Under the pieces are notes generated by a model. That model was given only the letters and a program-made list of their open reading frames with translations. It did no database searches and was not told the DNA's origin. Of a DNA stretch of 64,000 nt, positions 1-64,000 are shown piece after piece (positions within the stretch are counted from its first letter, which is position 1; the number at the start of each line of letters is the position of its first letter). The translations under genes and the position numbers were made by a program. Source of the stretch: Salinibacter grassmerensis. Its GTDB lineage: Bacteria > Bacteroidota > Rhodothermia > Rhodothermales > Salinibacteraceae. Where the stretch lies: NCBI RefSeq assembly GCF_947077765.1, contig NZ_CAMTTF010000001.1:470818-534817 (forward strand). The letters are read 5' to 3'.

Positions 1-404
1 GGCGTATCGGCCGTCACGGCGCCGTCGTCTGCGCGCTGCTGAAAAGTACGGCGGGAGACCGCGGCCACCTCCCCGTCGGCGGTGCGGTACAGCACGTCGA
101 GCGAAGGGACCCAGTCGATGGACAGGGCGGACGCCGCGTCGTCGATCGCGTGAACCAGATCGTCGATGCCGCATCCGGAAATGTCGCCCCCTCCGACCGG
201 TGCGGCGGCGACGACGAGAAACCGGTCGTCGAGAATGGTCGCGGTCCCCTCCACGGGGCGCTGGTGGGAGGTCCACTCGTCCATGAACGCCGAGAGCCGG
301 TCGAGCAGCGCCGACTGCGTGGCGTCATCGAGCGGCGCGGCGGCTGCGTGGATCCAAAGGCGCGCGTCGTCGGGAAGGGCGGAGAAGGCGGAGGCGTCGG
401 CCAT
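1..404 (-). CDS. Hypothetical cytosolic protein, 3' end outside window
   Basis: The reading frame opens at an ATG (complement of 402-404) and runs off the left edge after about 134 codons, so the C-terminus is missing. The product is acidic and soluble, with no signal peptide or membrane segment. It starts MADASAFSALPDDARLWIHA and contains a Trp-Thr-Ser-His stretch followed by a Gly-Cys-Gly-Ile-Asp segment. That pattern recalls a small Bacteroidota family that often carries a legacy label of ABC transporter ATPase although it has no Walker motifs; this match is from memory. Codon usage matches its neighbours. It is divergent from the DoxX gene at 667, sharing a 262-bp leader region. I do not assign a function. 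Confidence 0.6.
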   Translation of the reverse strand, partial: MADASAFSALPDDARLWIHAAAAPLDDATQSALLDRLSAFMDEWTSHQRPVEGTATILDDRFLVVAAAPVGGGDISGCGIDDLVHAIDDAASALSIDWVPSLDVLYRTADGEVAAVSRRTFQQRADDGAVTADT

Positions 405-666
405 GGGGCACGGAGCGACAGGTGGAGAAGCGTCGAACGTCCTTTCTTGTAAGCCGGCTCCGGCCGTTTGTTTGTCGACAGGCCGCTGGCTGGCGCCGGA
501 CCGCCACAACAGGGCCGAGGGCCGCAACGAACCGAGGAACGAGGACGTCGGGCCGTCGTGATATGGTATGTGAAGAAAATAAAAAGAGAAGTGAGCTTGA
601 ACTGACGGGTTCGGGCGCCTCCCGAATGCCGTTCGTGCCTCTGCAGAAATCCGCCCCGCTCCGCCC

Positions 667-1455
667 ATGTCCCGCTATCGTGATGTCGTCGGTTGGATCA
701 ATGAGCATCGGGCGGTGGCCCTCGATCTCGTCCGCATCTATCTTGGCGTCGGGCTGTTCGTCCGCGGCGTGCTGTTCGCCTACGAGAGCCAGGGGGTGAG
801 CGTCCTCGTGGACCTGTCCGGGTTTTCGGTGGGCTCGGCGGTGCTTGCCCACTACGTGACGTTCGCGCACCTGATGGGCGGGCTCATGTTGGCCGTGGGG
901 CTGCTCACCCGCCTCGCGGCGCTCGTACAGATCCCCATCCTGGCCGGGGCGGTCTTTCTGGTGCACCTGGAGCAGGGGCTCCTGACCGCCGATCAGTCCC
1001 TTGAGTTTTCGGCCCTCGTCCTTGTCCTGCTCGTAGTGGTTTTCATCTTTGGGCCGGGGGAGTGGGCCGCCGACCAGTACGTCTTTGAGCGAGAGCCGGA
1101 GCTGCAGGACGAAGACCCGGAGCTCTGGTGGCGCGACGAAGACTTTGAGCCGACGCCCACCCCGGAGCCCACAGGGGGAGAGAACGGGGTGGCCGTGGCG
1201 TCGGCGTCAGCGGCAAGCGCAAAAGAGCTTCTCGCTGAGCGCGTGGACGAGGAGCCGTGTGCGTGTGGCCACGACCTGTCCCATCCCCGGGTGGCTGTGG
1301 AGCCGAAGTACGGGTGGAGTGCCGGCTTCTTCTTCATGCTTGGGGTCTCGGCGCCCCTGCAGGAGGTCGTGTTCTACTGCGAGGAGTGCGGCACCGTGAT
1401 GAAGCGCACGCGAGACGCCGAACTCCTTCGGCGGTACCGCTGGCACACGTCCTGA
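667..1455 (+). CDS. DoxX-like membrane protein with C-terminal Cys-rich (zinc-ribbon-like) tail
   Basis: A 262-residue protein. Residues 1-130 form about four hydrophobic helices typical of the DoxX/DoxD family, including a GLLTRLAALVQ loop. Residues 135-175 form a hydrophilic linker rich in Asp, Glu and Pro. The last 80 residues carry a Cys-Ala-Cys-Gly-His cluster and a Cys-Glu-Glu-Cys cluster on either side of another hydrophobic segment, which could bind a metal. DoxX proteins are often tied to redox or quinone functions, but the role of this one is unknown. It lies 95 bp upstream of the patatin gene on the same strand. The start at 667 is the first ATG before the hydrophobic region. Two shorter DoxX paralogues sit at 18368 and 18858. 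Confidence 0.75.
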   Translation: MSRYRDVVGWINEHRAVALDLVRIYLGVGLFVRGVLFAYESQGVSVLVDLSGFSVGSAVLAHYVTFAHLMGGLMLAVGLLTRLAALVQIPILAGAVFLVHLEQGLLTADQSLEFSALVLVLLVVVFIFGPGEWAADQYVFEREPELQDEDPELWWRDEDFEPTPTPEPTGGENGVAVASASAASAKELLAERVDEEPCACGHDLSHPRVAVEPKYGWSAGFFFMLGVSAPLQEVVFYCEECGTVMKRTRDAELLRRYRWHTS

Positions 1456-1550
1456 ACCTTGAGGGCGGTTGGGCGTGGGAGGGGGCATCGCGGTCATTGA
1501 CCACGGACGACGCGGCGCATCAACACAAGCTCGCATCCCCTCCTTCTTCG

Positions 1551-2753
1551 ATGAGCGGAGAGTCGGCCGACGGAACTGTGGAATCGGACTCCGGTGGGCC
1601 GGCGGAGGCGCCCGCGGCGCTCGTGCTGGGTGGGGGCGGAGCCCGGGCCGCATACCAGACCGGCGTCCTTCACTACGTGGGGGAGGCGTTTCCCGAGGCG
1701 TCGGTGCCGCTCATGACGGGCGTGTCGGCGGGGTCCATCAACGCCGCGCACCTCGCGGCCGACCCCGGGCCGTGGAAGGACCGCACCGCGCGGCTCGTGC
1801 GCTACTGGGAGGACCTGACGGCGGACGACGTGTTTGCGCCGCGCTCTCCCTGGACGATCGCGCGGTCGATGCTGTGGGGGCGGCGGCCGAGCAAAAGGCA
1901 GACCCTTCTGGACACGGCACCCCTCCGTGCCTACCTCGACCGGCGCCTCCCGACGGACGACACGGGCCGGCTCACGGGCGTGGCCGATAACATAGAGGCC
2001 GGGCGCCTGGAGGGCCTCGCCATCTCTACCTCCAACTACGCCACGCTCCAGACGGTGACGTGGGTACAGGGGGGCTCGATGCGAGACTGGGAGCGGCCCA
2101 ACCGAATTGGTCGGCGGACGATCCTCAGCCTCGACCACGTCATGGCCTCCACGGCCCTGCCCATGGTGTTTCCGGCGGTGCGCCTCGGCGACGCCTGGTA
2201 CGGCGACGGGGGGCTCCGCATGCTCGATCCCCTCGCGCCGGCCGTCCACCTGGGGGCGGATCGTCTCTTCGTCGTCTCGACCCGTTACGAGCGGTCCCAG
2301 GCCGAGGCCAACCGGTCGGCCCGCACGCCGGCCTATCCGTCGCTTTTCCAAATGATGGGCATCCTCGCCAACGTGCTCATGCTCGACGTGCTGGAGCACG
2401 ACGCCGCCGTGCTGCGTCGCATCAACCGCCTCGTGCGAAAGCTGCGCCCGGAGGAGCACGAGCCGCTCCAGCCCATCGACCTGCTCGTCCTACGGCCGTC
2501 CGTCGACCTCGGGGCCCTGGCGGGGGACTACCAGATGGACCTCGGCGGGGCCATGGGACGCCTTCTGTCCGCGGTGCAGTGGCGCACCGACCCCCCGCCC
2601 GACTGGTGGAGCATGCTGCTCTTCCAGCCCGACTATCTGGACCGCCTCCTCGAGATCGGCTACAACGACGCGCAGCGCCAGCACGACCGCATCGAGGCCT
2701 TCTTTGCGCGAGAGCCGATTGATCAGTCGGCGTCCGTGTCCTTCCGTTCGTAG
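1551..2753 (+). CDS. Patatin-like phospholipase family protein
   Basis: A 400-residue protein predicted to be a serine acyl hydrolase acting on lipids. The patatin signature is clear. A glycine-rich oxyanion loop (GGGGAR) lies at residues 27-32, the nucleophile elbow G-V-S-A-G has Ser59, and the second member of the dyad is Asp219 in a D-G-G motif. No signal peptide is visible, so it is probably cytosolic or membrane-associated. I chose the ATG at 1551, shortly before the catalytic domain; the frame is open further upstream, but that part overlaps the DoxX gene and reads like shadow sequence. The 3' end overlaps the end of the convergent folA gene by 31 bp. The substrate cannot be read from the sequence. 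Confidence 0.88.
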   Translation: MSGESADGTVESDSGGPAEAPAALVLGGGGARAAYQTGVLHYVGEAFPEASVPLMTGVSAGSINAAHLAADPGPWKDRTARLVRYWEDLTADDVFAPRSPWTIARSMLWGRRPSKRQTLLDTAPLRAYLDRRLPTDDTGRLTGVADNIEAGRLEGLAISTSNYATLQTVTWVQGGSMRDWERPNRIGRRTILSLDHVMASTALPMVFPAVRLGDAWYGDGGLRMLDPLAPAVHLGADRLFVVSTRYERSQAEANRSARTPAYPSLFQMMGILANVLMLDVLEHDAAVLRRINRLVRKLRPEEHEPLQPIDLLVLRPSVDLGALAGDYQMDLGGAMGRLLSAVQWRTDPPPDWWSMLLFQPDYLDRLLEIGYNDAQRQHDRIEAFFAREPIDQSASVSFRS

Positions 2754-3232
2754 GTGACGAAGCGGAAGCCGTCCCGTGCGTCCACGGCAGTCTCTTCAAA
2801 CACGTCCCCAATGAGGTGCCTGAACGGAGGGAAGAAGGTGTCGCCCGCGTACTCGCCCTCCACCAGGGTCAGCTCCAGCCGGTCGGCGTGCGGGAGGAAC
2901 TGTTCGTAGACCGACTCGCCCCCGCCGATGAAGACGGTGTCGTCGTCGGGCAGGGCGTCGAGGGCCGCGTCGACGGAGGCGTAGGTTTCTACCTCGGGGT
3001 ACTCCTCGTAGCCGTCCTTCGTGGTGAGGACCACCATCTTCCGGTCGGGCAGCGGGCCGCCGAACTGGTGCACGATGGACTCAAACGTGCGCCGGCCCAT
3101 CAGCAGCGGGTGCCCGGTGGTGAGCGCCTTGAAGTGCTGCAGGTCCTCCGGGATGTGCCAGGGGAGGTCCTTGTCCTTCCCAATGACCCGGTTTTCTTCG
3201 GCGACAGCGGCGATGAGGACGAGTTCAGGCAT
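2723..3232 (-). CDS. folA: Dihydrofolate reductase
   Basis: A 169-residue enzyme that reduces dihydrofolate to tetrahydrofolate with NADPH in the cytosol. It has the family's usual length. The N-terminus (LIAAVAEENRVIGKDKDLPW) is the canonical DHFR opening. Asp30 in the PEDL segment aligns with the catalytic Asp27 of the E. coli enzyme. Further on are the NADPH-binding GRRTFES motif and the FIGGGESVYEQ motif. The ATG at 3232 gives the standard N-terminus; longer upstream extensions are out of character. The protein is acidic. Its tail overlaps the patatin gene by 31 bp in antisense. Its functional partner thyA lies on the same strand about 8.5 kb away, so the two are not co-transcribed as in many bacteria. 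Confidence 0.96.
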   Translation of the reverse strand: MPELVLIAAVAEENRVIGKDKDLPWHIPEDLQHFKALTTGHPLLMGRRTFESIVHQFGGPLPDRKMVVLTTKDGYEEYPEVETYASVDAALDALPDDDTVFIGGGESVYEQFLPHADRLELTLVEGEYAGDTFFPPFRHLIGDVFEETAVDARDGFRFVTYERKDTDAD

Positions 3233-3284
3233 GAGATCAGTGGCAAGAAGAAGAGATTGGGAGGGAAAAGAAAGAGAAAACCGT

Positions 3285-4748
3285 TCATGTGTTGTCTGCG
3301 AAACGGGATGTCTCGGCAAAAGAGGTAGGCTCCGGGTCGTGGCCCAGCGCCGCTTCGAGACGGCGCCCGGCCGCGAGCAGTTCGGCGTCCGAACCGCACC
3401 GGGCGTGCACCTGCAGGCCGATGGGGCGCCCGTCCGACGACTGGCCGGCGGGCAGGGTGAGAATGGGATGGCCCGTGACGGCCGTGGGGCAGTTGTAGGG
3501 CGCGATGGGGAGCGCGTAGGGAACCGAGACGCCCTCAATGTCGAGGGCGGCCCCGATGCGGCGGTGGGCAAAGGCGGGCGTAGCGGCCACGGGCGTCACC
3601 CACAGGTCCCAGTCGCCGAAGAAGGCATTGAGGGTGGTGGTGAGGGCGTCCTTCCGGTCGAGCGCGTCGAAGTAGCCGCGTGGCCCGAGGTTGGCGCCCG
3701 TGGCCATCTGCCCGGCGAGAAAGCCGTACTGCGACCGTACGTAGCCCTGCCACACCAGCTGCCGGAATGGCGTCGTCCGCAGGGGGGCGGGCAGTCCCGC
3801 CGTGATCTCGAAGCCCTGGATGCGGGCCCAGGTGTCAAGGGCGTCCTCCGTGTCGATCGGAGCAGGGCGGTGCGCCACGCTGCACCCGGCGGTGCGCCAG
3901 GCGTCGACGGCGTCGCGGAGCACGCGCTGGGTGTCGGTGTCGACGGGCACGCCGCCCAACTCGGGCGTCACGGCGATGCGCAGGGCATCGGCCGGGGGAA
4001 TGGGGATGTCGGTCGGGGCCGCCGAGCCCGAGAGGGCGGTCCAGGCCAGCTGCAGGTCTTCGACGGTGCGGGCCATCGGGCCGGCCACGGCGACGTGGCG
4101 CACCGTCGCGGGGCGGTCGGGCGGGCGGATGCCGCGCAGGGGAGCGTCTTCCGTCGGGCGCAGGCCGGCGACCCCGCAAAAGTGGGACGGCACGCGGATG
4201 GAGCCCCCTACGTCGGCCCCCAACTCCAGCGGCGACAGGCCCGCCGCCAGGGCCGCCGCGGAGCCGCCCGAGCTTCCGCCGGGCGTGCAGTCCAGGGCCC
4301 ACGGATTGTTGGCGCGGCCAAATGTCGGGTTTTGGCACTGCCAGTCGTAGGCCGCAAACGGCAGGTTGGTCTTGCCCATCAGGATCGCCCCCGCCTCTTT
4401 AAGGCGGTGGACCTGCGGGGCGTCGGTGTCGGGAACGAAGTCCTCGTAGCTGGGTAGGGCGTAGGTGGTGCGCAGCCCGGCGGTCGAGAACTGATCCTTG
4501 GCCGTGAAGGGCACGCCGTGCAGCGGGCCCCACACCTCGTCCCGCGCCAGCGCCGCGTCGGCGGCGTCCGCCCGAGCCCGCGCCCGGTTCGTGTTGAGCG
4601 TCACCACGGCATTCACGGCCGGGTTTCGGCGCTCGATGCGGTCCAGATGCGCCTCCAGCACCTCGACGGCAGAGACCTTGCGGGCACGGATGCGGCGGGC
4701 CAGCTCAACGGCAGAGCAGGACGTGAGGTCGAGCACGTTGTGAGACAC
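3285..4748 (-). CDS. Amidase signature family hydrolase
   Basis: A 487-residue protein of the amidase signature family, which hydrolyses carboxamide bonds using a Ser-cisSer-Lys triad. The triad is visible: Lys84 in GVPFTAKDQF, Ser159 in the GGSSGGS loop and Ser183 in the GGSIR motif, with the typical 24-residue spacing between the serines. The GatA-like beginning (SAVELARRIRARKVSAVEVL) is also typical. No gatB or gatC genes adjoin it, and the C-terminal half diverges from GatA, so a stand-alone amidase (aliphatic, aryl or fatty-acid amide type) is more likely than the tRNA amidotransferase subunit. It ends 52 bp before folA on the same strand. A strong hairpin with a T-run sits about 90 bp upstream of its start. 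Confidence 0.9.
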   Translation of the reverse strand: MSHNVLDLTSCSAVELARRIRARKVSAVEVLEAHLDRIERRNPAVNAVVTLNTNRARARADAADAALARDEVWGPLHGVPFTAKDQFSTAGLRTTYALPSYEDFVPDTDAPQVHRLKEAGAILMGKTNLPFAAYDWQCQNPTFGRANNPWALDCTPGGSSGGSAAALAAGLSPLELGADVGGSIRVPSHFCGVAGLRPTEDAPLRGIRPPDRPATVRHVAVAGPMARTVEDLQLAWTALSGSAAPTDIPIPPADALRIAVTPELGGVPVDTDTQRVLRDAVDAWRTAGCSVAHRPAPIDTEDALDTWARIQGFEITAGLPAPLRTTPFRQLVWQGYVRSQYGFLAGQMATGANLGPRGYFDALDRKDALTTTLNAFFGDWDLWVTPVAATPAFAHRRIGAALDIEGVSVPYALPIAPYNCPTAVTGHPILTLPAGQSSDGRPIGLQVHARCGSDAELLAAGRRLEAALGHDPEPTSFAETSRFADNT

Positions 4749-5260
4749 GAGGAGGCAGTAAGCGACGAACGCCTGCTCGTACGGTGGGACGAGCGGTGGG
4801 ATTCAGTTCGATCTCCGACTCGCCGGACAGGGGACAAAAAATAAGGACCCGAAGGCCCCGGTCGCAGCTCGACCGGGACGCTTCGGGGCCCCACCGCTCT
4901 GAAAATCCGTATAGGGTATGGTTCGGTCCCCCTTGCTCAATTCCGTACCGCCCGTCTGCATTGGGGGAATGCAAAGACGCAAAGTGGACTACGAGAATAA
5001 CATTAACAAGTCTATGAACCGTCTCCGGTCGGCGCAAGGGATCTTTGACGAGTGGGAGCTACGGTCGATGAGCGGGATATGCGTTCGACGAGCGATGAGG
5101 GTGGGCAAAGCCGCCGCCCGTGAGCCCTCGTCTCGGAGCAGGCGGTCCTCGTGAATACCGGCGTACCGGCGACATCACACAGTACGGGTTTTCCCTGAAC
5201 CTGACGCCCCACTTGACCCGTTTGGGGCCTCTACACTCAGGCCAACGGTTTTTTCTGCCG
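4749..5260. other. 512-bp intergenic region between divergent genes
   Basis: No convincing gene is present. It separates the amidase (minus) from the sensor kinase (plus) and should hold both promoters. Its main feature is the minus-strand hairpin at 4836-4890. The part from 4905 to 5015 is richer in A/T than its surroundings. Short open frames here show neither a family signature nor the acidic composition of the neighbouring genes. Confidence 0.6.
4836..4890 (-). terminator. Long intrinsic-terminator-like hairpin upstream of the amidase gene
   Basis: Read on the minus strand, an outer stem (4881-4890 with 4845-4854, one mismatch) encloses a perfect inner stem (4870-4877 with 4857-4864) around a 5-nt loop. 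It is followed at once by TTATTTTTTG (4844-4835). This is the form of a Rho-independent terminator. No minus-strand gene lies upstream of it: the next gene is the plus-strand kinase. It may therefore end a small untranslated RNA or act as an attenuator in the amidase leader. Confidence 0.65.
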
Positions 5261-6346
5261 ATGTCTCGGACATACGCCTACTGGATTTGTCAGCTCGGCG
5301 GGTGGGCCGGATACGCGGTGATGCGCATCACCCTGATCTCTTTCTTCCAGCCCATCACGTGGGAGCGGGCTGCCTCCTACGCCGTCCTCGTGGTGGCCGG
5401 CGTGCTGTACACCCATCTCTACCGGTACGCCGCCAAGCGAAGAGGATGGATGCAGATGTCGTTGGGGCAGCTGGCACCGCGGGTCGTGGGGGCGACCCTA
5501 GGGGTTGCGGCTCTGTTGTACCTGACTGTGGACGGCATGGGGCGCTACGTGCTGGAACTGGACCTCTACGAGGAGATCGACTCGCAGACCGGGATGCTGT
5601 TGGCCTCGGTCGTGAACGGGTGGATTCTGCTCATGCTGTGGTCGCTGATCTACTTCGGCGTCCACTACTTCTGGAACTACCGGCGGGCGGAGGTGGACAA
5701 GTGGAAGCTGGAGGCCCAGGCCGAGACGGCGCGGCTGAAGGCCCTAAAGCTACAGCTGAACCCCCACTTCTTTTTCAACAGCCTCAACAGCGTGCGGGCC
5801 CTGATCGCCGAGGACCCGGACCGTGCACAGCGCATGGTGACGCGCCTGGCCCGCCTGCTGCGGAGCACCCTTCAGGCCGACGACATGAAAACCGTGTCCC
5901 TCGAGGAGGAACTGTCGACCGTGCGCACGTACTTGGCGCTCGAGAAGGTGCGCTTCGAGGATCGGCTCCGCCACCGAATTGAGGTAGATGACGAGGCACG
6001 GTCGCACCCGGTCCCGTTCATGCTGGTGCAGACGCTCGTGGAGAACGGGATCAAACACGGGGTGGCGTGTTGTCAGGAGGGCGGCGTCATCACGGTCGGG
6101 GGCACGGTGGTGGATGAGGCCCTCCACATCTGCGTGACCAATCCCGGCACCCTCGACACGGAGGAGGGCGGAACCGGGCTGGACAACGCCCGCGAACGGC
6201 TGCAACTGCTCTTTGGAACGGAGGCGTCGCTGACCGTGGAAAATGCGGACGCCGAGACCGTCTCCGCCACCGCGGTGCTCCCGGTCCGCGCCGTCCCCGA
6301 ACCGCCTGTGGTGCAGGGGGAGGCCTCCGTCTTGGCCCGCGACTGA
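5261..6346 (+). CDS. LytS/YehU-type sensor histidine kinase
   Basis: A 361-residue membrane kinase. Several hydrophobic segments cover roughly residues 5-150, then a coiled-coil-like stretch (RRAEVDKWKLEAQAETARLK). The His_kinase motif LQLNPHFFFNSLNS follows, with the phosphoacceptor His169. A GHKL-type ATPase domain has N-box residues in LVENGIKHG and a glycine-rich GGTGLDNARERL motif. It would phosphorylate the LytTR regulator encoded 60 bp downstream. The ATG at 5261 is chosen because it immediately precedes the first membrane segment; the upstream extension is unrelated in composition. The periplasmic input is not evident. The pair is followed by a peptidase/barrel surface protein, a plausible target. 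Confidence 0.93.
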   Translation: MSRTYAYWICQLGGWAGYAVMRITLISFFQPITWERAASYAVLVVAGVLYTHLYRYAAKRRGWMQMSLGQLAPRVVGATLGVAALLYLTVDGMGRYVLELDLYEEIDSQTGMLLASVVNGWILLMLWSLIYFGVHYFWNYRRAEVDKWKLEAQAETARLKALKLQLNPHFFFNSLNSVRALIAEDPDRAQRMVTRLARLLRSTLQADDMKTVSLEEELSTVRTYLALEKVRFEDRLRHRIEVDDEARSHPVPFMLVQTLVENGIKHGVACCQEGGVITVGGTVVDEALHICVTNPGTLDTEEGGTGLDNARERLQLLFGTEASLTVENADAETVSATAVLPVRAVPEPPVVQGEASVLARD

Positions 6347-6406
6347 CCGGAGAACAAAGCCCGGTCCCAACCTGCCATTCAACCGCACAACCCTGCAGCA
6401 TCCGGC

Positions 6407-7162
6407 ATGGCGTCCCCCCCTGTGCTCCGCACCCTCATCGTTGACGACGAGCGCCTGGCGCGCCGGGAGCTCCGGCGCCTGCTGGAGCCCCAGGAGGCGG
6501 TGACGGTGGCCGGCGAGGCCGCCAACGCCGACGAGGCGGAGGCCGCCATCCACGAGAACAATCTGGACCTGCTCCTGCTCGACGTGCAGATGCCAGAGGA
6601 CAGCGGGTTCGACCTGCTGGAGCGGCTCGACGCGGTGCCGCACGTCGTCTTCGTCACCGCCTACGACGAGTACGCCATCCGGGCCTTCAAGGTGAACGCG
6701 CTGGACTACCTCGTGAAGCCGGTGGAGCCGGAGCGGCTGGAGGAGGCGATTGAGACGGTGCAGGAACGGGCCACCGAGAGCCGGCCCCAGGCCGTGGCGG
6801 CGGACGACGAAGAGCCCCGGACGCCCCTCAGGGCCGAGGACCAGGTGTTCGTCAAAGACGGGGAGCGGTGCTGGTTCGTGCAACTGGCGGACGTCCGCCT
6901 GTTCGAGGCGGCGGGCAACTACACGCGGCTCTACTTCGACGGCGAGGAGCCGCTCATCCACCGCTCCCTCAGCACCCTCGAGGACCGACTCGACCCCGAC
7001 CGCTTCTTTCGGGCCAGCCGCCAGCACATCCTCAACCTGCGATGGGTCGACGACGTGACGCCGTGGTCGAAAGACAAGCTGAAGGCCACGTTGAGCGACG
7101 GGACCGAGGTGGAGCTGTCGCGTCGTCGGTCCCGTGCGTTCCGCGAGCAGCTCAGTCTGTGA
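6407..7162 (+). CDS. LytTR-family DNA-binding response regulator
   Basis: A 251-residue cytosolic transcription regulator. The receiver domain (residues 6-125) has acidic residues Asp13 and Asp14, phosphoacceptor Asp59 in LLLLDVQMPEDSGF, the Thr of VFVTAYDEYA and the Lys of DYLVKPVEPERL. A short acidic linker precedes a C-terminal LytTR DNA-binding domain marked by GNYTRLYFDG, a HRSLSTLEDRL stretch and FFRASRQHILNL. It is the cognate partner of the kinase just upstream, with a 60-bp gap and no terminator, so the two are probably co-transcribed. LytTR regulators usually bind paired imperfect direct repeats; I did not find an obvious pair in the next 210 bp. Confidence 0.95.
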   Translation: MASPPVLRTLIVDDERLARRELRRLLEPQEAVTVAGEAANADEAEAAIHENNLDLLLLDVQMPEDSGFDLLERLDAVPHVVFVTAYDEYAIRAFKVNALDYLVKPVEPERLEEAIETVQERATESRPQAVAADDEEPRTPLRAEDQVFVKDGERCWFVQLADVRLFEAAGNYTRLYFDGEEPLIHRSLSTLEDRLDPDRFFRASRQHILNLRWVDDVTPWSKDKLKATLSDGTEVELSRRRSRAFREQLSL

Positions 7163-7373
7163 ACGCGTTTCCATCCCAAGCGGCGGGCGCTCCGCCCAGC
7201 CCGTCCGCCTGCGCAGGAGGGCAGGTCTCGACACAGCCCATGTGGACCGCCGAACAGCCGACCGCTGCCGGTGCGGTCGGACACAGGCTCCCATCGGAGA
7301 AGCGGTTCCCAACGCGCTGAGCGCAGCGGATCGCGTTCTCCCCAATGCTCAAACGCCGACACACAACCACGCG

Positions 7374-10325
7374 ATGACGCCCCGTCACGTCCTCTGTGTC
7401 CTCCTGCTCTGCGGTGCGGTCGGCCTTCCCGCACAAGCCCAGAGCTTCAGCACAGTCACCGGCCGCAACCACCCTGAGATCGACTGGCGTGTGGCGACGA
7501 CGGAGCACTTCGAGATCGTACACCCCGCCCGCCTCGATCGCATCGCAGCGGAGGCGGCCCCCATCGCGGAGACGACCTACGACACCCTGTCGGCCAACCT
7601 GGACGTGACGTTTGACGAGCGGATCCGCGTCTATCTGAGCGACCAGGACGCCATCGTCAACGGGTTTGCGGTTCCGTTTGGCACCGGCTACACCGACATC
7701 TGGGTCAACACCAACGACTGGGCCGCCTCCTTCTCCGGGGCGACCTCCTGGCTCCGCCTCGTGCTCGCCCATGAGCTCACCCACATCTTCCACTACAAGG
7801 TGGTGCGGTCGGGCCTGGGGGTTTGGGCCCTCGCCCTGGGCGGCTCGTTTCCACGGGTCTGGACGGAAGGGCTCGCGCAGTACCAGGCGGAGACGTGGAA
7901 CGCGCAGCGGGGCGAGCGCTGGCTCCGCGCCGCCGTCCTCGACGACGCCCTTTCCTACAACGACGGGCGGTCGCTCCGGAACGGACGGCTCCTGTACGCC
8001 TCCGGCCACAGCCAGGTGCGCTACTTCGCCCAGCAGCACGGCGACTCGACGCTCACGGCCCTGCTCCACCACAAGAAGGACGTGCTGTTCGGCCTCGCGG
8101 AGGCCCACGACCTCGACGATGCCTTCCGGGCGACCGTGGGACAGTCCTACGAGACGTTCCACGAGCAGTGGCGGCGGGACGTGAACGTGTACTACAACAC
8201 GCTCGCCGGTCAGCTCGAAACGCTCGACTCCCTTCGCACCGACACGCTTGCGGTGCCGGGGCAGTACGTGGACGACCTGGCGTATAGCCCCGACACGTCG
8301 CGCATCGCCGCGCTCACGCAGCTATCGCCGGAGCGCCCGGTGCGCCGGCTGCACGTCATTGATCGCTCGTCGGGCCGTGTAGAGGTCGTGGCGGAGGGGG
8401 CGATCGAACCGTCCGTGGCGTGGCACCCCAGCGGCGAGCGGATCGCGTTTAGCCGACAGACGCGGGCCGAGCACGGCTCGCTCGTGGACGATCTGTTTGT
8501 GGTGGACGCCGACGGGACCGACGAGCGCCGCCTCACGCACGGCCGCCGGACCTCGGCCCCCACGTATGGCCCGGACGGGGAGCGCCTCGCGTTCGTCGCG
8601 ACCCAGGACGGCACGGCAAACGTACACGTGCGAACCGACGCAACCGGCCGCACCACGCCGGTGACCGACTACGAGGGCGACGTGCAGATCACGGCTGCCC
8701 GGTGGCACCCGTCGCGGGACACCCTGGCCCTCGCCCGTGTCGACGACGACGGCGGCCGCCAGCTCGTGCTTCATGACCTGGGGACGGAGGCCTTGACGCC
8801 CCTCACCGATCCCGGCTCCGATGATCGGCGCCCGGTCTGGAGCCCCGACGGGGCGCACCTAGCGTATACCTCGCTCCGCGACGGCGTGCCCAACGCCTTC
8901 GTCTACGACGCGGCGACCGACACCCACCGCCGGGCCACCCACCTCGTCCGGGGCGCCACCGTCCACGACTGGGTGCCGGCCGACTCGGCCTTCGGACCGG
9001 AAACCTCCAGGTCGGGTGGGGCCCTGGTCACCGCCACGGCCCTGACGAAGGCGCGCGACGGTGCCTTCCGCGTTCCGGCGTCCCGCACGGCCCGGTCCGC
9101 CGCCCCGTCGGTGCCCGAGGCGTACGCGGCCTGGACCGCCACGAAGCCGCCCCGAACCATTCCACGGGCGATGGCCCCCGACCCGTCGCTCATCGAGGCC
9201 CGGAGCGACTACGACGCCCTCGGCCACGTTGCGCACCGGGCGTCGGTGGCGCTGCCGTACTACACGCCGTCGAACGGGGACATCGGCCTCTCCGGCGTCA
9301 CCTCCTGGACCGAGCCGCTGGGCGCACACACCCTCAACGCGGTGGGCAGCCTCTCCCTTACCCAGACTGGGACACGAAGCGAGGTCGTAGCGTCGTACCT
9401 GAATCGGCAGTTCGAGCCCACGGTGGGCCTCACGGTGTTCAGCGCCTCGTCCTCGGCCCGCATTTACGGGAGCAACCTGCTCGTGGAAGACCGGACCGGG
9501 GGCGACCTCACGGCGCGGTGGCCGCTCGACTGGCGGGTCCGCCCGTACGTGTCTACGTCGGTGTCGGCGCGGCTGCGCTACGCCGACCTTGACCCGCTCA
9601 CCCCGAATGTGTTCGCGGCGCTCCCCGACGGCCTCGCGCCCCCGCAGGCCGGTCAGCAGGCCAGCCTCCGCCTCCAGTTCACCCGTCGGAAGCGGCCGCC
9701 CTACCGCCACACCCTTGTGCATCCGCTGGACGGATGGGGCCTGCGGCTCCGGGCCACCGGGGCGGCCGAGGTGCTGGGGGGCGACAGCTCGTTCCTGCGG
9801 GGGGACGTGGCGGGATACGCCGTGTATCCGAGCATCGGAAATCATCGGCTCTACCTCCACGGGCGGCTGCAGGCCCAGACCGGAGCGTCGTTTCCCCAAG
9901 ACTACGTCGGCTTCTCGCGCTACGACGCGATCGACCTGCCCCTGCCCGGCGCCGTGCCGTTTTCGCTGGGCGACGCCGAGCGGGTGCGCGGCTTTCGGCA
10001 GTACGTGTTGGGCAACCGGGTGGCCTTTGGCCGTGCCGAGTACCGCGTGCCCGTTGCGCCCAGTCTGCAGACCGAGGTGCTCGGGCTCGTCGGCCTCGGG
10101 TACACGACGCTCTCGGCGTTTGTGGATGGGGGCATGGTGTGGCGGGACACCGATCTTCGAGGAGGGACGCGGCAGCTCGGCACGGGCGTGGAGGTCAAAA
10201 ATGCCCTGCGCCTGTTTGGCGTGCGCATCGGGCACGCCCTGGGAGTAGCACAGCCGGCCGCCCAGGTGGGGACGCGCGACGATGTGCAGCTCTACTACCG
10301 TGTGCAGACGGCGCTGCCGTTCTGA
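7374..10325 (+). CDS. Secreted peptidase-like / WD40-like propeller / outer-membrane barrel fusion protein
   Basis: A 983-residue envelope protein with three parts. After a signal peptide (residues 1-23, ending PAQAQ), residues 35-270 form a gluzincin-like domain with His133-Glu134-x-x-His137 (LAHELTHIFHY) and Glu165 in WTEGLAQYQ, the peptidase MA pattern. Residues about 300-590 are TolB/PD40-type beta-propeller repeats, seen as recurring SPDG and HPSGERIAFS units. The last 330 residues are alternating amphipathic strands typical of a surface-antigen (D15/BamA-like) barrel, ending in the terminal Phe usual for outer-membrane proteins. The ATG at 7374 begins a clean signal peptide. It lies 211 bp after the two-component pair. 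The likely role is surface proteolysis or substrate capture; this is inference. Confidence 0.85.
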   Translation: MTPRHVLCVLLLCGAVGLPAQAQSFSTVTGRNHPEIDWRVATTEHFEIVHPARLDRIAAEAAPIAETTYDTLSANLDVTFDERIRVYLSDQDAIVNGFAVPFGTGYTDIWVNTNDWAASFSGATSWLRLVLAHELTHIFHYKVVRSGLGVWALALGGSFPRVWTEGLAQYQAETWNAQRGERWLRAAVLDDALSYNDGRSLRNGRLLYASGHSQVRYFAQQHGDSTLTALLHHKKDVLFGLAEAHDLDDAFRATVGQSYETFHEQWRRDVNVYYNTLAGQLETLDSLRTDTLAVPGQYVDDLAYSPDTSRIAALTQLSPERPVRRLHVIDRSSGRVEVVAEGAIEPSVAWHPSGERIAFSRQTRAEHGSLVDDLFVVDADGTDERRLTHGRRTSAPTYGPDGERLAFVATQDGTANVHVRTDATGRTTPVTDYEGDVQITAARWHPSRDTLALARVDDDGGRQLVLHDLGTEALTPLTDPGSDDRRPVWSPDGAHLAYTSLRDGVPNAFVYDAATDTHRRATHLVRGATVHDWVPADSAFGPETSRSGGALVTATALTKARDGAFRVPASRTARSAAPSVPEAYAAWTATKPPRTIPRAMAPDPSLIEARSDYDALGHVAHRASVALPYYTPSNGDIGLSGVTSWTEPLGAHTLNAVGSLSLTQTGTRSEVVASYLNRQFEPTVGLTVFSASSSARIYGSNLLVEDRTGGDLTARWPLDWRVRPYVSTSVSARLRYADLDPLTPNVFAALPDGLAPPQAGQQASLRLQFTRRKRPPYRHTLVHPLDGWGLRLRATGAAEVLGGDSSFLRGDVAGYAVYPSIGNHRLYLHGRLQAQTGASFPQDYVGFSRYDAIDLPLPGAVPFSLGDAERVRGFRQYVLGNRVAFGRAEYRVPVAPSLQTEVLGLVGLGYTTLSAFVDGGMVWRDTDLRGGTRQLGTGVEVKNALRLFGVRIGHALGVAQPAAQVGTRDDVQLYYRVQTALPF

Positions 10326-10454
10326 CCCCGAGCAGTCTCCGGAATTTTTACGTGTAGTCGCGGGCCGGTAACACTCTTGGGTGCGATCGGTAGACTCGGT
10401 TAACAGTTTCGTAATCTTGCAGCTGCTACCCGAATTCCCAGACCGTCGTCGTCC

Positions 10455-11714
10455 ATGAGTGCCGCTCCCCTGCGTCTGTTCGTCGTTCTTCTCGCGGCAT
10501 TGATCCTCGTCGGGGTAGGAAGTGCAGGGATGGCGCAGACGGGCCCGGCGTCGGAGGCGAGTGGTAAGGTGCAGGCGGGCGAGGAGGGGTTTCGGGTCGT
10601 CTCCGGCGACGGTGCGTTTGCACTTCGTCTCCGTGGCGACCTCTACGCCGACGCGCGCTTCCTTCCCGGCACCACTGAACCGGCGGGGGCCGACCGTTTC
10701 TTTCTCCGGCGCGCCCGACCGCGCCTCCAGGGACGCGTCTACGATCGGTTCGCGTTCAGTATCCGGAGCGACTTCGGAGTTGGCGGCCCTGAGATCGACG
10801 ACGCGTTCGTCGAGGCTCGATTTGCACCGGCCCTCCGGCTGCGCATAGGCCGGTTTAACGTGCCGGTGGGGCTGGAAGTCTTGGCGTCGTCGACGGGACT
10901 GATGCATGTTGAGCGGGGGTTTCCATCGGGCCTCGTCCCGGAGCGTGACGTGGGCGTCATGCTTGCCGGCGACGCGGGGACGGGACGGTTGCAGTACGCG
11001 CTTGGGCTCTTCAACGGCGTTCCGGGGGCTACGGAGCCGGGGGACGACGTGGACGATGCGAAAGAGGTCGCAGGACGGATGTTTGCCGTTCCATTCGCGG
11101 GCACGAATAAAGTATGGGAAGGCCTCGGCGTGGGGCTAGCCGGGACGGTGGGGACGGTGACCGGCACGGGGGCAACGCCGGCGCTCACGGGGCTTCGCAC
11201 GACCGGCCGGCAGTCGATTTTTGGGTATCGAGACGGGGTGCGGGCGGACGGCCGGCGGTGGCGGGTGGCACCGCAGGCGCGGTTCTACGCGGGGCCGGTG
11301 GAGCTACTCGGGGAGTACACGGTGACGACCGAGACGGCACGGCGCGGGTCGGGGAAAGAGCCCCTCACGCATCGCGCGTGGCAGGCCAGCGCCGCCGTGG
11401 TGTTGACGGGGGAGGACGCCCGAGAGGGCGAGGTGGTCCCCGACGATCCCTTCGGTGCCGAGCGGGGGACGGGCGCGATCGAACTGGGAGGACGTGTCCA
11501 CGGGGTTACGTTCGACGACGAGGCGTTTCCGGCCTTTGCGGCACCCACCGCGGCGTCGGGGGCAACGGCATGGGGGCTCACCCTGAGTTGGTACCCCAAC
11601 ACCATGGTGCGCTTTATGCTGGGAATGGAACGCACTGGGTTTGAGGCCCCTGGGGCGGCCCCGGCCCGTGACGCCGAGACGTTGCTCCTCACGCGGATGC
11701 AGATCTCGTTCTGA
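10455..11714 (+). CDS. OprO/OprP-like porin
   Basis: A 419-residue outer-membrane channel. A signal peptide (residues 1-28, LVGVGSAGMAQ) precedes a domain built of alternating strands. Family features are the early LRLRGDLYADARFLPG strand, RFFLRRARPRLQGRVYD, the RIGRFNVPVGLE segment, the plug-like ERDVGVMLAGD region and a C-terminal MQISF ending in Phe. The OprO/P family includes phosphate and polyphosphate channels, but many members are general or carbohydrate channels and no pho or pst gene adjoins it. It is transcribed alone. The convergent thyA gene ends 15 bp beyond its stop. Confidence 0.85.
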   Translation: MSAAPLRLFVVLLAALILVGVGSAGMAQTGPASEASGKVQAGEEGFRVVSGDGAFALRLRGDLYADARFLPGTTEPAGADRFFLRRARPRLQGRVYDRFAFSIRSDFGVGGPEIDDAFVEARFAPALRLRIGRFNVPVGLEVLASSTGLMHVERGFPSGLVPERDVGVMLAGDAGTGRLQYALGLFNGVPGATEPGDDVDDAKEVAGRMFAVPFAGTNKVWEGLGVGLAGTVGTVTGTGATPALTGLRTTGRQSIFGYRDGVRADGRRWRVAPQARFYAGPVELLGEYTVTTETARRGSGKEPLTHRAWQASAAVVLTGEDAREGEVVPDDPFGAERGTGAIELGGRVHGVTFDDEAFPAFAAPTAASGATAWGLTLSWYPNTMVRFMLGMERTGFEAPGAAPARDAETLLLTRMQISF

Positions 11715-11729
11715 GGCAGGCCGCATGTT

Positions 11730-12614
11730 CTACACGGCGATTGGGGCCGTCAGGGCGGGGTGGTGCTCGTAGTCCTCAATCGTCACGTCGTCGGCGGTGT
11801 ACTCGAAGATCGAGTCGCGCTCGCGAAGGCGGAGCGTCGGGCGGTCGTGGGGGGAGCGGCTGAGCTGCTTCTCAACCTGCTCGACGTGGTTGCGATAGAT
11901 GTGGCAGTCGCCCCCACTGAAGATGAGCTCGTGTGGCGTGAGGTTGGCCTGCTGGGCCAGCATGTGCGTGAGCAGCGCGTAGCTGGCGATGTTGAACGGA
12001 AGGCCGAGGAAGCTGTCGACGCTGCGCTGCTGCCACATCAGCGACAGCCGCCCGTCGCCCGGCTCCCCCTCCACGAAGCACTGAAATGCGTAGTGGCAGG
12101 GCGGAAGCGCGGCGTCTTCAATCTGGGCGGGATGCCAGGCGCTCACGACGTGACGGCGCGAGTGGGGCTTCTCGCGGAGGCCGCGGACGAGCCGCTCGAT
12201 CTGGTCCACCCGTCGGTCCGGGCCCTCGAAGTCGCGCCACTGTTTGCCGTAGACAGGGCCGAGGGTGCCCCACCGCTCGGCAAAGGCGTCGTCCTCGGCA
12301 ATGTTCTGTTCGAACGTTTCCCGGTCGATCTCCCCGCCGGTGGCCTCGCGGTACCGCTGGAGCGGCCAGTCCGTCCAGATTGACACGCCGGCCTGCACGA
12401 GCGACTGGATGTTGGTCTCGCCTCGCAAGAACCAGAGCAGCTCCTCCGTGACCCCGCGCATCCACACTCGCTTTGTGGTGAGCAGCGGGAAGCCGTCGGT
12501 CAGGTCGAATCGAAGCTGTCGCCCGAACACGCGGATGGTGCCCGTGCCGGTGCGGTCCTCGTGCCGCGTGCCGTGGTCGAGGATGTCCTGGAGGTAGTCG
12601 AGGTACTGCTGCAT
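11730..12614 (-). CDS. thyA: Thymidylate synthase
   Basis: A 294-residue ThyA-type enzyme converting dUMP to dTMP with methylene-tetrahydrofolate, yielding dihydrofolate. The catalytic Cys is at about residue 173 in the LPPCHYAFQ motif. Other conserved parts are RTGTGTIRVFG, FPLLTTKRVW, LWFLRGETN, YGKQWRDF, MWQQRSVDSFLGLPFNIASY and HIYRNHVEQ. Length is slightly above the short E. coli type because of an insertion at residues 85-115 (about 30 residues, rich in acidic residues), as seen in other long-form ThyA proteins. The product dihydrofolate would be recycled by the FolA encoded at 2723-3232. Confidence 0.97.
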   Translation of the reverse strand: MQQYLDYLQDILDHGTRHEDRTGTGTIRVFGRQLRFDLTDGFPLLTTKRVWMRGVTEELLWFLRGETNIQSLVQAGVSIWTDWPLQRYREATGGEIDRETFEQNIAEDDAFAERWGTLGPVYGKQWRDFEGPDRRVDQIERLVRGLREKPHSRRHVVSAWHPAQIEDAALPPCHYAFQCFVEGEPGDGRLSLMWQQRSVDSFLGLPFNIASYALLTHMLAQQANLTPHELIFSGGDCHIYRNHVEQVEKQLSRSPHDRPTLRLRERDSIFEYTADDVTIEDYEHHPALTAPIAV

Positions 12615-12904
12615 GGGGCCGAGGGCGCGCGAGTACAGAGGATCGTGCGGAAGGCATTTCTAGAGAGCCCCTAACGCGGCAACCGGGACGCAGGTTGTAG
12701 GACGGAGCGGGAGGTGAACGCGCCCGTCGGTACGAGCCGTGCCGGCAGTGTGCTCTTCTACGAGAACCACTGGTCCACGCTTCGCTCTGCCCTGCACCTT
12801 TGCTTCCGATCCCCCATGCTCCACCCCTCTCAGCGGGAACGCGCCGCCGAGGCCCCTCGTTGAGCGCAGCCACTCAGTATTCCACGGACGCTGCTGCCTC
12901 CGAC

Positions 12905-13192
12905 ATGGCTGACATTGACTCCGACATCCCCGAGAACAAGCACCTCAAGCAGGCGATCAACCACCTCGGCAAGGTGCTTGAATACGCCCCCATGGTTGCT
13001 GAAGGCCGGGAGGCCACTGTACACCTCACGCCGGAAGACTGGCAGGTGGTGGCCGACGCCCTATTCAACATGAACGCGCCGGACGACACCTTTCCGGACG
13101 CGATCACGGACTACGGGCTCACTAACGAGAACCAGACGATCACCCTCACGACCGACGACTACGACATCGAGATCGAGGTCGTGGCGAGCTGA
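12905..13192 (+). CDS. Small acidic protein of unknown function
   Basis: A 95-residue, very acidic soluble protein beginning MADIDSDIPENKHLKQAINH. No signal peptide or membrane segment is seen, and I do not recognise a family. The centre holds a helix-like stretch with VHLTPEDWQVVADALFNM, and the tail (TLTTDDYDIEIEVVAS) looks like two beta strands. An upstream in-frame extension to about 12800 is open but lacks the acidic character, so I take the ATG at 12905. It stands between divergent thyA and the convergent apaG gene and appears to be a single-gene unit. Confidence 0.7.
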   Translation: MADIDSDIPENKHLKQAINHLGKVLEYAPMVAEGREATVHLTPEDWQVVADALFNMNAPDDTFPDAITDYGLTNENQTITLTTDDYDIEIEVVAS

Positions 13193-13264
13193 TCAGAAAA
13201 CGTCGAAGGCTCAGAGGGGGACGGTCAATGTGTCTGGGGGGCGACTGCCGAGCCCCTCACCCTT

Positions 13265-13648
13265 TCAATTCGCGGCGGCGTGCAGGGGGAACGGCGGAAC
13301 CGAGACGCGGAACTGCTCCCCATCGGACCGCTGCACGAGGTAGTTGCCCTCCACGGTCCCGTTGAACGATTTGATCGTGCAGGACCCGTCATGGACATGG
13401 GTCTCACCGGGCGCAATGACCGGGTGGGGACGAAGCGTGCCGTCGCCGGTCAGGTCCTGTCGGCCGCCGTTGCCCTCCTCAATGATCCATCGCCGTCGGA
13501 GCACCTGGACCTCGTTCGTGCTGTCGTTTTCGATATGAACGGCGTACCCGAACGTAAACTCGCGCTCCAGAAGATCGGACGGCTCGTCCAGGTAGATGGG
13601 CCGTACAGTGATCGTGATGCCACGTGTGGTGGAGGCGTAACTAATCAT
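13265..13648 (-). CDS. apaG: ApaG domain protein
   Basis: A 127-residue cytosolic protein with the ApaG fold (Ig-like beta sandwich), the usual length for the family. Typical stretches are ITITVRPIYLDEPS near the start, FGYAVHIENDSTNEVQVLRRRWII, the GxGVVG-like loop replaced here by LTGDGTLRPHPVIAPGE, and SFNGTVEGNYLVQRSDG near the end. The ATG at 13648 gives the standard N-terminus; the longer open frame upstream is compositionally different. ApaG has been linked to Co2+/Mg2+ resistance and, in E. coli, sits beside apaH and rsmA, neither of which is here. The biochemical role remains poorly defined. Confidence 0.9.
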   Translation of the reverse strand: MISYASTTRGITITVRPIYLDEPSDLLEREFTFGYAVHIENDSTNEVQVLRRRWIIEEGNGGRQDLTGDGTLRPHPVIAPGETHVHDGSCTIKSFNGTVEGNYLVQRSDGEQFRVSVPPFPLHAAAN

Positions 13649-13899
13649 GGCGTTGAGGGCAGCTTCCAGAAGGTCCAAGCCAAAGCAAAAGAAGGAGGGT
13701 GTCCCCGAAAAATGCACAGCCACATTGTTACCGGCCAGCAAAGAATTGTGCAACGGAGGCCCCCTGGATTTCATAGAACCGCTTTCGCGAGCCCGGGCGG
13801 TTGACGACCATTGCGCCAGGCCCTTGTTTTGAATCAATCTGGTGCAAATCGGGTGCCAACCCAAGCCTTCGTGCTCTGCGTCCACGGTTCCTCGCCGCA

Positions 13900-14658
13900 A
13901 TGGCCTTCTCTTCCGACGAAAGCGCCTCTCCCTGGTCGAGTTCGCGGCTGGCGGCCCTGAACGCGCAGTTTGAACCCCACGGCCCGAAGGCCATTCTCAA
14001 CTGGGCCACGCACACCTTCGGCGACGACTTAGCGCAGGGAACGGGGTTCGGGCCATCGGGGATCGTCATCATGCACATGCTGGCCGACCTCCGGCCCGGC
14101 ACGACGGTCTTCTACCTCGACACCGACCTGCTCTTCCCGGAGACCTACGAGCTGTGCGACGACCTGGACGAGCGGCTCGACGTGGACGTGACGCGGGTCC
14201 ACGGGGGGCTCTCGCTCGACGAGCAGGCCGAGCAGGAGGGGGACGAGTTGTGGAACCGAGACCCAAACCGCTGCTGCTTCCTCCGCAAGGTAAAGCCGCT
14301 CCGAAATTTTTTGGACGACCGCCGGGCGTGGATCACCGGCGTCCGGCGCGATCAGTCCGAGCGCCGCGCCGACACGGACATCTTGTCCTGGGAAGGGCAG
14401 TACGGGGTGTTCAAGATCAACCCACTGGCCAACTGGACGCAGAAGGAGGTGTGGAAGTACCTCTTTGAGCACGACCTTCCCTACAACCCGAAGCATGACC
14501 AGGGCTATCCCAGCCTCGGCTGCGTGCCGTGCACCGAGCCGGTGGACCAGTCCGACGGCTATTCGCGGGAAGGGCGCTGGGGCGATCGGGACAAGACGGA
14601 GTGTGGGCTTCACACGTCGCCAGACGAGGATGAGGAGGCACAGGCCACGGAGTCGTGA
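13900..14658 (+). CDS. cysH: Adenylyl-sulfate / phosphoadenylyl-sulfate reductase (4Fe-4S type)
   Basis: A 252-residue assimilatory sulfate-reduction enzyme. The PP-loop-like N-terminal region has SGIVIMHMLADL and YLDTDLLFPETYEL. Four cysteines of the 4Fe-4S signature are present (Cys125-Cys126 in RCCFLRKVKPL and Cys208/Cys211 in GCVPC), and the catalytic Cys235 lies in ECGLH. The iron-sulfur cysteines point to the type that reduces adenylyl sulfate (APS) directly with thioredoxin, rather than the cluster-less PAPS enzyme. The ATG at 13900 gives a normal-length protein. No cysD, cysN or sulfite reductase gene is in the window. The leader region also serves the divergent apaG gene. Confidence 0.94.
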   Translation: MAFSSDESASPWSSSRLAALNAQFEPHGPKAILNWATHTFGDDLAQGTGFGPSGIVIMHMLADLRPGTTVFYLDTDLLFPETYELCDDLDERLDVDVTRVHGGLSLDEQAEQEGDELWNRDPNRCCFLRKVKPLRNFLDDRRAWITGVRRDQSERRADTDILSWEGQYGVFKINPLANWTQKEVWKYLFEHDLPYNPKHDQGYPSLGCVPCTEPVDQSDGYSREGRWGDRDKTECGLHTSPDEDEEAQATES

Positions 14659-14813
14659 CCGGCAGAGGCGATCTCGACCGGCGCGCCCCGGCGGCGTGAA
14701 CCCCAGTTGAAAGCAGTAGGGGGAGGACACTGCGCGACGCCCCACGCCTGAACCTTTGGGTGGGGGTGAGCGTTGGGACTGTCGCCAATTTAGAACGGAT
14801 CTAAACGATACGG

Positions 14814-16709
14814 ATGAGCGCGCCCGCCGACACTACGGACACGAAAGAAATTCCCGAGGCTACAGTTCTCTTCGCTGGGGACTCCGGGGACGGGATGCAA
14901 ATTACCGGGTCGCAGTTTACCCTCGCTTCCGCCTACGCCCAGAACGACCTGGCGACGTTGCCGGATTATCCTGCCGAGATTCGGGCCCCGGCCGGCACCA
15001 CCTTCGGCGTGAGCGCCTTTCAGCTTCACTTCGGCGCCGAAGAGGTGCGCACGCCGGGCGAAAAGGTGGATCTGCTCGTTGCCATGAACGCGGCGGCGCT
15101 CAAGGTGCACCTCCACCGCGTGCGATCGGGCGGCACCATCATCGTCAACGTCAACGCCTTCGAGGAGAACGACCTGAAGAAGGCCGACCTCGACCAGAAT
15201 CCGCTTACGGACGGCACGCTGGACGACTATCAGGTGCAGGAAGTGCCGCTGACCGACATCACCCGCAAGGCCCTCTCCGACACGGACCTGTCGCTGCAGA
15301 AGGTCGACCGGTCGAAAAACATGTTCGCCCTTGGGCTGGCCCTCTGGATGTACTCCCGGCCCGTGGAACCGGCGGAGGAGTGGATTCGGGAGAAGTTTGG
15401 CGACAAGCCGGAGATCCGAGACGCCAACCTCACGGTCCTCGAGAAAGGGTTCCACTACGGGGAGACCGTCGACGCCATCGGGACGCGATACGAGGTGAAC
15501 GAGGCGGTGATGGAGCCCGGGACCTACCGTGCTGTGCGGGGGGCGGAGGCGCTCGCCCTCGGGCTGGTGGCCGCGAGCGTAAAGAGCGACCTCCGTCTCT
15601 TCTACGGCTCCTACCCCATCACGCCGGCGTCGGACATCCTCCACGAGCTGAGCGAGCACAAGAACTTCGGCGTCATCACCTTCCAGGCCGAAGACGAGAT
15701 TGCGGCCGCCAACTCGGCACTCGGCGCCAGCTTTGGGGGCGACCTCGGCGTGTGCGCCACTTCCGGTCCGGGCGTGGCCCTCAAGACGGAGACGATCGGC
15801 CTCGGGGTCATGACGGAGCTGCCACTTGTCGTGATCAACATGCAGCGCGGCGGGCCCTCCACCGGCCTGCCCACGAAGCCGGAGCAGGGCGACCTCCTGC
15901 AGGCGGTCTACGGCCGCAACGGGGAGGCCCCGCTTCCGGTGCTCGCGGCCACCTCGCCGGGCGACTGCTTCCACACCGCCTACGAGGCGTGCCGCATCGC
16001 CACCAAGTACCGCACGCCCGTCCTCGTGCTGGCCGACGGCTACCTCGGCAACGGCTCGGAGGCGTGGCGCATCCCAGACACCGATGCGCTCCCGGCGTTC
16101 GACGTCGACTTCGAGACGGAGGCGACCGAGCGCACGATCCACAAGGACCAGGACGGCAACGACCAGTTTCTGCCGTACGTGCGCGACCCGGAGACGCTGG
16201 CCCGTGTCTGGGCTCGGCCCGGCACGCCCGATCTGGAGCATCGCCTCGGGGGGCTGGAGAAAGAACACCAGACCGGCAATGTCTCCTACGACGCGGAGAA
16301 CCACCAGAAGATGGTGGAGATCCGGGCACAGAAGGTGCAGAACGTGACTCAGGACATCCCGCCGACGCAGGTGTACGGCCACTCCGACGGCGATCTGCTC
16401 GTGCTCGGCTGGGGCTCCACGAAGGGCGCAATTGAGGAGGCCACCGAACGGGCCGTGGACCAGGGCCTCCGTGTCGGCAGCGTCGTGCTCCGCCACGTGT
16501 GGCCCCTGCCGGCGGACCTCGTCGACGTGGTTGAGCGCTTCGACCATGTGCTCGTCCCCGAGCTGAACAACGGCCAGCTGATTCGCGTCCTCCGGGATCA
16601 GTACCGCCGCGACTTTACGCCCCTCAACAAGATTCAGGGCCGCCCCTTCCGGGCGGAGGAGATCGTGGAGACGATCGACACGATCCTCGGCACGCCTACG
16701 CCGGCGTGA
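14814..16709 (+). CDS. korA: 2-oxoacid:ferredoxin oxidoreductase, fused gamma-alpha subunit
   Basis: A 631-residue subunit of a 2-oxoglutarate-type ferredoxin oxidoreductase, which oxidatively decarboxylates a 2-oxoacid to its acyl-CoA with reduction of ferredoxin. The N-terminal gamma-like domain (residues about 15-200) has the GDSGDGMQITG motif at 22-32. The alpha domain (about 230-620) has YPITPASDILHELS near residue 267, the FQAEDEIAAANSALGAS segment and the MQRGGPSTGLPTKPEQGDLL loop, all typical of KorA. The beta subunit follows after 143 bp. The pair could replace or back up the NAD-linked 2-oxoglutarate dehydrogenase. Substrate choice (2-oxoglutarate rather than pyruvate) is inferred from family resemblance. 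Confidence 0.93.
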   Translation: MSAPADTTDTKEIPEATVLFAGDSGDGMQITGSQFTLASAYAQNDLATLPDYPAEIRAPAGTTFGVSAFQLHFGAEEVRTPGEKVDLLVAMNAAALKVHLHRVRSGGTIIVNVNAFEENDLKKADLDQNPLTDGTLDDYQVQEVPLTDITRKALSDTDLSLQKVDRSKNMFALGLALWMYSRPVEPAEEWIREKFGDKPEIRDANLTVLEKGFHYGETVDAIGTRYEVNEAVMEPGTYRAVRGAEALALGLVAASVKSDLRLFYGSYPITPASDILHELSEHKNFGVITFQAEDEIAAANSALGASFGGDLGVCATSGPGVALKTETIGLGVMTELPLVVINMQRGGPSTGLPTKPEQGDLLQAVYGRNGEAPLPVLAATSPGDCFHTAYEACRIATKYRTPVLVLADGYLGNGSEAWRIPDTDALPAFDVDFETEATERTIHKDQDGNDQFLPYVRDPETLARVWARPGTPDLEHRLGGLEKEHQTGNVSYDAENHQKMVEIRAQKVQNVTQDIPPTQVYGHSDGDLLVLGWGSTKGAIEEATERAVDQGLRVGSVVLRHVWPLPADLVDVVERFDHVLVPELNNGQLIRVLRDQYRRDFTPLNKIQGRPFRAEEIVETIDTILGTPTPA

Positions 16710-16852
16710 CGCCCGACGGCCTTGGTCCGCGTGCGTCTCCGTGCGGGGCGTCGCGCAGGTTGTGTTTTGCGCGAGGGGGCGGACCGGCAACACGAGATCC
16801 ACGAGGCACGAACCGCGCGACGCGCACGATCTACTCCAGTACCCACCGATTC

Positions 16853-18217
16853 ATGAGCGACGACATGGCAGACGCCAACCAGGACGGACAGACCCCGGAT
16901 GGCACCAAAAAGCCGGACCTTCCGCCCGGCCTTGCCGGCGGGAGCGACGATCAGGACCAGAGCGCATCCGACGAGGAGACGTCGCCCGGAACGAAAAAAC
17001 CGGATCTTCCGCCGGGGCTTGGGGGCGAAAACGGCGAATCGGATGATCCGAGCACCAAGAAGCCGGCGGGGCCGCCGGGGGCGAAAAAGCCTGCGGGCCC
17101 GCCGTCGCCCGGCAGTGACGGCGATGAGGACGACGGCCCCACGCTGCCACCCGGCTACGGCGGCGACGGAGCAGGCGAGGCCCTGTCCCGGGAGGACTTT
17201 CAGTCCGACCAGGAGGTGCGCTGGTGCCCCGGCTGCGGCGACTACGCCATCCTGTCCACCGTGCAGCGCCTGCTGCCGGACCTGGGGGTGGACAAGGAGA
17301 ACGTTGTGTTCATCAGTGGCATCGGGTGCGCGGGGCGGTTTCCCTACTACATGGACACCTACGGCATGCATGGCATCCACGGCCGTGCGCCCGCTATCGC
17401 TACAGGCCTCAAGACGAGCAACCCGGAGCTGGACGTGTGGGTGGTGACCGGGGACGGAGACGCGCTTTCCATTGGCGGCAACCACCTGATTCACGTCCTG
17501 CGCCGCAACCTCGACACCCAGATCCTGCTCTTCAACAACGAGATCTACGGCCTCACGAAGGGCCAGTACAGCCCCACCTCCGACGCGGGGACCGTCTCCA
17601 AGAGCACGCCCCACGGCTCCGTCGACCGCCCCTTCAACCCCGTCTCTGTCGCGCTGGGGGCCGACGCCTCGTTTGTGGCGCGCACGATGGACCGCGACCC
17701 GAAGCACATGAAGGCGATGATGCGTGCGGCCCACGCCCACGACGGCACCGGCTTCCTGGAGATCTACCAGAACTGCAACATCTTCAACGACGGGGCCTTC
17801 TTCGAATTCACCGAGCGGGAGACGAAAGACGAGCGTGCGATCTTCCTAGAGCACGGCGAGCCGATGACGTTCGCCAACGGCACGAGGGGCATCCGGCTCG
17901 ACACCCTCCAGCCCGAGGTGATCGATCTGGAGGACGACGACTGGTCGGTCGACGACTGCCTCGTGCACGACGAGACCTCCCCGGAGCTCGCCACGATCCT
18001 CGGGCGCATGTCGTGGCAGGACGACGACGGCGACCCGATTCCCCGCCTCGACGAGACCGGCACGCAGCTGCCCCGCCCGTTCGGCGTGATCCACCGCACC
18101 GAGCGACCCACCTACGCGGAGCGTGTGCACCAGCAGCTCGACGCCGTTACTGAAGAGCGAGGGGAGGGAGACCTCGACGCGCTGCTCCGCGCCGGCGAAA
18201 CGTGGACGATTGAGTAG
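16853..18217 (+). CDS. korB: 2-oxoacid:ferredoxin oxidoreductase, thiamine-diphosphate beta subunit with N-terminal extension
   Basis: A 454-residue partner of KorA. The catalytic part starts near residue 115, with WCPGCGDYAILSTVQ at 124-138, SGIGCAGRFPYYMDTYG, HGRAPAIATG, and the thiamine-diphosphate motif GDGDALSIGGNHLIHVLRRN followed by NNEIYGLTKGQYSPTS. Family members normally begin close to the CPGCG motif. Here the first 110 or so residues are a low-complexity extension holding four Lys-Lys-Pro units (around 19, 48, 69 and 78), two of them in the identical decapeptide TKKPDLPPGL, between very acidic stretches. The ATG at 16853 is the first good start, and the extension keeps the same frame and codon style. 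A later start is not excluded. Confidence 0.93.
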   Translation: MSDDMADANQDGQTPDGTKKPDLPPGLAGGSDDQDQSASDEETSPGTKKPDLPPGLGGENGESDDPSTKKPAGPPGAKKPAGPPSPGSDGDEDDGPTLPPGYGGDGAGEALSREDFQSDQEVRWCPGCGDYAILSTVQRLLPDLGVDKENVVFISGIGCAGRFPYYMDTYGMHGIHGRAPAIATGLKTSNPELDVWVVTGDGDALSIGGNHLIHVLRRNLDTQILLFNNEIYGLTKGQYSPTSDAGTVSKSTPHGSVDRPFNPVSVALGADASFVARTMDRDPKHMKAMMRAAHAHDGTGFLEIYQNCNIFNDGAFFEFTERETKDERAIFLEHGEPMTFANGTRGIRLDTLQPEVIDLEDDDWSVDDCLVHDETSPELATILGRMSWQDDDGDPIPRLDETGTQLPRPFGVIHRTERPTYAERVHQQLDAVTEERGEGDLDALLRAGETWTIE

Positions 18218-18367
18218 GGTCCTCCGTGCCGTGGGCCTCTTCGACGTGCAACGGGCCGTCCCTCTCTCTACCCTGTGCTCGGCCAGACGCCCCCGCTCGA
18301 CAAACCGCCTGCCGTTTTCTATACTTGAGGCGGATTCACCCAGCCTTTTAAAATCGCACGTCGAGCT

Positions 18368-18778
18368 ATGATTTGGACGCACCTCAGCACGTTTCGCGAC
18401 CTGGGCCTGCTTCTGCTCCGGGGGACGATTGGGTTGTACATGGCCATCGGACACGGATGGGGAAAAATCATGGGGGGGCCTGAACAATGGGCCGGGCTGG
18501 GCGGCACCATGGAGCTCTTCGGGCTCGGCTTCGTCCCTACCTTCTGGGGCTTTATGGCCGCCTTCGCGGAGTTCGCGGGTGCCCTGCTCGTCGCCCTCGG
18601 CCTGCTTACCCGCCCGGCCGCCCTTCTGCTCGCGGTCAACATGGGGGTTGCGGCCACCGCGCACATGACCGGCATGATCGACGGCAGTCCGGAGAGTGCG
18701 CTCGTCTACGGCTTTGTGTTTCTGAGCCTCGTCTTCGTAGGCCCCGGCAAATACAGCGTCGACGAGGTCGCAGGGTAG
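18368..18778 (+). CDS. DoxX family membrane protein
   Basis: A 136-residue integral membrane protein with four hydrophobic helices and the DoxX pattern. It has an early LGLLLLRGTIGLYMAIGHGW helix, the GGPEQWAGLGGTMELFG loop and the PTFWGFMAAFAEFAGALL helix. It ends with a short hydrophilic tail after GPGKYSVDE. It is the first of two tandem paralogues, with 79 bp between them, followed by a flavin amine oxidase. DoxX proteins are often found with redox enzymes; no specific substrate can be named. A run of A/T (TTTTAAAA, about 18348-18355) just upstream may belong to its promoter. Confidence 0.85.
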   Translation: MIWTHLSTFRDLGLLLLRGTIGLYMAIGHGWGKIMGGPEQWAGLGGTMELFGLGFVPTFWGFMAAFAEFAGALLVALGLLTRPAALLLAVNMGVAATAHMTGMIDGSPESALVYGFVFLSLVFVGPGKYSVDEVAG

Positions 18779-18857
18779 CGCCCGCGTCGCCCCCAGTGGG
18801 CAACGCGACTGTCCACGACGGCCACTCGCATCTACAGACGTTCAGGCAGCCCCAAAT

Positions 18858-19292
18858 ATGGATTCCTCCCGGTGGACCTCCGTCGATCTTGCACTGCTCG
18901 TGCTCCGCATCGGCATTGGCGTCACCTTCGTCTTCGTGTACGGGTGGGACAAAATGGCCGGTGGCCCAGGAACGTGGGGCGATCTCGGAAGCACCATGGA
19001 AATTTTTGGGATCACCTTCTGGCCCACGTTCTGGGGCTTTATGGCGGCGGCCACGGAGTTTGTGGGCGGCATCTGTCTCCTGCTCGGCCTGCTCTTCCGG
19101 CCCGTCCTTGGGCTCCTGCTCGTGGTGATGACGGTCGCGTTTTCGAGCCACGTCGCGGCCGGTGAGGGGCCCTGGCACGCCATGGAGATGGCGACGGTAT
19201 TCGTGGCGCTCCTGCTGACAGGGCCCGGCCGGTACAGCGTAGACGCGTATTTTCGGTCGTCGACGGGGCCGGGGGAGGCTGAGCGTGCCTGA
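18858..19292 (+). CDS. DoxX family membrane protein (tandem paralogue)
   Basis: A 144-residue membrane protein with the same layout as its neighbour at 18368. Shared segments include GG-P-x-x-W, G-STME-IFG and the identical PTFWGFMAA, so the two arose by duplication, although they are now well diverged. Its tail ([13 protein letters not shown]) is hydrophilic. Its last 8 bp overlap the start of the amine oxidase gene in another frame, which points to translational coupling. The two DoxX proteins may form a heteromer in the inner membrane that works with the flavoprotein; this is inference from gene order only. Confidence 0.85.
   Translation: MDSSRWTSVDLALLVLRIGIGVTFVFVYGWDKMAGGPGTWGDLGSTMEIFGITFWPTFWGFMAAATEFVGGICLLLGLLFRPVLGLLLVVMTVAFSSHVAAGEGPWHAMEMATVFVALLLTGPGRYSVDAYFRSSTGPGEAERA
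19271..19278 (+). promoter_or_regulatory. Shine-Dalgarno site for the overlapping GTG start
   Basis: A purine-rich GGGGGAGG lies 6 nt before the GTG at 19285, inside the end of the upstream DoxX gene. Such a strong site is unusual here, where most starts follow C-rich leaders, and it supports the GTG as the true start. Confidence 0.6.
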
Positions 19293-20367
19293 GTCCCCGT
19301 CCGTTCTCGTCGTGGGGGCGGGGCTTGCGGGCCTCGTGGCGGCCACGGAGCTGCACGCGGCGGGCGTGTCGGTCTGTGTCTGGGAGGCGCATAGCCGCGT
19401 GGGGGGACGGTGCCGGAGCCCGGCCGTCGGCCCCGACGAGGTGCGCCTGGACCTAGGGGCCGCCTGGCACTGGGAGGAGCACGAACGGGTGCGCACACTG
19501 GCGGATCGCCTCGGCATTGAACGGGTGCGCCAGCACGAGCCGGGCGTGGCGGTCCAGGAATGGGCCCGAGACGAGCCTGTCGAGCCCTTCGAGTGGCCCG
19601 AAACTCCCCCGCCCTCCTGGCGCCTCGTGGAGGGGACCCAGGCGCTGCACGAGCGCCTTGCCGCCCGGCTCCCGGATGCCGCCCTTTGTCTTCGCCACCG
19701 GCTCCAGGCCCTCCGGCACACGGGGCCCGCGGTGCAGGCCACCGCCCAGACGCCCGATGGCCCGCGGGCCACGTCGGTCGACGCGGTCGTGCTTGCCGTC
19801 CCGCCCCGGCTGGCCGGCCACACCCTTCAGTTCGAACCTGCCCTTCCGGACGCGCTGTCCTCGGCCCTCCGCGGCACCACCACCTGGATGAGCCCCTCGG
19901 CCAAGGCGGCCGTGACCTACGACCGTCCGTTTTGGCGCGAGCAGGGCCTCGCCGGGCGCGTGCGGAGTGCGGCCGGTCCGGTGCACGATTGGCACGACGC
20001 CACGACGCCCGACGGCCACGCCGCGCTCGTCGGGTTCATGCATCCCCCAGGCCCCGACTCCCCCACGCCGAGCGATTCGGGCGAGCAGAGGGCGGCCCTC
20101 GTTCGGCAGCTCGTGCACTGCTTCGGCGAGGCGGCCGGGGCGCCCACCGGCGTCGCAACGGCCGACTGGCGTCACGACCCGGCCACGACGCCGCCCACGG
20201 GGCCCAAGCCGGGCCCGCACGCCCCTCCGGACCCGGCCCCAATCCTTCAGCGCCCGCAGTGGGAGGGGCGGTTGCACGTTGCCGCCGCGGAGACGGCCAC
20301 CGAGCACCCGGGCTATCTCGACGGCGCCATCGAGGCGGGCCGCCGTGCCGCACTCACGCTGGCGTAG
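19285..20367 (+). CDS. FAD-dependent amine oxidase / oxidoreductase
   Basis: A 360-residue flavoprotein of the amine-oxidase family. The N-terminal dinucleotide-binding motif is clear: [21 protein letters not shown], with the acidic residue of [14 protein letters not shown] about 30 residues on, followed by DLGAAWHW. The C-terminal FAD motif is seen in [17 protein letters not shown]. It is shorter than most family members (about 430-500 residues), with the middle substrate domain reduced. Translation starts at a GTG that overlaps the upstream DoxX stop by 8 bp and has a good ribosome site. The substrate is unknown. Coupling to two DoxX membrane proteins suggests a membrane-linked redox task. 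Confidence 0.85.
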
Positions 20368-20593
20368 CGTGGCGGACGGACCGAGGCCGGGTATGCCTCG
20401 CCACGCGCCGTGGCCGGCCCAGGATCGTACATCGCCGGCTTCCACGTCCTGCCAGACTGGCCCGCAGTTGACGGAGCCTTCATGCTGGTCGTGCGTTGGG
20501 GCCTTCGTCAGCGACAGACCGATCTTCGTGACGGCTGCGCTGGCACAGAAGCACGCACGATCACGCTCCTTTTCACAAACCCCCTACGTCGCC

Positions 20594-21190
20594 ATGTCCA
20601 AAACCATCCTGATGATCGTTGGCGACTTTGCCGAGGACTACGAGACGATGGTCCCCTTCCAGATGCTCGACCTGGCGGGCCACGAGGTGCACGCCGTGTG
20701 CCCGGAGAAGAAGGCCGGCGATACGGTGAAGACCGCCATCCACGACTTTGAGGGCGATCAGACCTACACCGAGAAGCCGGGCCACAACTTTGCCCTGAAC
20801 GCCACCTTCGAGGAGGTCGACGCGGCCGACTACGATGCGCTCTGCCTGCCAGGGGGCCGCGCGCCGGAGTACCTGCGCACGAACGACCGCGTGATTGAGA
20901 TGACGCGGCACTTCTTTGAGGAGGACAAGCCCGTCGCGGCCATCTGCCACGCCGCGCAGACGCTTGCCGCCGCCGACGTGCTCGACGGCCGTCGCTGCTC
21001 CGCGTACCCGGCCTGTGCCCCGGAGGTGGAGGCGGCCGGCGGCAGCTACGTCGACGTGGAGATGAGCGAGGCGGTGACCGACGGAAATCTCGTCACGGCT
21101 CCTGCCTGGCCCGCCCACGCGGCCTGGATTCGTCAGTTCTTGGATGTGCTCGGCACCCGCATTGAGCACGCCGAGCCGGTTACGGCTTAG
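20594..21190 (+). CDS. DJ-1/PfpI family protein
   Basis: A 198-residue cytosolic protein of the DJ-1/PfpI superfamily. The nucleophile-elbow Cys118 is in [10 protein letters not shown], followed by His119, and the early acidic partner lies in [16 protein letters not shown]. The [10 protein letters not shown] loop is also typical. Members act as deglycases, glyoxalases, chaperones or proteases; the long insertion around residues 40-70 ([20 protein letters not shown]) resembles PfpI-like general stress proteins. The ATG at 20594 is the natural start, since the 200-codon frame upstream is shadow sequence. It is 226 bp after the amine oxidase and ends with its own terminator hairpin. Confidence 0.9.
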
Positions 21191-21229
21191 CGCAGTGGCC
21201 CCACAATAGCGGCCTCTTCGACGAATATG

Positions 21230-21264
21230 GAGCGTCGGCTCTTTTGAGGCCGGCGCTCCTTTTT
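21230..21264 (+). terminator. Rho-independent terminator after the DJ-1/PfpI gene
   Basis: A 10-bp stem (21230-21239 with 21249-21258, one G-U pair) with a 9-nt loop is followed by a run of five T. It starts 40 bp past the stop codon. Confidence 0.75.
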
Positions 21265-21407
21265 GATGAAAGGGGCCTGGGGCTGAAGCCTCCTCCGGGC
21301 AGCAGGGCAAAAGGGCCCGAAGATAAACCCCCTATTTGAGCGTGAGTGGCTGGTTCTAACGCCGTTTCAGAGACGACCACGTCTCCATGGGCTGCGGTCG
21401 AGTCCGT

Positions 21408-21803
21408 TCACCCGCGAACTATGTCGCTGAGCAGGGAGGGGGGCGACCGGTCTTCCACGAAGGCCCGGCCCTCCTCTTCTCCGTCCTCCCGGACCGTCGT
21501 GAGGTCCGGGTCGCTGGTGACGCTTCCGTCGAAGACGATGCCCGCTGCGATGTCGGCGAGGCGCTGCCCGAGGTCGCCGTCGCGGGGGAGCCCCTGCCGG
21601 CAGCCCCGCTCCAGAGTACGGACCGTGTGGTTGCCCACCGGGACGTCCATTGCGCGGCTCACCCCCGCGGTGAAGCCGACGACGTAGGCGGCGGGCTTGG
21701 CCTTCAGCAGGGTGGGGGCGTAGTCGCCGGGCAGGTCGCCCACCTGCAGGCGCAGACCGTCGGCGACGGTTTCGATGACCTTCGCGGAGCGATCGTCGGG
21801 CAT
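21408..21803 (-). CDS. Hypothetical protein
   Basis: A 131-residue soluble, acidic protein beginning MPDDRSAKVIETVADGLRLQ. The middle part has alternating small and hydrophobic residues (AYVVGFTAGVSRAMDVPVGN) and a DIAAGIVFDGSV segment. No family is recognised, and there is no signal peptide or obvious metal motif. I prefer the ATG at 21803 over a TTG three codons upstream. It stands alone between the DJ-1 gene and the osmoprotectant operon, transcribed in the opposite direction to both. Codon usage and acidity agree with a real gene. Confidence 0.6.
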   Translation of the reverse strand: MPDDRSAKVIETVADGLRLQVGDLPGDYAPTLLKAKPAAYVVGFTAGVSRAMDVPVGNHTVRTLERGCRQGLPRDGDLGQRLADIAAGIVFDGSVTSDPDLTTVREDGEEEGRAFVEDRSPPSLLSDIVRG

Positions 21804-22199
21804 GGAAGACAAACTGGTTGATTCGAAATATCGAGCAATCGGTCTACGAATCGACCCCCCGGGCGTTCGGACCCGGCGCCGTCTGGTCGTCCGGGAAGCG
21901 GCTGCCCCAACGTTTCCGCATTTTTTGTCGGGGTGTGCACTTCGCGTTCTCTTGTGAAGATTAATGAATCCAAAAAAATGAGAGGCCTGAGAGCAGGGGG
22001 GCGTCCGCAGTATTCTTTATAAGGTTGTATGAAAGAGAGGGAGAATGGGGGAAACCGTCTCCGTTTCCTAAACATGTTCCTTCCAAGAAGCTAATTAAGT
22101 AGAGTCTTGGCAACAGAGCAAAAACGTCGTGCCCACCTGATAGGCCAAGGCCGTCCCCACTACGCTCGCACCTAGCGAACAAGCCAAGCTACACACGCC
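21804..22199. other. 396-bp intergenic region upstream of the osmoprotectant operon
   Basis: No gene is seen. It is more A/T-rich than its surroundings between about 21950 and 22110 and must hold the promoters of the divergent hypothetical gene and of proVWX. It contains the inverted repeat at 22050-22068. Confidence 0.6.
22050..22068. promoter_or_regulatory. Inverted repeat upstream of proV (possible operator)
   Basis: A perfect GGAAAC / GTTTCC inverted repeat with a 7-nt spacer lies about 130 bp before the proV start, in an A/T-rich stretch. It could be an operator for osmotic control; this rests only on symmetry and position. Confidence 0.3.
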
Positions 22200-23297
22200 A
22201 TGGCTGTTATCGAGGCAGAGGGACTTTGGAAAATTTTTGGGGGAAATCCGGAGCGCGCCCGCACCCTTGCCCAGGAGGGAATGTCGAAGGCGGAGGTAAA
22301 GGAGGAAACCGGCTCCGTAATCGCGGTTGACGACGCCAACTTTGAGGTCCAGGAGCAGGAGATCTTCGTGGTGATGGGCCTTTCGGGCAGTGGCAAGTCG
22401 ACCCTGCTCCGGTGCGTCAATCGCCTGATCGAGCCGACGTTTGGAAAGGTCCACGTCCACGACGACGAGGTGACGGCCTTCGACGAGGATCGCCTCCGCG
22501 AGCTGCGCCGGACCAAGATGTCGATGGTCTTTCAGAATTTTGGGCTGTTCCCGCACCGGACGGTCATCGGAAACGTGGAATACGGCCTCGAGGTGGCGGG
22601 CATGGACAAGGGGGAGCGGCGCGAGAAGGCCCGCCAGTCGCTGGATCTCGTGGGACTGGACGGTTACGAGGATAGCCAGACCAACCAGTTGAGTGGAGGC
22701 ATGCAGCAGCGAGTGGGGCTGGCCCGTGCCCTCGTCAACGACCCCGAAATTCTACTCATGGACGAGGCGTTCAGCGCCCTCGACCCCCTGATTCGGGCCG
22801 ATATGCAGAACGAGTTGCTGGAGTTGCAGGAGCAGTGGGACCCGGCCTGTACGGTCCTCTTCATCACCCACGACCTCGATGAGGCACTGAAGATGGGCGA
22901 CCGCATCGCCATCATGAAGGACGGCCGGATTGCCCAGATTGGCACCCCCACCGAGATCCTCACCCAGCCCGCCGACGAGTACGTCCGCTCCTTCGTCGAA
23001 AACGTGGACCGCACGAAAATTGTCCCCGCCCGGACCGTGATGCGGGACCTTGGCGATGACGAGACCGTGTCTGCCGACGGGCCGTCCGTCTCGCCCCACA
23101 CGCCGATTGCCGAGCTGCTTCCAGTGCTGATCGACGCCGATGGGGTCCTGGCCGTCCGCGACTCGGACGGCATCCTCCAGGGCGTCGTGAGCCAGGATGC
23201 CGTCATGGAAGAGGTGGTGCAGAACGCCGATGGGGCGCGGCGGCGGGACGCCCGCGCCGGCCGGACCGACGAAGACCCCGAAGCAGCGGTGGCCTAG
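22200..23297 (+). CDS. proV: Glycine betaine/proline ABC transporter, ATP-binding protein
   Basis: A 365-residue ATPase of the ProV/OpuAA type that powers import of compatible solutes such as glycine betaine. It has Walker A GLSGSGKST at 60-68, the Q-loop in VFQNFGLFPHRTV, the ABC signature LSGGMQQRVGLARAL, and Walker B LLMDEAFSALDPLIR followed by the switch His in FITHDLDEA. The insertion before Walker A (SKAEVKEETGSVIAVDDANF) is typical of ProV. A CBS-like C-terminal regulatory region covers about residues 280-345. It is the first gene of a proV-proW-proX unit. This importer fits life at high salt, even though the acidic proteome suggests a salt-in strategy. Confidence 0.96.
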   Translation: MAVIEAEGLWKIFGGNPERARTLAQEGMSKAEVKEETGSVIAVDDANFEVQEQEIFVVMGLSGSGKSTLLRCVNRLIEPTFGKVHVHDDEVTAFDEDRLRELRRTKMSMVFQNFGLFPHRTVIGNVEYGLEVAGMDKGERREKARQSLDLVGLDGYEDSQTNQLSGGMQQRVGLARALVNDPEILLMDEAFSALDPLIRADMQNELLELQEQWDPACTVLFITHDLDEALKMGDRIAIMKDGRIAQIGTPTEILTQPADEYVRSFVENVDRTKIVPARTVMRDLGDDETVSADGPSVSPHTPIAELLPVLIDADGVLAVRDSDGILQGVVSQDAVMEEVVQNADGARRRDARAGRTDEDPEAAVA

Positions 23298-23361
23298 TCC
23301 CAGGCGACGGTCCGTCTTTCCCTTCACGCCTATCGTTTTGAACGAAGACACCTGAGTGCGC

Positions 23362-24246
23362 ATGCGACTGGACCTTGGCGGCGCCTTTGCAGCCCTCATC
23401 GAGTGGATTCAGAATAACCTTGGGCCGTTACTCGACGGGGTAACCTTCGTGATTGGGGCGACCATCGAAGGACTGGAGGAGGTGCTACTCTTTCTGCCGA
23501 GCTGGGCAATGATTCTGCTCTTCACCCTCCTTGCGTGGTGGGTAGCATCCCGCGGTGTGGCCATCTTTACGGCGGTTGGGCTGACCCTCCTTGAGGGCGT
23601 GGAGTTCGCCCTATTCGGAATGGAGATTGCCTTCGGCATGGGACTGTGGGAGCCCACGATGCAGACCCTGGCGCTCGTCGCGACGGCGACGCTGATCTCG
23701 CTCCTCATCGGAATTCCTGTGGGCATCTGGGCGGCCAAAAATGACGTGGTGGACGCCATCGTCCGGCCGATTCTGGACTTCATGCAGACGATGCCGGCGT
23801 TCGTGTACCTGATTCCGGCCGTCGTGCTCTTCGGGCTGGGAGAGGTGCCGGGCGTGATCGCTACCTTCATCTTCGCCACGCCTCCGTGCGTGCGCCTGAC
23901 CAACCTCGGCATTCGGCAGGTGTCGGAGGAGGCCGTGGAGGCGGCGGAGTCCTTCGGGTCCACCCCGCGTCAGATGCTCTTCAAGGTAGAGTTGCCGATG
24001 GCGCTGCCCACCATCCTGGCGGGGGTAAATCAGACGGTGCTCCTGGCCCTGTCGATGGTCGTGATTGCTGCGCTCATCGGGGCCGGCGGGCTGGGGAATC
24101 CGGTCGTGGAGGGCATCCAGCAGCTGCGCATCGGGGTCGGGTTTGAGGGGGGGCTGGCCATCGTCATTCTGGCCATCTTCCTGGACCGCATTACGCAGGC
24201 CGTGGGGGAGAAGGCAGGCGCGTCGACCCAGCCCACGACAGGGTGA
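23362..24246 (+). CDS. proW: Glycine betaine/proline ABC transporter, permease
   Basis: A 294-residue inner-membrane permease of the ProW/OpuAB type. About six to seven hydrophobic helices are visible. The conserved cytoplasmic loop that docks on the ATPase is EAAESFGSTPRQMLFKVELPMALPTILAG. DFMQTMPAFVYLIPAV and LSMVVIAALIGAGGLG are also family hallmarks. A GTG two codons upstream (23356) is an alternative start; I give the ATG at 23362. It follows proV by 64 bp and precedes proX by 159 bp on the same strand. Confidence 0.95.
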   Translation: MRLDLGGAFAALIEWIQNNLGPLLDGVTFVIGATIEGLEEVLLFLPSWAMILLFTLLAWWVASRGVAIFTAVGLTLLEGVEFALFGMEIAFGMGLWEPTMQTLALVATATLISLLIGIPVGIWAAKNDVVDAIVRPILDFMQTMPAFVYLIPAVVLFGLGEVPGVIATFIFATPPCVRLTNLGIRQVSEEAVEAAESFGSTPRQMLFKVELPMALPTILAGVNQTVLLALSMVVIAALIGAGGLGNPVVEGIQQLRIGVGFEGGLAIVILAIFLDRITQAVGEKAGASTQPTTG

Positions 24247-24405
24247 TTCACGCGTGCCGTCTCTTGAGGGGGCGAGACATCCGCACACAACTCGCACACA
24301 ACACGGCTCGGAGAAGGGCCTCCTGAATACCCTTTGTCCGGGCACTCTTCTTCGCTTTGCCGCACGACCTAGACACTCACCATCACAAGCAAAAGCCTTA
24401 ACGCT

Positions 24406-25395
24406 ATGAATCTTTCTTCGACACCACTTCGCTCGTTCATTGCCGTTGTCGCGGCCGTTGGTCTCCTTGGGACCGGGCTCGCCGGCTGTGGAGGGAGCGG
24501 GGACAGCCAGGACGTATCGCGCGAGATGAACATGGTCACAGTAAACTGGATTGAGGGGATGGCCTTCACCTACGTCCAGGAGCAGATCATGGAGAACCAG
24601 TACGACATGGAGGTTGACGTTCGAGAGGTCTCGGGCGGTGGCCTCGCCTTCTCGTCGGTGGCCGACGGCGACCGCGACTACTTCAACGAGGCCTGGCTCC
24701 CCACCACCCACCAGGACCCCTGGAGCAAGGCGCAGGGAAATGCCTCCAAGCTGGGGTACACCTACAAGGGCACGTCGGTCGGACTGACCGTGCCGGAATA
24801 CATGGACATCTCCAGTGTCTCGGAGCTGGGAAATTACCGCGATGAGCTCAACGGCGAAATCAACGGCATTGAGTCCGGTGCGGCGATCAACGACCAGACG
24901 CGCCAGATTCTCGAAAACAACAACATCGACGGGTTCTCGGTCGTGGCGTCCAGCGGCCCGGCGACGTGGCAGGCGCTGGAGAACGCCGTCAACAACGAGC
25001 AGCCCATCGTCGTCACGGGTTGGTACCCACACTGGAAGTGGGGCTCGTTCGACCTGAAGTACATCGAGGGAGCGCAAACGGGACAGTCGCCCGTCTTTGG
25101 AAATCCTGAGGACGTCTTCAAGATCGTGGACAGCGAGTTCACGGAGGAGTTTCCGAAGGAGGTCGCGTGCTTCCTGAAGGTATCGGAGGTCAGCGACGAG
25201 CAGATCGAGAGCCTCATGGGCGACTTCCGCAACCGCGGCGACATGAGCAAGCGGGAGGCTGCCAGCCAGTGGATTGAGGAGCACCCGGAGGACGTCAACG
25301 CCTGGACGGATCAGGCCGAGGAGTGCGCTGCGTCCGACGGCGCAGTGGAGACGCTCCCGGACGACGCCACCTACTCGCGCGAGCAGGGCGCGTAG
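24406..25395 (+). CDS. proX: Glycine betaine ABC transporter, substrate-binding lipoprotein
   Basis: A 329-residue periplasmic binding protein of the OpuAC family. A lipoprotein signal peptide ends in the lipobox LAGC (Cys26 lipidated). The mature part is acidic. Ligand-binding aromatics of the family are likely Trp49 in VNWIEGMAFT and the Trp residues of EAWLPTTHQDPW and GWYPHWKW. The product would deliver betaine or a similar quaternary amine to ProVW. The TAG stop at 25393 is followed by a terminator hairpin, then, still in the same frame, by a second, diverged copy of residues 205-329. Confidence 0.94.
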   Translation: MNLSSTPLRSFIAVVAAVGLLGTGLAGCGGSGDSQDVSREMNMVTVNWIEGMAFTYVQEQIMENQYDMEVDVREVSGGGLAFSSVADGDRDYFNEAWLPTTHQDPWSKAQGNASKLGYTYKGTSVGLTVPEYMDISSVSELGNYRDELNGEINGIESGAAINDQTRQILENNNIDGFSVVASSGPATWQALENAVNNEQPIVVTGWYPHWKWGSFDLKYIEGAQTGQSPVFGNPEDVFKIVDSEFTEEFPKEVACFLKVSEVSDEQIESLMGDFRNRGDMSKREAASQWIEEHPEDVNAWTDQAEECAASDGAVETLPDDATYSREQGA

Positions 25396-25425
25396 GAGAC
25401 CGGCTTTGGAATTGACGACGTACTA

Positions 25426-25460
25426 CCCCCGATCGCTGTCTGGCGGTCGGGGGTATTTTA
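25426..25460 (+). terminator. Rho-independent terminator after proX
   Basis: An 11-bp stem (25426-25436 with 25443-25453, one G-U pair) closes a 6-nt loop and is followed by TATTTTA. It begins 31 bp after the proX stop and separates proX from the remnant copy downstream. Confidence 0.75.
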
Positions 25461-25854
25461 TGGATGGACATGGCGCCAATGGAAGCCGCACTGGACGTGG
25501 AGCGCGTTCGCCTCCGATACCTCCAGGGAGGGGAAGACGAATCAGCCGCCCGCCTACAGGCCGCCCGAGGATGGCTTCACGGTCGTTGACAACCAGTTTA
25601 TCGACGAATTCCCGAAAGAGGCCGTCTGCTTTCTGCAGAAGTTTGAGGTGGACGACCAGCAGGTCGGCAGCCTCATGAACACGTTTCGCACCCGGGGCGA
25701 CATGAGCAAGAGCGGGGCTGCTGAGCAGTGGGTGCGGAACCACCCCGAGCACGTCACGCAGTGGCTCGGCCAGGCCGAGGCGTGTGCGACCGCGGACAAG
25801 GCCGTGACGCCCCTCCTTAACGATGCCACCCACTCGCGCGACCAGGGTGCGTGA
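25454..25854 (+). pseudogene. Remnant of a second OpuAC-type binding protein (C-terminal half)
   Basis: The frame that continues past the proX stop stays open to 25854. From about 25459 it encodes a clear relative of proX residues 205-329, with Trp-Lys-Pro-His-Trp-Thr-Trp against the proX GWYPHWKW. In an ungapped hand alignment of the last 95 residues I count about 55 identities. Landmarks include EFPKEAVCFL against EFPKEVACFL, the identical RGDMSK, and DATHSRDQGA against DATYSREQGA. No ATG lies ahead of the homologous part; the first usable start is a GTG at 25648. The N-terminal domain and signal peptide are absent. It is probably the tail of a decayed tandem paralogue. Confidence 0.75.
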
Positions 25855-25931
25855 AGCTCTGCATCCGGCCGTGCCTTAAGCCCCGCCCTGATAACATTAT
25901 CGCAATCTCTTTCCCCGATCTACACGCCGTG

Positions 25932-25952
25932 ACCGGATCACCTCCGGTTTAT
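25932..25952 (+). terminator. Weak hairpin after the proX remnant
   Basis: ACCGGA and TCCGGT form a 6-bp stem with a 5-nt loop, followed by TTATT. It could be the old terminator of the decayed gene or a leader element of the porin gene at 26009. Confidence 0.3.
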
Positions 25953-26008
25953 TCTGTAGCACTACGCTACCCTCTGCAACCCTTTCTCACAATGCGCGAT
26001 TTTCCCAT

Positions 26009-27430
26009 ATGAACCACATGAATCGGTACTGTACTGCAGTTTTCGCGCTCTTTCTCACCGCTGGATTGATGCTCCCCGGCTCGGCCCTCGCCGACGACCC
26101 GGAGCCCGCTGATGACAGCACCAACGCCACCTCCCTCGTCGCCAACGCCTGGGAGAGCGATAACACGACGGCGGCGCCCCAGCAGGACGAGCCGACGCTC
26201 GACGTGAGTGTCAACGGCTCGATCCGTTTCAATGCCCTCTTCCGCTCGTACGGCACGGCATTAGAAGGAGGGAATGACCGTGTGCTCGGTGATGGTGGAT
26301 TCACCTTCGACACCTTCCGCATTGGAGGAAGTGGTTCCTACGGAGGCTTGATCTTTGACTCTGAGCTTGCCGTGTACCCGGAATCCTTCGGTGGGGTGTT
26401 TCTCCAGAAGGGATGGGTCGGTTATGAGTTTAGCGACGCCCGTCAGGTTCAGGTTGGCGTGAGTCAGGTGCCCTTTGGCATCCAGCCGTACGCCTCCAGC
26501 AGCTGGTTCTTCAATAGCTCGTACTACGTCGGCCTGGAGGACGACTACGACGCTGGTGTCAAGGCGATGTTCACGCCCGGCAACTGGGACATCCAGGGTG
26601 CCTATTACATGAACGCCGAGCAGACGGACTTCTTCGCCGGCCAGAACTTCTCCCGCTACTCCTACGACGTGGCACCGAACAGTTCAGCGAACTATCACGT
26701 GGTGCCGGGTGACAACCGTCTCACTGAAGACGGAGAGGTCTTAACTCCTGAAGACGCAGCAGAAAATCCTGCTGTCATAGGTAACCTGCGCTCCGATATT
26801 ACGGAACAGCACCAATTCAACGTGAAGGTGGGGTATACCTTCGACCACGGTGATCTTGGCTCGACAAAGATTGGCGTTTCCGGACAGCGCGGTCAGCTTC
26901 AAAACCTGGACACGGGGGACACGGACTGGCACGCCGCGTATGCCGCTCACTTCCGGGGTCGCTACGCTGGATTTGATGCCAAGCTCCAGTTCTCGCAGCA
27001 AGAGTTGAATGCGCCCCTCACGCAAGAGGAAAAGTCCACCTTCAATGACTTGGCCGACGTGAACTACGGTGCGGAAGACTTTGTGGTGATGGGAGCCTAT
27101 GCCTTCCCGCAGCGTGTGGCGGCCGAGCACACGGTGTACTCGTCTAGCCTGGCGTACCACATTCCGGTGAACGCCGGCCCGATTTCGGAGATCAAGCCGT
27201 ACTATGACTTCAGTCTCGTCACAAAGAACGTGGACGCGTGGAACGACAACGCCACCCACGACATCGGCTTCCTCACGACGGCGGGACCGCTGTTCGTGTA
27301 CACGGACTTGAATATCAGCAAGGGTCATCCGTTCAACCACCCCGCCGATAATTTCGCGAGTGTGATGGCGGAGAACAACGATAACGAGTGGCGGACGGCC
27401 TTTAACCTGAACATCGGGATCTACTTCTAA
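26009..27430 (+). CDS. Outer-membrane porin-like protein
   Basis: A 473-residue secreted beta-barrel protein. The signal peptide (residues 1-28, ending GSALA) is followed by an acidic, low-complexity segment (DDPEPADDSTNATS) and then by alternating amphipathic strands from about residue 68 (LDVSVNGSIRFNALF) to the C-terminus GIYF, with a terminal Phe. Segments such as QVQVGVSQVPFGIQP and the YYVGLEDDYDAGVKAMFTP loop resemble porins of the OprO/DcaP type. Its gene follows the glycine betaine operon and has its own perfect terminator. An outer-membrane pore for osmolytes or substrates is a reasonable guess but is not shown by sequence. ATG codons at 26009 and 26018 are both possible starts. Confidence 0.8.
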   Translation: MNHMNRYCTAVFALFLTAGLMLPGSALADDPEPADDSTNATSLVANAWESDNTTAAPQQDEPTLDVSVNGSIRFNALFRSYGTALEGGNDRVLGDGGFTFDTFRIGGSGSYGGLIFDSELAVYPESFGGVFLQKGWVGYEFSDARQVQVGVSQVPFGIQPYASSSWFFNSSYYVGLEDDYDAGVKAMFTPGNWDIQGAYYMNAEQTDFFAGQNFSRYSYDVAPNSSANYHVVPGDNRLTEDGEVLTPEDAAENPAVIGNLRSDITEQHQFNVKVGYTFDHGDLGSTKIGVSGQRGQLQNLDTGDTDWHAAYAAHFRGRYAGFDAKLQFSQQELNAPLTQEEKSTFNDLADVNYGAEDFVVMGAYAFPQRVAAEHTVYSSSLAYHIPVNAGPISEIKPYYDFSLVTKNVDAWNDNATHDIGFLTTAGPLFVYTDLNISKGHPFNHPADNFASVMAENNDNEWRTAFNLNIGIYF

Positions 27431-27473
27431 CCGATCCCCGCCGACAGTTCGGCGACATGGAGACCTCCGTACA

Positions 27474-27519
27474 GGGACGCAGGCGACCGGGCATCCGGTG
27501 CCGCCTGCGTCCCTTTTTT
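27474..27519 (+). terminator. Strong Rho-independent terminator after the porin gene
   Basis: A perfect 12-bp stem (27474-27485 with 27502-27513) is followed by six T. It lies 44 bp past the porin stop. Confidence 0.9.
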
Positions 27520-27643
27520 GTTGGGGCGCACGCGTCCGAGGGCTCCGCCCAAACCGGCTCGGCTGGATGTGCAGCGTCGTCGTGGTTACCCTCCAGAGAC
27601 AGCACCCGATTGGTTTCCCCTTTACCCTGCGTATGCCGCCCGC

Positions 27644-28651
27644 ATGGCCCTCCGCGTCATCGACATCTATCACCCGGACACCGACGAGGCCCTTGACGTG
27701 CCCGACGCCCCCTACGACGTGCTCGGGCACTGGACCTACGCGATCGACGACGACCAGCGCGTGGACCGCGTGCTCATGGAGGTGGAGGACACCGAGGCGT
27801 TCCTCGATTGGGTCGACGATGCCGTGATCACGGAGTACCGGGTGGTAATCCACGCCGTGGAGGCGACGCTGCCGCGGCCCGAGGTGGACGGGGACGAAGG
27901 CGAAGAGGACGAGGGCGGAGACGCCGACGAGGAGGACACAGAAGGACGCTCCGCGCGGGTGGGACGGGCCGAGCTCTACGAGTACGCCCGCGACGCCACG
28001 GACGTCTCCGGCTACTACTACGCGCTCATTGCCCTGTCGGTCGTCGTTGCGGCCGGGGGCATGCTGCGGAACCAGACCGCCGTGGTGATCGGGGCGATGG
28101 TGATCGCGCCCCTCATCGGGCCCAACCTGGCCCTTGCGCTCGGCACCACCCTTGGGGACCTGGATCTGCTCAGACAGTCCGCCTGGGCCAACCTGACGAG
28201 CGTGGGGCTGGCCCTCAGCGGGGCCTTGGGCCTCGGAATCGTCATGACGGTGGACCCGACGACGGGTGAGTTGGCGGGGCGGACGGTCATTGGGATCGCC
28301 GACATCGCGCTGGCCGGCGCGGCGGGGGCGGCCGAGGCCCTGGCGGTACCCCGGGGACGCGCGACGGGCCTCGTCGGGGTGATGGTGGCGGTGGCGCTGC
28401 TGCCCCCCGCCGTGGCCACAGGGCTCTTGTTCGGAGCAGGGCATCCCGACCCGGCCCTCCGGGCGGGGCTGCTCACGGCGACCAACGTCGTCTCCCTCAA
28501 TCTAGCGGCCGTGTGCACGTTCTTGCTGCTCGGTGTGCGGCCCCGCGACTGGCGCGACATGGAGCAGGCGCGCACCTCCCCCCGCACCGCCCTTACGCTC
28601 TGGGGCGGCGCCCTGGTTGTGCTTGTCCTTCTTCTCTGGCAGTTCGCCTGA
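27644..28651 (+). CDS. DUF389 (TIGR00341-like) membrane protein
   Basis: A 335-residue protein. Residues 1-78 form a small soluble alpha/beta domain. Residues 80-100 are almost entirely acidic (EGEEDEGGDADEEDTEG). From residue 122 on, about six hydrophobic helices follow, including the conserved block GMLRNQTAVVIGAMVIAPLIGPNLALALGT cut here for length at its core AMVIAPLIGP. This is the hydrophobic DUF389 core seen in many bacteria and archaea; its function is not established. The ATG at 27644 precedes the soluble domain directly. It lies 124 bp after the porin terminator and is convergent with the MFS gene. Confidence 0.85.
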   Translation: MALRVIDIYHPDTDEALDVPDAPYDVLGHWTYAIDDDQRVDRVLMEVEDTEAFLDWVDDAVITEYRVVIHAVEATLPRPEVDGDEGEEDEGGDADEEDTEGRSARVGRAELYEYARDATDVSGYYYALIALSVVVAAGGMLRNQTAVVIGAMVIAPLIGPNLALALGTTLGDLDLLRQSAWANLTSVGLALSGALGLGIVMTVDPTTGELAGRTVIGIADIALAGAAGAAEALAVPRGRATGLVGVMVAVALLPPAVATGLLFGAGHPDPALRAGLLTATNVVSLNLAAVCTFLLLGVRPRDWRDMEQARTSPRTALTLWGGALVVLVLLLWQFA

Positions 28652-28701
28652 TTGAGAGACACGCTCCCCTGAAGGCATCCCGGGAAAAAGCTGCGGGGGC
28701 T

Positions 28702-29943
28702 CTACGGCGTCTCCGCCACGCTCGGGGACTCGGGCGAGGCCTCGTCCACCGAGGCGAGTGGCGGCTCCGGCAGGCCCCAGTGCACGAGGCCGGCCATGCC
28801 GATCATTGCGAGCGCGCCGCCGACGGCATTGCTGAGGAAGCCGTAGGGCCCGTACGTGATGCTGGCCACGAAGCTGCCGAACCCGAACCCGGCCTGGCCC
28901 ACGCTCATGGCGAGGCCCATGAGGAGGCCGCGCTGGCGATCCGGCACGAGCGCCGTGATGAGCGACTGCAGGGGGCCCACGCGAATGCCGATGAGGCCCA
29001 TGGCCAGGAAGAAGAGTACGGCCGCAATGAGGAACCCTGTGATGTAGAGCGGGGCGAGTGCCATCAGCAGGCCGAGGATCAGCGACGCCCACACCACGAT
29101 CGGCTTGCGCCCAATGCGGTCGGAGACCCGCCCCCCGAGCGGGGACGCGAGGATGTTGGCGGTGCCCCCGATGGCGAAGAGGAGGGCGATCTCGTAGCTC
29201 GACACGCCCACCGTGGACTCGAGCCAGCTCGGGAGGAACGACGTGAAGAGCCCGAAGCCGGAGAACATGAGGAGGTACGACGCCACGGCGTTCACGGCGT
29301 CGGAGCCCTGGAGCACGGCCCGGTATTTCTCGACGAGGCGGGCCGGCGTGAGCCGTTGGTCGTCGAGGTCGGCGTCCGGCTGCGGGACGAACAGCCAGAT
29401 CAGCACGGCCGACACGGCCATGGGGACCGCAAACATGAGAAAGGGCCACCGATAGCCGAAGCCAGTCGCGAGCACCTTGCCGATCGGGATGCCGGCCACC
29501 TGCCCGAAGGCCGTGCCGCTCATCACCCATCCGTTGGCCCACCCGCGCTGCTCGTACGGGAAGTAGTCCCCCACGTAGGCCACCGAGCCGCTGGTCAGCA
29601 TGCCGCCCCCGACGCCCGCCAGCAGGCGCATGGAGAACAGCAGGACGTAGCTCTCCGCCACTGTGTGCAGGGTGAGCGTGACGGCCATTAGGATGGTCCC
29701 GTACAGCAGGATGAGGCGGCGCCCAATGCGGTCGGACGCCGGGCCCGTAATGAGGGCCGACACCCCCAGCGACAGCGCGTAGGCCGTCAGCAGCATGCCC
29801 TGCCAGAACGCGTTCACCCCGAGCGTCGCCGCAATCTCGGGGAGAATGGGCACCATGATGATCAGCTGGCTGCTGGCCGAGAACATCATCAGCCAGAGCG
29901 CAAAGAGAATCAGGTACGGGTTCGAAGTTTTCGTGTCGGGCAC
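28702..29943 (-). CDS. Major facilitator superfamily transporter
   Basis: A 413-residue inner-membrane transporter with about 12 hydrophobic helices. The conserved loop 2-3 motif is GPASDRIGRRLILLYG, and its repeat in the second half is GGRVSDRIGRKPIVV. Helix 5 contains GTAFGQVAGIPIGK. The overall look is that of the DHA1 drug:proton antiporter group, but the substrate is unknown. The central loop (residues 205-225) is acidic. Transcribed alone; its leader region of about 380 bp is shared with the divergent TonB receptor gene. Confidence 0.88.
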   Translation of the reverse strand: MPDTKTSNPYLILFALWLMMFSASSQLIIMVPILPEIAATLGVNAFWQGMLLTAYALSLGVSALITGPASDRIGRRLILLYGTILMAVTLTLHTVAESYVLLFSMRLLAGVGGGMLTSGSVAYVGDYFPYEQRGWANGWVMSGTAFGQVAGIPIGKVLATGFGYRWPFLMFAVPMAVSAVLIWLFVPQPDADLDDQRLTPARLVEKYRAVLQGSDAVNAVASYLLMFSGFGLFTSFLPSWLESTVGVSSYEIALLFAIGGTANILASPLGGRVSDRIGRKPIVVWASLILGLLMALAPLYITGFLIAAVLFFLAMGLIGIRVGPLQSLITALVPDRQRGLLMGLAMSVGQAGFGFGSFVASITYGPYGFLSNAVGGALAMIGMAGLVHWGLPEPPLASVDEASPESPSVAETP

Positions 29944-30327
29944 GAAGGAAGGCGGTGGATGAAAGAGGTGGAGAAGCTTGAAATGTAAGCCCTTAAACTG
30001 AGGAGGAAGCGGGCCACATGCAGAACGCAGACCGAAATATTCAACGAAATTCGCCGTCGTCCTACGGCGGTGGATGCTAGATGGTACAGGGGAGATCCAT
30101 GCGTGGACCAGCCAGCATTCTGTGGGCAGTGCGCGTGAAAGAGACCTCCGGACGCAGCCGAGTAAGGGAGAAGACAGATTAGTTAATGTAACGGTGATCT
30201 GTGCGTAATAGTGACATTACGCACAATTCGTATTGTGTAGCCTGCGTTCCAGTTCGCCCACTGTACCCACAGTGCGCCACGAACTTGGCACTTTCGCTGA
30301 TTTCCCTTCATAACTTCGCTCATCTTG
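29944..30327. other. 384-bp divergent regulatory region
   Basis: No gene is seen. It separates the MFS gene (minus) from the TonB-dependent receptor (plus). Its most striking content is the pair of overlapping inverted repeats at 30200-30237, in an A/T-rich setting. Confidence 0.6.
30200..30237. promoter_or_regulatory. Overlapping inverted repeats upstream of the TonB receptor (candidate operator)
   Basis: A perfect 9-bp inverted repeat, TGTGCGTAA (30200-30208) and TTACGCACA (30217-30225), has an 8-nt spacer. A second perfect repeat, CACAAT (30222-30227) and ATTGTG (30232-30237), overlaps its right arm. There is no T-run, so it is unlikely to be a terminator. The symmetry and the site about 90-130 bp before the receptor start suggest binding of a dimeric regulator. 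The regulator is not identified. Confidence 0.55.
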
Positions 30328-33156
30328 ATGCCTGAGCCCTGGATGCGACGCACGCTCACGGTCGCCCTGGTCGCGCTGATGGTTGTCGGTCCCGATGCGG
30401 CCGTGGCGCAGGACGCGGCGCCGACCGGAGCCGTCACAGGGGTGGTCGTGGAGGAGCAGCGTGGGGCGCCCCTCCCGGGAGCGAACGTCACGATCGAGGG
30501 CACCTCGACGGGCACCTCGACAGACCTCGACGGGCGGTACCGCATCGACGAACTTGAGCCGGGGACGTACGACCTCGTCGTCTCGTTCGTCGGGTTTCAG
30601 AAGAAGACCGTGACGGGCATAGAGGTGGCGGCCGGAGAGTCGACTACCCTCGACGTCGCGCTCGCCGAAGAGACCGAGCAGCTCGAAGAGGTTGTGGTTC
30701 AGGCACAGGCGGCTCGGGACTCCGAAGCAGGCCTGCTAAAGGAGCGGGCGAAGGCTGCGTCGGTCGTGGACGCGATCAGTGCCGAGGCCATCGGCAAGTC
30801 GGGAAGCTCGACGGCGGCGGGGGCCATTAAGAAGGTGACTGGTGCCTCCATCACGGAAGGAAAATTCGTCAATGTGCGTGGGCTAGGGGGACGGTACGTC
30901 AACGCTCAGCTCAACGGCGCGGAGCTTCCCAGTGCCAGCCCCAACAGCAATTCGGTCCCGCTCGATCTCTTTCCAGCTGGGCTGCTCGACAACATTGTGA
31001 CGAGCAAGACCTTCACGCCAGACGAGCCCGGCAATTTTACAGGGGGGAATGTTGATCTTAGTACTAAGTCGTTCCCTGAAAGGCGGACGCTGTCTTTCTC
31101 AAGCTCGGTCACCTACCACAGTGAGGCCCGCTTCGACGATATTCTCCGCCAGAACGGCGGGTTGGACCGGGTGCCCGGCGTAGTCCCGTCGCTGCCCGAG
31201 GGCGATCTCAGGGCTGAGAATCAGCCCATTCCTCCGTACTTCGGGGCCAATCAGCAGGAGCGTCAGTTTCTGAACGACGTAACCAACGCGTTCAGTCAGA
31301 GCAAAATCACGCCTCAGCGAAAGGCCGGGCCCATCAACCAGGGCTACTCGGCGTCGTTTGGCGACCAATTTCAAATCTTTGATGGAATGCCCCTTGGGGT
31401 GGTAACGGGGATCACCTACAGTCGGAGTACGAGTGCATCTCGGAATCGTCGCTCCGCTAGTGCAGGGCCTGTGTCCGACGAAAGCATAACGCCCGACTTC
31501 CAATTCAGTGGCGAGAGCGGGTCAACTGAAGAAGTGCTTGGTGGAATTGCCAACTTCTCGTTCAAGCCCCATCCCGACCACGAAATTTCCCTCAACAGTC
31601 TGTACAACCAGTCGAATGAGCAGTCGGCAGTCTTCTTGACGGGCTCTATTCCGCGGGACGACGACAATCGAATTTTTGACCGCCGCCGATTGGAGCCCAT
31701 CGACCGAACGGTCTGGAACGTGCAGGGAAAGGGAGAACACCTACTGGGCGGTGGCAGCGACAGCCCACGACTGACATGGAACTCGTCGTACTCGAAGACG
31801 ACGCAGGATGAATCGGACGTTCGGTTCTTTACCGACGATCGTCTCCCCGACCGGGACGTGCACCGCATTGCGACATCGATCTACGAGTTTCCGACGCGCT
31901 ATTTCCGAAACCTCTCGGAGTACACGTGGGGCAACGATCTGGAAGTATCGGTGCCGTTCGGATTCGGAAGTCTCAAGGTAGGAGGGACCTATCAGTATCG
32001 GGAGCGAGATCTCAACGAGCGTCGATTCATCTACGACAATCTAAATTCTCCAGGATATGAAGGCGCCCCCAACACATACTTTAGCAAATGTGCCGGCTTC
32101 ATTGACGAAGGCGAGTGTGATAGCGGCCCCTATCAGGGTACTGCTCCCTCCGACCTCGGGGTCGTGATTCAGGAGCAGACCTCCAACCAGAACAACCTAG
32201 TCGGGGACCGTACCGTGGGGGCCGGCTTCGCAATGGTCGATACGGAGGTGCCGGGCCTGCCGGCCCTCCGATTCATCGGGGGACTTCGGATAGAGCACAC
32301 GGATCAATCCATCGAAACGAGGGACGGGCAGACCGGACAGATTACAGAGACGGACCTTCTGCCCTCGGCCAATCTGGTGTATGCCCTCCGCGAAGACATG
32401 AACGTGCGGGCGGCCTATGGACGCACACTGGCGCGTCCGACGTTCCGAGAATTCTCGCCGGCGACCTACTACGACTTTAAGCGACAAGAGATCTTTGACG
32501 GCGACCCAACGCTGAAGCGAACCCTTGTCGACAACGTGGACCTCCGCTGGGAGTGGTTTGCGGGGCCGGGGGAGCTGCTTGCGGTCACCGGGTACGCAAA
32601 GTCGTTCCAGGACCCGATCGAGCGGGTCGTCGTGGAGCAGGCCATCAATCGTGAGGTTACATACCAAAATCAGCGGAGCGCGGAGATATATGGGGCCGAG
32701 TTTGAGGCGCGGAAGCGGCTTGGGTTCGTGTCGAACGCACTTCGTCATTTCGAACTAGGAGGAAACCTGACGCTTACTGAATCGACGGTCACGGACACGT
32801 CGGGGCAGGCGCTGGGACGTCCGCTCGAGGGGCAGTCGTCCTACCTGATCAACGCAGACCTGTCGTACGACAATCCGAATAGTGAGACCATTGTCTCCGT
32901 CTTCTACAACTACTTCGACGATCGCCTCGACACCATCGAGCGCCAGAACCAGCCCAATCAGTTTGAGCGTGGGCGGCACACGGTCGACGTCGTGGCCTCT
33001 CAGGGCCTGCCCTTCGGCGTCAAGATGAAGGTGTCCGTCAAGAATGTGCTCAATGAGGACACCGAAGTATACCAGTCTTTTCCGAGCGCGGAGTTTACGA
33101 CGGTCCGATACAAGGAGGGGCGTACAATTTCCGTTGGGTTCACTTATAGCCTCTAA
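30328..33156 (+). CDS. TonB-dependent outer-membrane receptor with N-terminal CarboxypepD_reg-like domain
   Basis: A 942-residue active-transport receptor of the outer membrane. A signal peptide (to about VAQ) is followed by a carboxypeptidase-regulatory-like beta-sandwich (residues 30-115: TGVVVEEQRGAPLPGANVTI and GRYRIDELEPGTYDLVVSF), as in many Bacteroidota receptors. The plug domain (about 130-270) shows NVRGLGGRYVNAQLNGAELP and the SKTFTPDEPGNFTGG motif. The rest is the 22-strand barrel, ending TISVGFTYSL. ATG codons at 30328 and 30343 are both possible; the second gives a tighter signal peptide. It is not SusC-like in pairing: no SusD follows, but a lipoprotein gene does. The ligand is unknown. 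Confidence 0.9.
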   Translation: MPEPWMRRTLTVALVALMVVGPDAAVAQDAAPTGAVTGVVVEEQRGAPLPGANVTIEGTSTGTSTDLDGRYRIDELEPGTYDLVVSFVGFQKKTVTGIEVAAGESTTLDVALAEETEQLEEVVVQAQAARDSEAGLLKERAKAASVVDAISAEAIGKSGSSTAAGAIKKVTGASITEGKFVNVRGLGGRYVNAQLNGAELPSASPNSNSVPLDLFPAGLLDNIVTSKTFTPDEPGNFTGGNVDLSTKSFPERRTLSFSSSVTYHSEARFDDILRQNGGLDRVPGVVPSLPEGDLRAENQPIPPYFGANQQERQFLNDVTNAFSQSKITPQRKAGPINQGYSASFGDQFQIFDGMPLGVVTGITYSRSTSASRNRRSASAGPVSDESITPDFQFSGESGSTEEVLGGIANFSFKPHPDHEISLNSLYNQSNEQSAVFLTGSIPRDDDNRIFDRRRLEPIDRTVWNVQGKGEHLLGGGSDSPRLTWNSSYSKTTQDESDVRFFTDDRLPDRDVHRIATSIYEFPTRYFRNLSEYTWGNDLEVSVPFGFGSLKVGGTYQYRERDLNERRFIYDNLNSPGYEGAPNTYFSKCAGFIDEGECDSGPYQGTAPSDLGVVIQEQTSNQNNLVGDRTVGAGFAMVDTEVPGLPALRFIGGLRIEHTDQSIETRDGQTGQITETDLLPSANLVYALREDMNVRAAYGRTLARPTFREFSPATYYDFKRQEIFDGDPTLKRTLVDNVDLRWEWFAGPGELLAVTGYAKSFQDPIERVVVEQAINREVTYQNQRSAEIYGAEFEARKRLGFVSNALRHFELGGNLTLTESTVTDTSGQALGRPLEGQSSYLINADLSYDNPNSETIVSVFYNYFDDRLDTIERQNQPNQFERGRHTVDVVASQGLPFGVKMKVSVKNVLNEDTEVYQSFPSAEFTTVRYKEGRTISVGFTYSL

Positions 33157-33227
33157 CAGTAATCTACGATTAGCTCTACGACTGGACATTTCGACCTCGG
33201 ATGTCCCTGCTGGCATCCAGCGAAGAC

Positions 33228-33254
33228 AAGGCGAGCCATCGCGGCTCGCCTTTT
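33228..33254 (+). terminator. Rho-independent terminator between receptor and lipoprotein genes
   Basis: A 10-bp stem (33228-33237 with 33243-33252), 5-nt loop, and TTTT at 33251-33254. It lies 72 bp after the receptor stop, so the lipoprotein gene at 33363 probably gets either its own promoter or read-through. Confidence 0.8.
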
Positions 33255-33362
33255 GGCATTTCTGAGCCCCCCGTTATGGAAGTGTTATGCGGCTGTGGGG
33301 ACTGCAGTGTGGGCTCGGGACACGCACCTACAACGTCTCTTCATGAACTCAACAACAACGGC

Positions 33363-34931
33363 ATGACCAACGTGAATCAACACACCATCAGTGCACGATC
33401 GTGGCTTCGGATCGGACTCGCTTTACTGGTCGTCCCGGCCATGATCCTGTTCACGGGTTGTGACAATAACGACAGTGGAATAGACGACGACATGGACGAT
33501 GGCCCGCCGGGGGGCACCTCGGCGACTGATGCTAACTACGCCAACTACGACACGACCGAAGCAGCGGTTGTCTTTGGTGAGCAGTCCGGCAATGATCTAG
33601 GCGTTGTCCCGGACGACGCGTCAGACAACGAGAACGTGCGGGAGAACTACGTGAAGTGGACGAGCGATCACACGTACCATCTCGACGGACGAACTTTTGT
33701 GAACTCGGGCGATACCCTGGAGATTGAACCCGGTACGGTCGTGAAGGGCATTCCCAACCAGGACCCAAATAATGCTAGCGTGTTGGTCGTGGCACGAGGG
33801 GCGACGATTCTGGCCGACGGCAATCCGGGGAGCAACACCCCCAGCGAGGCCGACCCGATCATCTTCACCACTCGGGAAGATGACGTGAGCGACCCGAACG
33901 ATCTGAAGCCGAATCTTGATGGGGCCTGGGGGGGCGTGATCATTCTCGGCAATGGACCGAAAAACTTCCCTGGATCCCGCAATGTCGAGGGCATCCCGTC
34001 GGACGTGAATCGTGCGTCGTTCGGGAGCGATAGTCCCGATCCGAACGATGACTCTGGCGTCTTTCGGTTCGCCCACATCCGCTATGGTGGCATCTCCATC
34101 GGGGCTGGCAATGAGATCAACGGCCTTACGATGGGCGCGGTTGGCTCCGGAACCACGATCGAGTGGGTAGAGGTCTTCAATAACCAGGATGACGGCTTCG
34201 AGTGGTTCGGCGGCAACGTGAATGCCCGCTACCTCTTCGCCAGCCGCGTCGGGGATGACTCCTTCGACATTGACCAGGGCTTCAGCGGCAACCTGCAGTT
34301 CCTGCTTGCCATCCAGGCGCCGACGCGCGGCGACCGCACCGGCGAGCACGACAGTGGAGACGACGGCTACGGCGGAGGCGACGAGGGAGATACGCCGGTC
34401 GCCAATCCGCAGATTTACAACGCCACCTACATCGGCTCTGGACCAGACGGAGACGGTGATATCGCGCTGAAGCTCCGCGATAACTTTGGAGGCAACTACT
34501 TCAATTCGATCTTCTACGACTTCCCGGTGCAGTTTATCGAGGTGGAAGAAGCCTCGGGACCGGACAGTCGGGCACGCTGGGAGAACGGCGAGTTGACGGT
34601 TGAAAGCAGCATCACCTGGAAATTTGGATCAGTGCAGGATGCCAGCACTCCCTTTGAGGATCTCGTCGAGAATGGCGGGTCGTGGGGCACTACAGTGGCC
34701 GACGATCTTGAAAACAGCTACAACGTAACCTACGAGAACCCGGGTCTCTCGCGCGATCTCTCGGGTGATTTCCAGACAGTGGGAGTCATTCCGACGAACG
34801 ACGTGAGCGGTGGCCAGACGCCGAGCGGGTCGTTCTTTGAAGACGTGTCTTACCGGGGCGCCTTCGATCCCAGTGGAAGCAACTGGGCCGCAGGGTGGAC
34901 CTTCAGTGATGAGGTTGGCATGTTCCAGTAG
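33363..34931 (+). CDS. Secreted lipoprotein, likely beta-helix type, partner of the TonB receptor
   Basis: A 522-residue exported lipoprotein. The lipobox is LFTGC with Cys33, followed by an Asn/Asp-rich tether (DNNDSGIDDDMDDG). The mature part has recurring beta-strand turns typical of right-handed beta-helix proteins: GDTLEIEPGTVVKG, ASVLVVARGATILADG, WGGVIILGNGP, FRFAHIRYGG, TIEWVEVFNNQDDGFEWFGG and GDDSFDIDQGFSG. The acidic D-D-G-F and D-D-S-F-D motifs could hold calcium. I recall similar lipoproteins beside TonB receptors in other Gram-negatives, with function unsettled. The longer frame upstream of 33363 lacks coding character. It has its own strong terminator. Confidence 0.82.
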   Translation: MTNVNQHTISARSWLRIGLALLVVPAMILFTGCDNNDSGIDDDMDDGPPGGTSATDANYANYDTTEAAVVFGEQSGNDLGVVPDDASDNENVRENYVKWTSDHTYHLDGRTFVNSGDTLEIEPGTVVKGIPNQDPNNASVLVVARGATILADGNPGSNTPSEADPIIFTTREDDVSDPNDLKPNLDGAWGGVIILGNGPKNFPGSRNVEGIPSDVNRASFGSDSPDPNDDSGVFRFAHIRYGGISIGAGNEINGLTMGAVGSGTTIEWVEVFNNQDDGFEWFGGNVNARYLFASRVGDDSFDIDQGFSGNLQFLLAIQAPTRGDRTGEHDSGDDGYGGGDEGDTPVANPQIYNATYIGSGPDGDGDIALKLRDNFGGNYFNSIFYDFPVQFIEVEEASGPDSRARWENGELTVESSITWKFGSVQDASTPFEDLVENGGSWGTTVADDLENSYNVTYENPGLSRDLSGDFQTVGVIPTNDVSGGQTPSGSFFEDVSYRGAFDPSGSNWAAGWTFSDEVGMFQ

Positions 34932-34965
34932 CAGCCTCTCAGAGAGCAATCCCTAATCCCATACG

Positions 34966-35006
34966 CGCCGGGCGCCCGCCGTTTGTCGGGCGTCCGGCGT
35001 TTTTTA
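34966..35006 (+). terminator. Strong Rho-independent terminator after the lipoprotein gene
   Basis: A 13-bp stem (34966-34978 with 34987-34999, one mismatch) with an 8-nt loop is followed by TTTTTTATTT. It lies 35 bp past the stop. Confidence 0.9.
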
Positions 35007-35132
35007 TTTGGGGACCCCGAGGTTATGTAAGGAACTCCGGCCTCCGACTGGAGCGGGGAACGGAGCACATGGGGCTCGTGTGCGTGTGGTAGTCTAGTCG
35101 AAATCTCCCACGCACCACGCACCGGCCCCCCA

Positions 35133-36284
35133 ATGGCGCTGCGCTGTCTTTTTGTCGTCCAGGGCGAGGGCCGCGGCCACCTTACGCAGGCGATGGCCCT
35201 GCGGTGCATGCTCCGAGACGCCGGCCACCGGGTGGAGGCGGTCGTCGTGGGCAAGAGCGATGACCAGGCCGTTCCGTCCTTTTTCCGCGCGGCGTTTGAG
35301 GCCCCCGTCACAGACGTCGAGAGCCCCGGCTTCGTGTCGGACGACGCAGACCGCTCGGTGCGGCCCTGGGCCACGCTACGCCGGGCGCTCGGGCGCACGC
35401 CCGCCTTCTGGCGCAGCCTGTCGACCCTCGACGACGCGATCGAGCGCCACGAGCCGGATGTGGTGGTGAACTTTTTTGAGCCCCTAGTGGGCCTCTACGC
35501 CGCAACGCATGCGCCGTCCGTGCCGGTGGTGGCGGTGGCGCACCAGTACATGTTCTTGCACCCCGACTACCAGTTTCCTCCGGGGCGTCCGGGACGACGG
35601 TGGGCGGCCCGCGCGTTTGCCCGGCTTACGGCCTGGGGGGCGTCGCGGCGCCTTGCGCTCTCGCTCTATCCGGCCCCCGATCGGTCGGGGGATGACCTGG
35701 CCGTGCTGCCGCCGCTCCTGCGGCCCGGGGTGTTTCGGCAGCCGCAGGACCGACGCGAGCCCTTCATCCTCGCCTACATTCTGAACAGCGGGTACGCCGA
35801 CGAGGTAATCCGGTGGCACGAGCAGCACCCGGACGTGCCGCTCCACTGCTTCTGGGACCGGCCGGGCGCGGCCCCCGTGGAGGCCTACGACGAGACGCTC
35901 ACCTTCCACCAGCTCGACGACGAGAAATTCCTGCACCTCATGGCCCGGAGCCGCGGCTTCGTGTCCACTGCCGGCTTCGAGTCGATCGCGGAGGCGATGT
36001 ACCTGAAGACGCCGGTCCAGGTGGTGCCGGTCGAGGGGCACTACGAGCAGCGGTGCAACGCCGTTGACGCGGTACGGGCCGGGGCAGGGGTGTGCAGCAC
36101 GCAGTTCAACATCGGACGCCTCCGGGCGGCGTTGGACCGCGGGTCCGCCCAGGACGGCCGGTTCCAAGAGTGGGTGCGGCAGGGGCGCCGCCGGTTTGTC
36201 CGAGAGCTCGAGGCGGCCGCCCGGCACCCTGTCGCCGCGCCCCCAGTCTCGCCGGTGGCGGAGCGAATTCTCGAGGCGGCCTGA
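35133..36284 (+). CDS. Glycosyltransferase, MurG-like GT-B fold
   Basis: A 383-residue cytosolic or membrane-associated glycosyltransferase. The N-terminal loop VVQGEGRGHLTQA matches the glycine-rich acceptor-side loop of MurG-like enzymes. The donor-binding C-terminal part has STAGFESIAEAMYLKTPVQVVPV, and a late region EGHYEQRCNAV is typical of the group annotated from the archaeal MJ1255 family. No signal peptide. It is monocistronic or leads an operon with the EEP-type gene 134 bp downstream. The sugar donor and the acceptor are unknown. Confidence 0.8.
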   Translation: MALRCLFVVQGEGRGHLTQAMALRCMLRDAGHRVEAVVVGKSDDQAVPSFFRAAFEAPVTDVESPGFVSDDADRSVRPWATLRRALGRTPAFWRSLSTLDDAIERHEPDVVVNFFEPLVGLYAATHAPSVPVVAVAHQYMFLHPDYQFPPGRPGRRWAARAFARLTAWGASRRLALSLYPAPDRSGDDLAVLPPLLRPGVFRQPQDRREPFILAYILNSGYADEVIRWHEQHPDVPLHCFWDRPGAAPVEAYDETLTFHQLDDEKFLHLMARSRGFVSTAGFESIAEAMYLKTPVQVVPVEGHYEQRCNAVDAVRAGAGVCSTQFNIGRLRAALDRGSAQDGRFQEWVRQGRRRFVRELEAAARHPVAAPPVSPVAERILEAA

Positions 36285-36418
36285 TGCGGGATGCGACGCC
36301 GCGTGCCGGTGGAACGGGGGCGTCGAACATTCTTGAGCCGGCCCGGTCCGACTGGGCGTGGATGTGCGTCGAGGCGGGGCCCGTCTGTCCTTTGAACCTT
36401 CGCACTGAGGGAACGGCC

Positions 36419-37519
36419 ATGGGGCTCCGACGCGTGTTGCGGATTCTATCGTGGAGTGGGGCCGGGCTGCTGGTCACTGCGTTCCTGGTCGGCTACGCGG
36501 CGCCGTATCTTCCGCCGGCCCGCTTCTGGTGGACGGATCTGTTTGCCGTGTTGCTCCCCGTCCTTGCCGGGGCGGTTGGACTACTGAGCGTCGGGCTGAT
36601 GGGGCAGGGGGCCTACCGGCAAGCATGGGGGCGCGTGGGGGTGGGTACGGTGCTGCTCCTGCTCGTCGCGGTGCGGTTTGGGACGGTGCCGACGGGACAG
36701 GCATCGGAAGGAGAGGCGGCGGCGCTGCGGTTGATGACGTTCAATCTGTCTCCTGTATTTGCCCGCGGGCCGGACCGTGAGCGTACGCTGGCCGAACTCG
36801 TCCATCGGGAGGCCCCTGCCGTGCTGAGTGTCCAGGAGACGTGGATGAAAACACGGCCGGCGTCGGACGGCGGCGTCCCGTTGGTGTCCTGGCCGCTCCG
36901 GGTGCTCCTGGAGGACTCAGTGGGGTACGCCCTGCCACGTGCCTGGCCCCCCGAGACCATGATCTACCGGCCGGTACTGGGGCAGGTGCGACTAGACTCA
37001 ATGAGTGTGCACCCGTTGCCCCCGTCCGGCGGGTCCAATCCCCGTTCTCGTTACACGCGCACCCACTTCACCTGGCAGGGGCGCCCCGCCGTGCTCTACA
37101 ACGTGCACCTCCACACGGTGGGCACCCGTCCTTGGGACCTGCGGGGGACGGTCCCATCGCTTGGTCGCTGGTGGGCCTTCCTGCGGACGTATCGAGAGGG
37201 GGCCCTTCACCGCGCCGACCAGGCCCGCCGGATCCGCCGGCACATCGAGCAGGAAACGCGACCGGTGCTCGTGGCGGGCGACTTCAATAGCACCCCGCAC
37301 CAGTGGGCCTACCGGCACCTTCTGCAGGGCCTGCAGGCGGCGGGTGGGGGCGCAACCTTCCCGGCCGGGTGGCCCCTCGTACAGATCGACCACGTCCTGG
37401 CCGGGCCGGAGTGGCGCGTCGACTCGGCCACCGTGCCAGAGCTCGAGGCCATAGATTTCGTTTCGGATCACCGTCCCGTCGTCGCCCAGGTCCGGTGGCG
37501 GGACGACTACGAGGAGTAA
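36419..37519 (+). CDS. Membrane-anchored endonuclease/exonuclease/phosphatase (EEP) family protein
   Basis: A 366-residue protein with three hydrophobic segments in the first 105 residues (about 8-30, 37-62 and 75-95), then an EEP catalytic domain facing outward. Catalytic motifs are LMTFNLSPVF near residue 107, the metal-binding Glu in SVQETWMK, a NVHLHTVGTR segment, VAGDFNSTPHQWAY and the final SDHRPVVAQV. Such membrane-attached EEP proteins may act on phospholipid head groups or nucleic acids outside the cell; the substrate is not known. The tail overlaps the convergent phoU gene by 13 bp. Confidence 0.85.
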   Translation: MGLRRVLRILSWSGAGLLVTAFLVGYAAPYLPPARFWWTDLFAVLLPVLAGAVGLLSVGLMGQGAYRQAWGRVGVGTVLLLLVAVRFGTVPTGQASEGEAAALRLMTFNLSPVFARGPDRERTLAELVHREAPAVLSVQETWMKTRPASDGGVPLVSWPLRVLLEDSVGYALPRAWPPETMIYRPVLGQVRLDSMSVHPLPPSGGSNPRSRYTRTHFTWQGRPAVLYNVHLHTVGTRPWDLRGTVPSLGRWWAFLRTYREGALHRADQARRIRRHIEQETRPVLVAGDFNSTPHQWAYRHLLQGLQAAGGGATFPAGWPLVQIDHVLAGPEWRVDSATVPELEAIDFVSDHRPVVAQVRWRDDYEE

Positions 37520-38217
37520 GACGAGCGGAGGGGCGATGTGCTGCCGGGGTCCATCTCTTCCTGCACGCTGGTGTGGCGGATGTCGACGCCCTCAATAAGA
37601 AAGACGACGCCCTTCGCGATATTGGTCGAGTGGTCCGAGATCCGCTCGATGGCCTTGCTGGCGGTGATCAGGTGGGCGGCCACCTCGGCGTGCTCCGGAT
37701 TCTTCTGGATGTAGTCCACCAGCCCCCGAAAGTTTTCGTGGTGGAGGCGGTCCACTTCGTCGTCGAGATCGGGAATGCTGCGGGCCAGTTCCGCGTCCTG
37801 GTCCAGGAAGGCCTGCTTCGCCTCGTCGAGCATGCGGCGGGCTGCCTGGCTCATCCCACGGATTTTGACCGCGTCCAGGACCCCGGGCGCCTCGGTCACG
37901 TGCTCCGCGTTGCTGGCCAAGTTGCGGCAGTGGTCCCCGATCCGCTCCAGGTCGGTATTGATCTTTTCGGCCGTGAGCAGGGTGCGAAGGTCGGTGGCCA
38001 CCGGCTGGTGGCGGGCCAGGATGCGCTGACAATACTCGTCCACCTCCAGCTCTAGGGCATCGACCTCGCGGTCGCGATCCATGACGCGCTCGGCCTGGTC
38101 CACGTCGCGGGCAAGCAGGGCGTCCACGGCATCGGTAAACTGCTCGGCCACGATGGTGGCCATGTCGAGCAGGCGACTGCGAAGCTCAGTAAGTTCGCGG
38201 GCGAGGCGGTTGGGCAT
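37507..38217 (-). CDS. phoU: Phosphate-signalling complex protein PhoU
   Basis: A 236-residue cytosolic regulator made of two three-helix repeats. Each repeat carries the metal-binding acidic motif: TDLERIGDHCRNLA in the first and KAIERISDHSTNIAKGVVFL in the second. PhoU links the Pst phosphate importer with the PhoR/PhoB system, but no pst, phoR or phoB gene lies in this window, so it is a solitary locus. The C-terminal 20 residues (EEMDPGSTSPLRSSYSS) extend past the usual end and overlap the EEP gene by 13 bp in antisense. Confidence 0.93.
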   Translation of the reverse strand: MPNRLARELTELRSRLLDMATIVAEQFTDAVDALLARDVDQAERVMDRDREVDALELEVDEYCQRILARHQPVATDLRTLLTAEKINTDLERIGDHCRNLASNAEHVTEAPGVLDAVKIRGMSQAARRMLDEAKQAFLDQDAELARSIPDLDDEVDRLHHENFRGLVDYIQKNPEHAEVAAHLITASKAIERISDHSTNIAKGVVFLIEGVDIRHTSVQEEMDPGSTSPLRSSYSS

Positions 38218-38335
38218 GAAGGTCCCGGTCAGGTCGTCAGGTAATATTCGAATGCTCCTGTACGATCGGGGGAGAAGAATGTGCCGACGAACTGCGGAAG
38301 CACGAGCGCTGTCGGCCCCCAGGCCGGCCCAGGCA

Positions 38336-39568
38336 TCAGGCAGGCCTGGTCGGCGAACCGTTGCTTCGTATGAAGGGGGGTGAGGAGCGATCCGTCGCGC
38401 TGGCGTCGGGCGGTGTGCCCTGTCTCCACACGGTGCGCAGCACCGACAGGTACGTGTCGGCGACGGCGGGCCACCCGAAGGTGTTTTCGGTGTGGCGCAG
38501 GGCGCGTTGCGCGGCGGCGTCCAGGGCGTTAGAATCGTTGTGGTACGTCGTGATGGCGTCCACGAACGCCCTGTGCGACTGTGGGGCTACGAGATGGCCG
38601 TTGACGCCGTCAGTGATGACGTCCTGGATGCCTTCGAGACGGGCGGCGATGGCGGGGGTGCCGCACTGGCCCGCTTCGAGCAGGACGATTCCGAAGCCCT
38701 CCATGTCGTCCTCGACGGGCACATTCGGCATGATGAACAGGTCGGCCCCGCGGTAGAGATGGCCCAGCGTGCTGTTCGGAATGCGACCGAGGAGGCGGAC
38801 GCGAGGTGATAGGTTGTGTCGCGCGATGGCGGTCTCGATCGTGTCGAGCTCGGGGCCGTCGCCCGCAACCCAGTAGTGAACGTCGTCGGGGAGACGGGGC
38901 ATCACCGTGTCGACAAACCAGGCTGTGCCCTTCCGTTCAACCTGTCGCCCCACGCTGCAGAGCAGGAGCCCGTCGGGCGGGGGAGAAGGGGGAGATACGT
39001 CCACGCTCTCGTCCAGCGCCTGGCGGGCCGCTGGCCGGTCGGGGGGGGGCTCGAAGCGGTCCGTGTCGATGCCGTTGGGCACGACGCGGAGCTGGTCGGG
39101 GGCGGCCCTGCGGTCGAGGCAGGCCTGGCGGGTGGCCCGGCTGACGGGAAGCACCGCGTCGAGGGCGCCGAACACCTTCGGAACGAACCACTGGTAGGGC
39201 GGAAACGGAGTCGTCACGTCCAGTCCGTGTACGATGGCGGCGGTCCGTACCCCGTGTTGGCGGAGCAGGCCCTGCAGGGGCACTGCGAGGCCGGCCGTCA
39301 CCATCGATGAGAAAAGCACCACGTCGACATCGTTCTGCCGGGCGGCCTGGGCAATCTGCCAGCCGGCCCGGGCGAGAAACAGGGGCGTCTTCAGGTGAAC
39401 CGTGCGCCAGGCACTGCGCAGCAGCAGGGCGTCGTAGTCGAGCGCGTCCGCGTCGGCGCGGGCCTGCAGGGTCTCGTGGAGCTTGAGGGCAACGCGTTGC
39501 ATGCCGCCCACGTTGGCCAGTGGGCGGCCCTCGGGCGGGAGCGAATGGGAGACGAACAGGAGACGCAC
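38336..39568 (-). CDS. Glycosyltransferase family 4 protein
   Basis: A 410-residue GT-B glycosyltransferase. It begins MRLLFVSHSLPPEGRPLANV, with the glycine-containing N-terminal loop (NVGGMQRVALKLHETL). The C-terminal Rossmann part has the nucleotide-sugar motif EGFGIVLLEAGQCGTPAIA, with the two conserved Glu residues seven apart, and RLLGRIPNSTLGHLYRGADL. It follows a second GT4 gene (39596) by 27 bp on the same strand, so the two probably form a unit for cell-surface glycan or glycolipid synthesis. Acceptors are unknown. Confidence 0.9.
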   Translation of the reverse strand: MRLLFVSHSLPPEGRPLANVGGMQRVALKLHETLQARADADALDYDALLLRSAWRTVHLKTPLFLARAGWQIAQAARQNDVDVVLFSSMVTAGLAVPLQGLLRQHGVRTAAIVHGLDVTTPFPPYQWFVPKVFGALDAVLPVSRATRQACLDRRAAPDQLRVVPNGIDTDRFEPPPDRPAARQALDESVDVSPPSPPPDGLLLCSVGRQVERKGTAWFVDTVMPRLPDDVHYWVAGDGPELDTIETAIARHNLSPRVRLLGRIPNSTLGHLYRGADLFIMPNVPVEDDMEGFGIVLLEAGQCGTPAIAARLEGIQDVITDGVNGHLVAPQSHRAFVDAITTYHNDSNALDAAAQRALRHTENTFGWPAVADTYLSVLRTVWRQGTPPDASATDRSSPPFIRSNGSPTRPA

Positions 39569-39595
39569 GGGGGCGGGCCGACAGGTGGGAAGACG

Positions 39596-40831
39596 TTACG
39601 CAGGGGCCCCCGCTGGGGCTGGGTCTTGCGGGGAGGGAGACGGATGATGGGGAAGCACCTCGTCGTAGTACCGGCTCATGCGGTTGAGGACGGCGGGCCA
39701 GGTAAAGTCCTGGGCGCGCTTGCGGGCGGCGGTGCCCATCCGGTCGCGGCGCACATCGTCGACGATCAGGGTGCGCGCCGCCTCGGTGAACGCATCGACA
39801 CGTCCAGGAGAGCAGAGCCGGCCCGTGGTGCCGTCGTTCACGAGGTCGCGACTGCCGGCCGCGTCGGCACAGACGGTCGGGAGGCCGGACGCCATCGCCT
39901 CCAGGGTGACGTTGCCGAACGTTTCGGTGTCGCTCGGGAACAGAAAGACATCGGACGAGGCGTAGGCCTCCGCCAAGTCGGTGCCATCGAGGAAGCCGGT
40001 AAAGGTGGTGTTCGGCAGGCGGGCTTCCAACTCCTCCCGGGCCGGGCCGTCGCCCACGACCAAGCTATGGTGGGGGACGTCCTGACGCTCCAGCCGATCG
40101 ATGACGTCGGCGTACACGTCGAGCCCCTTCTCCCACACGAGCCGACTCACGAACGCGACGACCGCCTCGTCGTCGCCAATCCCGTGGGCCCGCCGCCACC
40201 CGCCGGAGCGGTGGCCCGGCGCGAAGCGGTCGGTGTTTACCCCGCGGGGCCAGAGCCGAAGGTCGCTGTCGATGCCGTGTCCCCGAAGCACCTCCGCCAT
40301 GGCGTGGGTGGGGACGTAGACCTGCCGGCACTGGTTGTAAAACGAGCGCAGATAGCTCCAGACGGGCGTCTCCAGCAGGTCGAGGTGGTAGTACTTCAGG
40401 TAGGAGCTGAAGTGAGTGTGGTAGGAGGCCACCACGGGCGTGCCGGTGTCCTGAGCGTGTTGGAGGGCGTTGTGGCCCAGGAGGTCGGGCGTGGCGATGT
40501 GGTACAACGTCGGGGCAAAGTCGTCCAGCGCGTCCTGGACGGAGGGCGTGAGGCCCAGCGAGAGCCGGTATTCCGAGCGGCCGGGCACCGGCAGGGACGG
40601 CACGGACGTGAGCGTGCCGGCGTGGTCCTCGATGGCCGGGTCGTCAACCGTGGGGGCGAAGACGCGCACCTCAGCACCCTGTTGCTCGAGGTGCCTGACG
40701 AGGCGGTTGAGCGTGAGCGACACCCCGTCGGCGATGTGGGTGTAGGCCCCGGCAAAGAGCGCGATGCGCCTGGATGAGCGGTGGGCGGGACGATCGGCGC
40801 GTGAAGAAGACAAATCGGGGGTGGGGGGCAT
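39596..40831 (-). CDS. Glycosyltransferase family 4 protein (MgtA/SQD2-like)
   Basis: A 411-residue glycosyltransferase. The N-terminal FAGAYTHIADGVSLTLNRLV and the mid region VSRLVWEKGLDVYADVIDRL resemble the group containing MgtA and SQD2, which act on diacylglycerol lipids. The donor motif is FPSDTETFGNVTLEAMASGLPT, with its E-x7-E pair. I use the ATG at 40831; a TTG seven codons upstream keeps the same frame. It is the first gene of a two-gene glycosyltransferase unit with 38336-39568. Glycolipid synthesis is a plausible role, from resemblance only. Confidence 0.9.
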   Translation of the reverse strand: MPPTPDLSSSRADRPAHRSSRRIALFAGAYTHIADGVSLTLNRLVRHLEQQGAEVRVFAPTVDDPAIEDHAGTLTSVPSLPVPGRSEYRLSLGLTPSVQDALDDFAPTLYHIATPDLLGHNALQHAQDTGTPVVASYHTHFSSYLKYYHLDLLETPVWSYLRSFYNQCRQVYVPTHAMAEVLRGHGIDSDLRLWPRGVNTDRFAPGHRSGGWRRAHGIGDDEAVVAFVSRLVWEKGLDVYADVIDRLERQDVPHHSLVVGDGPAREELEARLPNTTFTGFLDGTDLAEAYASSDVFLFPSDTETFGNVTLEAMASGLPTVCADAAGSRDLVNDGTTGRLCSPGRVDAFTEAARTLIVDDVRRDRMGTAARKRAQDFTWPAVLNRMSRYYDEVLPHHPSPSPQDPAPAGAPA

Positions 40832-41006
40832 GTGAGTCGAAGGCGAGGGCAAAGAGCTCTACGCAAAACGGCGTCCAGGACATGGGTGGAAGGCCCACGC
40901 TGCGTCTGTAGCCTGGGAAGGATCCTCAAGACTGTGAAGCCGCTCTCAGCCAGAGGAAAGTAACGCAGGCCCTCCTCCCAGGTACTCAAAAAGAGCAATC
41001 GACACC

Positions 41007-41041
41007 GAAAAGGCCCCAGGGAGTCGAACGTCCCTGGGGCC
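41007..41041 (-). terminator. Rho-independent terminator after the metalloprotease gene
   Basis: A perfect 11-bp stem (41012-41022 with 41031-41041) and 8-nt loop. On the minus strand it is followed by TTTT (41011-41008), 56 bp beyond the metalloprotease stop. A T-run also follows on the plus strand, so it may work both ways. Confidence 0.85.
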
Positions 41042-41096
41042 CTGGGTTTTTGTACGTTGCCGTTGGGGAAAGCTTCCTCCGCACGGCGTCCACGCA

Positions 41097-43706
41097 CTAC
41101 TCCGTGGCAGTGGCTTCGTTGATCAGGTGAAGCACGTGGTCGGTGTGGGCGCGAGTCTCGGCATTGACCCCGCGCTTGCGCTCGATCATGCGCTCGATCT
41201 CCTGCAGGCTCTGGAAGGCCGCGCTCTGGGCCACATTATCGTACTGGGCGTCGCCTTCCTCGCCCACTACGGTCGCGAGGGACTCCACGTACGAGACCTG
41301 GAGGTTCTGGCGGAACGTGTTCACGTTGCCCTGCGCGTCGGCCGCGAAGACGGCGTCGGTAAGGTCGCGCATGTACTCGGCCAGCGTGTACTCGTTGCCG
41401 TAGAGGCGCGTGTCGGTCATGCGCTCCAGCACATTCGGGTGCAGGAGGTGGGCCAGCACGTTTTCCTGAATGCCGAGCACACGGGCGTGGACCTTCGGGT
41501 CTTCCGACGCGCCGAAGAAGTTAAATCCGCGTCGCTGCGGCTGGAGGTGGCGGTAGAGCTCGTTCGGAATAATCTCGAAGGCATCCGGCGCGAACAGGTA
41601 CTCGTTCAGGAGGTCGAGGGCCCGCTGCTGCTTCTCGAGAGGGACCGGGCGGTACGGCTCCGTGGCGCCCTCCTGCCCGATCAGCGCGCGGTCGACGTGA
41701 ACGCCGCCCACGTAGCGGGAGGCGACGGTCGCCATCTGCGCGTGCTGGCCGGTAACGCTCAGGAAGGCGTTCCGCAGCTCCTGATACGACTGCCCGGGGT
41801 CCTCGTACTTCTCCAGGAGGTCCCCCATCAGGTCCTCAACGAGCTGCATGCGCCCCTCGGCGTAGTCGAGCGCCTCGTTCGATAGGTCGCCGATCATCAC
41901 CTCGGGGTCGATGGCCTTGCCTGGCGCGCGCATGTCGTCCGCGTCGTTTCCGAAGGCAAGCTCCGGCTCCGTGGAGCGCGACAGGATGGCGTCGATCTCC
42001 GACTCGGAGGCGTCCGGCGTGTAGCCGTACTCGACGGCCCATATGTCGTAGGGGCCGGGGCGGGTCGTGTAGTACTGGCCCTGATCGTCGTCGGGCGGGG
42101 CCACGTTCACCGCTGGGTAGTCCATGACCGAACCGACGAGCCCCTCCTCCCGGGTGATCGAGGCGTTGTGCACCTCATCGGTCGGGTGGAGCTGGGACGC
42201 CTTCATGTTGTGCTGCAGGCCCAGGGTATGGCCCACCTCGTGCAGGGCGAGATAGTGGAGCGCCTCCTCCATGAGCTGGGTCACCTCGCCGTTGAGGTCC
42301 GAGGGGCCGCTTTGCTCAGGGCTCGGGGTCGGGGCGGTGGGGGCCAGCGCGGCCTTGCCGAAGAGCGTATTCATGTGGAGGAAGCCGGGCAGCGTACAGG
42401 CGTGCTTGGGCAAAGTCTTCGGCCTCTCGCTCGCGGCCTGGAGCGGCAGCCCGGTCTCCTCGAAGAGCTTGTTTTGGTTGACCTGATTGGTCAAGAACGC
42501 GTATTCCAGCATCACATCTGCGCCCATGATCTGGCCCGTACGCGGGTTCACAAAGCTCGGCCCGTAGCCGCTGAAGGGCGGGTTGGGAGACGAGGTCCAG
42601 CGCAGCACGTTGTAGCGGATGTCGCCCGCGTCCCACGATGCCGTGTCCGGCTGTACCTTCACCTCGATCGCGTTCTTGAAGCCGGCCTCGCGGAAGGCGG
42701 TATTCCATCCCAGCACTGCGTCGCGGATGATGGGCCGGATGCGCTCTGGGGTCGTGTTCTCGATCCACCACGTGATCGGCTCCACCGGCTCGGAGAGCTC
42801 GGCGTCGGGGTTTTCCTTCTTCAGGTGCCAGCGGTTGATGAGGTCGTGGTAGGGAGTGGCACTGGTGGTGGTGCGGTCGTCCTTCTGCTGAGTGAAGTAT
42901 CCGACGCGCGGATCCGCGAAGCGCGGCTCAAAGTCGTTCTCCGGCACCTCGATAAGACTGTGGCGCAGGGTGATGGTGACGTTGCGCGCGTCGGTCACGG
43001 CGTCGGAGCCCGGGTTGATGGGGCGGGGGTTTTCAAAGACATAGTCGACGACCACGTCCGTATTTTTCGGATAGTTGTGGACCTCCTCCACCTTCGACTT
43101 CTCCTTGCTCTGGCGCCCCAGGCTGAAGGCCGTGGGCGGCTGGCCGGGCGTGGGAGAAGGCTTCACCTGTGTGAGCGACTCGGTCAGGAAGAGGCCGTCG
43201 GCGTCGATGAGAAGGCGGCCGGTCGAGTCGTCCTCGGCCACAATCTTCTCAACGTGTAGAACCGACGGGCTGACGTTGGCGTCCGAGGCGCGGCTGAGCG
43301 TACTCTCGTCGTTGAAGTGGAAGCTGGTGTTCACCTCCACGAACTCAAGCTGGTCGTAGTGGCGCCGGACCTTGAAGATGGTGTTGTCGCGGTAGGCCCC
43401 GCGGTAGGTGCCGGCCTCCAGCACGCCGTCGACGGTATGGGTAAAGTAGATGTACTCCTTGCCGATCTGGCTGGAGTTGAGGGCCATCTGAAGCGAGCCG
43501 TCGGTCGTATCGCGGTAGACGGTAAAGAGGCCGCCGAGTGAATCGCTCTCAGCCACGGCCTTCTCGAAGTCGCTCTTCTCGTCGCCGGCCTGCTGCTCGG
43601 CCTTCTGCGCCGGAGTGGACGAGTCCGACATCTGGGCCGAACTGCTGCAGCCAATGATGAGGAGGAATGTGAGGGGGAGGACCCAGAGGGTCGTGCGGAA
43701 TCGCAT
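41097..43706 (-). CDS. Zinc-dependent metalloprotease lipoprotein (DUF5117/DUF4953 type)
   Basis: An 869-residue exported protein. The N-terminus is a lipoprotein signal (MRFRTTLWVLPLTFLLIIGC, Cys20 lipidated). A long N-terminal region of beta strands precedes the catalytic part, whose zinc motif HEVGHTLGLQH places His489, Glu490, His493 and His499, with a downstream MDYPAVNV Met-turn-like segment as in metzincins. Domain layout matches the large Bacteroidota family annotated DUF5117/DUF4953. The likely site is the periplasm or outer-membrane surface. The ATG at 43706 begins the signal peptide; an upstream ATG at 43766 would bury it. Substrates are unknown. Confidence 0.9.
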   Translation of the reverse strand: MRFRTTLWVLPLTFLLIIGCSSSAQMSDSSTPAQKAEQQAGDEKSDFEKAVAESDSLGGLFTVYRDTTDGSLQMALNSSQIGKEYIYFTHTVDGVLEAGTYRGAYRDNTIFKVRRHYDQLEFVEVNTSFHFNDESTLSRASDANVSPSVLHVEKIVAEDDSTGRLLIDADGLFLTESLTQVKPSPTPGQPPTAFSLGRQSKEKSKVEEVHNYPKNTDVVVDYVFENPRPINPGSDAVTDARNVTITLRHSLIEVPENDFEPRFADPRVGYFTQQKDDRTTTSATPYHDLINRWHLKKENPDAELSEPVEPITWWIENTTPERIRPIIRDAVLGWNTAFREAGFKNAIEVKVQPDTASWDAGDIRYNVLRWTSSPNPPFSGYGPSFVNPRTGQIMGADVMLEYAFLTNQVNQNKLFEETGLPLQAASERPKTLPKHACTLPGFLHMNTLFGKAALAPTAPTPSPEQSGPSDLNGEVTQLMEEALHYLALHEVGHTLGLQHNMKASQLHPTDEVHNASITREEGLVGSVMDYPAVNVAPPDDDQGQYYTTRPGPYDIWAVEYGYTPDASESEIDAILSRSTEPELAFGNDADDMRAPGKAIDPEVMIGDLSNEALDYAEGRMQLVEDLMGDLLEKYEDPGQSYQELRNAFLSVTGQHAQMATVASRYVGGVHVDRALIGQEGATEPYRPVPLEKQQRALDLLNEYLFAPDAFEIIPNELYRHLQPQRRGFNFFGASEDPKVHARVLGIQENVLAHLLHPNVLERMTDTRLYGNEYTLAEYMRDLTDAVFAADAQGNVNTFRQNLQVSYVESLATVVGEEGDAQYDNVAQSAAFQSLQEIERMIERKRGVNAETRAHTDHVLHLINEATATE

Positions 43707-44079
43707 GTTGAGGAAACAGAGTGCGGGAAAAGACGACGAAGGGCGAGAGCGCGCCACGGAATGCAAAAAACGGCGGGACGGTGTGACGTGAGCACCTCCG
43801 GATACAGCGCCGGAGCAACAGGCGGGACGCGCGTCACCATACCTGTTTTCACAAACCCGTACCGACCAATCGGAGGGCTCATTTTTGGTTCCCTCTCATC
43901 GGCAGAGCCCCCAACGTGGTAGTGCAAATCGGGGTTGGGAGCGCCTCCACTCCTGCACGTCATCCCTGCCGACAGATAGGACGCGGGGAGAGCCTCCGAA
44001 AAGTACGACGCCCCCGAGAGTCCAGTTGTTACAGAGGGAGGCCTGAGGTCATCACGTGTCTGAGGGCCAGCCCGGAGGC
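43707..44079. other. 373-bp intergenic region
   Basis: It lies between the stop of uvrA and the start of the metalloprotease gene, both on the minus strand. No gene, hairpin with T-run or long repeat was found. It must hold the metalloprotease promoter. Confidence 0.5.
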
Positions 44080-47025
44080 TTACAGCACGTTTTGTAGGAA
44101 CCGCCCGGTGTGGCTGTCCGCGCAGGCTGCGACCTCTTCGGGCGTGCCCGCCGCGACCACCTCCCCGCCCGCGTCGCCGCCTTCCGGCCCGAGGTCGACC
44201 ACGTAATCGGCGTACTTCACCACGTCGAGGTTGTGCTCGATGATGAGAACCGAGTGGCCGCTCTCGACCAACTGCTCAAAGGCGTTCAACAGCTTCTTGA
44301 TGTCGTCGAAGTGGAGCCCGGTCGTCGGCTCGTCGAAGATGTAGAGCGTGCGGTCCGAGGCGCGGCCGCTGAGGTGGCTGGCGAGCTTAATGCGCTGGGC
44401 CTCCCCCCCGCTCAGCGTCGTCGACGGCTGGCCGAGCGTGAGGTAGCCGAGGCCAATGTCCTGCAGGACCCCGAGCTTGTTGGTGACCGCCCGCTCGCCC
44501 TCGAAGAAGTCGGCGGCTTCGTCGACGGTCATGTCCAGCACGTCGGCGATGTTCTTGCCGTCGTACGTGACGTTGAGCACCTCCTTCTTGTAGCGCTGGC
44601 CGTTGCAGGCCTCACACTCCAGGTAGAGGTCGGCGAGGAACTGCATCTCCACCTTCACCACGCCCTGTCCCTCGCACTCCTCGCAGCGCCCGCCCTTCGT
44701 GTTGAAGCTGAAGGTGCCCCGGTCGTAGCCGTGCACCTGCGACTGCCGGGTCTTGGCGAAGAGCTTGCGGATGCCGTCGAAGGCGTTCGTGTAGGTGGCG
44801 GGGTTGGAGCGGGGCGAGCGCCCGATGGACGACTGGTCGACCATCTCCACGGCGTCGACGTTGTTGTGGCCGCGGATCGTGTCGTGGGCCCCCACCTTGC
44901 CGTCCCCGCTGCCGCCCTTGAGGCGGTGCAGGCCCTCAAAGAGCGTCTGGTTCGTGAGGGTGGACTTGCCGGAGCCCGAGACGCCCGTGACGCACACGAT
45001 CTGGCCGAGCGGGATCTCGACGTCGATGTGCTTGAGGTTGTGCTGCCGGGCGTTCTCGACGACGAGCGTGTTGTCTGGGTCGATCGGGCGGCGCTCGTCG
45101 GGGACCGGCACCTCTTTCCGGCCGCTCAGGTACTGGCCGGTGAGCGAGTCCGCGTCCTCCAGAATCTCGTCGTAGGTGCCCTGAAAGACCACCTCGCCCC
45201 CGAAGGCCCCGGAGGCCGGCCCGAGGTCCACGAGCTGGTCCGCGGCCTCCATGGTGACCGGGTCGTGCTCCACCACGAGGACTGTGTTGCCGAGGTCGCG
45301 CAGGCGCTGCAGAATGTCGATGAGGCGCTCGTTGTCGCGGGGGTGCAGGCCGACGGTCGGCTCGTCGAGCACGTAGAGGGAGCCGACGAGCGAGGAGCCG
45401 AGCGAGGTCGACAGGTTGATGCGCTGCGTCTCCCCGCCGCTGAGGGTCTGCGCGAGGCGGTCGAGCGTGAGGTAGTCGAGCCCCACGTCCACGAGGTAGC
45501 GGCTCCGCTCACGCAGCTCCTCCATCACCCGCCCGGCCACCTCCTGTTCGTAGTCGGTAAGCTCCAGGGCCTCGAAGTAGTCGCGGGCCTCCCGCGTCGT
45601 CATCGCGCAGATCCCGCCGATGTGCTTCTGCTCCACGGCGTCGCCGCCCACCTTTACGTAGAGGGCGTCGTCGCACAGGCGGTGGCCGTTGCAGTCGGGG
45701 CACTCGGAATAGCCCCGGAAGCGGGCGCGGAAGATGCGGTAGTGGCGCTTGTACGAGTTCTCGTCTAGGAACTCGAAGAAGCCGTTCAGGCCGATGTAGT
45801 CGTCCTTGCCCTCCCACACGATGTCCCGCTCCCAGTCTGCCAGCTCGTGGTAGGGGCAGTCGATGTCGAGCCCCACGTCCGCGGCCACGGCGATCAGGTC
45901 CTTGAAGTGCTTTCCCCACTTGTCGCCACGGAACGGCGCGAGGGCCCCGTCGCGGATGGAGAGCTGTTTGTTCGGGACAATCAAATCCTCGTCGAGCCCT
46001 GGCACGCGCCCGAAGCCCTGGCACGTGGGGCAGGCGCCGACCGGGCTGTTGAAGCTAAAGAGCTGCGGCGTCGGCTCCTCGAAGCGCATCCCGTCGCGCT
46101 CGAAGTGTGCGCTGAACTCGAACAGGGGGATGGGTCCCTGATGTTGGCTCGCCCCCGGGTACGAGGCCTCGTCGTAGCCGCCGCGGGGGGCAGGAATGAC
46201 GGTGCAGTACCCGTCGCCCTCGTCAAAGGCCTGCTCCACGGACTCGGCGATGCGGGAGCGGGTGTCCTCGTCGCCCGTCTTCACCTTGAGGCGGTCGATG
46301 AGGATGCGCAGGCGGTCGCGGCCATAGTTGTTGACGCGGTCGGGCGGGGTGTCGTTGAGGTCGAGAATCTCGGGCTCCTCGCCCTTCCCGGCCTGCCGCT
46401 CGGTGGGCAGCAGGAGGATGCGGTAAAAGCCGCGCTCCCGCAGGCCCGTGAGCTCGTCGCGCAGGGCCATGTCCGTGTGCTCCGGGACGGGGGCGCAAAG
46501 GTAAAACCGTGCGCCGTCGTCCAGCTCGTCGTCGAGGCGGTCCGCCACGTCGTGGGGTGTGTCCCTGCTCACCGGCTCGCCGCTCACCGGGGAGTAGGTG
46601 GTGCCGATGCGGGCGAAGAGGAGGCGGAGGTGGTCGTAGATTTCCGTCTGCGTGGCGACCGTCGAGCGCGGATTCTTGCCCGAGGTCTTCTGCTCGATGG
46701 CGATGGCGGGGGCGAGGCCCGTGATGAGGTCCGCCTCCGGCTTGTCCATCCGCTCCAGGAACTGGCGGGCGTAGGCGCTCAGGCTCTCTACGTAGCGGCG
46801 CTGGCCCTCCGCGTAGACCGTGTCGAAGCAGAGGCTCGACTTGCCGGACCCGGACGGGCCGGTAAACACGATCAGCTCATTGCGCGGCAGGTCCAGGTCG
46901 ACGTCCTTCAGGTTGTGCTGCCGGGCCCCGCGGATGACGATGTGGTCCTGCGCCGACTCGCGGGCGGTGACCGACGCGTTGGCGATGACGGGGTCCTGCG
47001 TGGGAAGGCGTTCGGTGGTGGGCAT
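44080..47025 (-). CDS. uvrA: Excinuclease ABC subunit A
   Basis: A 981-residue damage-recognition ATPase of nucleotide excision repair, working with UvrB and UvrC. Two ABC modules are present: Walker A GPSGSGKSS at 56-64 with signature LSGGETQRINLSTSLGS, and Walker A GVSGSGKST in the second half with LSGGEAQRIKLASHLSG. Zinc-finger cysteines are seen in the CPTCQGFGR and CEECEGQG...CEACNGQR regions, and in YSECPDCNGHRLC. Length is slightly above the usual 940 residues because of an N-terminal extension of about 28 residues and acidic insertions. It is transcribed alone. The N-terminal start at 47025 is an ATG. Confidence 0.97.
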   Translation of the reverse strand: MPTTERLPTQDPVIANASVTARESAQDHIVIRGARQHNLKDVDLDLPRNELIVFTGPSGSGKSSLCFDTVYAEGQRRYVESLSAYARQFLERMDKPEADLITGLAPAIAIEQKTSGKNPRSTVATQTEIYDHLRLLFARIGTTYSPVSGEPVSRDTPHDVADRLDDELDDGARFYLCAPVPEHTDMALRDELTGLRERGFYRILLLPTERQAGKGEEPEILDLNDTPPDRVNNYGRDRLRILIDRLKVKTGDEDTRSRIAESVEQAFDEGDGYCTVIPAPRGGYDEASYPGASQHQGPIPLFEFSAHFERDGMRFEEPTPQLFSFNSPVGACPTCQGFGRVPGLDEDLIVPNKQLSIRDGALAPFRGDKWGKHFKDLIAVAADVGLDIDCPYHELADWERDIVWEGKDDYIGLNGFFEFLDENSYKRHYRIFRARFRGYSECPDCNGHRLCDDALYVKVGGDAVEQKHIGGICAMTTREARDYFEALELTDYEQEVAGRVMEELRERSRYLVDVGLDYLTLDRLAQTLSGGETQRINLSTSLGSSLVGSLYVLDEPTVGLHPRDNERLIDILQRLRDLGNTVLVVEHDPVTMEAADQLVDLGPASGAFGGEVVFQGTYDEILEDADSLTGQYLSGRKEVPVPDERRPIDPDNTLVVENARQHNLKHIDVEIPLGQIVCVTGVSGSGKSTLTNQTLFEGLHRLKGGSGDGKVGAHDTIRGHNNVDAVEMVDQSSIGRSPRSNPATYTNAFDGIRKLFAKTRQSQVHGYDRGTFSFNTKGGRCEECEGQGVVKVEMQFLADLYLECEACNGQRYKKEVLNVTYDGKNIADVLDMTVDEAADFFEGERAVTNKLGVLQDIGLGYLTLGQPSTTLSGGEAQRIKLASHLSGRASDRTLYIFDEPTTGLHFDDIKKLLNAFEQLVESGHSVLIIEHNLDVVKYADYVVDLGPEGGDAGGEVVAAGTPEEVAACADSHTGRFLQNVL

Positions 47026-47313
47026 TTCTCGTCTGAGGCGTGTGGGCGTTTGTCAAGAAAGGCATGGGCCGGTGTGCGGTCCGGCAGCGCGGGGACGCGG
47101 CTCCGTCAGGTCGTGATTGAGGGAAGCTTTGCCAAATCGTATATGCCATGCAGCAGGGATTGATGCCTGCCCGTCCGCATTGAGATGAGATCTGCGTAAC
47201 CATCGTGCCCTTCACGGAACGGCTGGGAACGGCGAGAAGGGGGAAGCGTGAAGAAACTGTCGCAAAAACCACTCTCCTACCGGCCGTTTATGTCTATCAA
47301 TCCCGCCACTGCG

Positions 47314-48483
47314 ATGCGTACCCTCGTCGGCCTCCTCGCGTTCGTTCTCTGTGCCTGCACCCCTGGGAACGGTTCGGAGACATCCGAACCCCGTTCGTCA
47401 TCCCCAGACGAGGACGTCGTCCTGGAGCGGGTCGAGTCGGAGGACGAGACGTTTCGGGTCGTCGAAGCGGTTGGGGACCTGGAGCACGCGTGGGGGATCG
47501 ACTGGCTCCCCGACGGGCGGATGCTCGTCACCGAGCGGCCCGGCCGCATGCTTCTCGTCGGCGACGACGGCCCCACGCAACTCTCCAATGTCCCGGAGGT
47601 GTGGGCTAAAAACCAGGGCGGCATGCTTGATGTGCGCGTCGCGCCGAACTACGAGGACAGCGGCTGGATCTACTTCACGCACTCCATGAAAAACGGCGAC
47701 ACGGGCGGGACGGTGCTGTCGCGGGCCCGTCTCGATAGAACCTCGCTGACCGACGTGGAGGAGGTCTACCGGCAGACGCCTTTTCTGTCAACGGACTACC
47801 ACTTCGGCTCCCGCATCGCGTTTCCCGGAGACGGCACGCTCGTCGTGACGATGGGCGAGCGGGGGCAGCGCCGCGAGCGCACCGTGGACATCCCCACGCC
47901 GACCACGTCGGTCGGCACGACGGTCCGGCTCAATATGGATGGCTCGGTGCCGGAGGATAACCCGTTCGTGGGGAGCGACGAGGGCCTCGATGAAGTCTAC
48001 GCCTACGGACACCGCAACCAGCAGGGGATGGCGATCCACCCCGAGACGGGGGCGATCTGGCAGCACGAGCACGGGCCGCACGGCGGAGACGAGCTCAACC
48101 TCGTGGAGCCCGGCAACAACTACGGGTGGCCCGCGGTCTCGTACGGCGACACCTACACCGACCAGTCGCCCATCGGCGGCACCACTGCGCCCGACATCAC
48201 CGACCCGGTCGAGTACTGGGACCCCTCGCCGGCCCTCTCCGGCATGGCGTTCTACACGGGCGACAAGTTTTCGAACTGGCAGGGAGACCTCTTCATGGGC
48301 GCGCTCGCCCACCAGAAAGCGATGCGCGTGGAGCTCGACGGCCAGAGCGTGTCGGACCAGGAGGAACTGCTGCGCGCTGAGCTGGGCCGCATCCGCGACG
48401 TGGCGACGGGGCCGGACGGCTACCTCTACCTCCTCACCGACGCGCCGGAGGGAGCGCTCTACCGGCTGGAGCCGGTGGAGTAA
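47314..48483 (+). CDS. PQQ-dependent aldose sugar dehydrogenase-like lipoprotein
   Basis: A 389-residue exported protein of the soluble glucose dehydrogenase / YliI family, a six-bladed propeller using pyrroloquinoline quinone to oxidise aldoses. The lipobox LCAC puts lipidated Cys15 right after a short signal peptide. Hallmarks are LEHAWGIDWLPDGRMLVTERPG, GGMLDVRVAPNYEDSGWIY, the H-F-G-S-R-I-A-F segment, YAYGHRNQQGMAIHPETGAIW and HEHGPHGGDELNLVEPGNNYGWP. An in-frame GTG at 47248 has a GGGGGA three nt upstream and would add 22 residues; I prefer the ATG at 47314 for its signal peptide. PQQ synthesis genes are not in the window. Confidence 0.9.
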   Translation: MRTLVGLLAFVLCACTPGNGSETSEPRSSSPDEDVVLERVESEDETFRVVEAVGDLEHAWGIDWLPDGRMLVTERPGRMLLVGDDGPTQLSNVPEVWAKNQGGMLDVRVAPNYEDSGWIYFTHSMKNGDTGGTVLSRARLDRTSLTDVEEVYRQTPFLSTDYHFGSRIAFPGDGTLVVTMGERGQRRERTVDIPTPTTSVGTTVRLNMDGSVPEDNPFVGSDEGLDEVYAYGHRNQQGMAIHPETGAIWQHEHGPHGGDELNLVEPGNNYGWPAVSYGDTYTDQSPIGGTTAPDITDPVEYWDPSPALSGMAFYTGDKFSNWQGDLFMGALAHQKAMRVELDGQSVSDQEELLRAELGRIRDVATGPDGYLYLLTDAPEGALYRLEPVE

Positions 48484-48499
48484 CGAGTGGAAAGAACCG

Positions 48500-48858
48500 C
48501 AATCAGGTGTGCGGGCGGCCCACTGTATCGATCGGCCGATCCCCAGTGCCGCGCCGAAAAGCGCACTCCGGGCGGCGTAGACGAGAAACAGGGCGTTGAA
48601 CGCGGCCCTCAAGAGGTAGAACGCGGAATTGTGGAGCGGGTACGACAGCATTCCCATCCATGCGGGGAGGGCCCGTTGAGGTCCGCCCCCCGCCCCCAGC
48701 AAGGCGACCCCCCAGCAGGGTGGCCACGACGAGCGTCCCCCGATCCGCGTGTCGTCCCGGTACAGGTCATGGGCAAACAGGCCCGCCCCCGACGACAGGG
48801 CCATCAGGAATGCGACCGGCACCGAGAGGCGGACGGCCGTCCGGCGGGGGGCGGCGTC
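48500..48858 (-). pseudogene. Remnant of a small membrane protein with compensating frameshifts
   Basis: On the minus strand the frame reads SVPVAFLMALSSGAGLFAHD, then, after a spell out of phase, ALPAWMGMLSYPLHNSAFYL and AFNALFLVYAARSALFGAAL. Between them the hydrophobic continuation (TLVVATLLG) is found in another frame. It joins smoothly if one G is added to the G-run at about 48751 and one removed from the G-run at about 48727. The frame then runs on without stop into the antisense of the sugar dehydrogenase. I do not recognise the family. It may be a decayed gene, or the two G-runs may be sequencing errors in a real one. Confidence 0.4.
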
Positions 48859-48879
48859 TGGAGAGGTGGACGCGCCTAG

Positions 48880-49040
48880 AGAGTCCTAGGCGCCGATACG
48901 GAGCCGTGGTTCTCAACTGTTGTCGCTGTTTCCAACCTGTCCGGGGCGAGTGTCGGTCGAGACGGAATCGCCCAGCTGCCCCCCTGCGCTTTCCTGCTTC
49001 AGGTGAGCGAAAAGCACGTACGCGCCGGGGGCGCAGCTAG
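48880..49040 (-). pseudogene. Remnant of an M23-family metallopeptidase domain
   Basis: The minus strand encodes APGAYVLFAHLKQES, then GQVGNSDNS, a TGA stop, and EPRLRIG. This matches the end of M23 (lysostaphin-type) peptidases, where a Y-V-L-F-A-H-L motif is followed by V-G-N-S-G-N-S-T-E-P-H-L-H. Here the Thr codon is a stop and both His of the H-x-H zinc motif have become Arg. Nothing of the rest of the domain is seen upstream. It is therefore inactive, and it shares its frame with the membrane remnant that follows. Confidence 0.65.
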
Positions 49041-49614
49041 CTTTCGGCCCTGCAGGGGGGAACTTCGCGCGCTCGGTCCCACTCGCGCAGCCCGACGACG
49101 CTGAGGAGGAATAGGAGCACCGCCGCCCAGTCCCGTCATGGAGAGCAGAGCCAGTCAGAACTGCCATGTCGGAGCGGGAGATCCCATTGCCGGTGCATCC
49201 TGGCTGGTTTGTGCCCTGCGTCTGACGTCGCCTGTCTCGGAATTGGGCGGTTGGCAGGGTCTCTCAGACGAAGTGACCGCCTGCGTGCGAAAGCCCCGTA
49301 AACTCATTGTTTGAAGGCCCGCGCAGGATGGCTGGTCCTCATGTGTTCTACAGAGAAGGACCTCGGCGAAGACAATCTAACAGGGCCATTCAGGTCTGTC
49401 GCTCGGTCCAGTCCCGAAGGAGACGTGAAAGAGTGGCACATCGGCGGCCGCGGCCGTCCCCGCTTTGCTGGCGGAGAACAGAAAACGTCGGGGTTCTCCC
49501 CGCACAGGTGTCGCAGCAGGCCCCACACACATACGGGAGCTACGCGGACGCAGAACCCGTTTGCTATATACGAAATTAAAAGTATACATTACTCTCCTCA
49601 AGTCCCCCGGTCCT

Positions 49615-50235
49615 ATGGAGCCCCTAGACCCCGACGCCATCGTATCGCTTGACCCCGAGCAGTCATTCTGGGAGCGCTTCTACATGGTTGCGCCACTGAT
49701 CGTGGTGGGCACCCAGAACGAGGACGCCTCCTACAACCTGGCCCCGAAGCACATGGCCGCGCCCATGGGCTGGGACGACTACTTTGGGTTCGTCTGCACG
49801 CCGCGCCACAAGACGTACCGCAACGCCGTCCGCACCGGCGTCTTCACGGTCAGCTACCCCAAGCCGTCTCAGGTGGTATTGGCGAGCCTGTCGGCCTCGC
49901 CCCGGGTCGGCGCCCCGGAGGGACCGCGGCGCAAGCCGGCCCTCAACCAGTTGCCCATGCGGGCGGCGGCGGAGGTGGATGGGGTGTTTCTCGACGATGC
50001 ATACCTGCTCCTGGAGTGCACGATGGAGCGGCATGTGGACGACCTGGGGGAGAACAGCCTCCTCATCGGGGCAGTGGAGGCGGTGCATGTAGAAAAGGAG
50101 GCGCTCCGCGTCTCGGGAAAAGAGGACGAGGCCGTCATTTGCGACAACCCCCTTCTCGCGTACCTGCCGCCCGACCGCTACGCGGCCATTGACGAGACCA
50201 GCGCCTTTCCCTTCCCCGCTGGTTTTGAGAAGTAG
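49615..50235 (+). CDS. Flavin reductase-like (FMN-binding split-barrel) protein
   Basis: A 206-residue protein of the flavin reductase-like family. The early part MVAPLIVVGTQNEDASYNLA and the segment MGWDDYFGFVCTPRHKTYRN are characteristic of the FMN-binding split barrel. A later VHVEKEALRV strand and LLAYLPPDRYAAID follow the usual order. No signal peptide. It is the first of three closely spaced genes on the plus strand (45 and 48 bp gaps), with the M20 peptidase and the DUF1611 protein. The upstream stretch 49560-49592 is A/T-rich and contains TATATA. Confidence 0.85.
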   Translation: MEPLDPDAIVSLDPEQSFWERFYMVAPLIVVGTQNEDASYNLAPKHMAAPMGWDDYFGFVCTPRHKTYRNAVRTGVFTVSYPKPSQVVLASLSASPRVGAPEGPRRKPALNQLPMRAAAEVDGVFLDDAYLLLECTMERHVDDLGENSLLIGAVEAVHVEKEALRVSGKEDEAVICDNPLLAYLPPDRYAAIDETSAFPFPAGFEK

Positions 50236-50280
50236 GCGGGCACGACCCTCCGCCCCTTGACGGCGCAATCCAATTCGCGT

Positions 50281-51522
50281 ATGGAATCTGTTTCTGAGTC
50301 CACACTGGCCCACGCTCTCCGCCGCTACCTTGCGGGCCACCGCGAGCAAATGCTGGCGGCACTGGAGGCCCTGGTGCGGGCCGAGTCCCCCACCGATGTC
50401 CCGGAGGCACAGGGCGAGGTCCAGGACATGCTTACCCGTCTTCTGCGGACGCTGGGCTTTCAGGTGCGGTATCTGCCCGCGGCCGAGGAAGACCGCGGGC
50501 ACCTCTATGCCTGTCCCGTTGAGCGGCCGCGCGGCCGGCCGGTGCAACTCCTCGTGGGGCACTGCGACACCGTGTGGGCCCGTGGCACCCTCCAGGACAT
50601 GCCGTTCGAGGTGGACGGCAACGAGGTGCGCGGCCCGGGTGTCTTCGACATGAAGGGCGGGCTGGTGCAGATGCTGTTCGCCCTCGCGGCCCTGCGGGCG
50701 GCGTCCGTTGAGCCGGAGGTCGTGCCGGTCGTGTTCATCAATTCCGACGAGGAGCAGGGCAGTCCCACGTCGCAGCGTCACCTTCGTCGGTTGGCCCGCT
50801 GTGCGCACCGGGCGTTCGTCCTGGAGCCGGCCCTCGGGCTCGACGGCAAGATCAAGACGGCCCGGAAGGGGGCGGGGCGGTTCACGGTCCGGATTCAGGG
50901 GACGAGCGCCCACGCAGGCCTCGATCCGGAGGGGGGATCGAGTGCCATCCTGGAGCTTTCGCACATGGTGCAGGACCTCCACGCCCTCAACGACCCGGAG
51001 GCCGGCGTCTCTGTGAACGTGGGAACCATCGGGGGCGGCACGCACCCCAACGTGGTGGCCGACGCCGGGTCCGCCGAGGTGGATGTGCGCGTCGCGACCC
51101 GTGAGCAGGCCGACGAGGTGGAGGCAGCCATTCGGGGCCTGGAGCCAACCACGCCCGGCACGTCGCTCACCATCGAAGGCGGCGTCGGGCGCCCGCCGAT
51201 GGAGCCAACCCCCGATGCCCGCCGGCTGTGGAGGCGGGCGCGCCGGGCCGCCGCGCTCCTCGATCTCGACCTGGAGGAGGGTCGCTCCGGCGGCGTCTCC
51301 GACGGCAACATCATCAGCCAGTACACCCCGACGCTCGACGGCCTCGGGGCGGTGGGGGACGGGGCGCACGCCCGCCACGAGTTCTGCTACGTAGACCGGA
51401 TGGTAGAACGCAGTGCCCTTCTGGCCCTTCTGCTCGCCCAGCCGCCTCTGCCGCCGAGGCCGGACGATGCGGCCCCCACAGCAGAGACGGCCGATACTTC
51501 CTCTTCCACGCAAACGCCCTGA
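50281..51522 (+). CDS. M20-family metallopeptidase (carboxypeptidase G2-like)
   Basis: A 413-residue cytosolic di-zinc amidohydrolase. Metal and catalytic residues are visible: His94 and Asp96 in LLVGHCDTVW, bridging Asp123 in GVFDMKGG, catalytic Glu157 and ligand Glu158 in NSDEEQGS. The dimerisation domain starts near residue 205 (GRFTVRIQGTSAHAGLDPEGG). It most resembles the carboxypeptidase G2 / glutamate carboxypeptidase group, which removes C-terminal glutamate-like residues. The C-terminal 25 residues are a Pro/Asp/Thr-rich tail. It is the middle gene of a three-gene unit; the substrate could be a dipeptide or N-acyl amino acid. Confidence 0.9.
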   Translation: MESVSESTLAHALRRYLAGHREQMLAALEALVRAESPTDVPEAQGEVQDMLTRLLRTLGFQVRYLPAAEEDRGHLYACPVERPRGRPVQLLVGHCDTVWARGTLQDMPFEVDGNEVRGPGVFDMKGGLVQMLFALAALRAASVEPEVVPVVFINSDEEQGSPTSQRHLRRLARCAHRAFVLEPALGLDGKIKTARKGAGRFTVRIQGTSAHAGLDPEGGSSAILELSHMVQDLHALNDPEAGVSVNVGTIGGGTHPNVVADAGSAEVDVRVATREQADEVEAAIRGLEPTTPGTSLTIEGGVGRPPMEPTPDARRLWRRARRAAALLDLDLEEGRSGGVSDGNIISQYTPTLDGLGAVGDGAHARHEFCYVDRMVERSALLALLLAQPPLPPRPDDAAPTAETADTSSSTQTP

Positions 51523-51570
51523 GCGAAGACTGCTCCCACTGTTCTCGCCCACTCGACTCGCCTCGACCCC

Positions 51571-52617
51571 ATGGTTTCTCCCATCTTCGACCGGTGTATC
51601 TTTGGCTCCCTCGCCCGCATTACGGACCTCAGCGCGCGGCCCTTCGAGATTGAGCCCCGTGTCCCGTCGGAGTGGGACACGGGAGATTACGTTGTGGGCA
51701 TCGTCACCGACACGTCGGGCTACCGTGCAATCGAGCTGCCCAGCGGCCGAAATATGGAGGTGGCCGAGGGCGACGCCGTCGTGGGCGCCTTCGGAACGCG
51801 GCACGCGACGTTGGAGATGACGGGCTCGTGGCGTACGATTGGCGACGACCAGGTCATGCACGCCCTCACCCGGGCGGGGCTCTTCGGGCATGCCGAGTCG
51901 CGGTCGACCCTGGTGCAGCCGCCCCTCGAACTCCGATACCACGGACACGTCTGCCGGGACGCCACCAAGGTGACGATGGAGGGGGCCACGCCGTCGGTCG
52001 ACGAGCAGACCTACACCACGCCCACCGTCCTTTTTGCCGGCACGTCGATGTCCGCCGGCAAGACCACCGCCGCCCGCATCGTGACCCGCCGCCTGAAGCG
52101 GATGGGGCTGGACGTGCTCGGGGCCAAGGTGAGCGGGGCCGGGCGCTATCGCGACGTGCTCTCCATTCAGGACGCCGGGGCCGACTGGGGATTCGACTTC
52201 GTGGACGCGGGGCTGCCCTCCACCGTCATCCCGGAGGACGAGTACCGCACCGCCGTGCGCCAACTGCTTGCCCGAATGGCCCAGCCGGCGGCCGACGTAG
52301 CCGTGGTAGAGATTGGGGCGTCGCCCCTGGAGCCGTACAACGGGGCCATCGCCGTGGAGGAGATGCAGGAGGCCCTGGCCATGACGGTTCTCTGCGCGTC
52401 TGACCCGTACGCCGTCCTTGGGTTGGAGACCGCGTTCGACATGCTGGCGCCCGACCTCGTAACGGGCATCGCCACCAACACGGCCGGCGGCATCGACCTC
52501 CTCAACCAACTCACCGACCTGCCAGCCTTCAACATCCGCGACAACGACACGCACGACCGCCTCGACGCCCTGCTGCGCGACCGCCTCGGGCTCGCCGAAG
52601 AGGTGAGTACGGGCTGA
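51571..52617 (+). CDS. DUF1611 family P-loop protein (DgcN-like)
   Basis: A 348-residue cytosolic protein with an N-terminal domain of about 145 residues and a C-terminal P-loop NTPase domain. The Walker A motif GTSMSAGKTT lies at 157-166. A later VVEIGASPLEPYNGAIA and VLCASDPYAVLGLE are typical of DUF1611 proteins. The best studied relative I know of is DgcN, an N-acetyltransferase acting in D-amino-acid catabolism together with a DgcA-type enzyme. Here the neighbour is an M20 peptidase 48 bp upstream, so the two may share a small-peptide or D-amino-acid pathway. This is inference from gene order. Confidence 0.8.
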   Translation: MVSPIFDRCIFGSLARITDLSARPFEIEPRVPSEWDTGDYVVGIVTDTSGYRAIELPSGRNMEVAEGDAVVGAFGTRHATLEMTGSWRTIGDDQVMHALTRAGLFGHAESRSTLVQPPLELRYHGHVCRDATKVTMEGATPSVDEQTYTTPTVLFAGTSMSAGKTTAARIVTRRLKRMGLDVLGAKVSGAGRYRDVLSIQDAGADWGFDFVDAGLPSTVIPEDEYRTAVRQLLARMAQPAADVAVVEIGASPLEPYNGAIAVEEMQEALAMTVLCASDPYAVLGLETAFDMLAPDLVTGIATNTAGGIDLLNQLTDLPAFNIRDNDTHDRLDALLRDRLGLAEEVSTG

Positions 52618-52871
52618 CGAAGTGGCCGGCGGCCGCCGTGGTGGTGTCCCGCAGACGGGCATGACGCCCGAAATCAGTCGGTCTCGGGGACGGCTCCGTG
52701 TCGACAAGTCGTCGGACGCCCCCACAAAGGAAGACACGTGGGACGGTCTTCATCGAGGGAAACGAGGGTCGTAGTCTAATCCCATTGCGCTGGCTTCAAA
52801 CGAACATCCGCCTGTGCCGTGGCGTTAAGTTTTGTTGTTGACGTTTCACTTCCGCATCCCCGACGATCCCC

Positions 52872-55800
52872 ATGGCGCAGTTCGACACGCCCGACCAACT
52901 TTCGCTCCCCGACCTCGAAGAGGACGTCCTCGACTGGTGGCAGGACCAGGACATCTTCGAGCGCAGCATCGAAGAGCGAGAGGGCCAGCCGACGTTCACG
53001 TTCTATGAGGGTCCACCCACGGCCAACGGCACGCCCGGCATCCACCACGTCCTGGCCCGGTCCATCAAAGACATCTTCTGCCGCTACAAGACGATGCAGG
53101 GCTACCAGGTGGACCGCAAGGCCGGCTGGGACACCCACGGCCTGCCCGTCGAGATTGAGGTGGAGGACGAGCTGGACTTGGAGACGCGGGCGGAGGTTGA
53201 AGAGTACGGCATCGAGAAGTACAACGCGGCCTGTCGCGAGAGCGTTCTGGAATATAAGGACCTCTGGGACAAACTAACCCAGCGGATGGGGTACTGGGTG
53301 GACCTGGACGACCCGTACGTCACGTTCGAGACGGACTACATCGAGTCGGTCTGGTGGCTCCTCAAGCAGATCGAGGAGGAGGACCTGCTCTACAAGGGCC
53401 ACAAGATTCAGTGGTACAGCCCCGGCTCCCACACCGTGCTGTCGTCGCACGAGGTGAGCCTCGGCTACGAAGAGACGCAGGACCCGAGCGTCTACGTTCG
53501 CTTCCCGGTCGCGGAGGAGGAAAACACCTACTTTCTGGCGTGGACGACGACGCCGTGGACGCTCATCTCGAACACGGCGCTCGCGGTGGGGCCGGACCTT
53601 ACCTACGTCAAGATCCACCACGAGGACCCGCACCAGGGGGTCGAGACGCTGATTCTGGCGGAGGCGCTGGTGGACGAGGTCATCAACGAGGACTACACGA
53701 TCGAAGAGACGTACTCCGGCGACGAGCTCATCGGGCAGCGGTACGAGCCGCCCTACGACTACTTTACCGACCGGGCGGAGCCGGGCGAAGAGGCCTGGTA
53801 CGTGCTCGGGGCCGACATCGTCTCGACGGAGGAGGGCACGGGTGTGGTGCACATGGCCCCGGCCTTCGGGGAGGAAGACCACGCGGTGGCGCAGGACGAA
53901 GGGCTGCCGCTCTTCAACCCGATCGACAAGGACGGCGAGTTTACCGACGAGGCCCCCCTCGTGGCGGGCACGTGGTTCAAGGACGCCGACAAGGCGATCA
54001 CCGACGACCTCAAGGCCCGTGGCCGCCTCTACAAGCACGAGACGTACCTCCACAACTACCCGCACGACTGGCGCAAGGGCACGCCCCTGATGAGCTACCC
54101 GGTCGAGAGCTGGTTCATCGAGACCACGAAGCTCAAGGACCGGATGGTGGAGCTCAACGACACGATCAACTGGCAGCCCGAGGCCATCGGCGAGGGGCGC
54201 TTCGGCGAGTGGCTGGAGAACAACGTCGACTGGGCGCTCAGCCGCCGCCGCTACTGGGGCACGCCGCTGCCGGTGTGGGAGAGTGACAAGGAGGACTCCA
54301 CCCACTACGAGGTCATCGGCTCCGTCGAGGAGCTGCGCGAGAAGTGCGGCGATCAGTTGCCCGAAGATGACGAGGACATCGACTTGCACCGCCCCTTCGT
54401 GGACGATCTTACCTGGGAGGGCCCCGACGGCGGCACCATGCGCCGCGTGCCCGACCTCATCGACGTCTGGTTCGACTCCGGCGCGATGCCCTACGCGCAA
54501 TGGCACTACCCCTTCGAGAACGAGGACGACTTCGAGGCCAACTTCCCGGCCGACTTCATCGCCGAGGGCGTCGACCAGACGCGCGGCTGGTTCTACTCGC
54601 TGCACGCCATCGCCACGGTTGTCTTCGACGAGGTCGCCTACGAAAACGTCGTGGTCAACGGGCTGGTGCTCGACGAGGACGGCAACAAGATGTCGAAGTC
54701 GAAGGGCAACACCGTCGAGCCCTTCCGGGTCATCGACGACTACGGGGCCGACGTGGCGCGCTGGTTCATGATGAGCAACGCGCCCCCATGGGAGAGCATC
54801 CGCTTCAGTGAGCGCGGCCTGCGAGACCTCCGCCGCACGTTCTTCGGCACCCTGGAAAATGTCTACCGCTTCTTCGCGACCTACGCCAACATCGACGGGT
54901 TTGCCTACGAGCGCGACCGGATGCCGGTGGAGGAGCGCCCGGAGCTGGACCAGTGGATCATCAGCCGCCTGCACACCACGACGCAGACGGTAGAGGCGGC
55001 GCTCGACGAGTACGACCCGACCACGGCGGCCCGGGCGGTCGAGGACTTCGTGGAGGAGCTTTCGAACTGGCACCTGCGGCGCTCGCGGCCCCGGTTTTGG
55101 GCGTCGAAGAAAAGTGAGCAGAACGGCCAGGCCGGACAGGGCGGCACGGTCGCTGCGGCGAAGAAGGAGGCGGCGTACCAGACGATCTACGAGTGCCTGG
55201 AGGCCACGGCGAAGCTGATGAGCCCCATCGCGCCCTTCTTCGGCGAGTGGCTTTACCGCACGCTCAGCGACGTCACCGGCGGCGAGGCCGACTCGGTGCA
55301 CCTGGCCTTCTTCCCCGAGGTCCGCGAGGAGGAGCGCAACGAGGCCCTGGAGCGCCGCATGGGCCTGGCCCGCTCCATCGCGTCCAGCACGCTCTCGCTC
55401 CGCAACCAGGCCGAGATCAACGTGCGCCAGCCGCTGCCACGCCTTCTCGTGGTCACCGGCACCGGCGTGCCAGAATCGGAAGTGGAGCAGGTTCGGGACG
55501 TGATCCTCGACGAGGTGAACGTCAAGGACATCGAGTACGTGGAGCACAGCAGCGAGGTCGTGAGCCGCTCCGCGAAGCCCGACTTCAGCCGCCTGGGCCC
55601 GCGCCTCGGCGACCTGGTGAAGGGCGTGAATCAGAAGGTGCGTCAACTCGACGACGAGACGATCGACGAGTACGTGGAGACCGGAGCGCTTACGCTAACG
55701 GTCGACGGGGAGAAGGTCGAGCTCGGCCCCGACGACCTTATCATTCAGAGCGAGGGCATTGAGGGATGGCTCGTGGAGCAGGAGGGGGATGTGACTGTGG

Positions 55801-56114
55801 CCCTCGACACCGAAATTACGCCGGAGCTCCGGGCCGAAGGGCTTGCCCGGGAAGGCGTCAAGCGGATTCAGGACCTTCGCAAAGAGGCGGCCTTTGAGGT
55901 CACGGATCGCATCGTGGTCGCCTACGACGGCTCGTCCCAGATCGCCGACGCCGTGGCCGAGTACGCGGACTGGATCCGGAACGAGACCCTAGCCCTGGAG
56001 TTGCAGCCGTCCAATGAGCCAACGGGGGAGGCGGTCGAGACCTTTGAGGTCGGCGATGAGCGGCTCACGATCGGGGTCCGCCGCGTTGAGGCCGACGAAA
56101 CGCTGAATGCATAG
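52872..56114 (+). CDS. ileS: Isoleucyl-tRNA synthetase, type 2
   Basis: A 1080-residue class I aminoacyl-tRNA synthetase that charges tRNA-Ile. The first signature, normally H-x-G-H, is here Gly56-Ile57-His58-His59 (TPGIHHVLARSIKD), the altered form known from type 2 (eukaryote-like) IleRS. The KMSKS loop is at 606-610 (DGNKMSKSKGN). The editing domain contains FLAWTTTPWTLISNTALAV. The long C-terminal tail is typical of type 2, and the zinc-binding end of type 1 enzymes is absent. Type 2 enzymes are usually little affected by mupirocin. It is first in a run of plus-strand genes with the DksA/TraR gene 77 bp downstream. Confidence 0.97.
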   Translation: MAQFDTPDQLSLPDLEEDVLDWWQDQDIFERSIEEREGQPTFTFYEGPPTANGTPGIHHVLARSIKDIFCRYKTMQGYQVDRKAGWDTHGLPVEIEVEDELDLETRAEVEEYGIEKYNAACRESVLEYKDLWDKLTQRMGYWVDLDDPYVTFETDYIESVWWLLKQIEEEDLLYKGHKIQWYSPGSHTVLSSHEVSLGYEETQDPSVYVRFPVAEEENTYFLAWTTTPWTLISNTALAVGPDLTYVKIHHEDPHQGVETLILAEALVDEVINEDYTIEETYSGDELIGQRYEPPYDYFTDRAEPGEEAWYVLGADIVSTEEGTGVVHMAPAFGEEDHAVAQDEGLPLFNPIDKDGEFTDEAPLVAGTWFKDADKAITDDLKARGRLYKHETYLHNYPHDWRKGTPLMSYPVESWFIETTKLKDRMVELNDTINWQPEAIGEGRFGEWLENNVDWALSRRRYWGTPLPVWESDKEDSTHYEVIGSVEELREKCGDQLPEDDEDIDLHRPFVDDLTWEGPDGGTMRRVPDLIDVWFDSGAMPYAQWHYPFENEDDFEANFPADFIAEGVDQTRGWFYSLHAIATVVFDEVAYENVVVNGLVLDEDGNKMSKSKGNTVEPFRVIDDYGADVARWFMMSNAPPWESIRFSERGLRDLRRTFFGTLENVYRFFATYANIDGFAYERDRMPVEERPELDQWIISRLHTTTQTVEAALDEYDPTTAARAVEDFVEELSNWHLRRSRPRFWASKKSEQNGQAGQGGTVAAAKKEAAYQTIYECLEATAKLMSPIAPFFGEWLYRTLSDVTGGEADSVHLAFFPEVREEERNEALERRMGLARSIASSTLSLRNQAEINVRQPLPRLLVVTGTGVPESEVEQVRDVILDEVNVKDIEYVEHSSEVVSRSAKPDFSRLGPRLGDLVKGVNQKVRQLDDETIDEYVETGALTLTVDGEKVELGPDDLIIQSEGIEGWLVEQEGDVTVALDTEITPELRAEGLAREGVKRIQDLRKEAAFEVTDRIVVAYDGSSQIADAVAEYADWIRNETLALELQPSNEPTGEAVETFEVGDERLTIGVRRVEADETLNA

Positions 56115-56191
56115 GTGCTCCCCCGGCCGGACGCAGGCCTGTGGAGTGCACACCCCGCATCACGTCCACTGAGAGGCCAATTCTGAACGAC

Positions 56192-56668
56192 ATGGCGAAC
56201 GACGATACACAGCCCGAGGGGGACGCGCCCGATGCCCCGCTTCATGCACAGTCGGACACGGACGAGGACGGAGAGGAGCGCAAAACGCCCTTCTCCGACG
56301 AGGAGCTGGAGCACTTCCGTGGGCTGATCCTCCAGCGCCGTGAGGAGGCCAAGTCCGAGATCGAACAGATGCGAAAGCAGGTCGACCAGGCCAAAGAGCA
56401 GTCCGACGACAACACCGCCTACGGCATCCACATGGCCGATGCGGGGACCGATGCCATGGAGCGGGAGAAGCTCCACCTCATGATTGCCCGCCAGCAGAAG
56501 TACGTCGGCTACCTCGACCGCGCCCTCGAGCGGATTGAGAACAAGACCTATGGTGTCTGCCGCGTGACGGGCGAGCCCATCGCGAAGGAACGGCTGGAGG
56601 CCGTACCCCACACTGAGATCTCCATCGAGGCGAAGCGCAAGGAGAATGCCGAGGGGGGCGCGGCGTAG
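56192..56668 (+). CDS. DksA/TraR-family protein lacking the zinc finger
   Basis: A 158-residue cytosolic protein. A very acidic N-terminal 40 residues is followed by a coiled-coil hairpin (FRGLILQRREEAKSEIEQMRKQ) with acidic residues near the tip, then the C-terminal DksA-type segment YGVCRVTGEPIAKERLEAVP. Only one of the four zinc cysteines remains: the second position of the first pair is Thr, and the second pair is Ala/Glu-type. Such zinc-less members are common in Bacteroidota. The family modulates RNA polymerase in the stringent response. The ATG at 56192 is the natural start, 77 bp after ileS. Confidence 0.88.
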   Translation: MANDDTQPEGDAPDAPLHAQSDTDEDGEERKTPFSDEELEHFRGLILQRREEAKSEIEQMRKQVDQAKEQSDDNTAYGIHMADAGTDAMEREKLHLMIARQQKYVGYLDRALERIENKTYGVCRVTGEPIAKERLEAVPHTEISIEAKRKENAEGGAA

Positions 56669-56829
56669 GGCGTGTTGCCTCCGACGGCCGAGCAGCCTGC
56701 CGGGGTGTTGCCGGGTCGTTGGAGACTGCCGTGGGGAGGGTTTCAGTGTCGTATCAACCGCCGGACGTGACCACGGCCGGACGCCCAAGCCTGTGCGCCC
56801 GTCCGCTCTTCCAACGCCCCACCACAGAC

Positions 56830-57438
56830 ATGATCGACTACGTCTCTGGCACACTCGTCGACAAGACGCCGGAGTCGGCCCTCGTGGACGTGAATGGGCT
56901 TGGCTACCGGGTGCACGTTCCCACCTCCACCTACAAGCGTCTGCCGGACACCGACGAGGAGGTGACCCTCCACACGTACCACTACCTCCGGGAAGACGAT
57001 GAGTCGCTGTACGGCTTCGCCACCAAGGCGGAGCGGACCGTCTTCGAAACGATGACCGGCGTGTCGCGCGTGGGGCCGAAGCTGGCGCTGTCGGCCCTCT
57101 CGTCGATGAGCCCGACCGAGCTGCGCGACCATGTCATGGAGGGGGACAAGAGCCGCCTGACACAGATTTCGGGGGTCGGGAAGAAGACGGCCGACCGCCT
57201 CATCGTCGAGCTCCGCGACCGCCTCGCGGACCTGGACGTGCTGGAAGACACGTCGCCCCTCAGTGGCGGGTCGGATGCCCGGGCGGAGGCCCGAGCCGAC
57301 GCCCTGGAGGCCCTCACCGAGCTGGGGATTAGCAAGGCCGACGCCGAACGGTCCATCCGTCAGGTGCTGCGCGACAACGCCGGCATCCAGTCGGCCGACG
57401 AGCTGGTCCAGCGGGCCCTGAAGGCGGACCAAGAATAA
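56830..57438 (+). CDS. ruvA: Holliday junction branch migration protein RuvA
   Basis: A 202-residue subunit of the RuvAB complex, the usual length. Domain I begins MIDYVSGTLVDKTPESALVD and includes the GLGYRVHVP strand. Domain II has two helix-hairpin-helix motifs, with MTGVSRVGPKLALSALSS and ISGVGKKTADRLIVELRDRL. Domain III (EALTELGISKADAERSI) binds RuvB. It acts in the cytosol on four-way junctions. Neither ruvB nor ruvC is adjacent. The prs gene follows after 37 bp and may be co-transcribed. The longer open frame upstream of the ATG at 56830 is not RuvA-like. Confidence 0.97.
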   Translation: MIDYVSGTLVDKTPESALVDVNGLGYRVHVPTSTYKRLPDTDEEVTLHTYHYLREDDESLYGFATKAERTVFETMTGVSRVGPKLALSALSSMSPTELRDHVMEGDKSRLTQISGVGKKTADRLIVELRDRLADLDVLEDTSPLSGGSDARAEARADALEALTELGISKADAERSIRQVLRDNAGIQSADELVQRALKADQE

Positions 57439-57475
57439 CGCGTCCCACCGTTCCCGACGAACTCTCACTTCCCCC

Positions 57476-58453
57476 ATGTCCGACGACCTTCGCCTTTTTG
57501 CGCTCTCCGAGAGTCAGGGCTTTGGCGAGGCGATCGCCTCGGCGCTCGACACGGAGCTCGATGTCCACCACGAACAGACCTTCACGGACGGGGAGCACGA
57601 GGTGCGCCCGGAGGTGAACGTGCGGGGCCGCGACGTTTTCGTCGTTCAGTCCCTCTACGCGGACGACACGTGGAGCGTAAACGACAAGCTGTGCCGGTTG
57701 CTCTTCATGCTCGGGGCCCTGCGCGACGCCTCGGCCGAGCGCGTGACGGCGGTGATCCCCTATCTCTGCTACCAGCGCAAGGACCGCAAGACGCGTCCCC
57801 GTGGACCGGTCACCACCCGCTACGTGGCGGGCATGTTCGAGGCGGTGGAGGTCGACCGCGTCCTGACGATGGACGTGCACAACCTTGCGGCCCTCCAGAA
57901 CGCCTTTCAGGCACGCACCGAGCATCTGTTAGGCCATCCGCTGTTTGTACACCGGCTCGCCGACGTGATTGGGGACGATGAGATGGCCGTGGTGTCGCCG
58001 GACGAGGGCGGCGTGAAGCGGGCCGGGAAATTTGCCGAGGGACTGGGGGCGGTCCTCAATTGCGAGGTGCCGACGGCGTTCGTCGAGAAGACGCGGAAGG
58101 ACGAAGGCGTGACGGGGGGCACGCTGGTCGGGTCGGTGGAAGGCCGCACGGCCATCGTGGTGGACGACATGGTCAGCACAGCGGGGACAATGACGCAGGC
58201 CATTCAGTCGTGCGCTGAAGAGGGGGCGGAGTCCGTGTACGCCGCGGCCACCCACGGCCTGTTCGTTGGTGAGGCAAACGAGCGGCTGGAAACGACGCCT
58301 CTGGACGCCCTTTTTGTTACCAACACGGTGGCGCCTCGGCTCACGGGCGCAGCCGCCGAGCGCCTACAAATCTGCAATGCCGCCCCCCGATTCGCCGCCG
58401 CCATCCAGGCGGTTCACACCGAGACCTCGGTAAGCGCCCTCAATGAGGTGTAA
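57476..58453 (+). CDS. prs: Ribose-phosphate pyrophosphokinase family protein
   Basis: A 325-residue cytosolic enzyme forming PRPP from ribose 5-phosphate and ATP. The early LRLFALSESQGFGEAIA and the FTDGEHEVRPEVNVRG strand match the Prs fold. YLCYQRKDRKTRPRGPVTTR is the flexible loop region, VLTMDVHNLAALQNAF the metal site, and VVDDMVSTAGTMTQAI the ribose-phosphate binding loop. Compared with classical Prs (VDLHAxQIQGFF), the DVHNLAALQNAF and ADDTWSVNDKL segments are somewhat diverged, as in the second Prs type found in several phyla. The start is the ATG at 57476, 37 bp after ruvA. Confidence 0.9.
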   Translation: MSDDLRLFALSESQGFGEAIASALDTELDVHHEQTFTDGEHEVRPEVNVRGRDVFVVQSLYADDTWSVNDKLCRLLFMLGALRDASAERVTAVIPYLCYQRKDRKTRPRGPVTTRYVAGMFEAVEVDRVLTMDVHNLAALQNAFQARTEHLLGHPLFVHRLADVIGDDEMAVVSPDEGGVKRAGKFAEGLGAVLNCEVPTAFVEKTRKDEGVTGGTLVGSVEGRTAIVVDDMVSTAGTMTQAIQSCAEEGAESVYAAATHGLFVGEANERLETTPLDALFVTNTVAPRLTGAAAERLQICNAAPRFAAAIQAVHTETSVSALNEV

Positions 58454-58590
58454 CCGAATGTGCAGGCCCCCGTGGACACGTCCCAGAGGAAAGGCGAACA
58501 AAGGGGGCGTCGCTTCCGAGCCGCGGCCCAAACGAAGGCGATAGCGACCCGAGTAGCTCCGCCCACGTCGGTGCGCAGAGGACGCTGGTC

Positions 58591-58968
58591 CTACAGGGGA
58601 CGAAGCTGCACGTGGATGCGGGCGTTCGCGCAGTCAAGGTGGTTGCGGGCCCTGGCGCGGTACCAGCGCCAGCGCCCGTTTCCGGTGCGGAGGCGCAGGA
58701 GCCATCGGGTCCGCTGCGTCCGGTGACTCACCATGTGTGCCAGGTCCCGCATCACGCGGTGCAGGTTGCGGCCGTGGACGTGGGAAAAGAAGCAGGGCTC
58801 GAGCGTGTCCTCGACCCCGTATCCGAGGGCGCGGCGGGCCGGCTCGTTCACCCGCTGAATTGTGCCACTGCGGTCCAGGTAAAGCATCGGGGCATGTGGC
58901 GACCCCTTCTTTTCGGAAGCGCTTCCAAATTCGGGGCGGGGTACGGAGGGTGCAGACTGAGTGGACAT
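58591..58968 (-). CDS. Small PAS-domain protein
   Basis: A 125-residue soluble protein consisting of one PAS-like domain. The pattern MLYLDRSGTIQRVNEPARRA, LGYGVEDTL and FFSHVHGRNLHRVM follows PAS order, and the tail WLLRLRTGNGRWRWYRARAR resembles the usual end of a PAS/PAC unit. No output domain (kinase, GGDEF, HTH) follows, so it would sense a ligand or partner and act through interaction. The short C-terminal end HVQLRPL may complete the last strand. I use the ATG at 58968; the open frame further upstream is not PAS-like. Confidence 0.75.
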   Translation of the reverse strand: MSTQSAPSVPRPEFGSASEKKGSPHAPMLYLDRSGTIQRVNEPARRALGYGVEDTLEPCFFSHVHGRNLHRVMRDLAHMVSHRTQRTRWLLRLRTGNGRWRWYRARARNHLDCANARIHVQLRPL

Positions 58969-59361
58969 GATGGACACCGGGGAACGTTGGCGGTGGCGAA
59001 AGAGGAGGACGGGCGCGCGTGACGCTGTCTTTTTACCCCGCGATACAACGGTAGTACGACGACGGGACTGAAGAACGAAAATTTTCCCTGTACGGCGGAG
59101 CGAACAGAATTTCGTGGGTGTGCTCCAGTACGATAGGAAGAAGTCTTCTATTTTGTCTTGTGGCAAGATAGCAAACCGACCTAGGTGCGTCAAGTCATTC
59201 TTTAGAAAACATACAGGGGGTCATTCGCGAACGGGCAATACAAGATATGGATACGAGGAGCCGTATCCCAAGGCCCATGTGGGACTGAACAGCCGAACCT
59301 GAGGACGTAGAGGCTGGTTCAAAGTCCACTCTATTTGCCTTCATTCAATCGTCCGCAGACA
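58969..59361. other. 393-bp divergent intergenic region
   Basis: No gene is seen. It separates the PAS gene (minus) from the dCTP-deaminase-like gene (plus) and is less GC-rich than its surroundings between 59080 and 59230. It contains the inverted repeat GGATACG (59249-59255) / CGTATCC (59262-59268). Confidence 0.5.
59249..59268. promoter_or_regulatory. Inverted repeat upstream of the dCTP-deaminase-like gene
   Basis: A perfect 7-bp inverted repeat with a 6-nt spacer, about 95 bp before the start at 59362. There is no T-run, so an operator or RNA hairpin is more likely than a terminator. Confidence 0.3.
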
Positions 59362-59805
59362 ATGGACACCGCGAATGCACTCGCTGCCCAACTCGACGGG
59401 CTCGTTCACCTCGATACCCAGCGGGCCTCTACCGGCATTGACCTGACGGTGGGTGCGGTCTTTCGGGTCACCGGACACGGCCAGCTTGACTTCGGCGGCG
59501 GGGAGTTCCGGGCTGTGCCCCGCAAGCGGATTGAGCCGACGCTCGACGATCCGGAAGACGACTACGGGTGGTGGACGCTGGAGACGGGGGCGTACGTTGT
59601 TCAGTACAACGAGTCCCTGCGCCTGGACGACGGGCAGCAGGCAGTCGTGACGCCCCTGGAGCGCACACTTCGTGCGGGGGCGCACCATGGCGCGTTCGTG
59701 TCGGAGGACGCCCAAGATCCGATCGAGACCCTCCTCGTGGTGAGCCGAATGGGTTGCCGTCTCAAGGAAAACTGTCGGGTCTCCCGCCTTACGGTTCTTG
59801 AGTGA
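59362..59805 (+). CDS. dCTP deaminase / dUTPase-superfamily protein
   Basis: A 147-residue soluble protein with the beta-sandwich pattern of the dCTP deaminase/dUTPase superfamily. Recognisable parts are ASTGIDLTVGAVFRV, the GAYVVQYNESLRLDDGQQAV strand pair and VTPLERTLRAGAHH. It is shorter than classical dCTP deaminase (about 190 residues), and the catalytic Glu context typical of Dcd is not clear, so it could be a non-catalytic or archaeal-type relative. I use the ATG at 59362; a TTG nine codons upstream is also in frame. It is the first of four closely spaced plus-strand genes. Confidence 0.75.
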   Translation: MDTANALAAQLDGLVHLDTQRASTGIDLTVGAVFRVTGHGQLDFGGGEFRAVPRKRIEPTLDDPEDDYGWWTLETGAYVVQYNESLRLDDGQQAVVTPLERTLRAGAHHGAFVSEDAQDPIETLLVVSRMGCRLKENCRVSRLTVLE

Positions 59806-59864
59806 TCGTGTCGAGGAATCCGTACTCCCTGTCCGTTGTCCCACGTCTCACATCCCACGCGCGA

Positions 59865-60662
59865 ATGCCCGAATTGCCCGACGCGGTCGTCTACCGGCGG
59901 CGCCTCGCCGACGTGGCCCTCGACCGCCCCATCGCCGACACCACGGTCATTGATCCACTGATTCTGGGCGACGGACTGGAGCCACATCGCTTCGGGGAGG
60001 TGCTCGGGGGGCGCACACTGACGGACACGCACCGCCACGGCAAGCACGTCTTCGCCCGGTACGGCGAGGACACCGGATGGCTTGCCCTTCACTTCGGCAT
60101 GACCGGGCGCGTGCAGTTCGTTCCGGATGGCGAGATGCCCGAATACGCGTACGTCCAGTTTCACTTCAAGGGGGGCGGGGCGCTGGCGTTCGAGTGCCCC
60201 CGCAAGTTCGCCCGCGTGCGGCTGATCGATGCGCCCGAGGCGTTCGTCGAGGCGAAAGACCTTGGCCCCGACGCGCACCACGCCGACACCGACACGTTTC
60301 TGGAGCCGTTCGCGTCCCGCCGCGGCACCATCAAAGGACGGCTGCTGGACCAAAGCGTCGTGGCGGGCCTCGGCAACATCTACGCCGACGAGGCGCTCTA
60401 CCAGGAAGGCATCCACCCGCGGACAACCGTGCCGGAGTTGTCCGAAACCGACCTGCGGGACCTGTACGATGCGATCCAGACGGTCCTCGACGCCGCCATT
60501 GCGGTCGGCGCCGATCCCGAGGCCCTGGACCCGGACCGGTTCATGCTGCCCCACCGGTACGGGGACGGGCACTGCCCGAAGACCGGCGTGCCCCTTGAAA
60601 CCGAGACGGTCGCCGGCCGCACCGCCTACTACTCCCCCGTCCGCCAGTCGCCGCCCGGATAG
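59865..60662 (+). CDS. Fpg/Nei-family DNA glycosylase lacking the zinc finger
   Basis: A 265-residue base-excision-repair enzyme. The mature N-terminus is the expected Pro2-Glu3 (MPELPDAVVYRRRL), the nucleophile and proton donor of bifunctional Fpg/Nei enzymes. LALHFGMTGRVQF and the helix-two-turn-helix segment VVAGLGNIYADEALYQEGIHP are typical. The C-terminal zinc-finger position has only one Cys (GHCPKTGVPLETETVAGR) instead of four, so it is a zinc-less form, as in NEIL1-like proteins. Substrate preference between oxidised purines and pyrimidines cannot be told. The ATG at 59865 is fixed by Pro2. It is 59 bp after the deaminase-like gene. Confidence 0.9.
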   Translation: MPELPDAVVYRRRLADVALDRPIADTTVIDPLILGDGLEPHRFGEVLGGRTLTDTHRHGKHVFARYGEDTGWLALHFGMTGRVQFVPDGEMPEYAYVQFHFKGGGALAFECPRKFARVRLIDAPEAFVEAKDLGPDAHHADTDTFLEPFASRRGTIKGRLLDQSVVAGLGNIYADEALYQEGIHPRTTVPELSETDLRDLYDAIQTVLDAAIAVGADPEALDPDRFMLPHRYGDGHCPKTGVPLETETVAGRTAYYSPVRQSPPG

Positions 60663-60719
60663 AGTCCCCACTGCCTACACTTGCTCGCGTCCCCCCACGC
60701 CCTCAACGCCCCTACTCCC

Positions 60720-61460
60720 GTGTCCTCTACGCACATCGGCACCTCCGGCTGGCAGCACGACACCTTTGCCGGCCGCTTCTACCCCGACGACCTGTCGCAG
60801 GGCGATCGCCTTGCGTTCCACGCGGAGGCCTTCGGGACCGTCGAGGTCAACAATACCTTCTACCAGAGCCCCGAGGCGGACACGCTCCGCGCCTGGCGGC
60901 GGCAGACCCCCGACGGCTTCACGTTCGCGGTCAAGGCAAACCAGTACATCACCCACTTCAAAAAGCTGAAGGATCCCGAGGAACCGGTTCAGAATCTGTA
61001 CCGGAACGTTGCGCCGCTGGGCGATGCGCTCGGCCCCATCCTGTTCCAGTGTCCGCCCAACTGGCACCAGAACCTGGAGCGGCTGCGTAGCTTTCTGGAC
61101 GAGCTCGATGATGATCACCGCCACGTCTTCGAGTTTCGGGACCCCACATGGCTCACCGAGGAGACGAACGAGGCCCTCGCGGCCCACGATGCGGCGTTTT
61201 GCATCTACGACTTTGGCGGCCGGTCGACCCACCGCACGGTGACGACCGACTTCGTCTACGCCCGTCTGCACGGCACCGGCGAGGCGTACCACGGCCGCTA
61301 CACGGACGCCGAGCTTGACGACTGGGCCGACGCCATTGCTGGCTGGCGGGCCGACGGCCGGGACGTGTACGTCTACTTCAACAACACGGCGGGCGAGGGC
61401 CACGCGCCCCACGATGCCCAGCGGCTCATGGCCCGGGCCCAAGACCGTTCAGGGCGATAA
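60720..61460 (+). CDS. DUF72 domain protein
   Basis: A 246-residue soluble protein of the DUF72 family, which has a TIM-barrel-like fold and no proven activity. Family features are the opening HIGTSGWQHDTFAGRFYP, the VEVNNTFYQSP segment, FTFAVKANQYITHFKKL, LFQCPPNWHQNLERL, VFEFRDPTWLTEET and the end YVYFNNTAGEGHAPHDAQRL. I choose the GTG at 60720, which gives the standard N-terminus just before the first strand; a TTG at 60681 would add 13 residues. It lies 57 bp after the glycosylase and 42 bp before zapE, consistent with one transcript. Confidence 0.88.
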   Translation: MSSTHIGTSGWQHDTFAGRFYPDDLSQGDRLAFHAEAFGTVEVNNTFYQSPEADTLRAWRRQTPDGFTFAVKANQYITHFKKLKDPEEPVQNLYRNVAPLGDALGPILFQCPPNWHQNLERLRSFLDELDDDHRHVFEFRDPTWLTEETNEALAAHDAAFCIYDFGGRSTHRTVTTDFVYARLHGTGEAYHGRYTDAELDDWADAIAGWRADGRDVYVYFNNTAGEGHAPHDAQRLMARAQDRSGR

Positions 61461-61502
61461 ACGGCCCGGCGAGCTGATGTCGCGCGAATTGTTAGCTTCC
61501 GT

Positions 61503-62522
61503 ATGACCCTCCCCGAGCGCTTCCGCGACGCGACGTTCGAGAGCTACGAGCCGCAGACGCCGAGCCAGGCCGAGGCCCTCCGCGTCGTACGCGAATTCGT
61601 GGCTGAGTTCCGCCGGACCCCGTCGTGGGCCGAGCGGCTTACGGCGCTCCTAGGCGCGACGGACGAGCGGCTGCCACAGGGGCTGTATCTGGTGGGGCCG
61701 GCGGGCACGGGCAAGACGCACCTGCTGGCCGCGGTGTGCAACGCCCTGATGCCCAAGGTGACTTGTGCCTTCCTGCACTCCAGCACGCTGTTTCGACAGA
61801 CCGAGCCACCGGAGGCGTTTGCGCACCAGCTGGCCGACCAGCACGAGATCTGCTGTCTCGACGAGGTGGAGATCGACGACCCGGCAAACGAGATGCGCCT
61901 CGCGGGGGTAATGAAGACGCTAGCAGCCCGGGACATCCCGCTCCTAGCGACGAGCAATGTGGCACCGGAGGAGTACCTGGCGACTCAGCTTGGGGACGGC
62001 CGCGTCCAGCGGTTCCTGCGAACGGAGGTGCGAGAGGCGTATCGTGTGGTTGGGGTCCGGGGGGACGACTACCGGCGGACGCGAGCGGTGGAGCGGGCTG
62101 GGCGGGGCTGGGTGGGGCCCCCCGATGCCACACGACGCGCCATGCGTCAGGCACAGGCGGACGCGAGGGGGGCGGCGCGGTGGTGGACATTTGCGGACCT
62201 ACGCCGGGCGACGACGGAAACGGCTCACACCGACCTCATCGACGACCTAGTGGGGCTCGATCATCTCTTCATCGAGGGCGTCGCCATCGCGGACACGGAC
62301 GACGCTTTTCGCCTCCTCCGCGTTGTCGATGCACTGTACCTCCACGAGGACGCCCCCACGCTCCACTTTGCCGCCGTGCGGCCGCCGGACGATTGGTTCG
62401 ACCCCGACCGGCACGCCGGCCTTGCACGGGCCGTGGCCGAAAAGTTCGACCGCACCGTCTCACGCCTCCACGCCCTGTGTCAGATTCGCGCCGTCGGGCA
62501 GGAAGAGGCAGAACGGCCCTGA
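61503..62522 (+). CDS. zapE: Cell division protein ZapE (AFG1-like ATPase)
   Basis: A 339-residue P-loop ATPase of the ZapE/AFG1 family. Walker A is GPAGTGKTH at 65-73 and Walker B is ICCLDEVEIDDP. LLATSNVAPEEYLA matches the sensor region and a typical C-terminal WWTFADLRRATTET block follows. ZapE in E. coli affects FtsZ ring constriction; the eukaryotic relative AFG1 acts in mitochondrial quality control. It is last in a four-gene plus-strand run and converges with the trpB-like gene, whose stop is 18 bp away. Confidence 0.88.
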   Translation: MTLPERFRDATFESYEPQTPSQAEALRVVREFVAEFRRTPSWAERLTALLGATDERLPQGLYLVGPAGTGKTHLLAAVCNALMPKVTCAFLHSSTLFRQTEPPEAFAHQLADQHEICCLDEVEIDDPANEMRLAGVMKTLAARDIPLLATSNVAPEEYLATQLGDGRVQRFLRTEVREAYRVVGVRGDDYRRTRAVERAGRGWVGPPDATRRAMRQAQADARGAARWWTFADLRRATTETAHTDLIDDLVGLDHLFIEGVAIADTDDAFRLLRVVDALYLHEDAPTLHFAAVRPPDDWFDPDRHAGLARAVAEKFDRTVSRLHALCQIRAVGQEEAERP

Positions 62523-62540
62523 TCCCAACGCGCCGACACG

Positions 62541-63923
62541 CTACTCCACGTTCGGCACCGCCGCCAGGCTCTGATCGATCTCCTCATCCGGGAGCTCGAA
62601 GTCGGCCAGCTCACCGTTCCGGAAGTCCTCGTACGCGCTGAGGTCGAAGTGGCCGTGGCCGCAAAGGTTAAAGACGATTGTTCTCTCCTCACCGGCCTCC
62701 TTGGCCTTGAGGGCCTCGTTGCGGGCGCCCCAGACGGCATGCCCGGCCTCCGGCGCGGGCAGGATGCCCTCGCACCGCACAAACTCCTCACAGCTCTCGA
62801 ACATGGGAATCTGCGGCGTGCTCGTGGCCTCGATGACGCCGGCGTCCAGGAGCGCGCTAATCTGCGGGCTCATGCCGTGGTAGCGCAGGCCGCCGGAGTG
62901 GATGGGGGGCGGCACGAAGTCGTGACCCAGCGTGTGCATCTTCATCATCGGCGTCATCTGGGCCGTGTCGCCGAAGTCGTACCCGAAGTGGCCCTTCGTG
63001 AGCGTGGGCGTGGCGGTCGGCTCCACGGCCACGATGCGCGGCAGCGGCGCGTCGCCGTCCACGTGTCGTTCGAGGAACGGGTAGAAGAACCCGGCAAAGT
63101 TGCTTCCGCCGCCGGTGCAGCCCACGAGCACGTCCGGCTGCCCCGCGCCGGCCTGCGCGAGTTGCTTCTCGACCTCCTGCCCGATCACGGTTTGGTGCAG
63201 CAGTACGTGGTTCAGCACGCTCCCGAGCGAGTACTTGGCCGTCTCGTCCTGTACGGCCCGCTCGACGGCCTCGCTGATGGCGATGCCGAGGCTGCCGCTT
63301 GTGTCCGGGTCGTCGGCCAGCACATCGCGTCCGGCCTGTGTCTTGTCGCTCGGGCTGGGCGTGACGGTCGCGCCCCACGTCTCCATCATGACGCGGCGGT
63401 AGGGCTTCTGCTCATAGCTGATGCGCACCATGTACACCTCGCAGTCGAGGTCGTACATCTGTGTGGCGAAGCTGAGGGCGCTGCCCCACTGCCCGGCGCC
63501 GGTTTCGGTGGTGAGGCGTGTGGTGCCCGCTTCGGCGTTGAAGTAGGCCTGGGGGACAGACGTATTGGGCTTGTGGCTGCCGGTGGGGCTCACGCCCTCG
63601 TACTTGTAGAAGATCTTGGCCGGCGTGCCCAGCTTCTCCTCCCAACGACGAGCCCGGTACATCGGCGTCGGGCGCCAGAGGCGGTACACGTCGCGCACCG
63701 GCTCAGGGATGGGAACGTGCCGCTCGGTGCCCATCTCCTGGTGCACGAGCGGCTCGGGAAAGATGTCCGCAAAGTCGGCCGGCCCGGCGGGCTCGTGCGT
63801 CTCGGGGTTGAGCACCGGGGCCATGTCGACATCAAGCGCCTCCAGGTCGGCGTTCAGGTTGTACCAGTGGGTGGGGAGCTCCGCTTCGGAGAGAAGGTAC
63901 TTGGTCTGCTTATCGTCGGGCAT
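62541..63923 (-). CDS. trpB: Tryptophan synthase beta chain, TrpB2 type
   Basis: A 460-residue PLP enzyme that joins indole and serine to form tryptophan. It is longer than TrpB1 (about 400 residues) and has the TrpB2 N-terminal extension (residues 1-80). The cofactor lysine is Lys118 in [11 protein letters not shown]. The phosphate loop is [12 protein letters not shown], and [16 protein letters not shown] is another TrpB2 trait. No trpA lies next to it. TrpB2 enzymes often act without a TrpA partner, as indole scavengers or with distant genes. It converges with zapE and starts at an ATG 77 bp from the right edge. Confidence 0.94.
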
Positions 63924-64000
63924 CGGATAAGAAGATCGAATAAGGGGCTGGAAGCGGTTCGCAAAATGGTTCTCCAGGCCCGGACGGTCAACAGGGCGGT

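Follow-up and report, generated by a model that had tools for sequence, protein, structure and literature searches.

Introduction

The surface lipoprotein ElpS (CC0170) of Caulobacter crescentus is made only under phosphate starvation (PMC2996285). Its gene adjoins the one for the receptor CC0171 and a type II secretion system (T2SS), in an arrangement described by Le Blastier et al., and the co-occurrence of elpS/CC0171 genes across genomes, with homologues in Shewanella and Bacteroides, has already been noted (PMC2996285). The T2SS neighbourhood is the proteobacterial arrangement, and homologues outside it have been reported. CC0171 is reported to be constitutive, deletion of elpS left alkaline phosphatase activity unchanged, and purified ElpS shows no such activity (PMC2996285). 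A comparable arrangement comes from Flavobacterium johnsoniae, where Lidbury et al. found that the receptor Fjoh_0545 and the lipoprotein FII (Fjoh_0546, with a pectin-lyase fold) adjoin phoBR (PUSIV), and that a related pair consists of FI with its TBDT (Fjoh_3856/3857, PUSIII). Both pairs rise on Pi depletion, not on N or Fe depletion, and plant cell-wall targets have been suggested for them (PMC8115612).

Little is known of how diderm bacteria take up phosphorus in forms other than free phosphate through the outer membrane, and a literature search for phosphate receptors of Salinibacter found none. In other settings, TonB receptors work with a ligand-capturing surface lipoprotein that is not SusD, as in BtuB-BtuG of B. 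thetaiotaomicron and TbpA-TbpB of Neisseria. Here, a receptor-lipoprotein pair is analysed in a window of 64,000 nucleotides from Salinibacter grassmerensis (contig NZ_CAMTTF010000001.1, positions 470,818 to 534,817; Table 1). An earlier note, made from the sequence alone, took it for a possible undescribed uptake system; the same kind of pair is already on record in Caulobacter (PMC2996285) and Flavobacterium johnsoniae (PMC8115612), and the value that remains lies in the breadth of the family, a conserved regulatory site and the question of the ligand.

Table 1. Features of the receptor-lipoprotein locus and its surroundings, in window coordinates.
Feature	Position	Strand	Evidence or remark
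Divergent MFS transporter	28702-29943	-	recurrent upstream neighbour within the order
Pho-box-like array, four tandem 11-bp units GTTAATGTAAC GGTGATCTGTG CGTAATAGTGA CATTACGCACA	30182-30225	+	matrix score 24.6
Perfect 9-bp inverted repeat TGTGCGTAA-N8-TTACGCACA	30200-30225	.	overlies array units 2-4
Second inverted repeat CACAAT-N4-ATTGTG, overlapping the first	30222-30237	.	sequence; imperfect in nearest relatives
Possible -10 element TATTGT, 5 bp past the array	30231-30236	+	by eye; similar TA-rich hexamers in relatives
TonB-dependent receptor	30328-33156 (ORF start 30325/30328)	+	CarbopepD_reg_2, Plug, TonB barrel (Pfam)
Weak terminator, perfect 8-bp hairpin (33230-33250) and four Ts, 3' of receptor	33230-33254	+	sequence
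Two-unit repeat CATAACACTTCCATAACGGGGG in receptor-lipoprotein gap	33268-33289	-	score 15.2
Surface lipoprotein, ElpS/FII-like, predicted right-handed parallel beta-helix	33363-34931 (ATG start)	+	522 aa, lipobox LFTGC (Cys33)
Strong intrinsic terminator, hairpin and T run (34965-35000), 3' of lipoprotein	34965-35008	+	terminator scan
Glycosyltransferase (PF13528, PF04101, MJ1255/VC2487-like)	35133-36284	+	recurrent downstream neighbour
Endonuclease/exonuclease/phosphatase-family membrane protein	36419-37519 (start estimated from relatives)	+	recurrent in close relatives
PhoU	37507-38217	-	phoU_full, 198.8 bits against a cut-off of 130.25

Relation to ElpS and FII

The link to the described pairs runs through intermediates. 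Plasmids of Sphingomonas and Indioceanicola carry homologues in the order lipoprotein-receptor-gspN/D/E, which is the order of ElpS, CC0171 and the T2SS genes (PMC2996285). The window lipoprotein is 35% identical to the Sphingomonas homologue over 231 aa, and the window receptor is homologous to the receptor of the same Sphingomonas arrangement. A profile comparison between the window family and a divergent ElpS/FII-like set returns a probability of 100 (E 8e-75). Judged by homologues and gene order, rather than by the ElpS and Fjoh_0546 sequences themselves, the window pair appears to be of the ElpS/CC0171 and FII/TBDT kind. One family across phyla would link the scattered reports on ElpS and on FI/FII.

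Breadth and constancy of the pair

The lipoprotein family is present in 53 of 60 relatives sampled within the order and in 38 of 41 flavobacterial-family genomes sampled, and a species-level genome collection holds it on at least 566 stretches. Among the best 80 loci are Bacteroidota, Rhodothermota, Ignavibacteria/Chlorobiota, Kapaibacterium, Zixiibacteriota, Latescibacterota, Delongbacteria, Neomarinimicrobiota, Verrucomicrobiota, Gemmatimonadota, an Acanthopleuribacter and Chitinivibrionales. Homologues of the lipoprotein in Pseudomonadota were found among plasmid records, and the pair as such spans about a dozen phyla.

The earlier note had joined the two genes on their order and export signals, and the survey of genomes that it called for finds a conserved pair. 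Among lipoprotein loci with at least 4 kb on both flanks, 86 of 92 have a same-strand adjacent receptor of the same family, up- or downstream (28/28 order-level, 40/45 collection and 18/19 flavobacterial-family loci). Adjacency by chance would be rare, because the genome has 29 plug-domain matches and a single gene for the lipoprotein family. The pairing is genuine and well supported.

In L097, L109, L112 and L115, which make up four of the six exceptions, a porin-like gene precedes the lipoprotein instead, and the porin of L109 exceeds the Porin_O_P cut-off. This arrangement, with the porin-like gene directly before the lipoprotein and mostly with PiT ahead, is one of Bacteroidales-type loci, and L071, L098 and L124 show it as well. 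Some of these loci have no adjoining receptor, as though either porin or receptor could serve as the partner of the lipoprotein.

Properties of the two proteins

The earlier note had described the receptor as carrying an N-terminal CarboxypepD_reg-like domain and its partner as a 522-residue lipoprotein that is not SusD and bears acidic D-D-G-F / D-D-S-F-D motifs. The first description is borne out by the Pfam domains and the second by the sequence, which has DDGF at residues 276-279, DDSFD at 298-302 and an acid-rich stretch past the lipobox cysteine. The model of the receptor (pLDDT 81.9) is an ordinary TonB-dependent barrel with FecA as its best VIA match (Z 37.8). Its fold is nearest to siderophore and cobalamin receptors, as is that of most receptors; these matches are uninformative on the ligand, and reading one from them was dropped.

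For the lipoprotein, no Pfam or NCBIfam family passes and no SusD domain is found. Searching the PDB by sequence gave nothing useful and no relative of solved structure, and a match to a serpin (E 0.017) was taken as chance. A family this widespread, which keeps company with Pho genes and a Pho-box-like promoter, is yet without a family model or structure. The predicted structure is a parallel beta-helix (pLDDT 81.1), for which VIA returns alginate epimerases/lyases, phage tailspikes, NosD and polygalacturonases at Z 19-22 (alginate epimerase/lyase 8ja4, 22.2; AlgE4, 20.5; NosD, 20.0; polygalacturonases, about 19), with pertactin and Vag8 also among the fold matches. Foldseek matches are weak (best E-value 1.1e-3, TM 0.2-0.3). 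The modelled fold is clear, and its likeness to any enzyme class is one of fold only.

Invariant acidic residues of the family are D276, D277 and E280, then D298, D299, D302 and D304, and further along E328, D330, D373, E395 and D401. Judged from their spacing along the chain, these recurrences every 20-30 residues suggest a conserved groove running along the coils of the beta-helix. Could the lipoprotein then be an enzyme? As a lyase, epimerase or hydrolase at the cell surface, it might release phosphorylated pieces of polymers or of cell-wall material, with the receptor importing the products. The best fold match, 8ja4, leads a group of polysaccharide-acting beta-helix enzymes, a groove on successive coils would give just such a spacing of acidic residues, and the plant cell-wall targets suggested in Flavobacterium point the same way (PMC8115612). 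However, the parallel beta-helix is also the fold of non-enzymes such as NosD, pertactin and Vag8, and the Foldseek scores are weak. Binding is ranked ahead of cutting on two grounds, the likeness of the pair to BtuBG and TbpAB and the lack of phosphatase activity in purified ElpS (PMC2996285). An enzymatic role is possible but rather unlikely.

In some relatives, a T9SS sorting tail takes the place of the lipobox, so both forms are expected outside the cell. The beta-helix unit is duplicated in L036, L038, L060, L067, L082, L104 and L133, either in tandem genes or fused into domains of about 1000 residues, with up to three copies.

Phosphate genes around the pair

Clustering of neighbouring genes without a prior list found PhoB-like regulators, PiT, PhoR, PstC/A, PstS, PstB and PhoU to be recurrent, together with polyphosphate kinase and an LpxH/PlcP-like phosphoesterase; the identities were checked, and Pho genes were dominant. 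Counted at fixed score cut-offs over a range of about 9 kb, with the loci that supplied query sequences left out, 34 of the 78 pair loci taken from the genome collection and the flavobacterial family have Pst, PiT, PhoU, Ppk or PhoBR nearby. None of 39 controls does (Fisher p = 5e-8); the controls represent this clade, flavobacteria and a single verrucomicrobial genome rather than every phylum. They comprise 20 random regions and 19 other receptor loci of the Salinibacter grassmerensis genome. At the majority of pair loci, no phosphate gene lies inside about 9 kb.

Gene orders differ between groups. Alteromonas has phoB, phoR, pstS, an oxygenase, the lipoprotein, the receptor and ExbB/ExbD/TonB in succession. 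On plasmid pBGP9 of Alteromonas macleodii (L159), a 1356-residue protein holds three lipoprotein-type domains, and the phoBR-pstS cluster of the plasmid includes a receptor with its own ExbB/ExbD/TonB set. Flavobacterial-family homologues of the lipoprotein adjoin phoBR or PiT; one relative that was checked reads lipoprotein-TBDT-PhoB-PhoR-PF04101.

Might the pair serve another nutrient, such as iron, zinc or carbon, with the phosphate neighbourhood being a matter of history? A receptor fold nearest to siderophore and cobalamin receptors would allow it, if no more than for most receptors, and the divergent MFS neighbour has no link to phosphate. But Pho genes dominate the recurrent neighbours in an unbiased clustering, they are found at 0 of the 19 other receptor loci of this genome, the promoter is Pho-box-like, and the Flavobacterium johnsoniae pairs respond to Pi and not to N or Fe (PMC8115612). 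Service to another nutrient is improbable.

Other genes of the window lie further out. Two GT4 glycosyltransferases (38336-40852) stand beside PhoU, the second of them closest to N-acetylglucosaminyl phosphatidylglycerol synthase, below the cut-off, and a candidate for low-phosphate lipid remodelling. With glycosyltransferase and PlcP-like genes among the neighbours, lipid remodelling may be switched on in the same response. At 22200-27430, a glycine-betaine-type ABC transporter (ATPase, permease, OpuAC) is followed by a porin-like protein without a Pfam match, and similar ABC-transporter/porin-like genes lie ahead of the pair in close relatives. This porin, at 26009, was considered as phosphate-selective and the idea was dropped, as Pfam does not recognise it. 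A Met-zincin (DUF4953/DUF5117) metallopeptidase-like protein is encoded on the minus strand at 41097-43766.

The receptor promoter

The array of 11-bp units ahead of the receptor gene has the top score in the window, 24.6, on a matrix built from relatives, with the window and the four promoters nearest to it left out; no other independent site in 128 kb (both strands) exceeds 5.2. Of the four units of the array, two (TGAT, ATTAC) are degenerate. Among 36 relatives, the receptor promoters hold 61 TAAY pairs at 11-bp spacing, where 0.33 are expected from shuffles, none of which gave more than 3; the signal echoes at 22 and 33 bp. The same spacing prevails at 75 loci from the collection, plasmids and the flavobacterial family, with 107 pairs at 11 bp and 56 at 22 bp versus 4 to 18 at other spacings. 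The repeat also occurs directly ahead of the operon phoB-pstSCAB-phoU of the same genome, where it is the best two-unit site across the surrounding 19 kb, with a score of 20.6 and the next at 10.6, and it is enriched before PiT genes. Promoters of the MFS and glycosyltransferase genes show no excess of 11-bp-spaced repeats.

Pho boxes are known to take the form of tandem 11-nt repeats (PMC4415409), and the array resembles in sequence the cyanobacterial Pho box CTTAACCT, which has a 3-bp linker (PMC1906773). The array is read here as a predicted Pho box, consisting of 11-nt direct repeats ahead of phosphate genes. Such a promoter is consistent with production only under phosphate starvation, and the predicted site provides a handle on the Pho regulons of Rhodothermota and other phyla.

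The earlier note saw something else at this place: two perfect, overlapping inverted repeats, taken as the operator of a regulated pair. Both repeats are present. The larger one, with its perfect 9-bp arms, is the only match in the window at up to 3 mismatches (0.01 expected), as might befit a true operator of a dimeric repressor or activator, acting besides or in place of PhoB control. However, no second copy was found elsewhere in the genome, and the palindrome is missing from the promoters of relatives, where direct repeats of 11 bp in tandem are shared; L042, L024, L026 and L043, the nearest relatives, lack the symmetry of the arms but retain the direct repeats. The array units GTAAT and ATTAC moreover explain about half of each arm. 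Unconserved and unique in the genome, the palindrome was rejected as operator, and a role of this sort is highly improbable. Its absence from orthologous promoters, which the note had named as a refuting outcome, counts against the palindrome but leaves the pairing and the regulation unaffected: the pair is probably regulated, as claimed, through the Pho-box-like repeats.

The note had also given each gene its own terminator. The lipoprotein gene does end in a strong one, but the receptor gene has only the weak hairpin with four Ts, which the terminator scan does not list and which recurs in the same place in L042 alone among 38 relatives. The repeat in the gap between the two genes points the wrong way for the lipoprotein gene; reverse-orientation gap sites scoring at least 12 occur in 16 of 39 loci including the window (15 of 38 relatives).

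The genome's only perfect three-unit TAAY array (L250:10778-10821; G000:C4:218790-218815) sits between another receptor gene and its upstream neighbour, oriented opposite to that receptor, and a PKD-domain lipoprotein gene comes after the receptor gene.

A proposed model for phosphorus uptake

The favoured reading, at a probability of about three in four, is that the two proteins form an outer-membrane pair under Pho control that serves to acquire phosphorus, the lipoprotein capturing or processing a phosphorus ligand for import by the receptor. Under phosphate scarcity, a PhoB-type regulator would act on the tandem 11-bp repeats at 30182-30225 and switch on the receptor. The lipoprotein would probably be co-induced, either via the same array or via the conserved reverse gap site. 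At the cell surface, its beta-helix would catch, or partly process, a phosphorus-containing ligand and hand it over to the TonB-dependent receptor, which would import it. Set against this reading are the two degenerate units of the array, the orientation of the gap site, the many pair loci lacking a nearby phosphate gene and, in Caulobacter, the reportedly constitutive CC0171 and the unchanged alkaline phosphatase activity after elpS deletion (PMC2996285).

Comparison with known uptake systems

With ElpS/CC0171, the window pair shares a homologous surface lipoprotein beside a TonB-dependent receptor and a connection to phosphate starvation. The order differs: Caulobacter has lipoprotein-receptor and then the T2SS, whereas the window has receptor-lipoprotein, and type II secretion genes were found neither in the stretch of the window examined nor among recurrent neighbours. 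The window receptor has a CarbopepD_reg domain, unlike the Sphingomonas receptor.

The resemblance to FII and PUSIV extends to a TBDT with a beta-helix lipoprotein, to Pho genes and to a PF04101/PF13528 glycosyltransferase, also present in the window; what the glycosyltransferases of the window and of the flavobacterial relative have in common is just these broad Pfam families. The window neighbour is PhoU and not phoBR, and the receptor barrel is PF00593, whereas that of Flavobacterium is listed as PF14905.

SusCD and PusCD likewise combine a TonB receptor bearing an N-terminal CarbopepD_reg domain with a surface lipoprotein. However, the window receptor reaches 78.7 bits against SusC/RagA (TIGR04056), through its N-terminal domain alone, where the cut-off is 368.25, and its partner is a predicted beta-helix without a SusD domain. 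SusCD membership was rejected on these grounds, and the earlier view of the pair as distinct from the SusCD type stands.

Structures of the BtuBG and TbpAB systems appear among the fold matches of the receptor. The likeness to these systems is one of architecture, not of lipoprotein ancestry; the folds and ligands of the lipoproteins differ. A beta-helix lipoprotein with a TonB receptor may form a further class of uptake complex beside SusCD and BtuBG, serving energised import of phosphate-ester or polyphosphate-like ligands in about a dozen phyla; this broader proposal is tentative, its chances falling slightly short of even.
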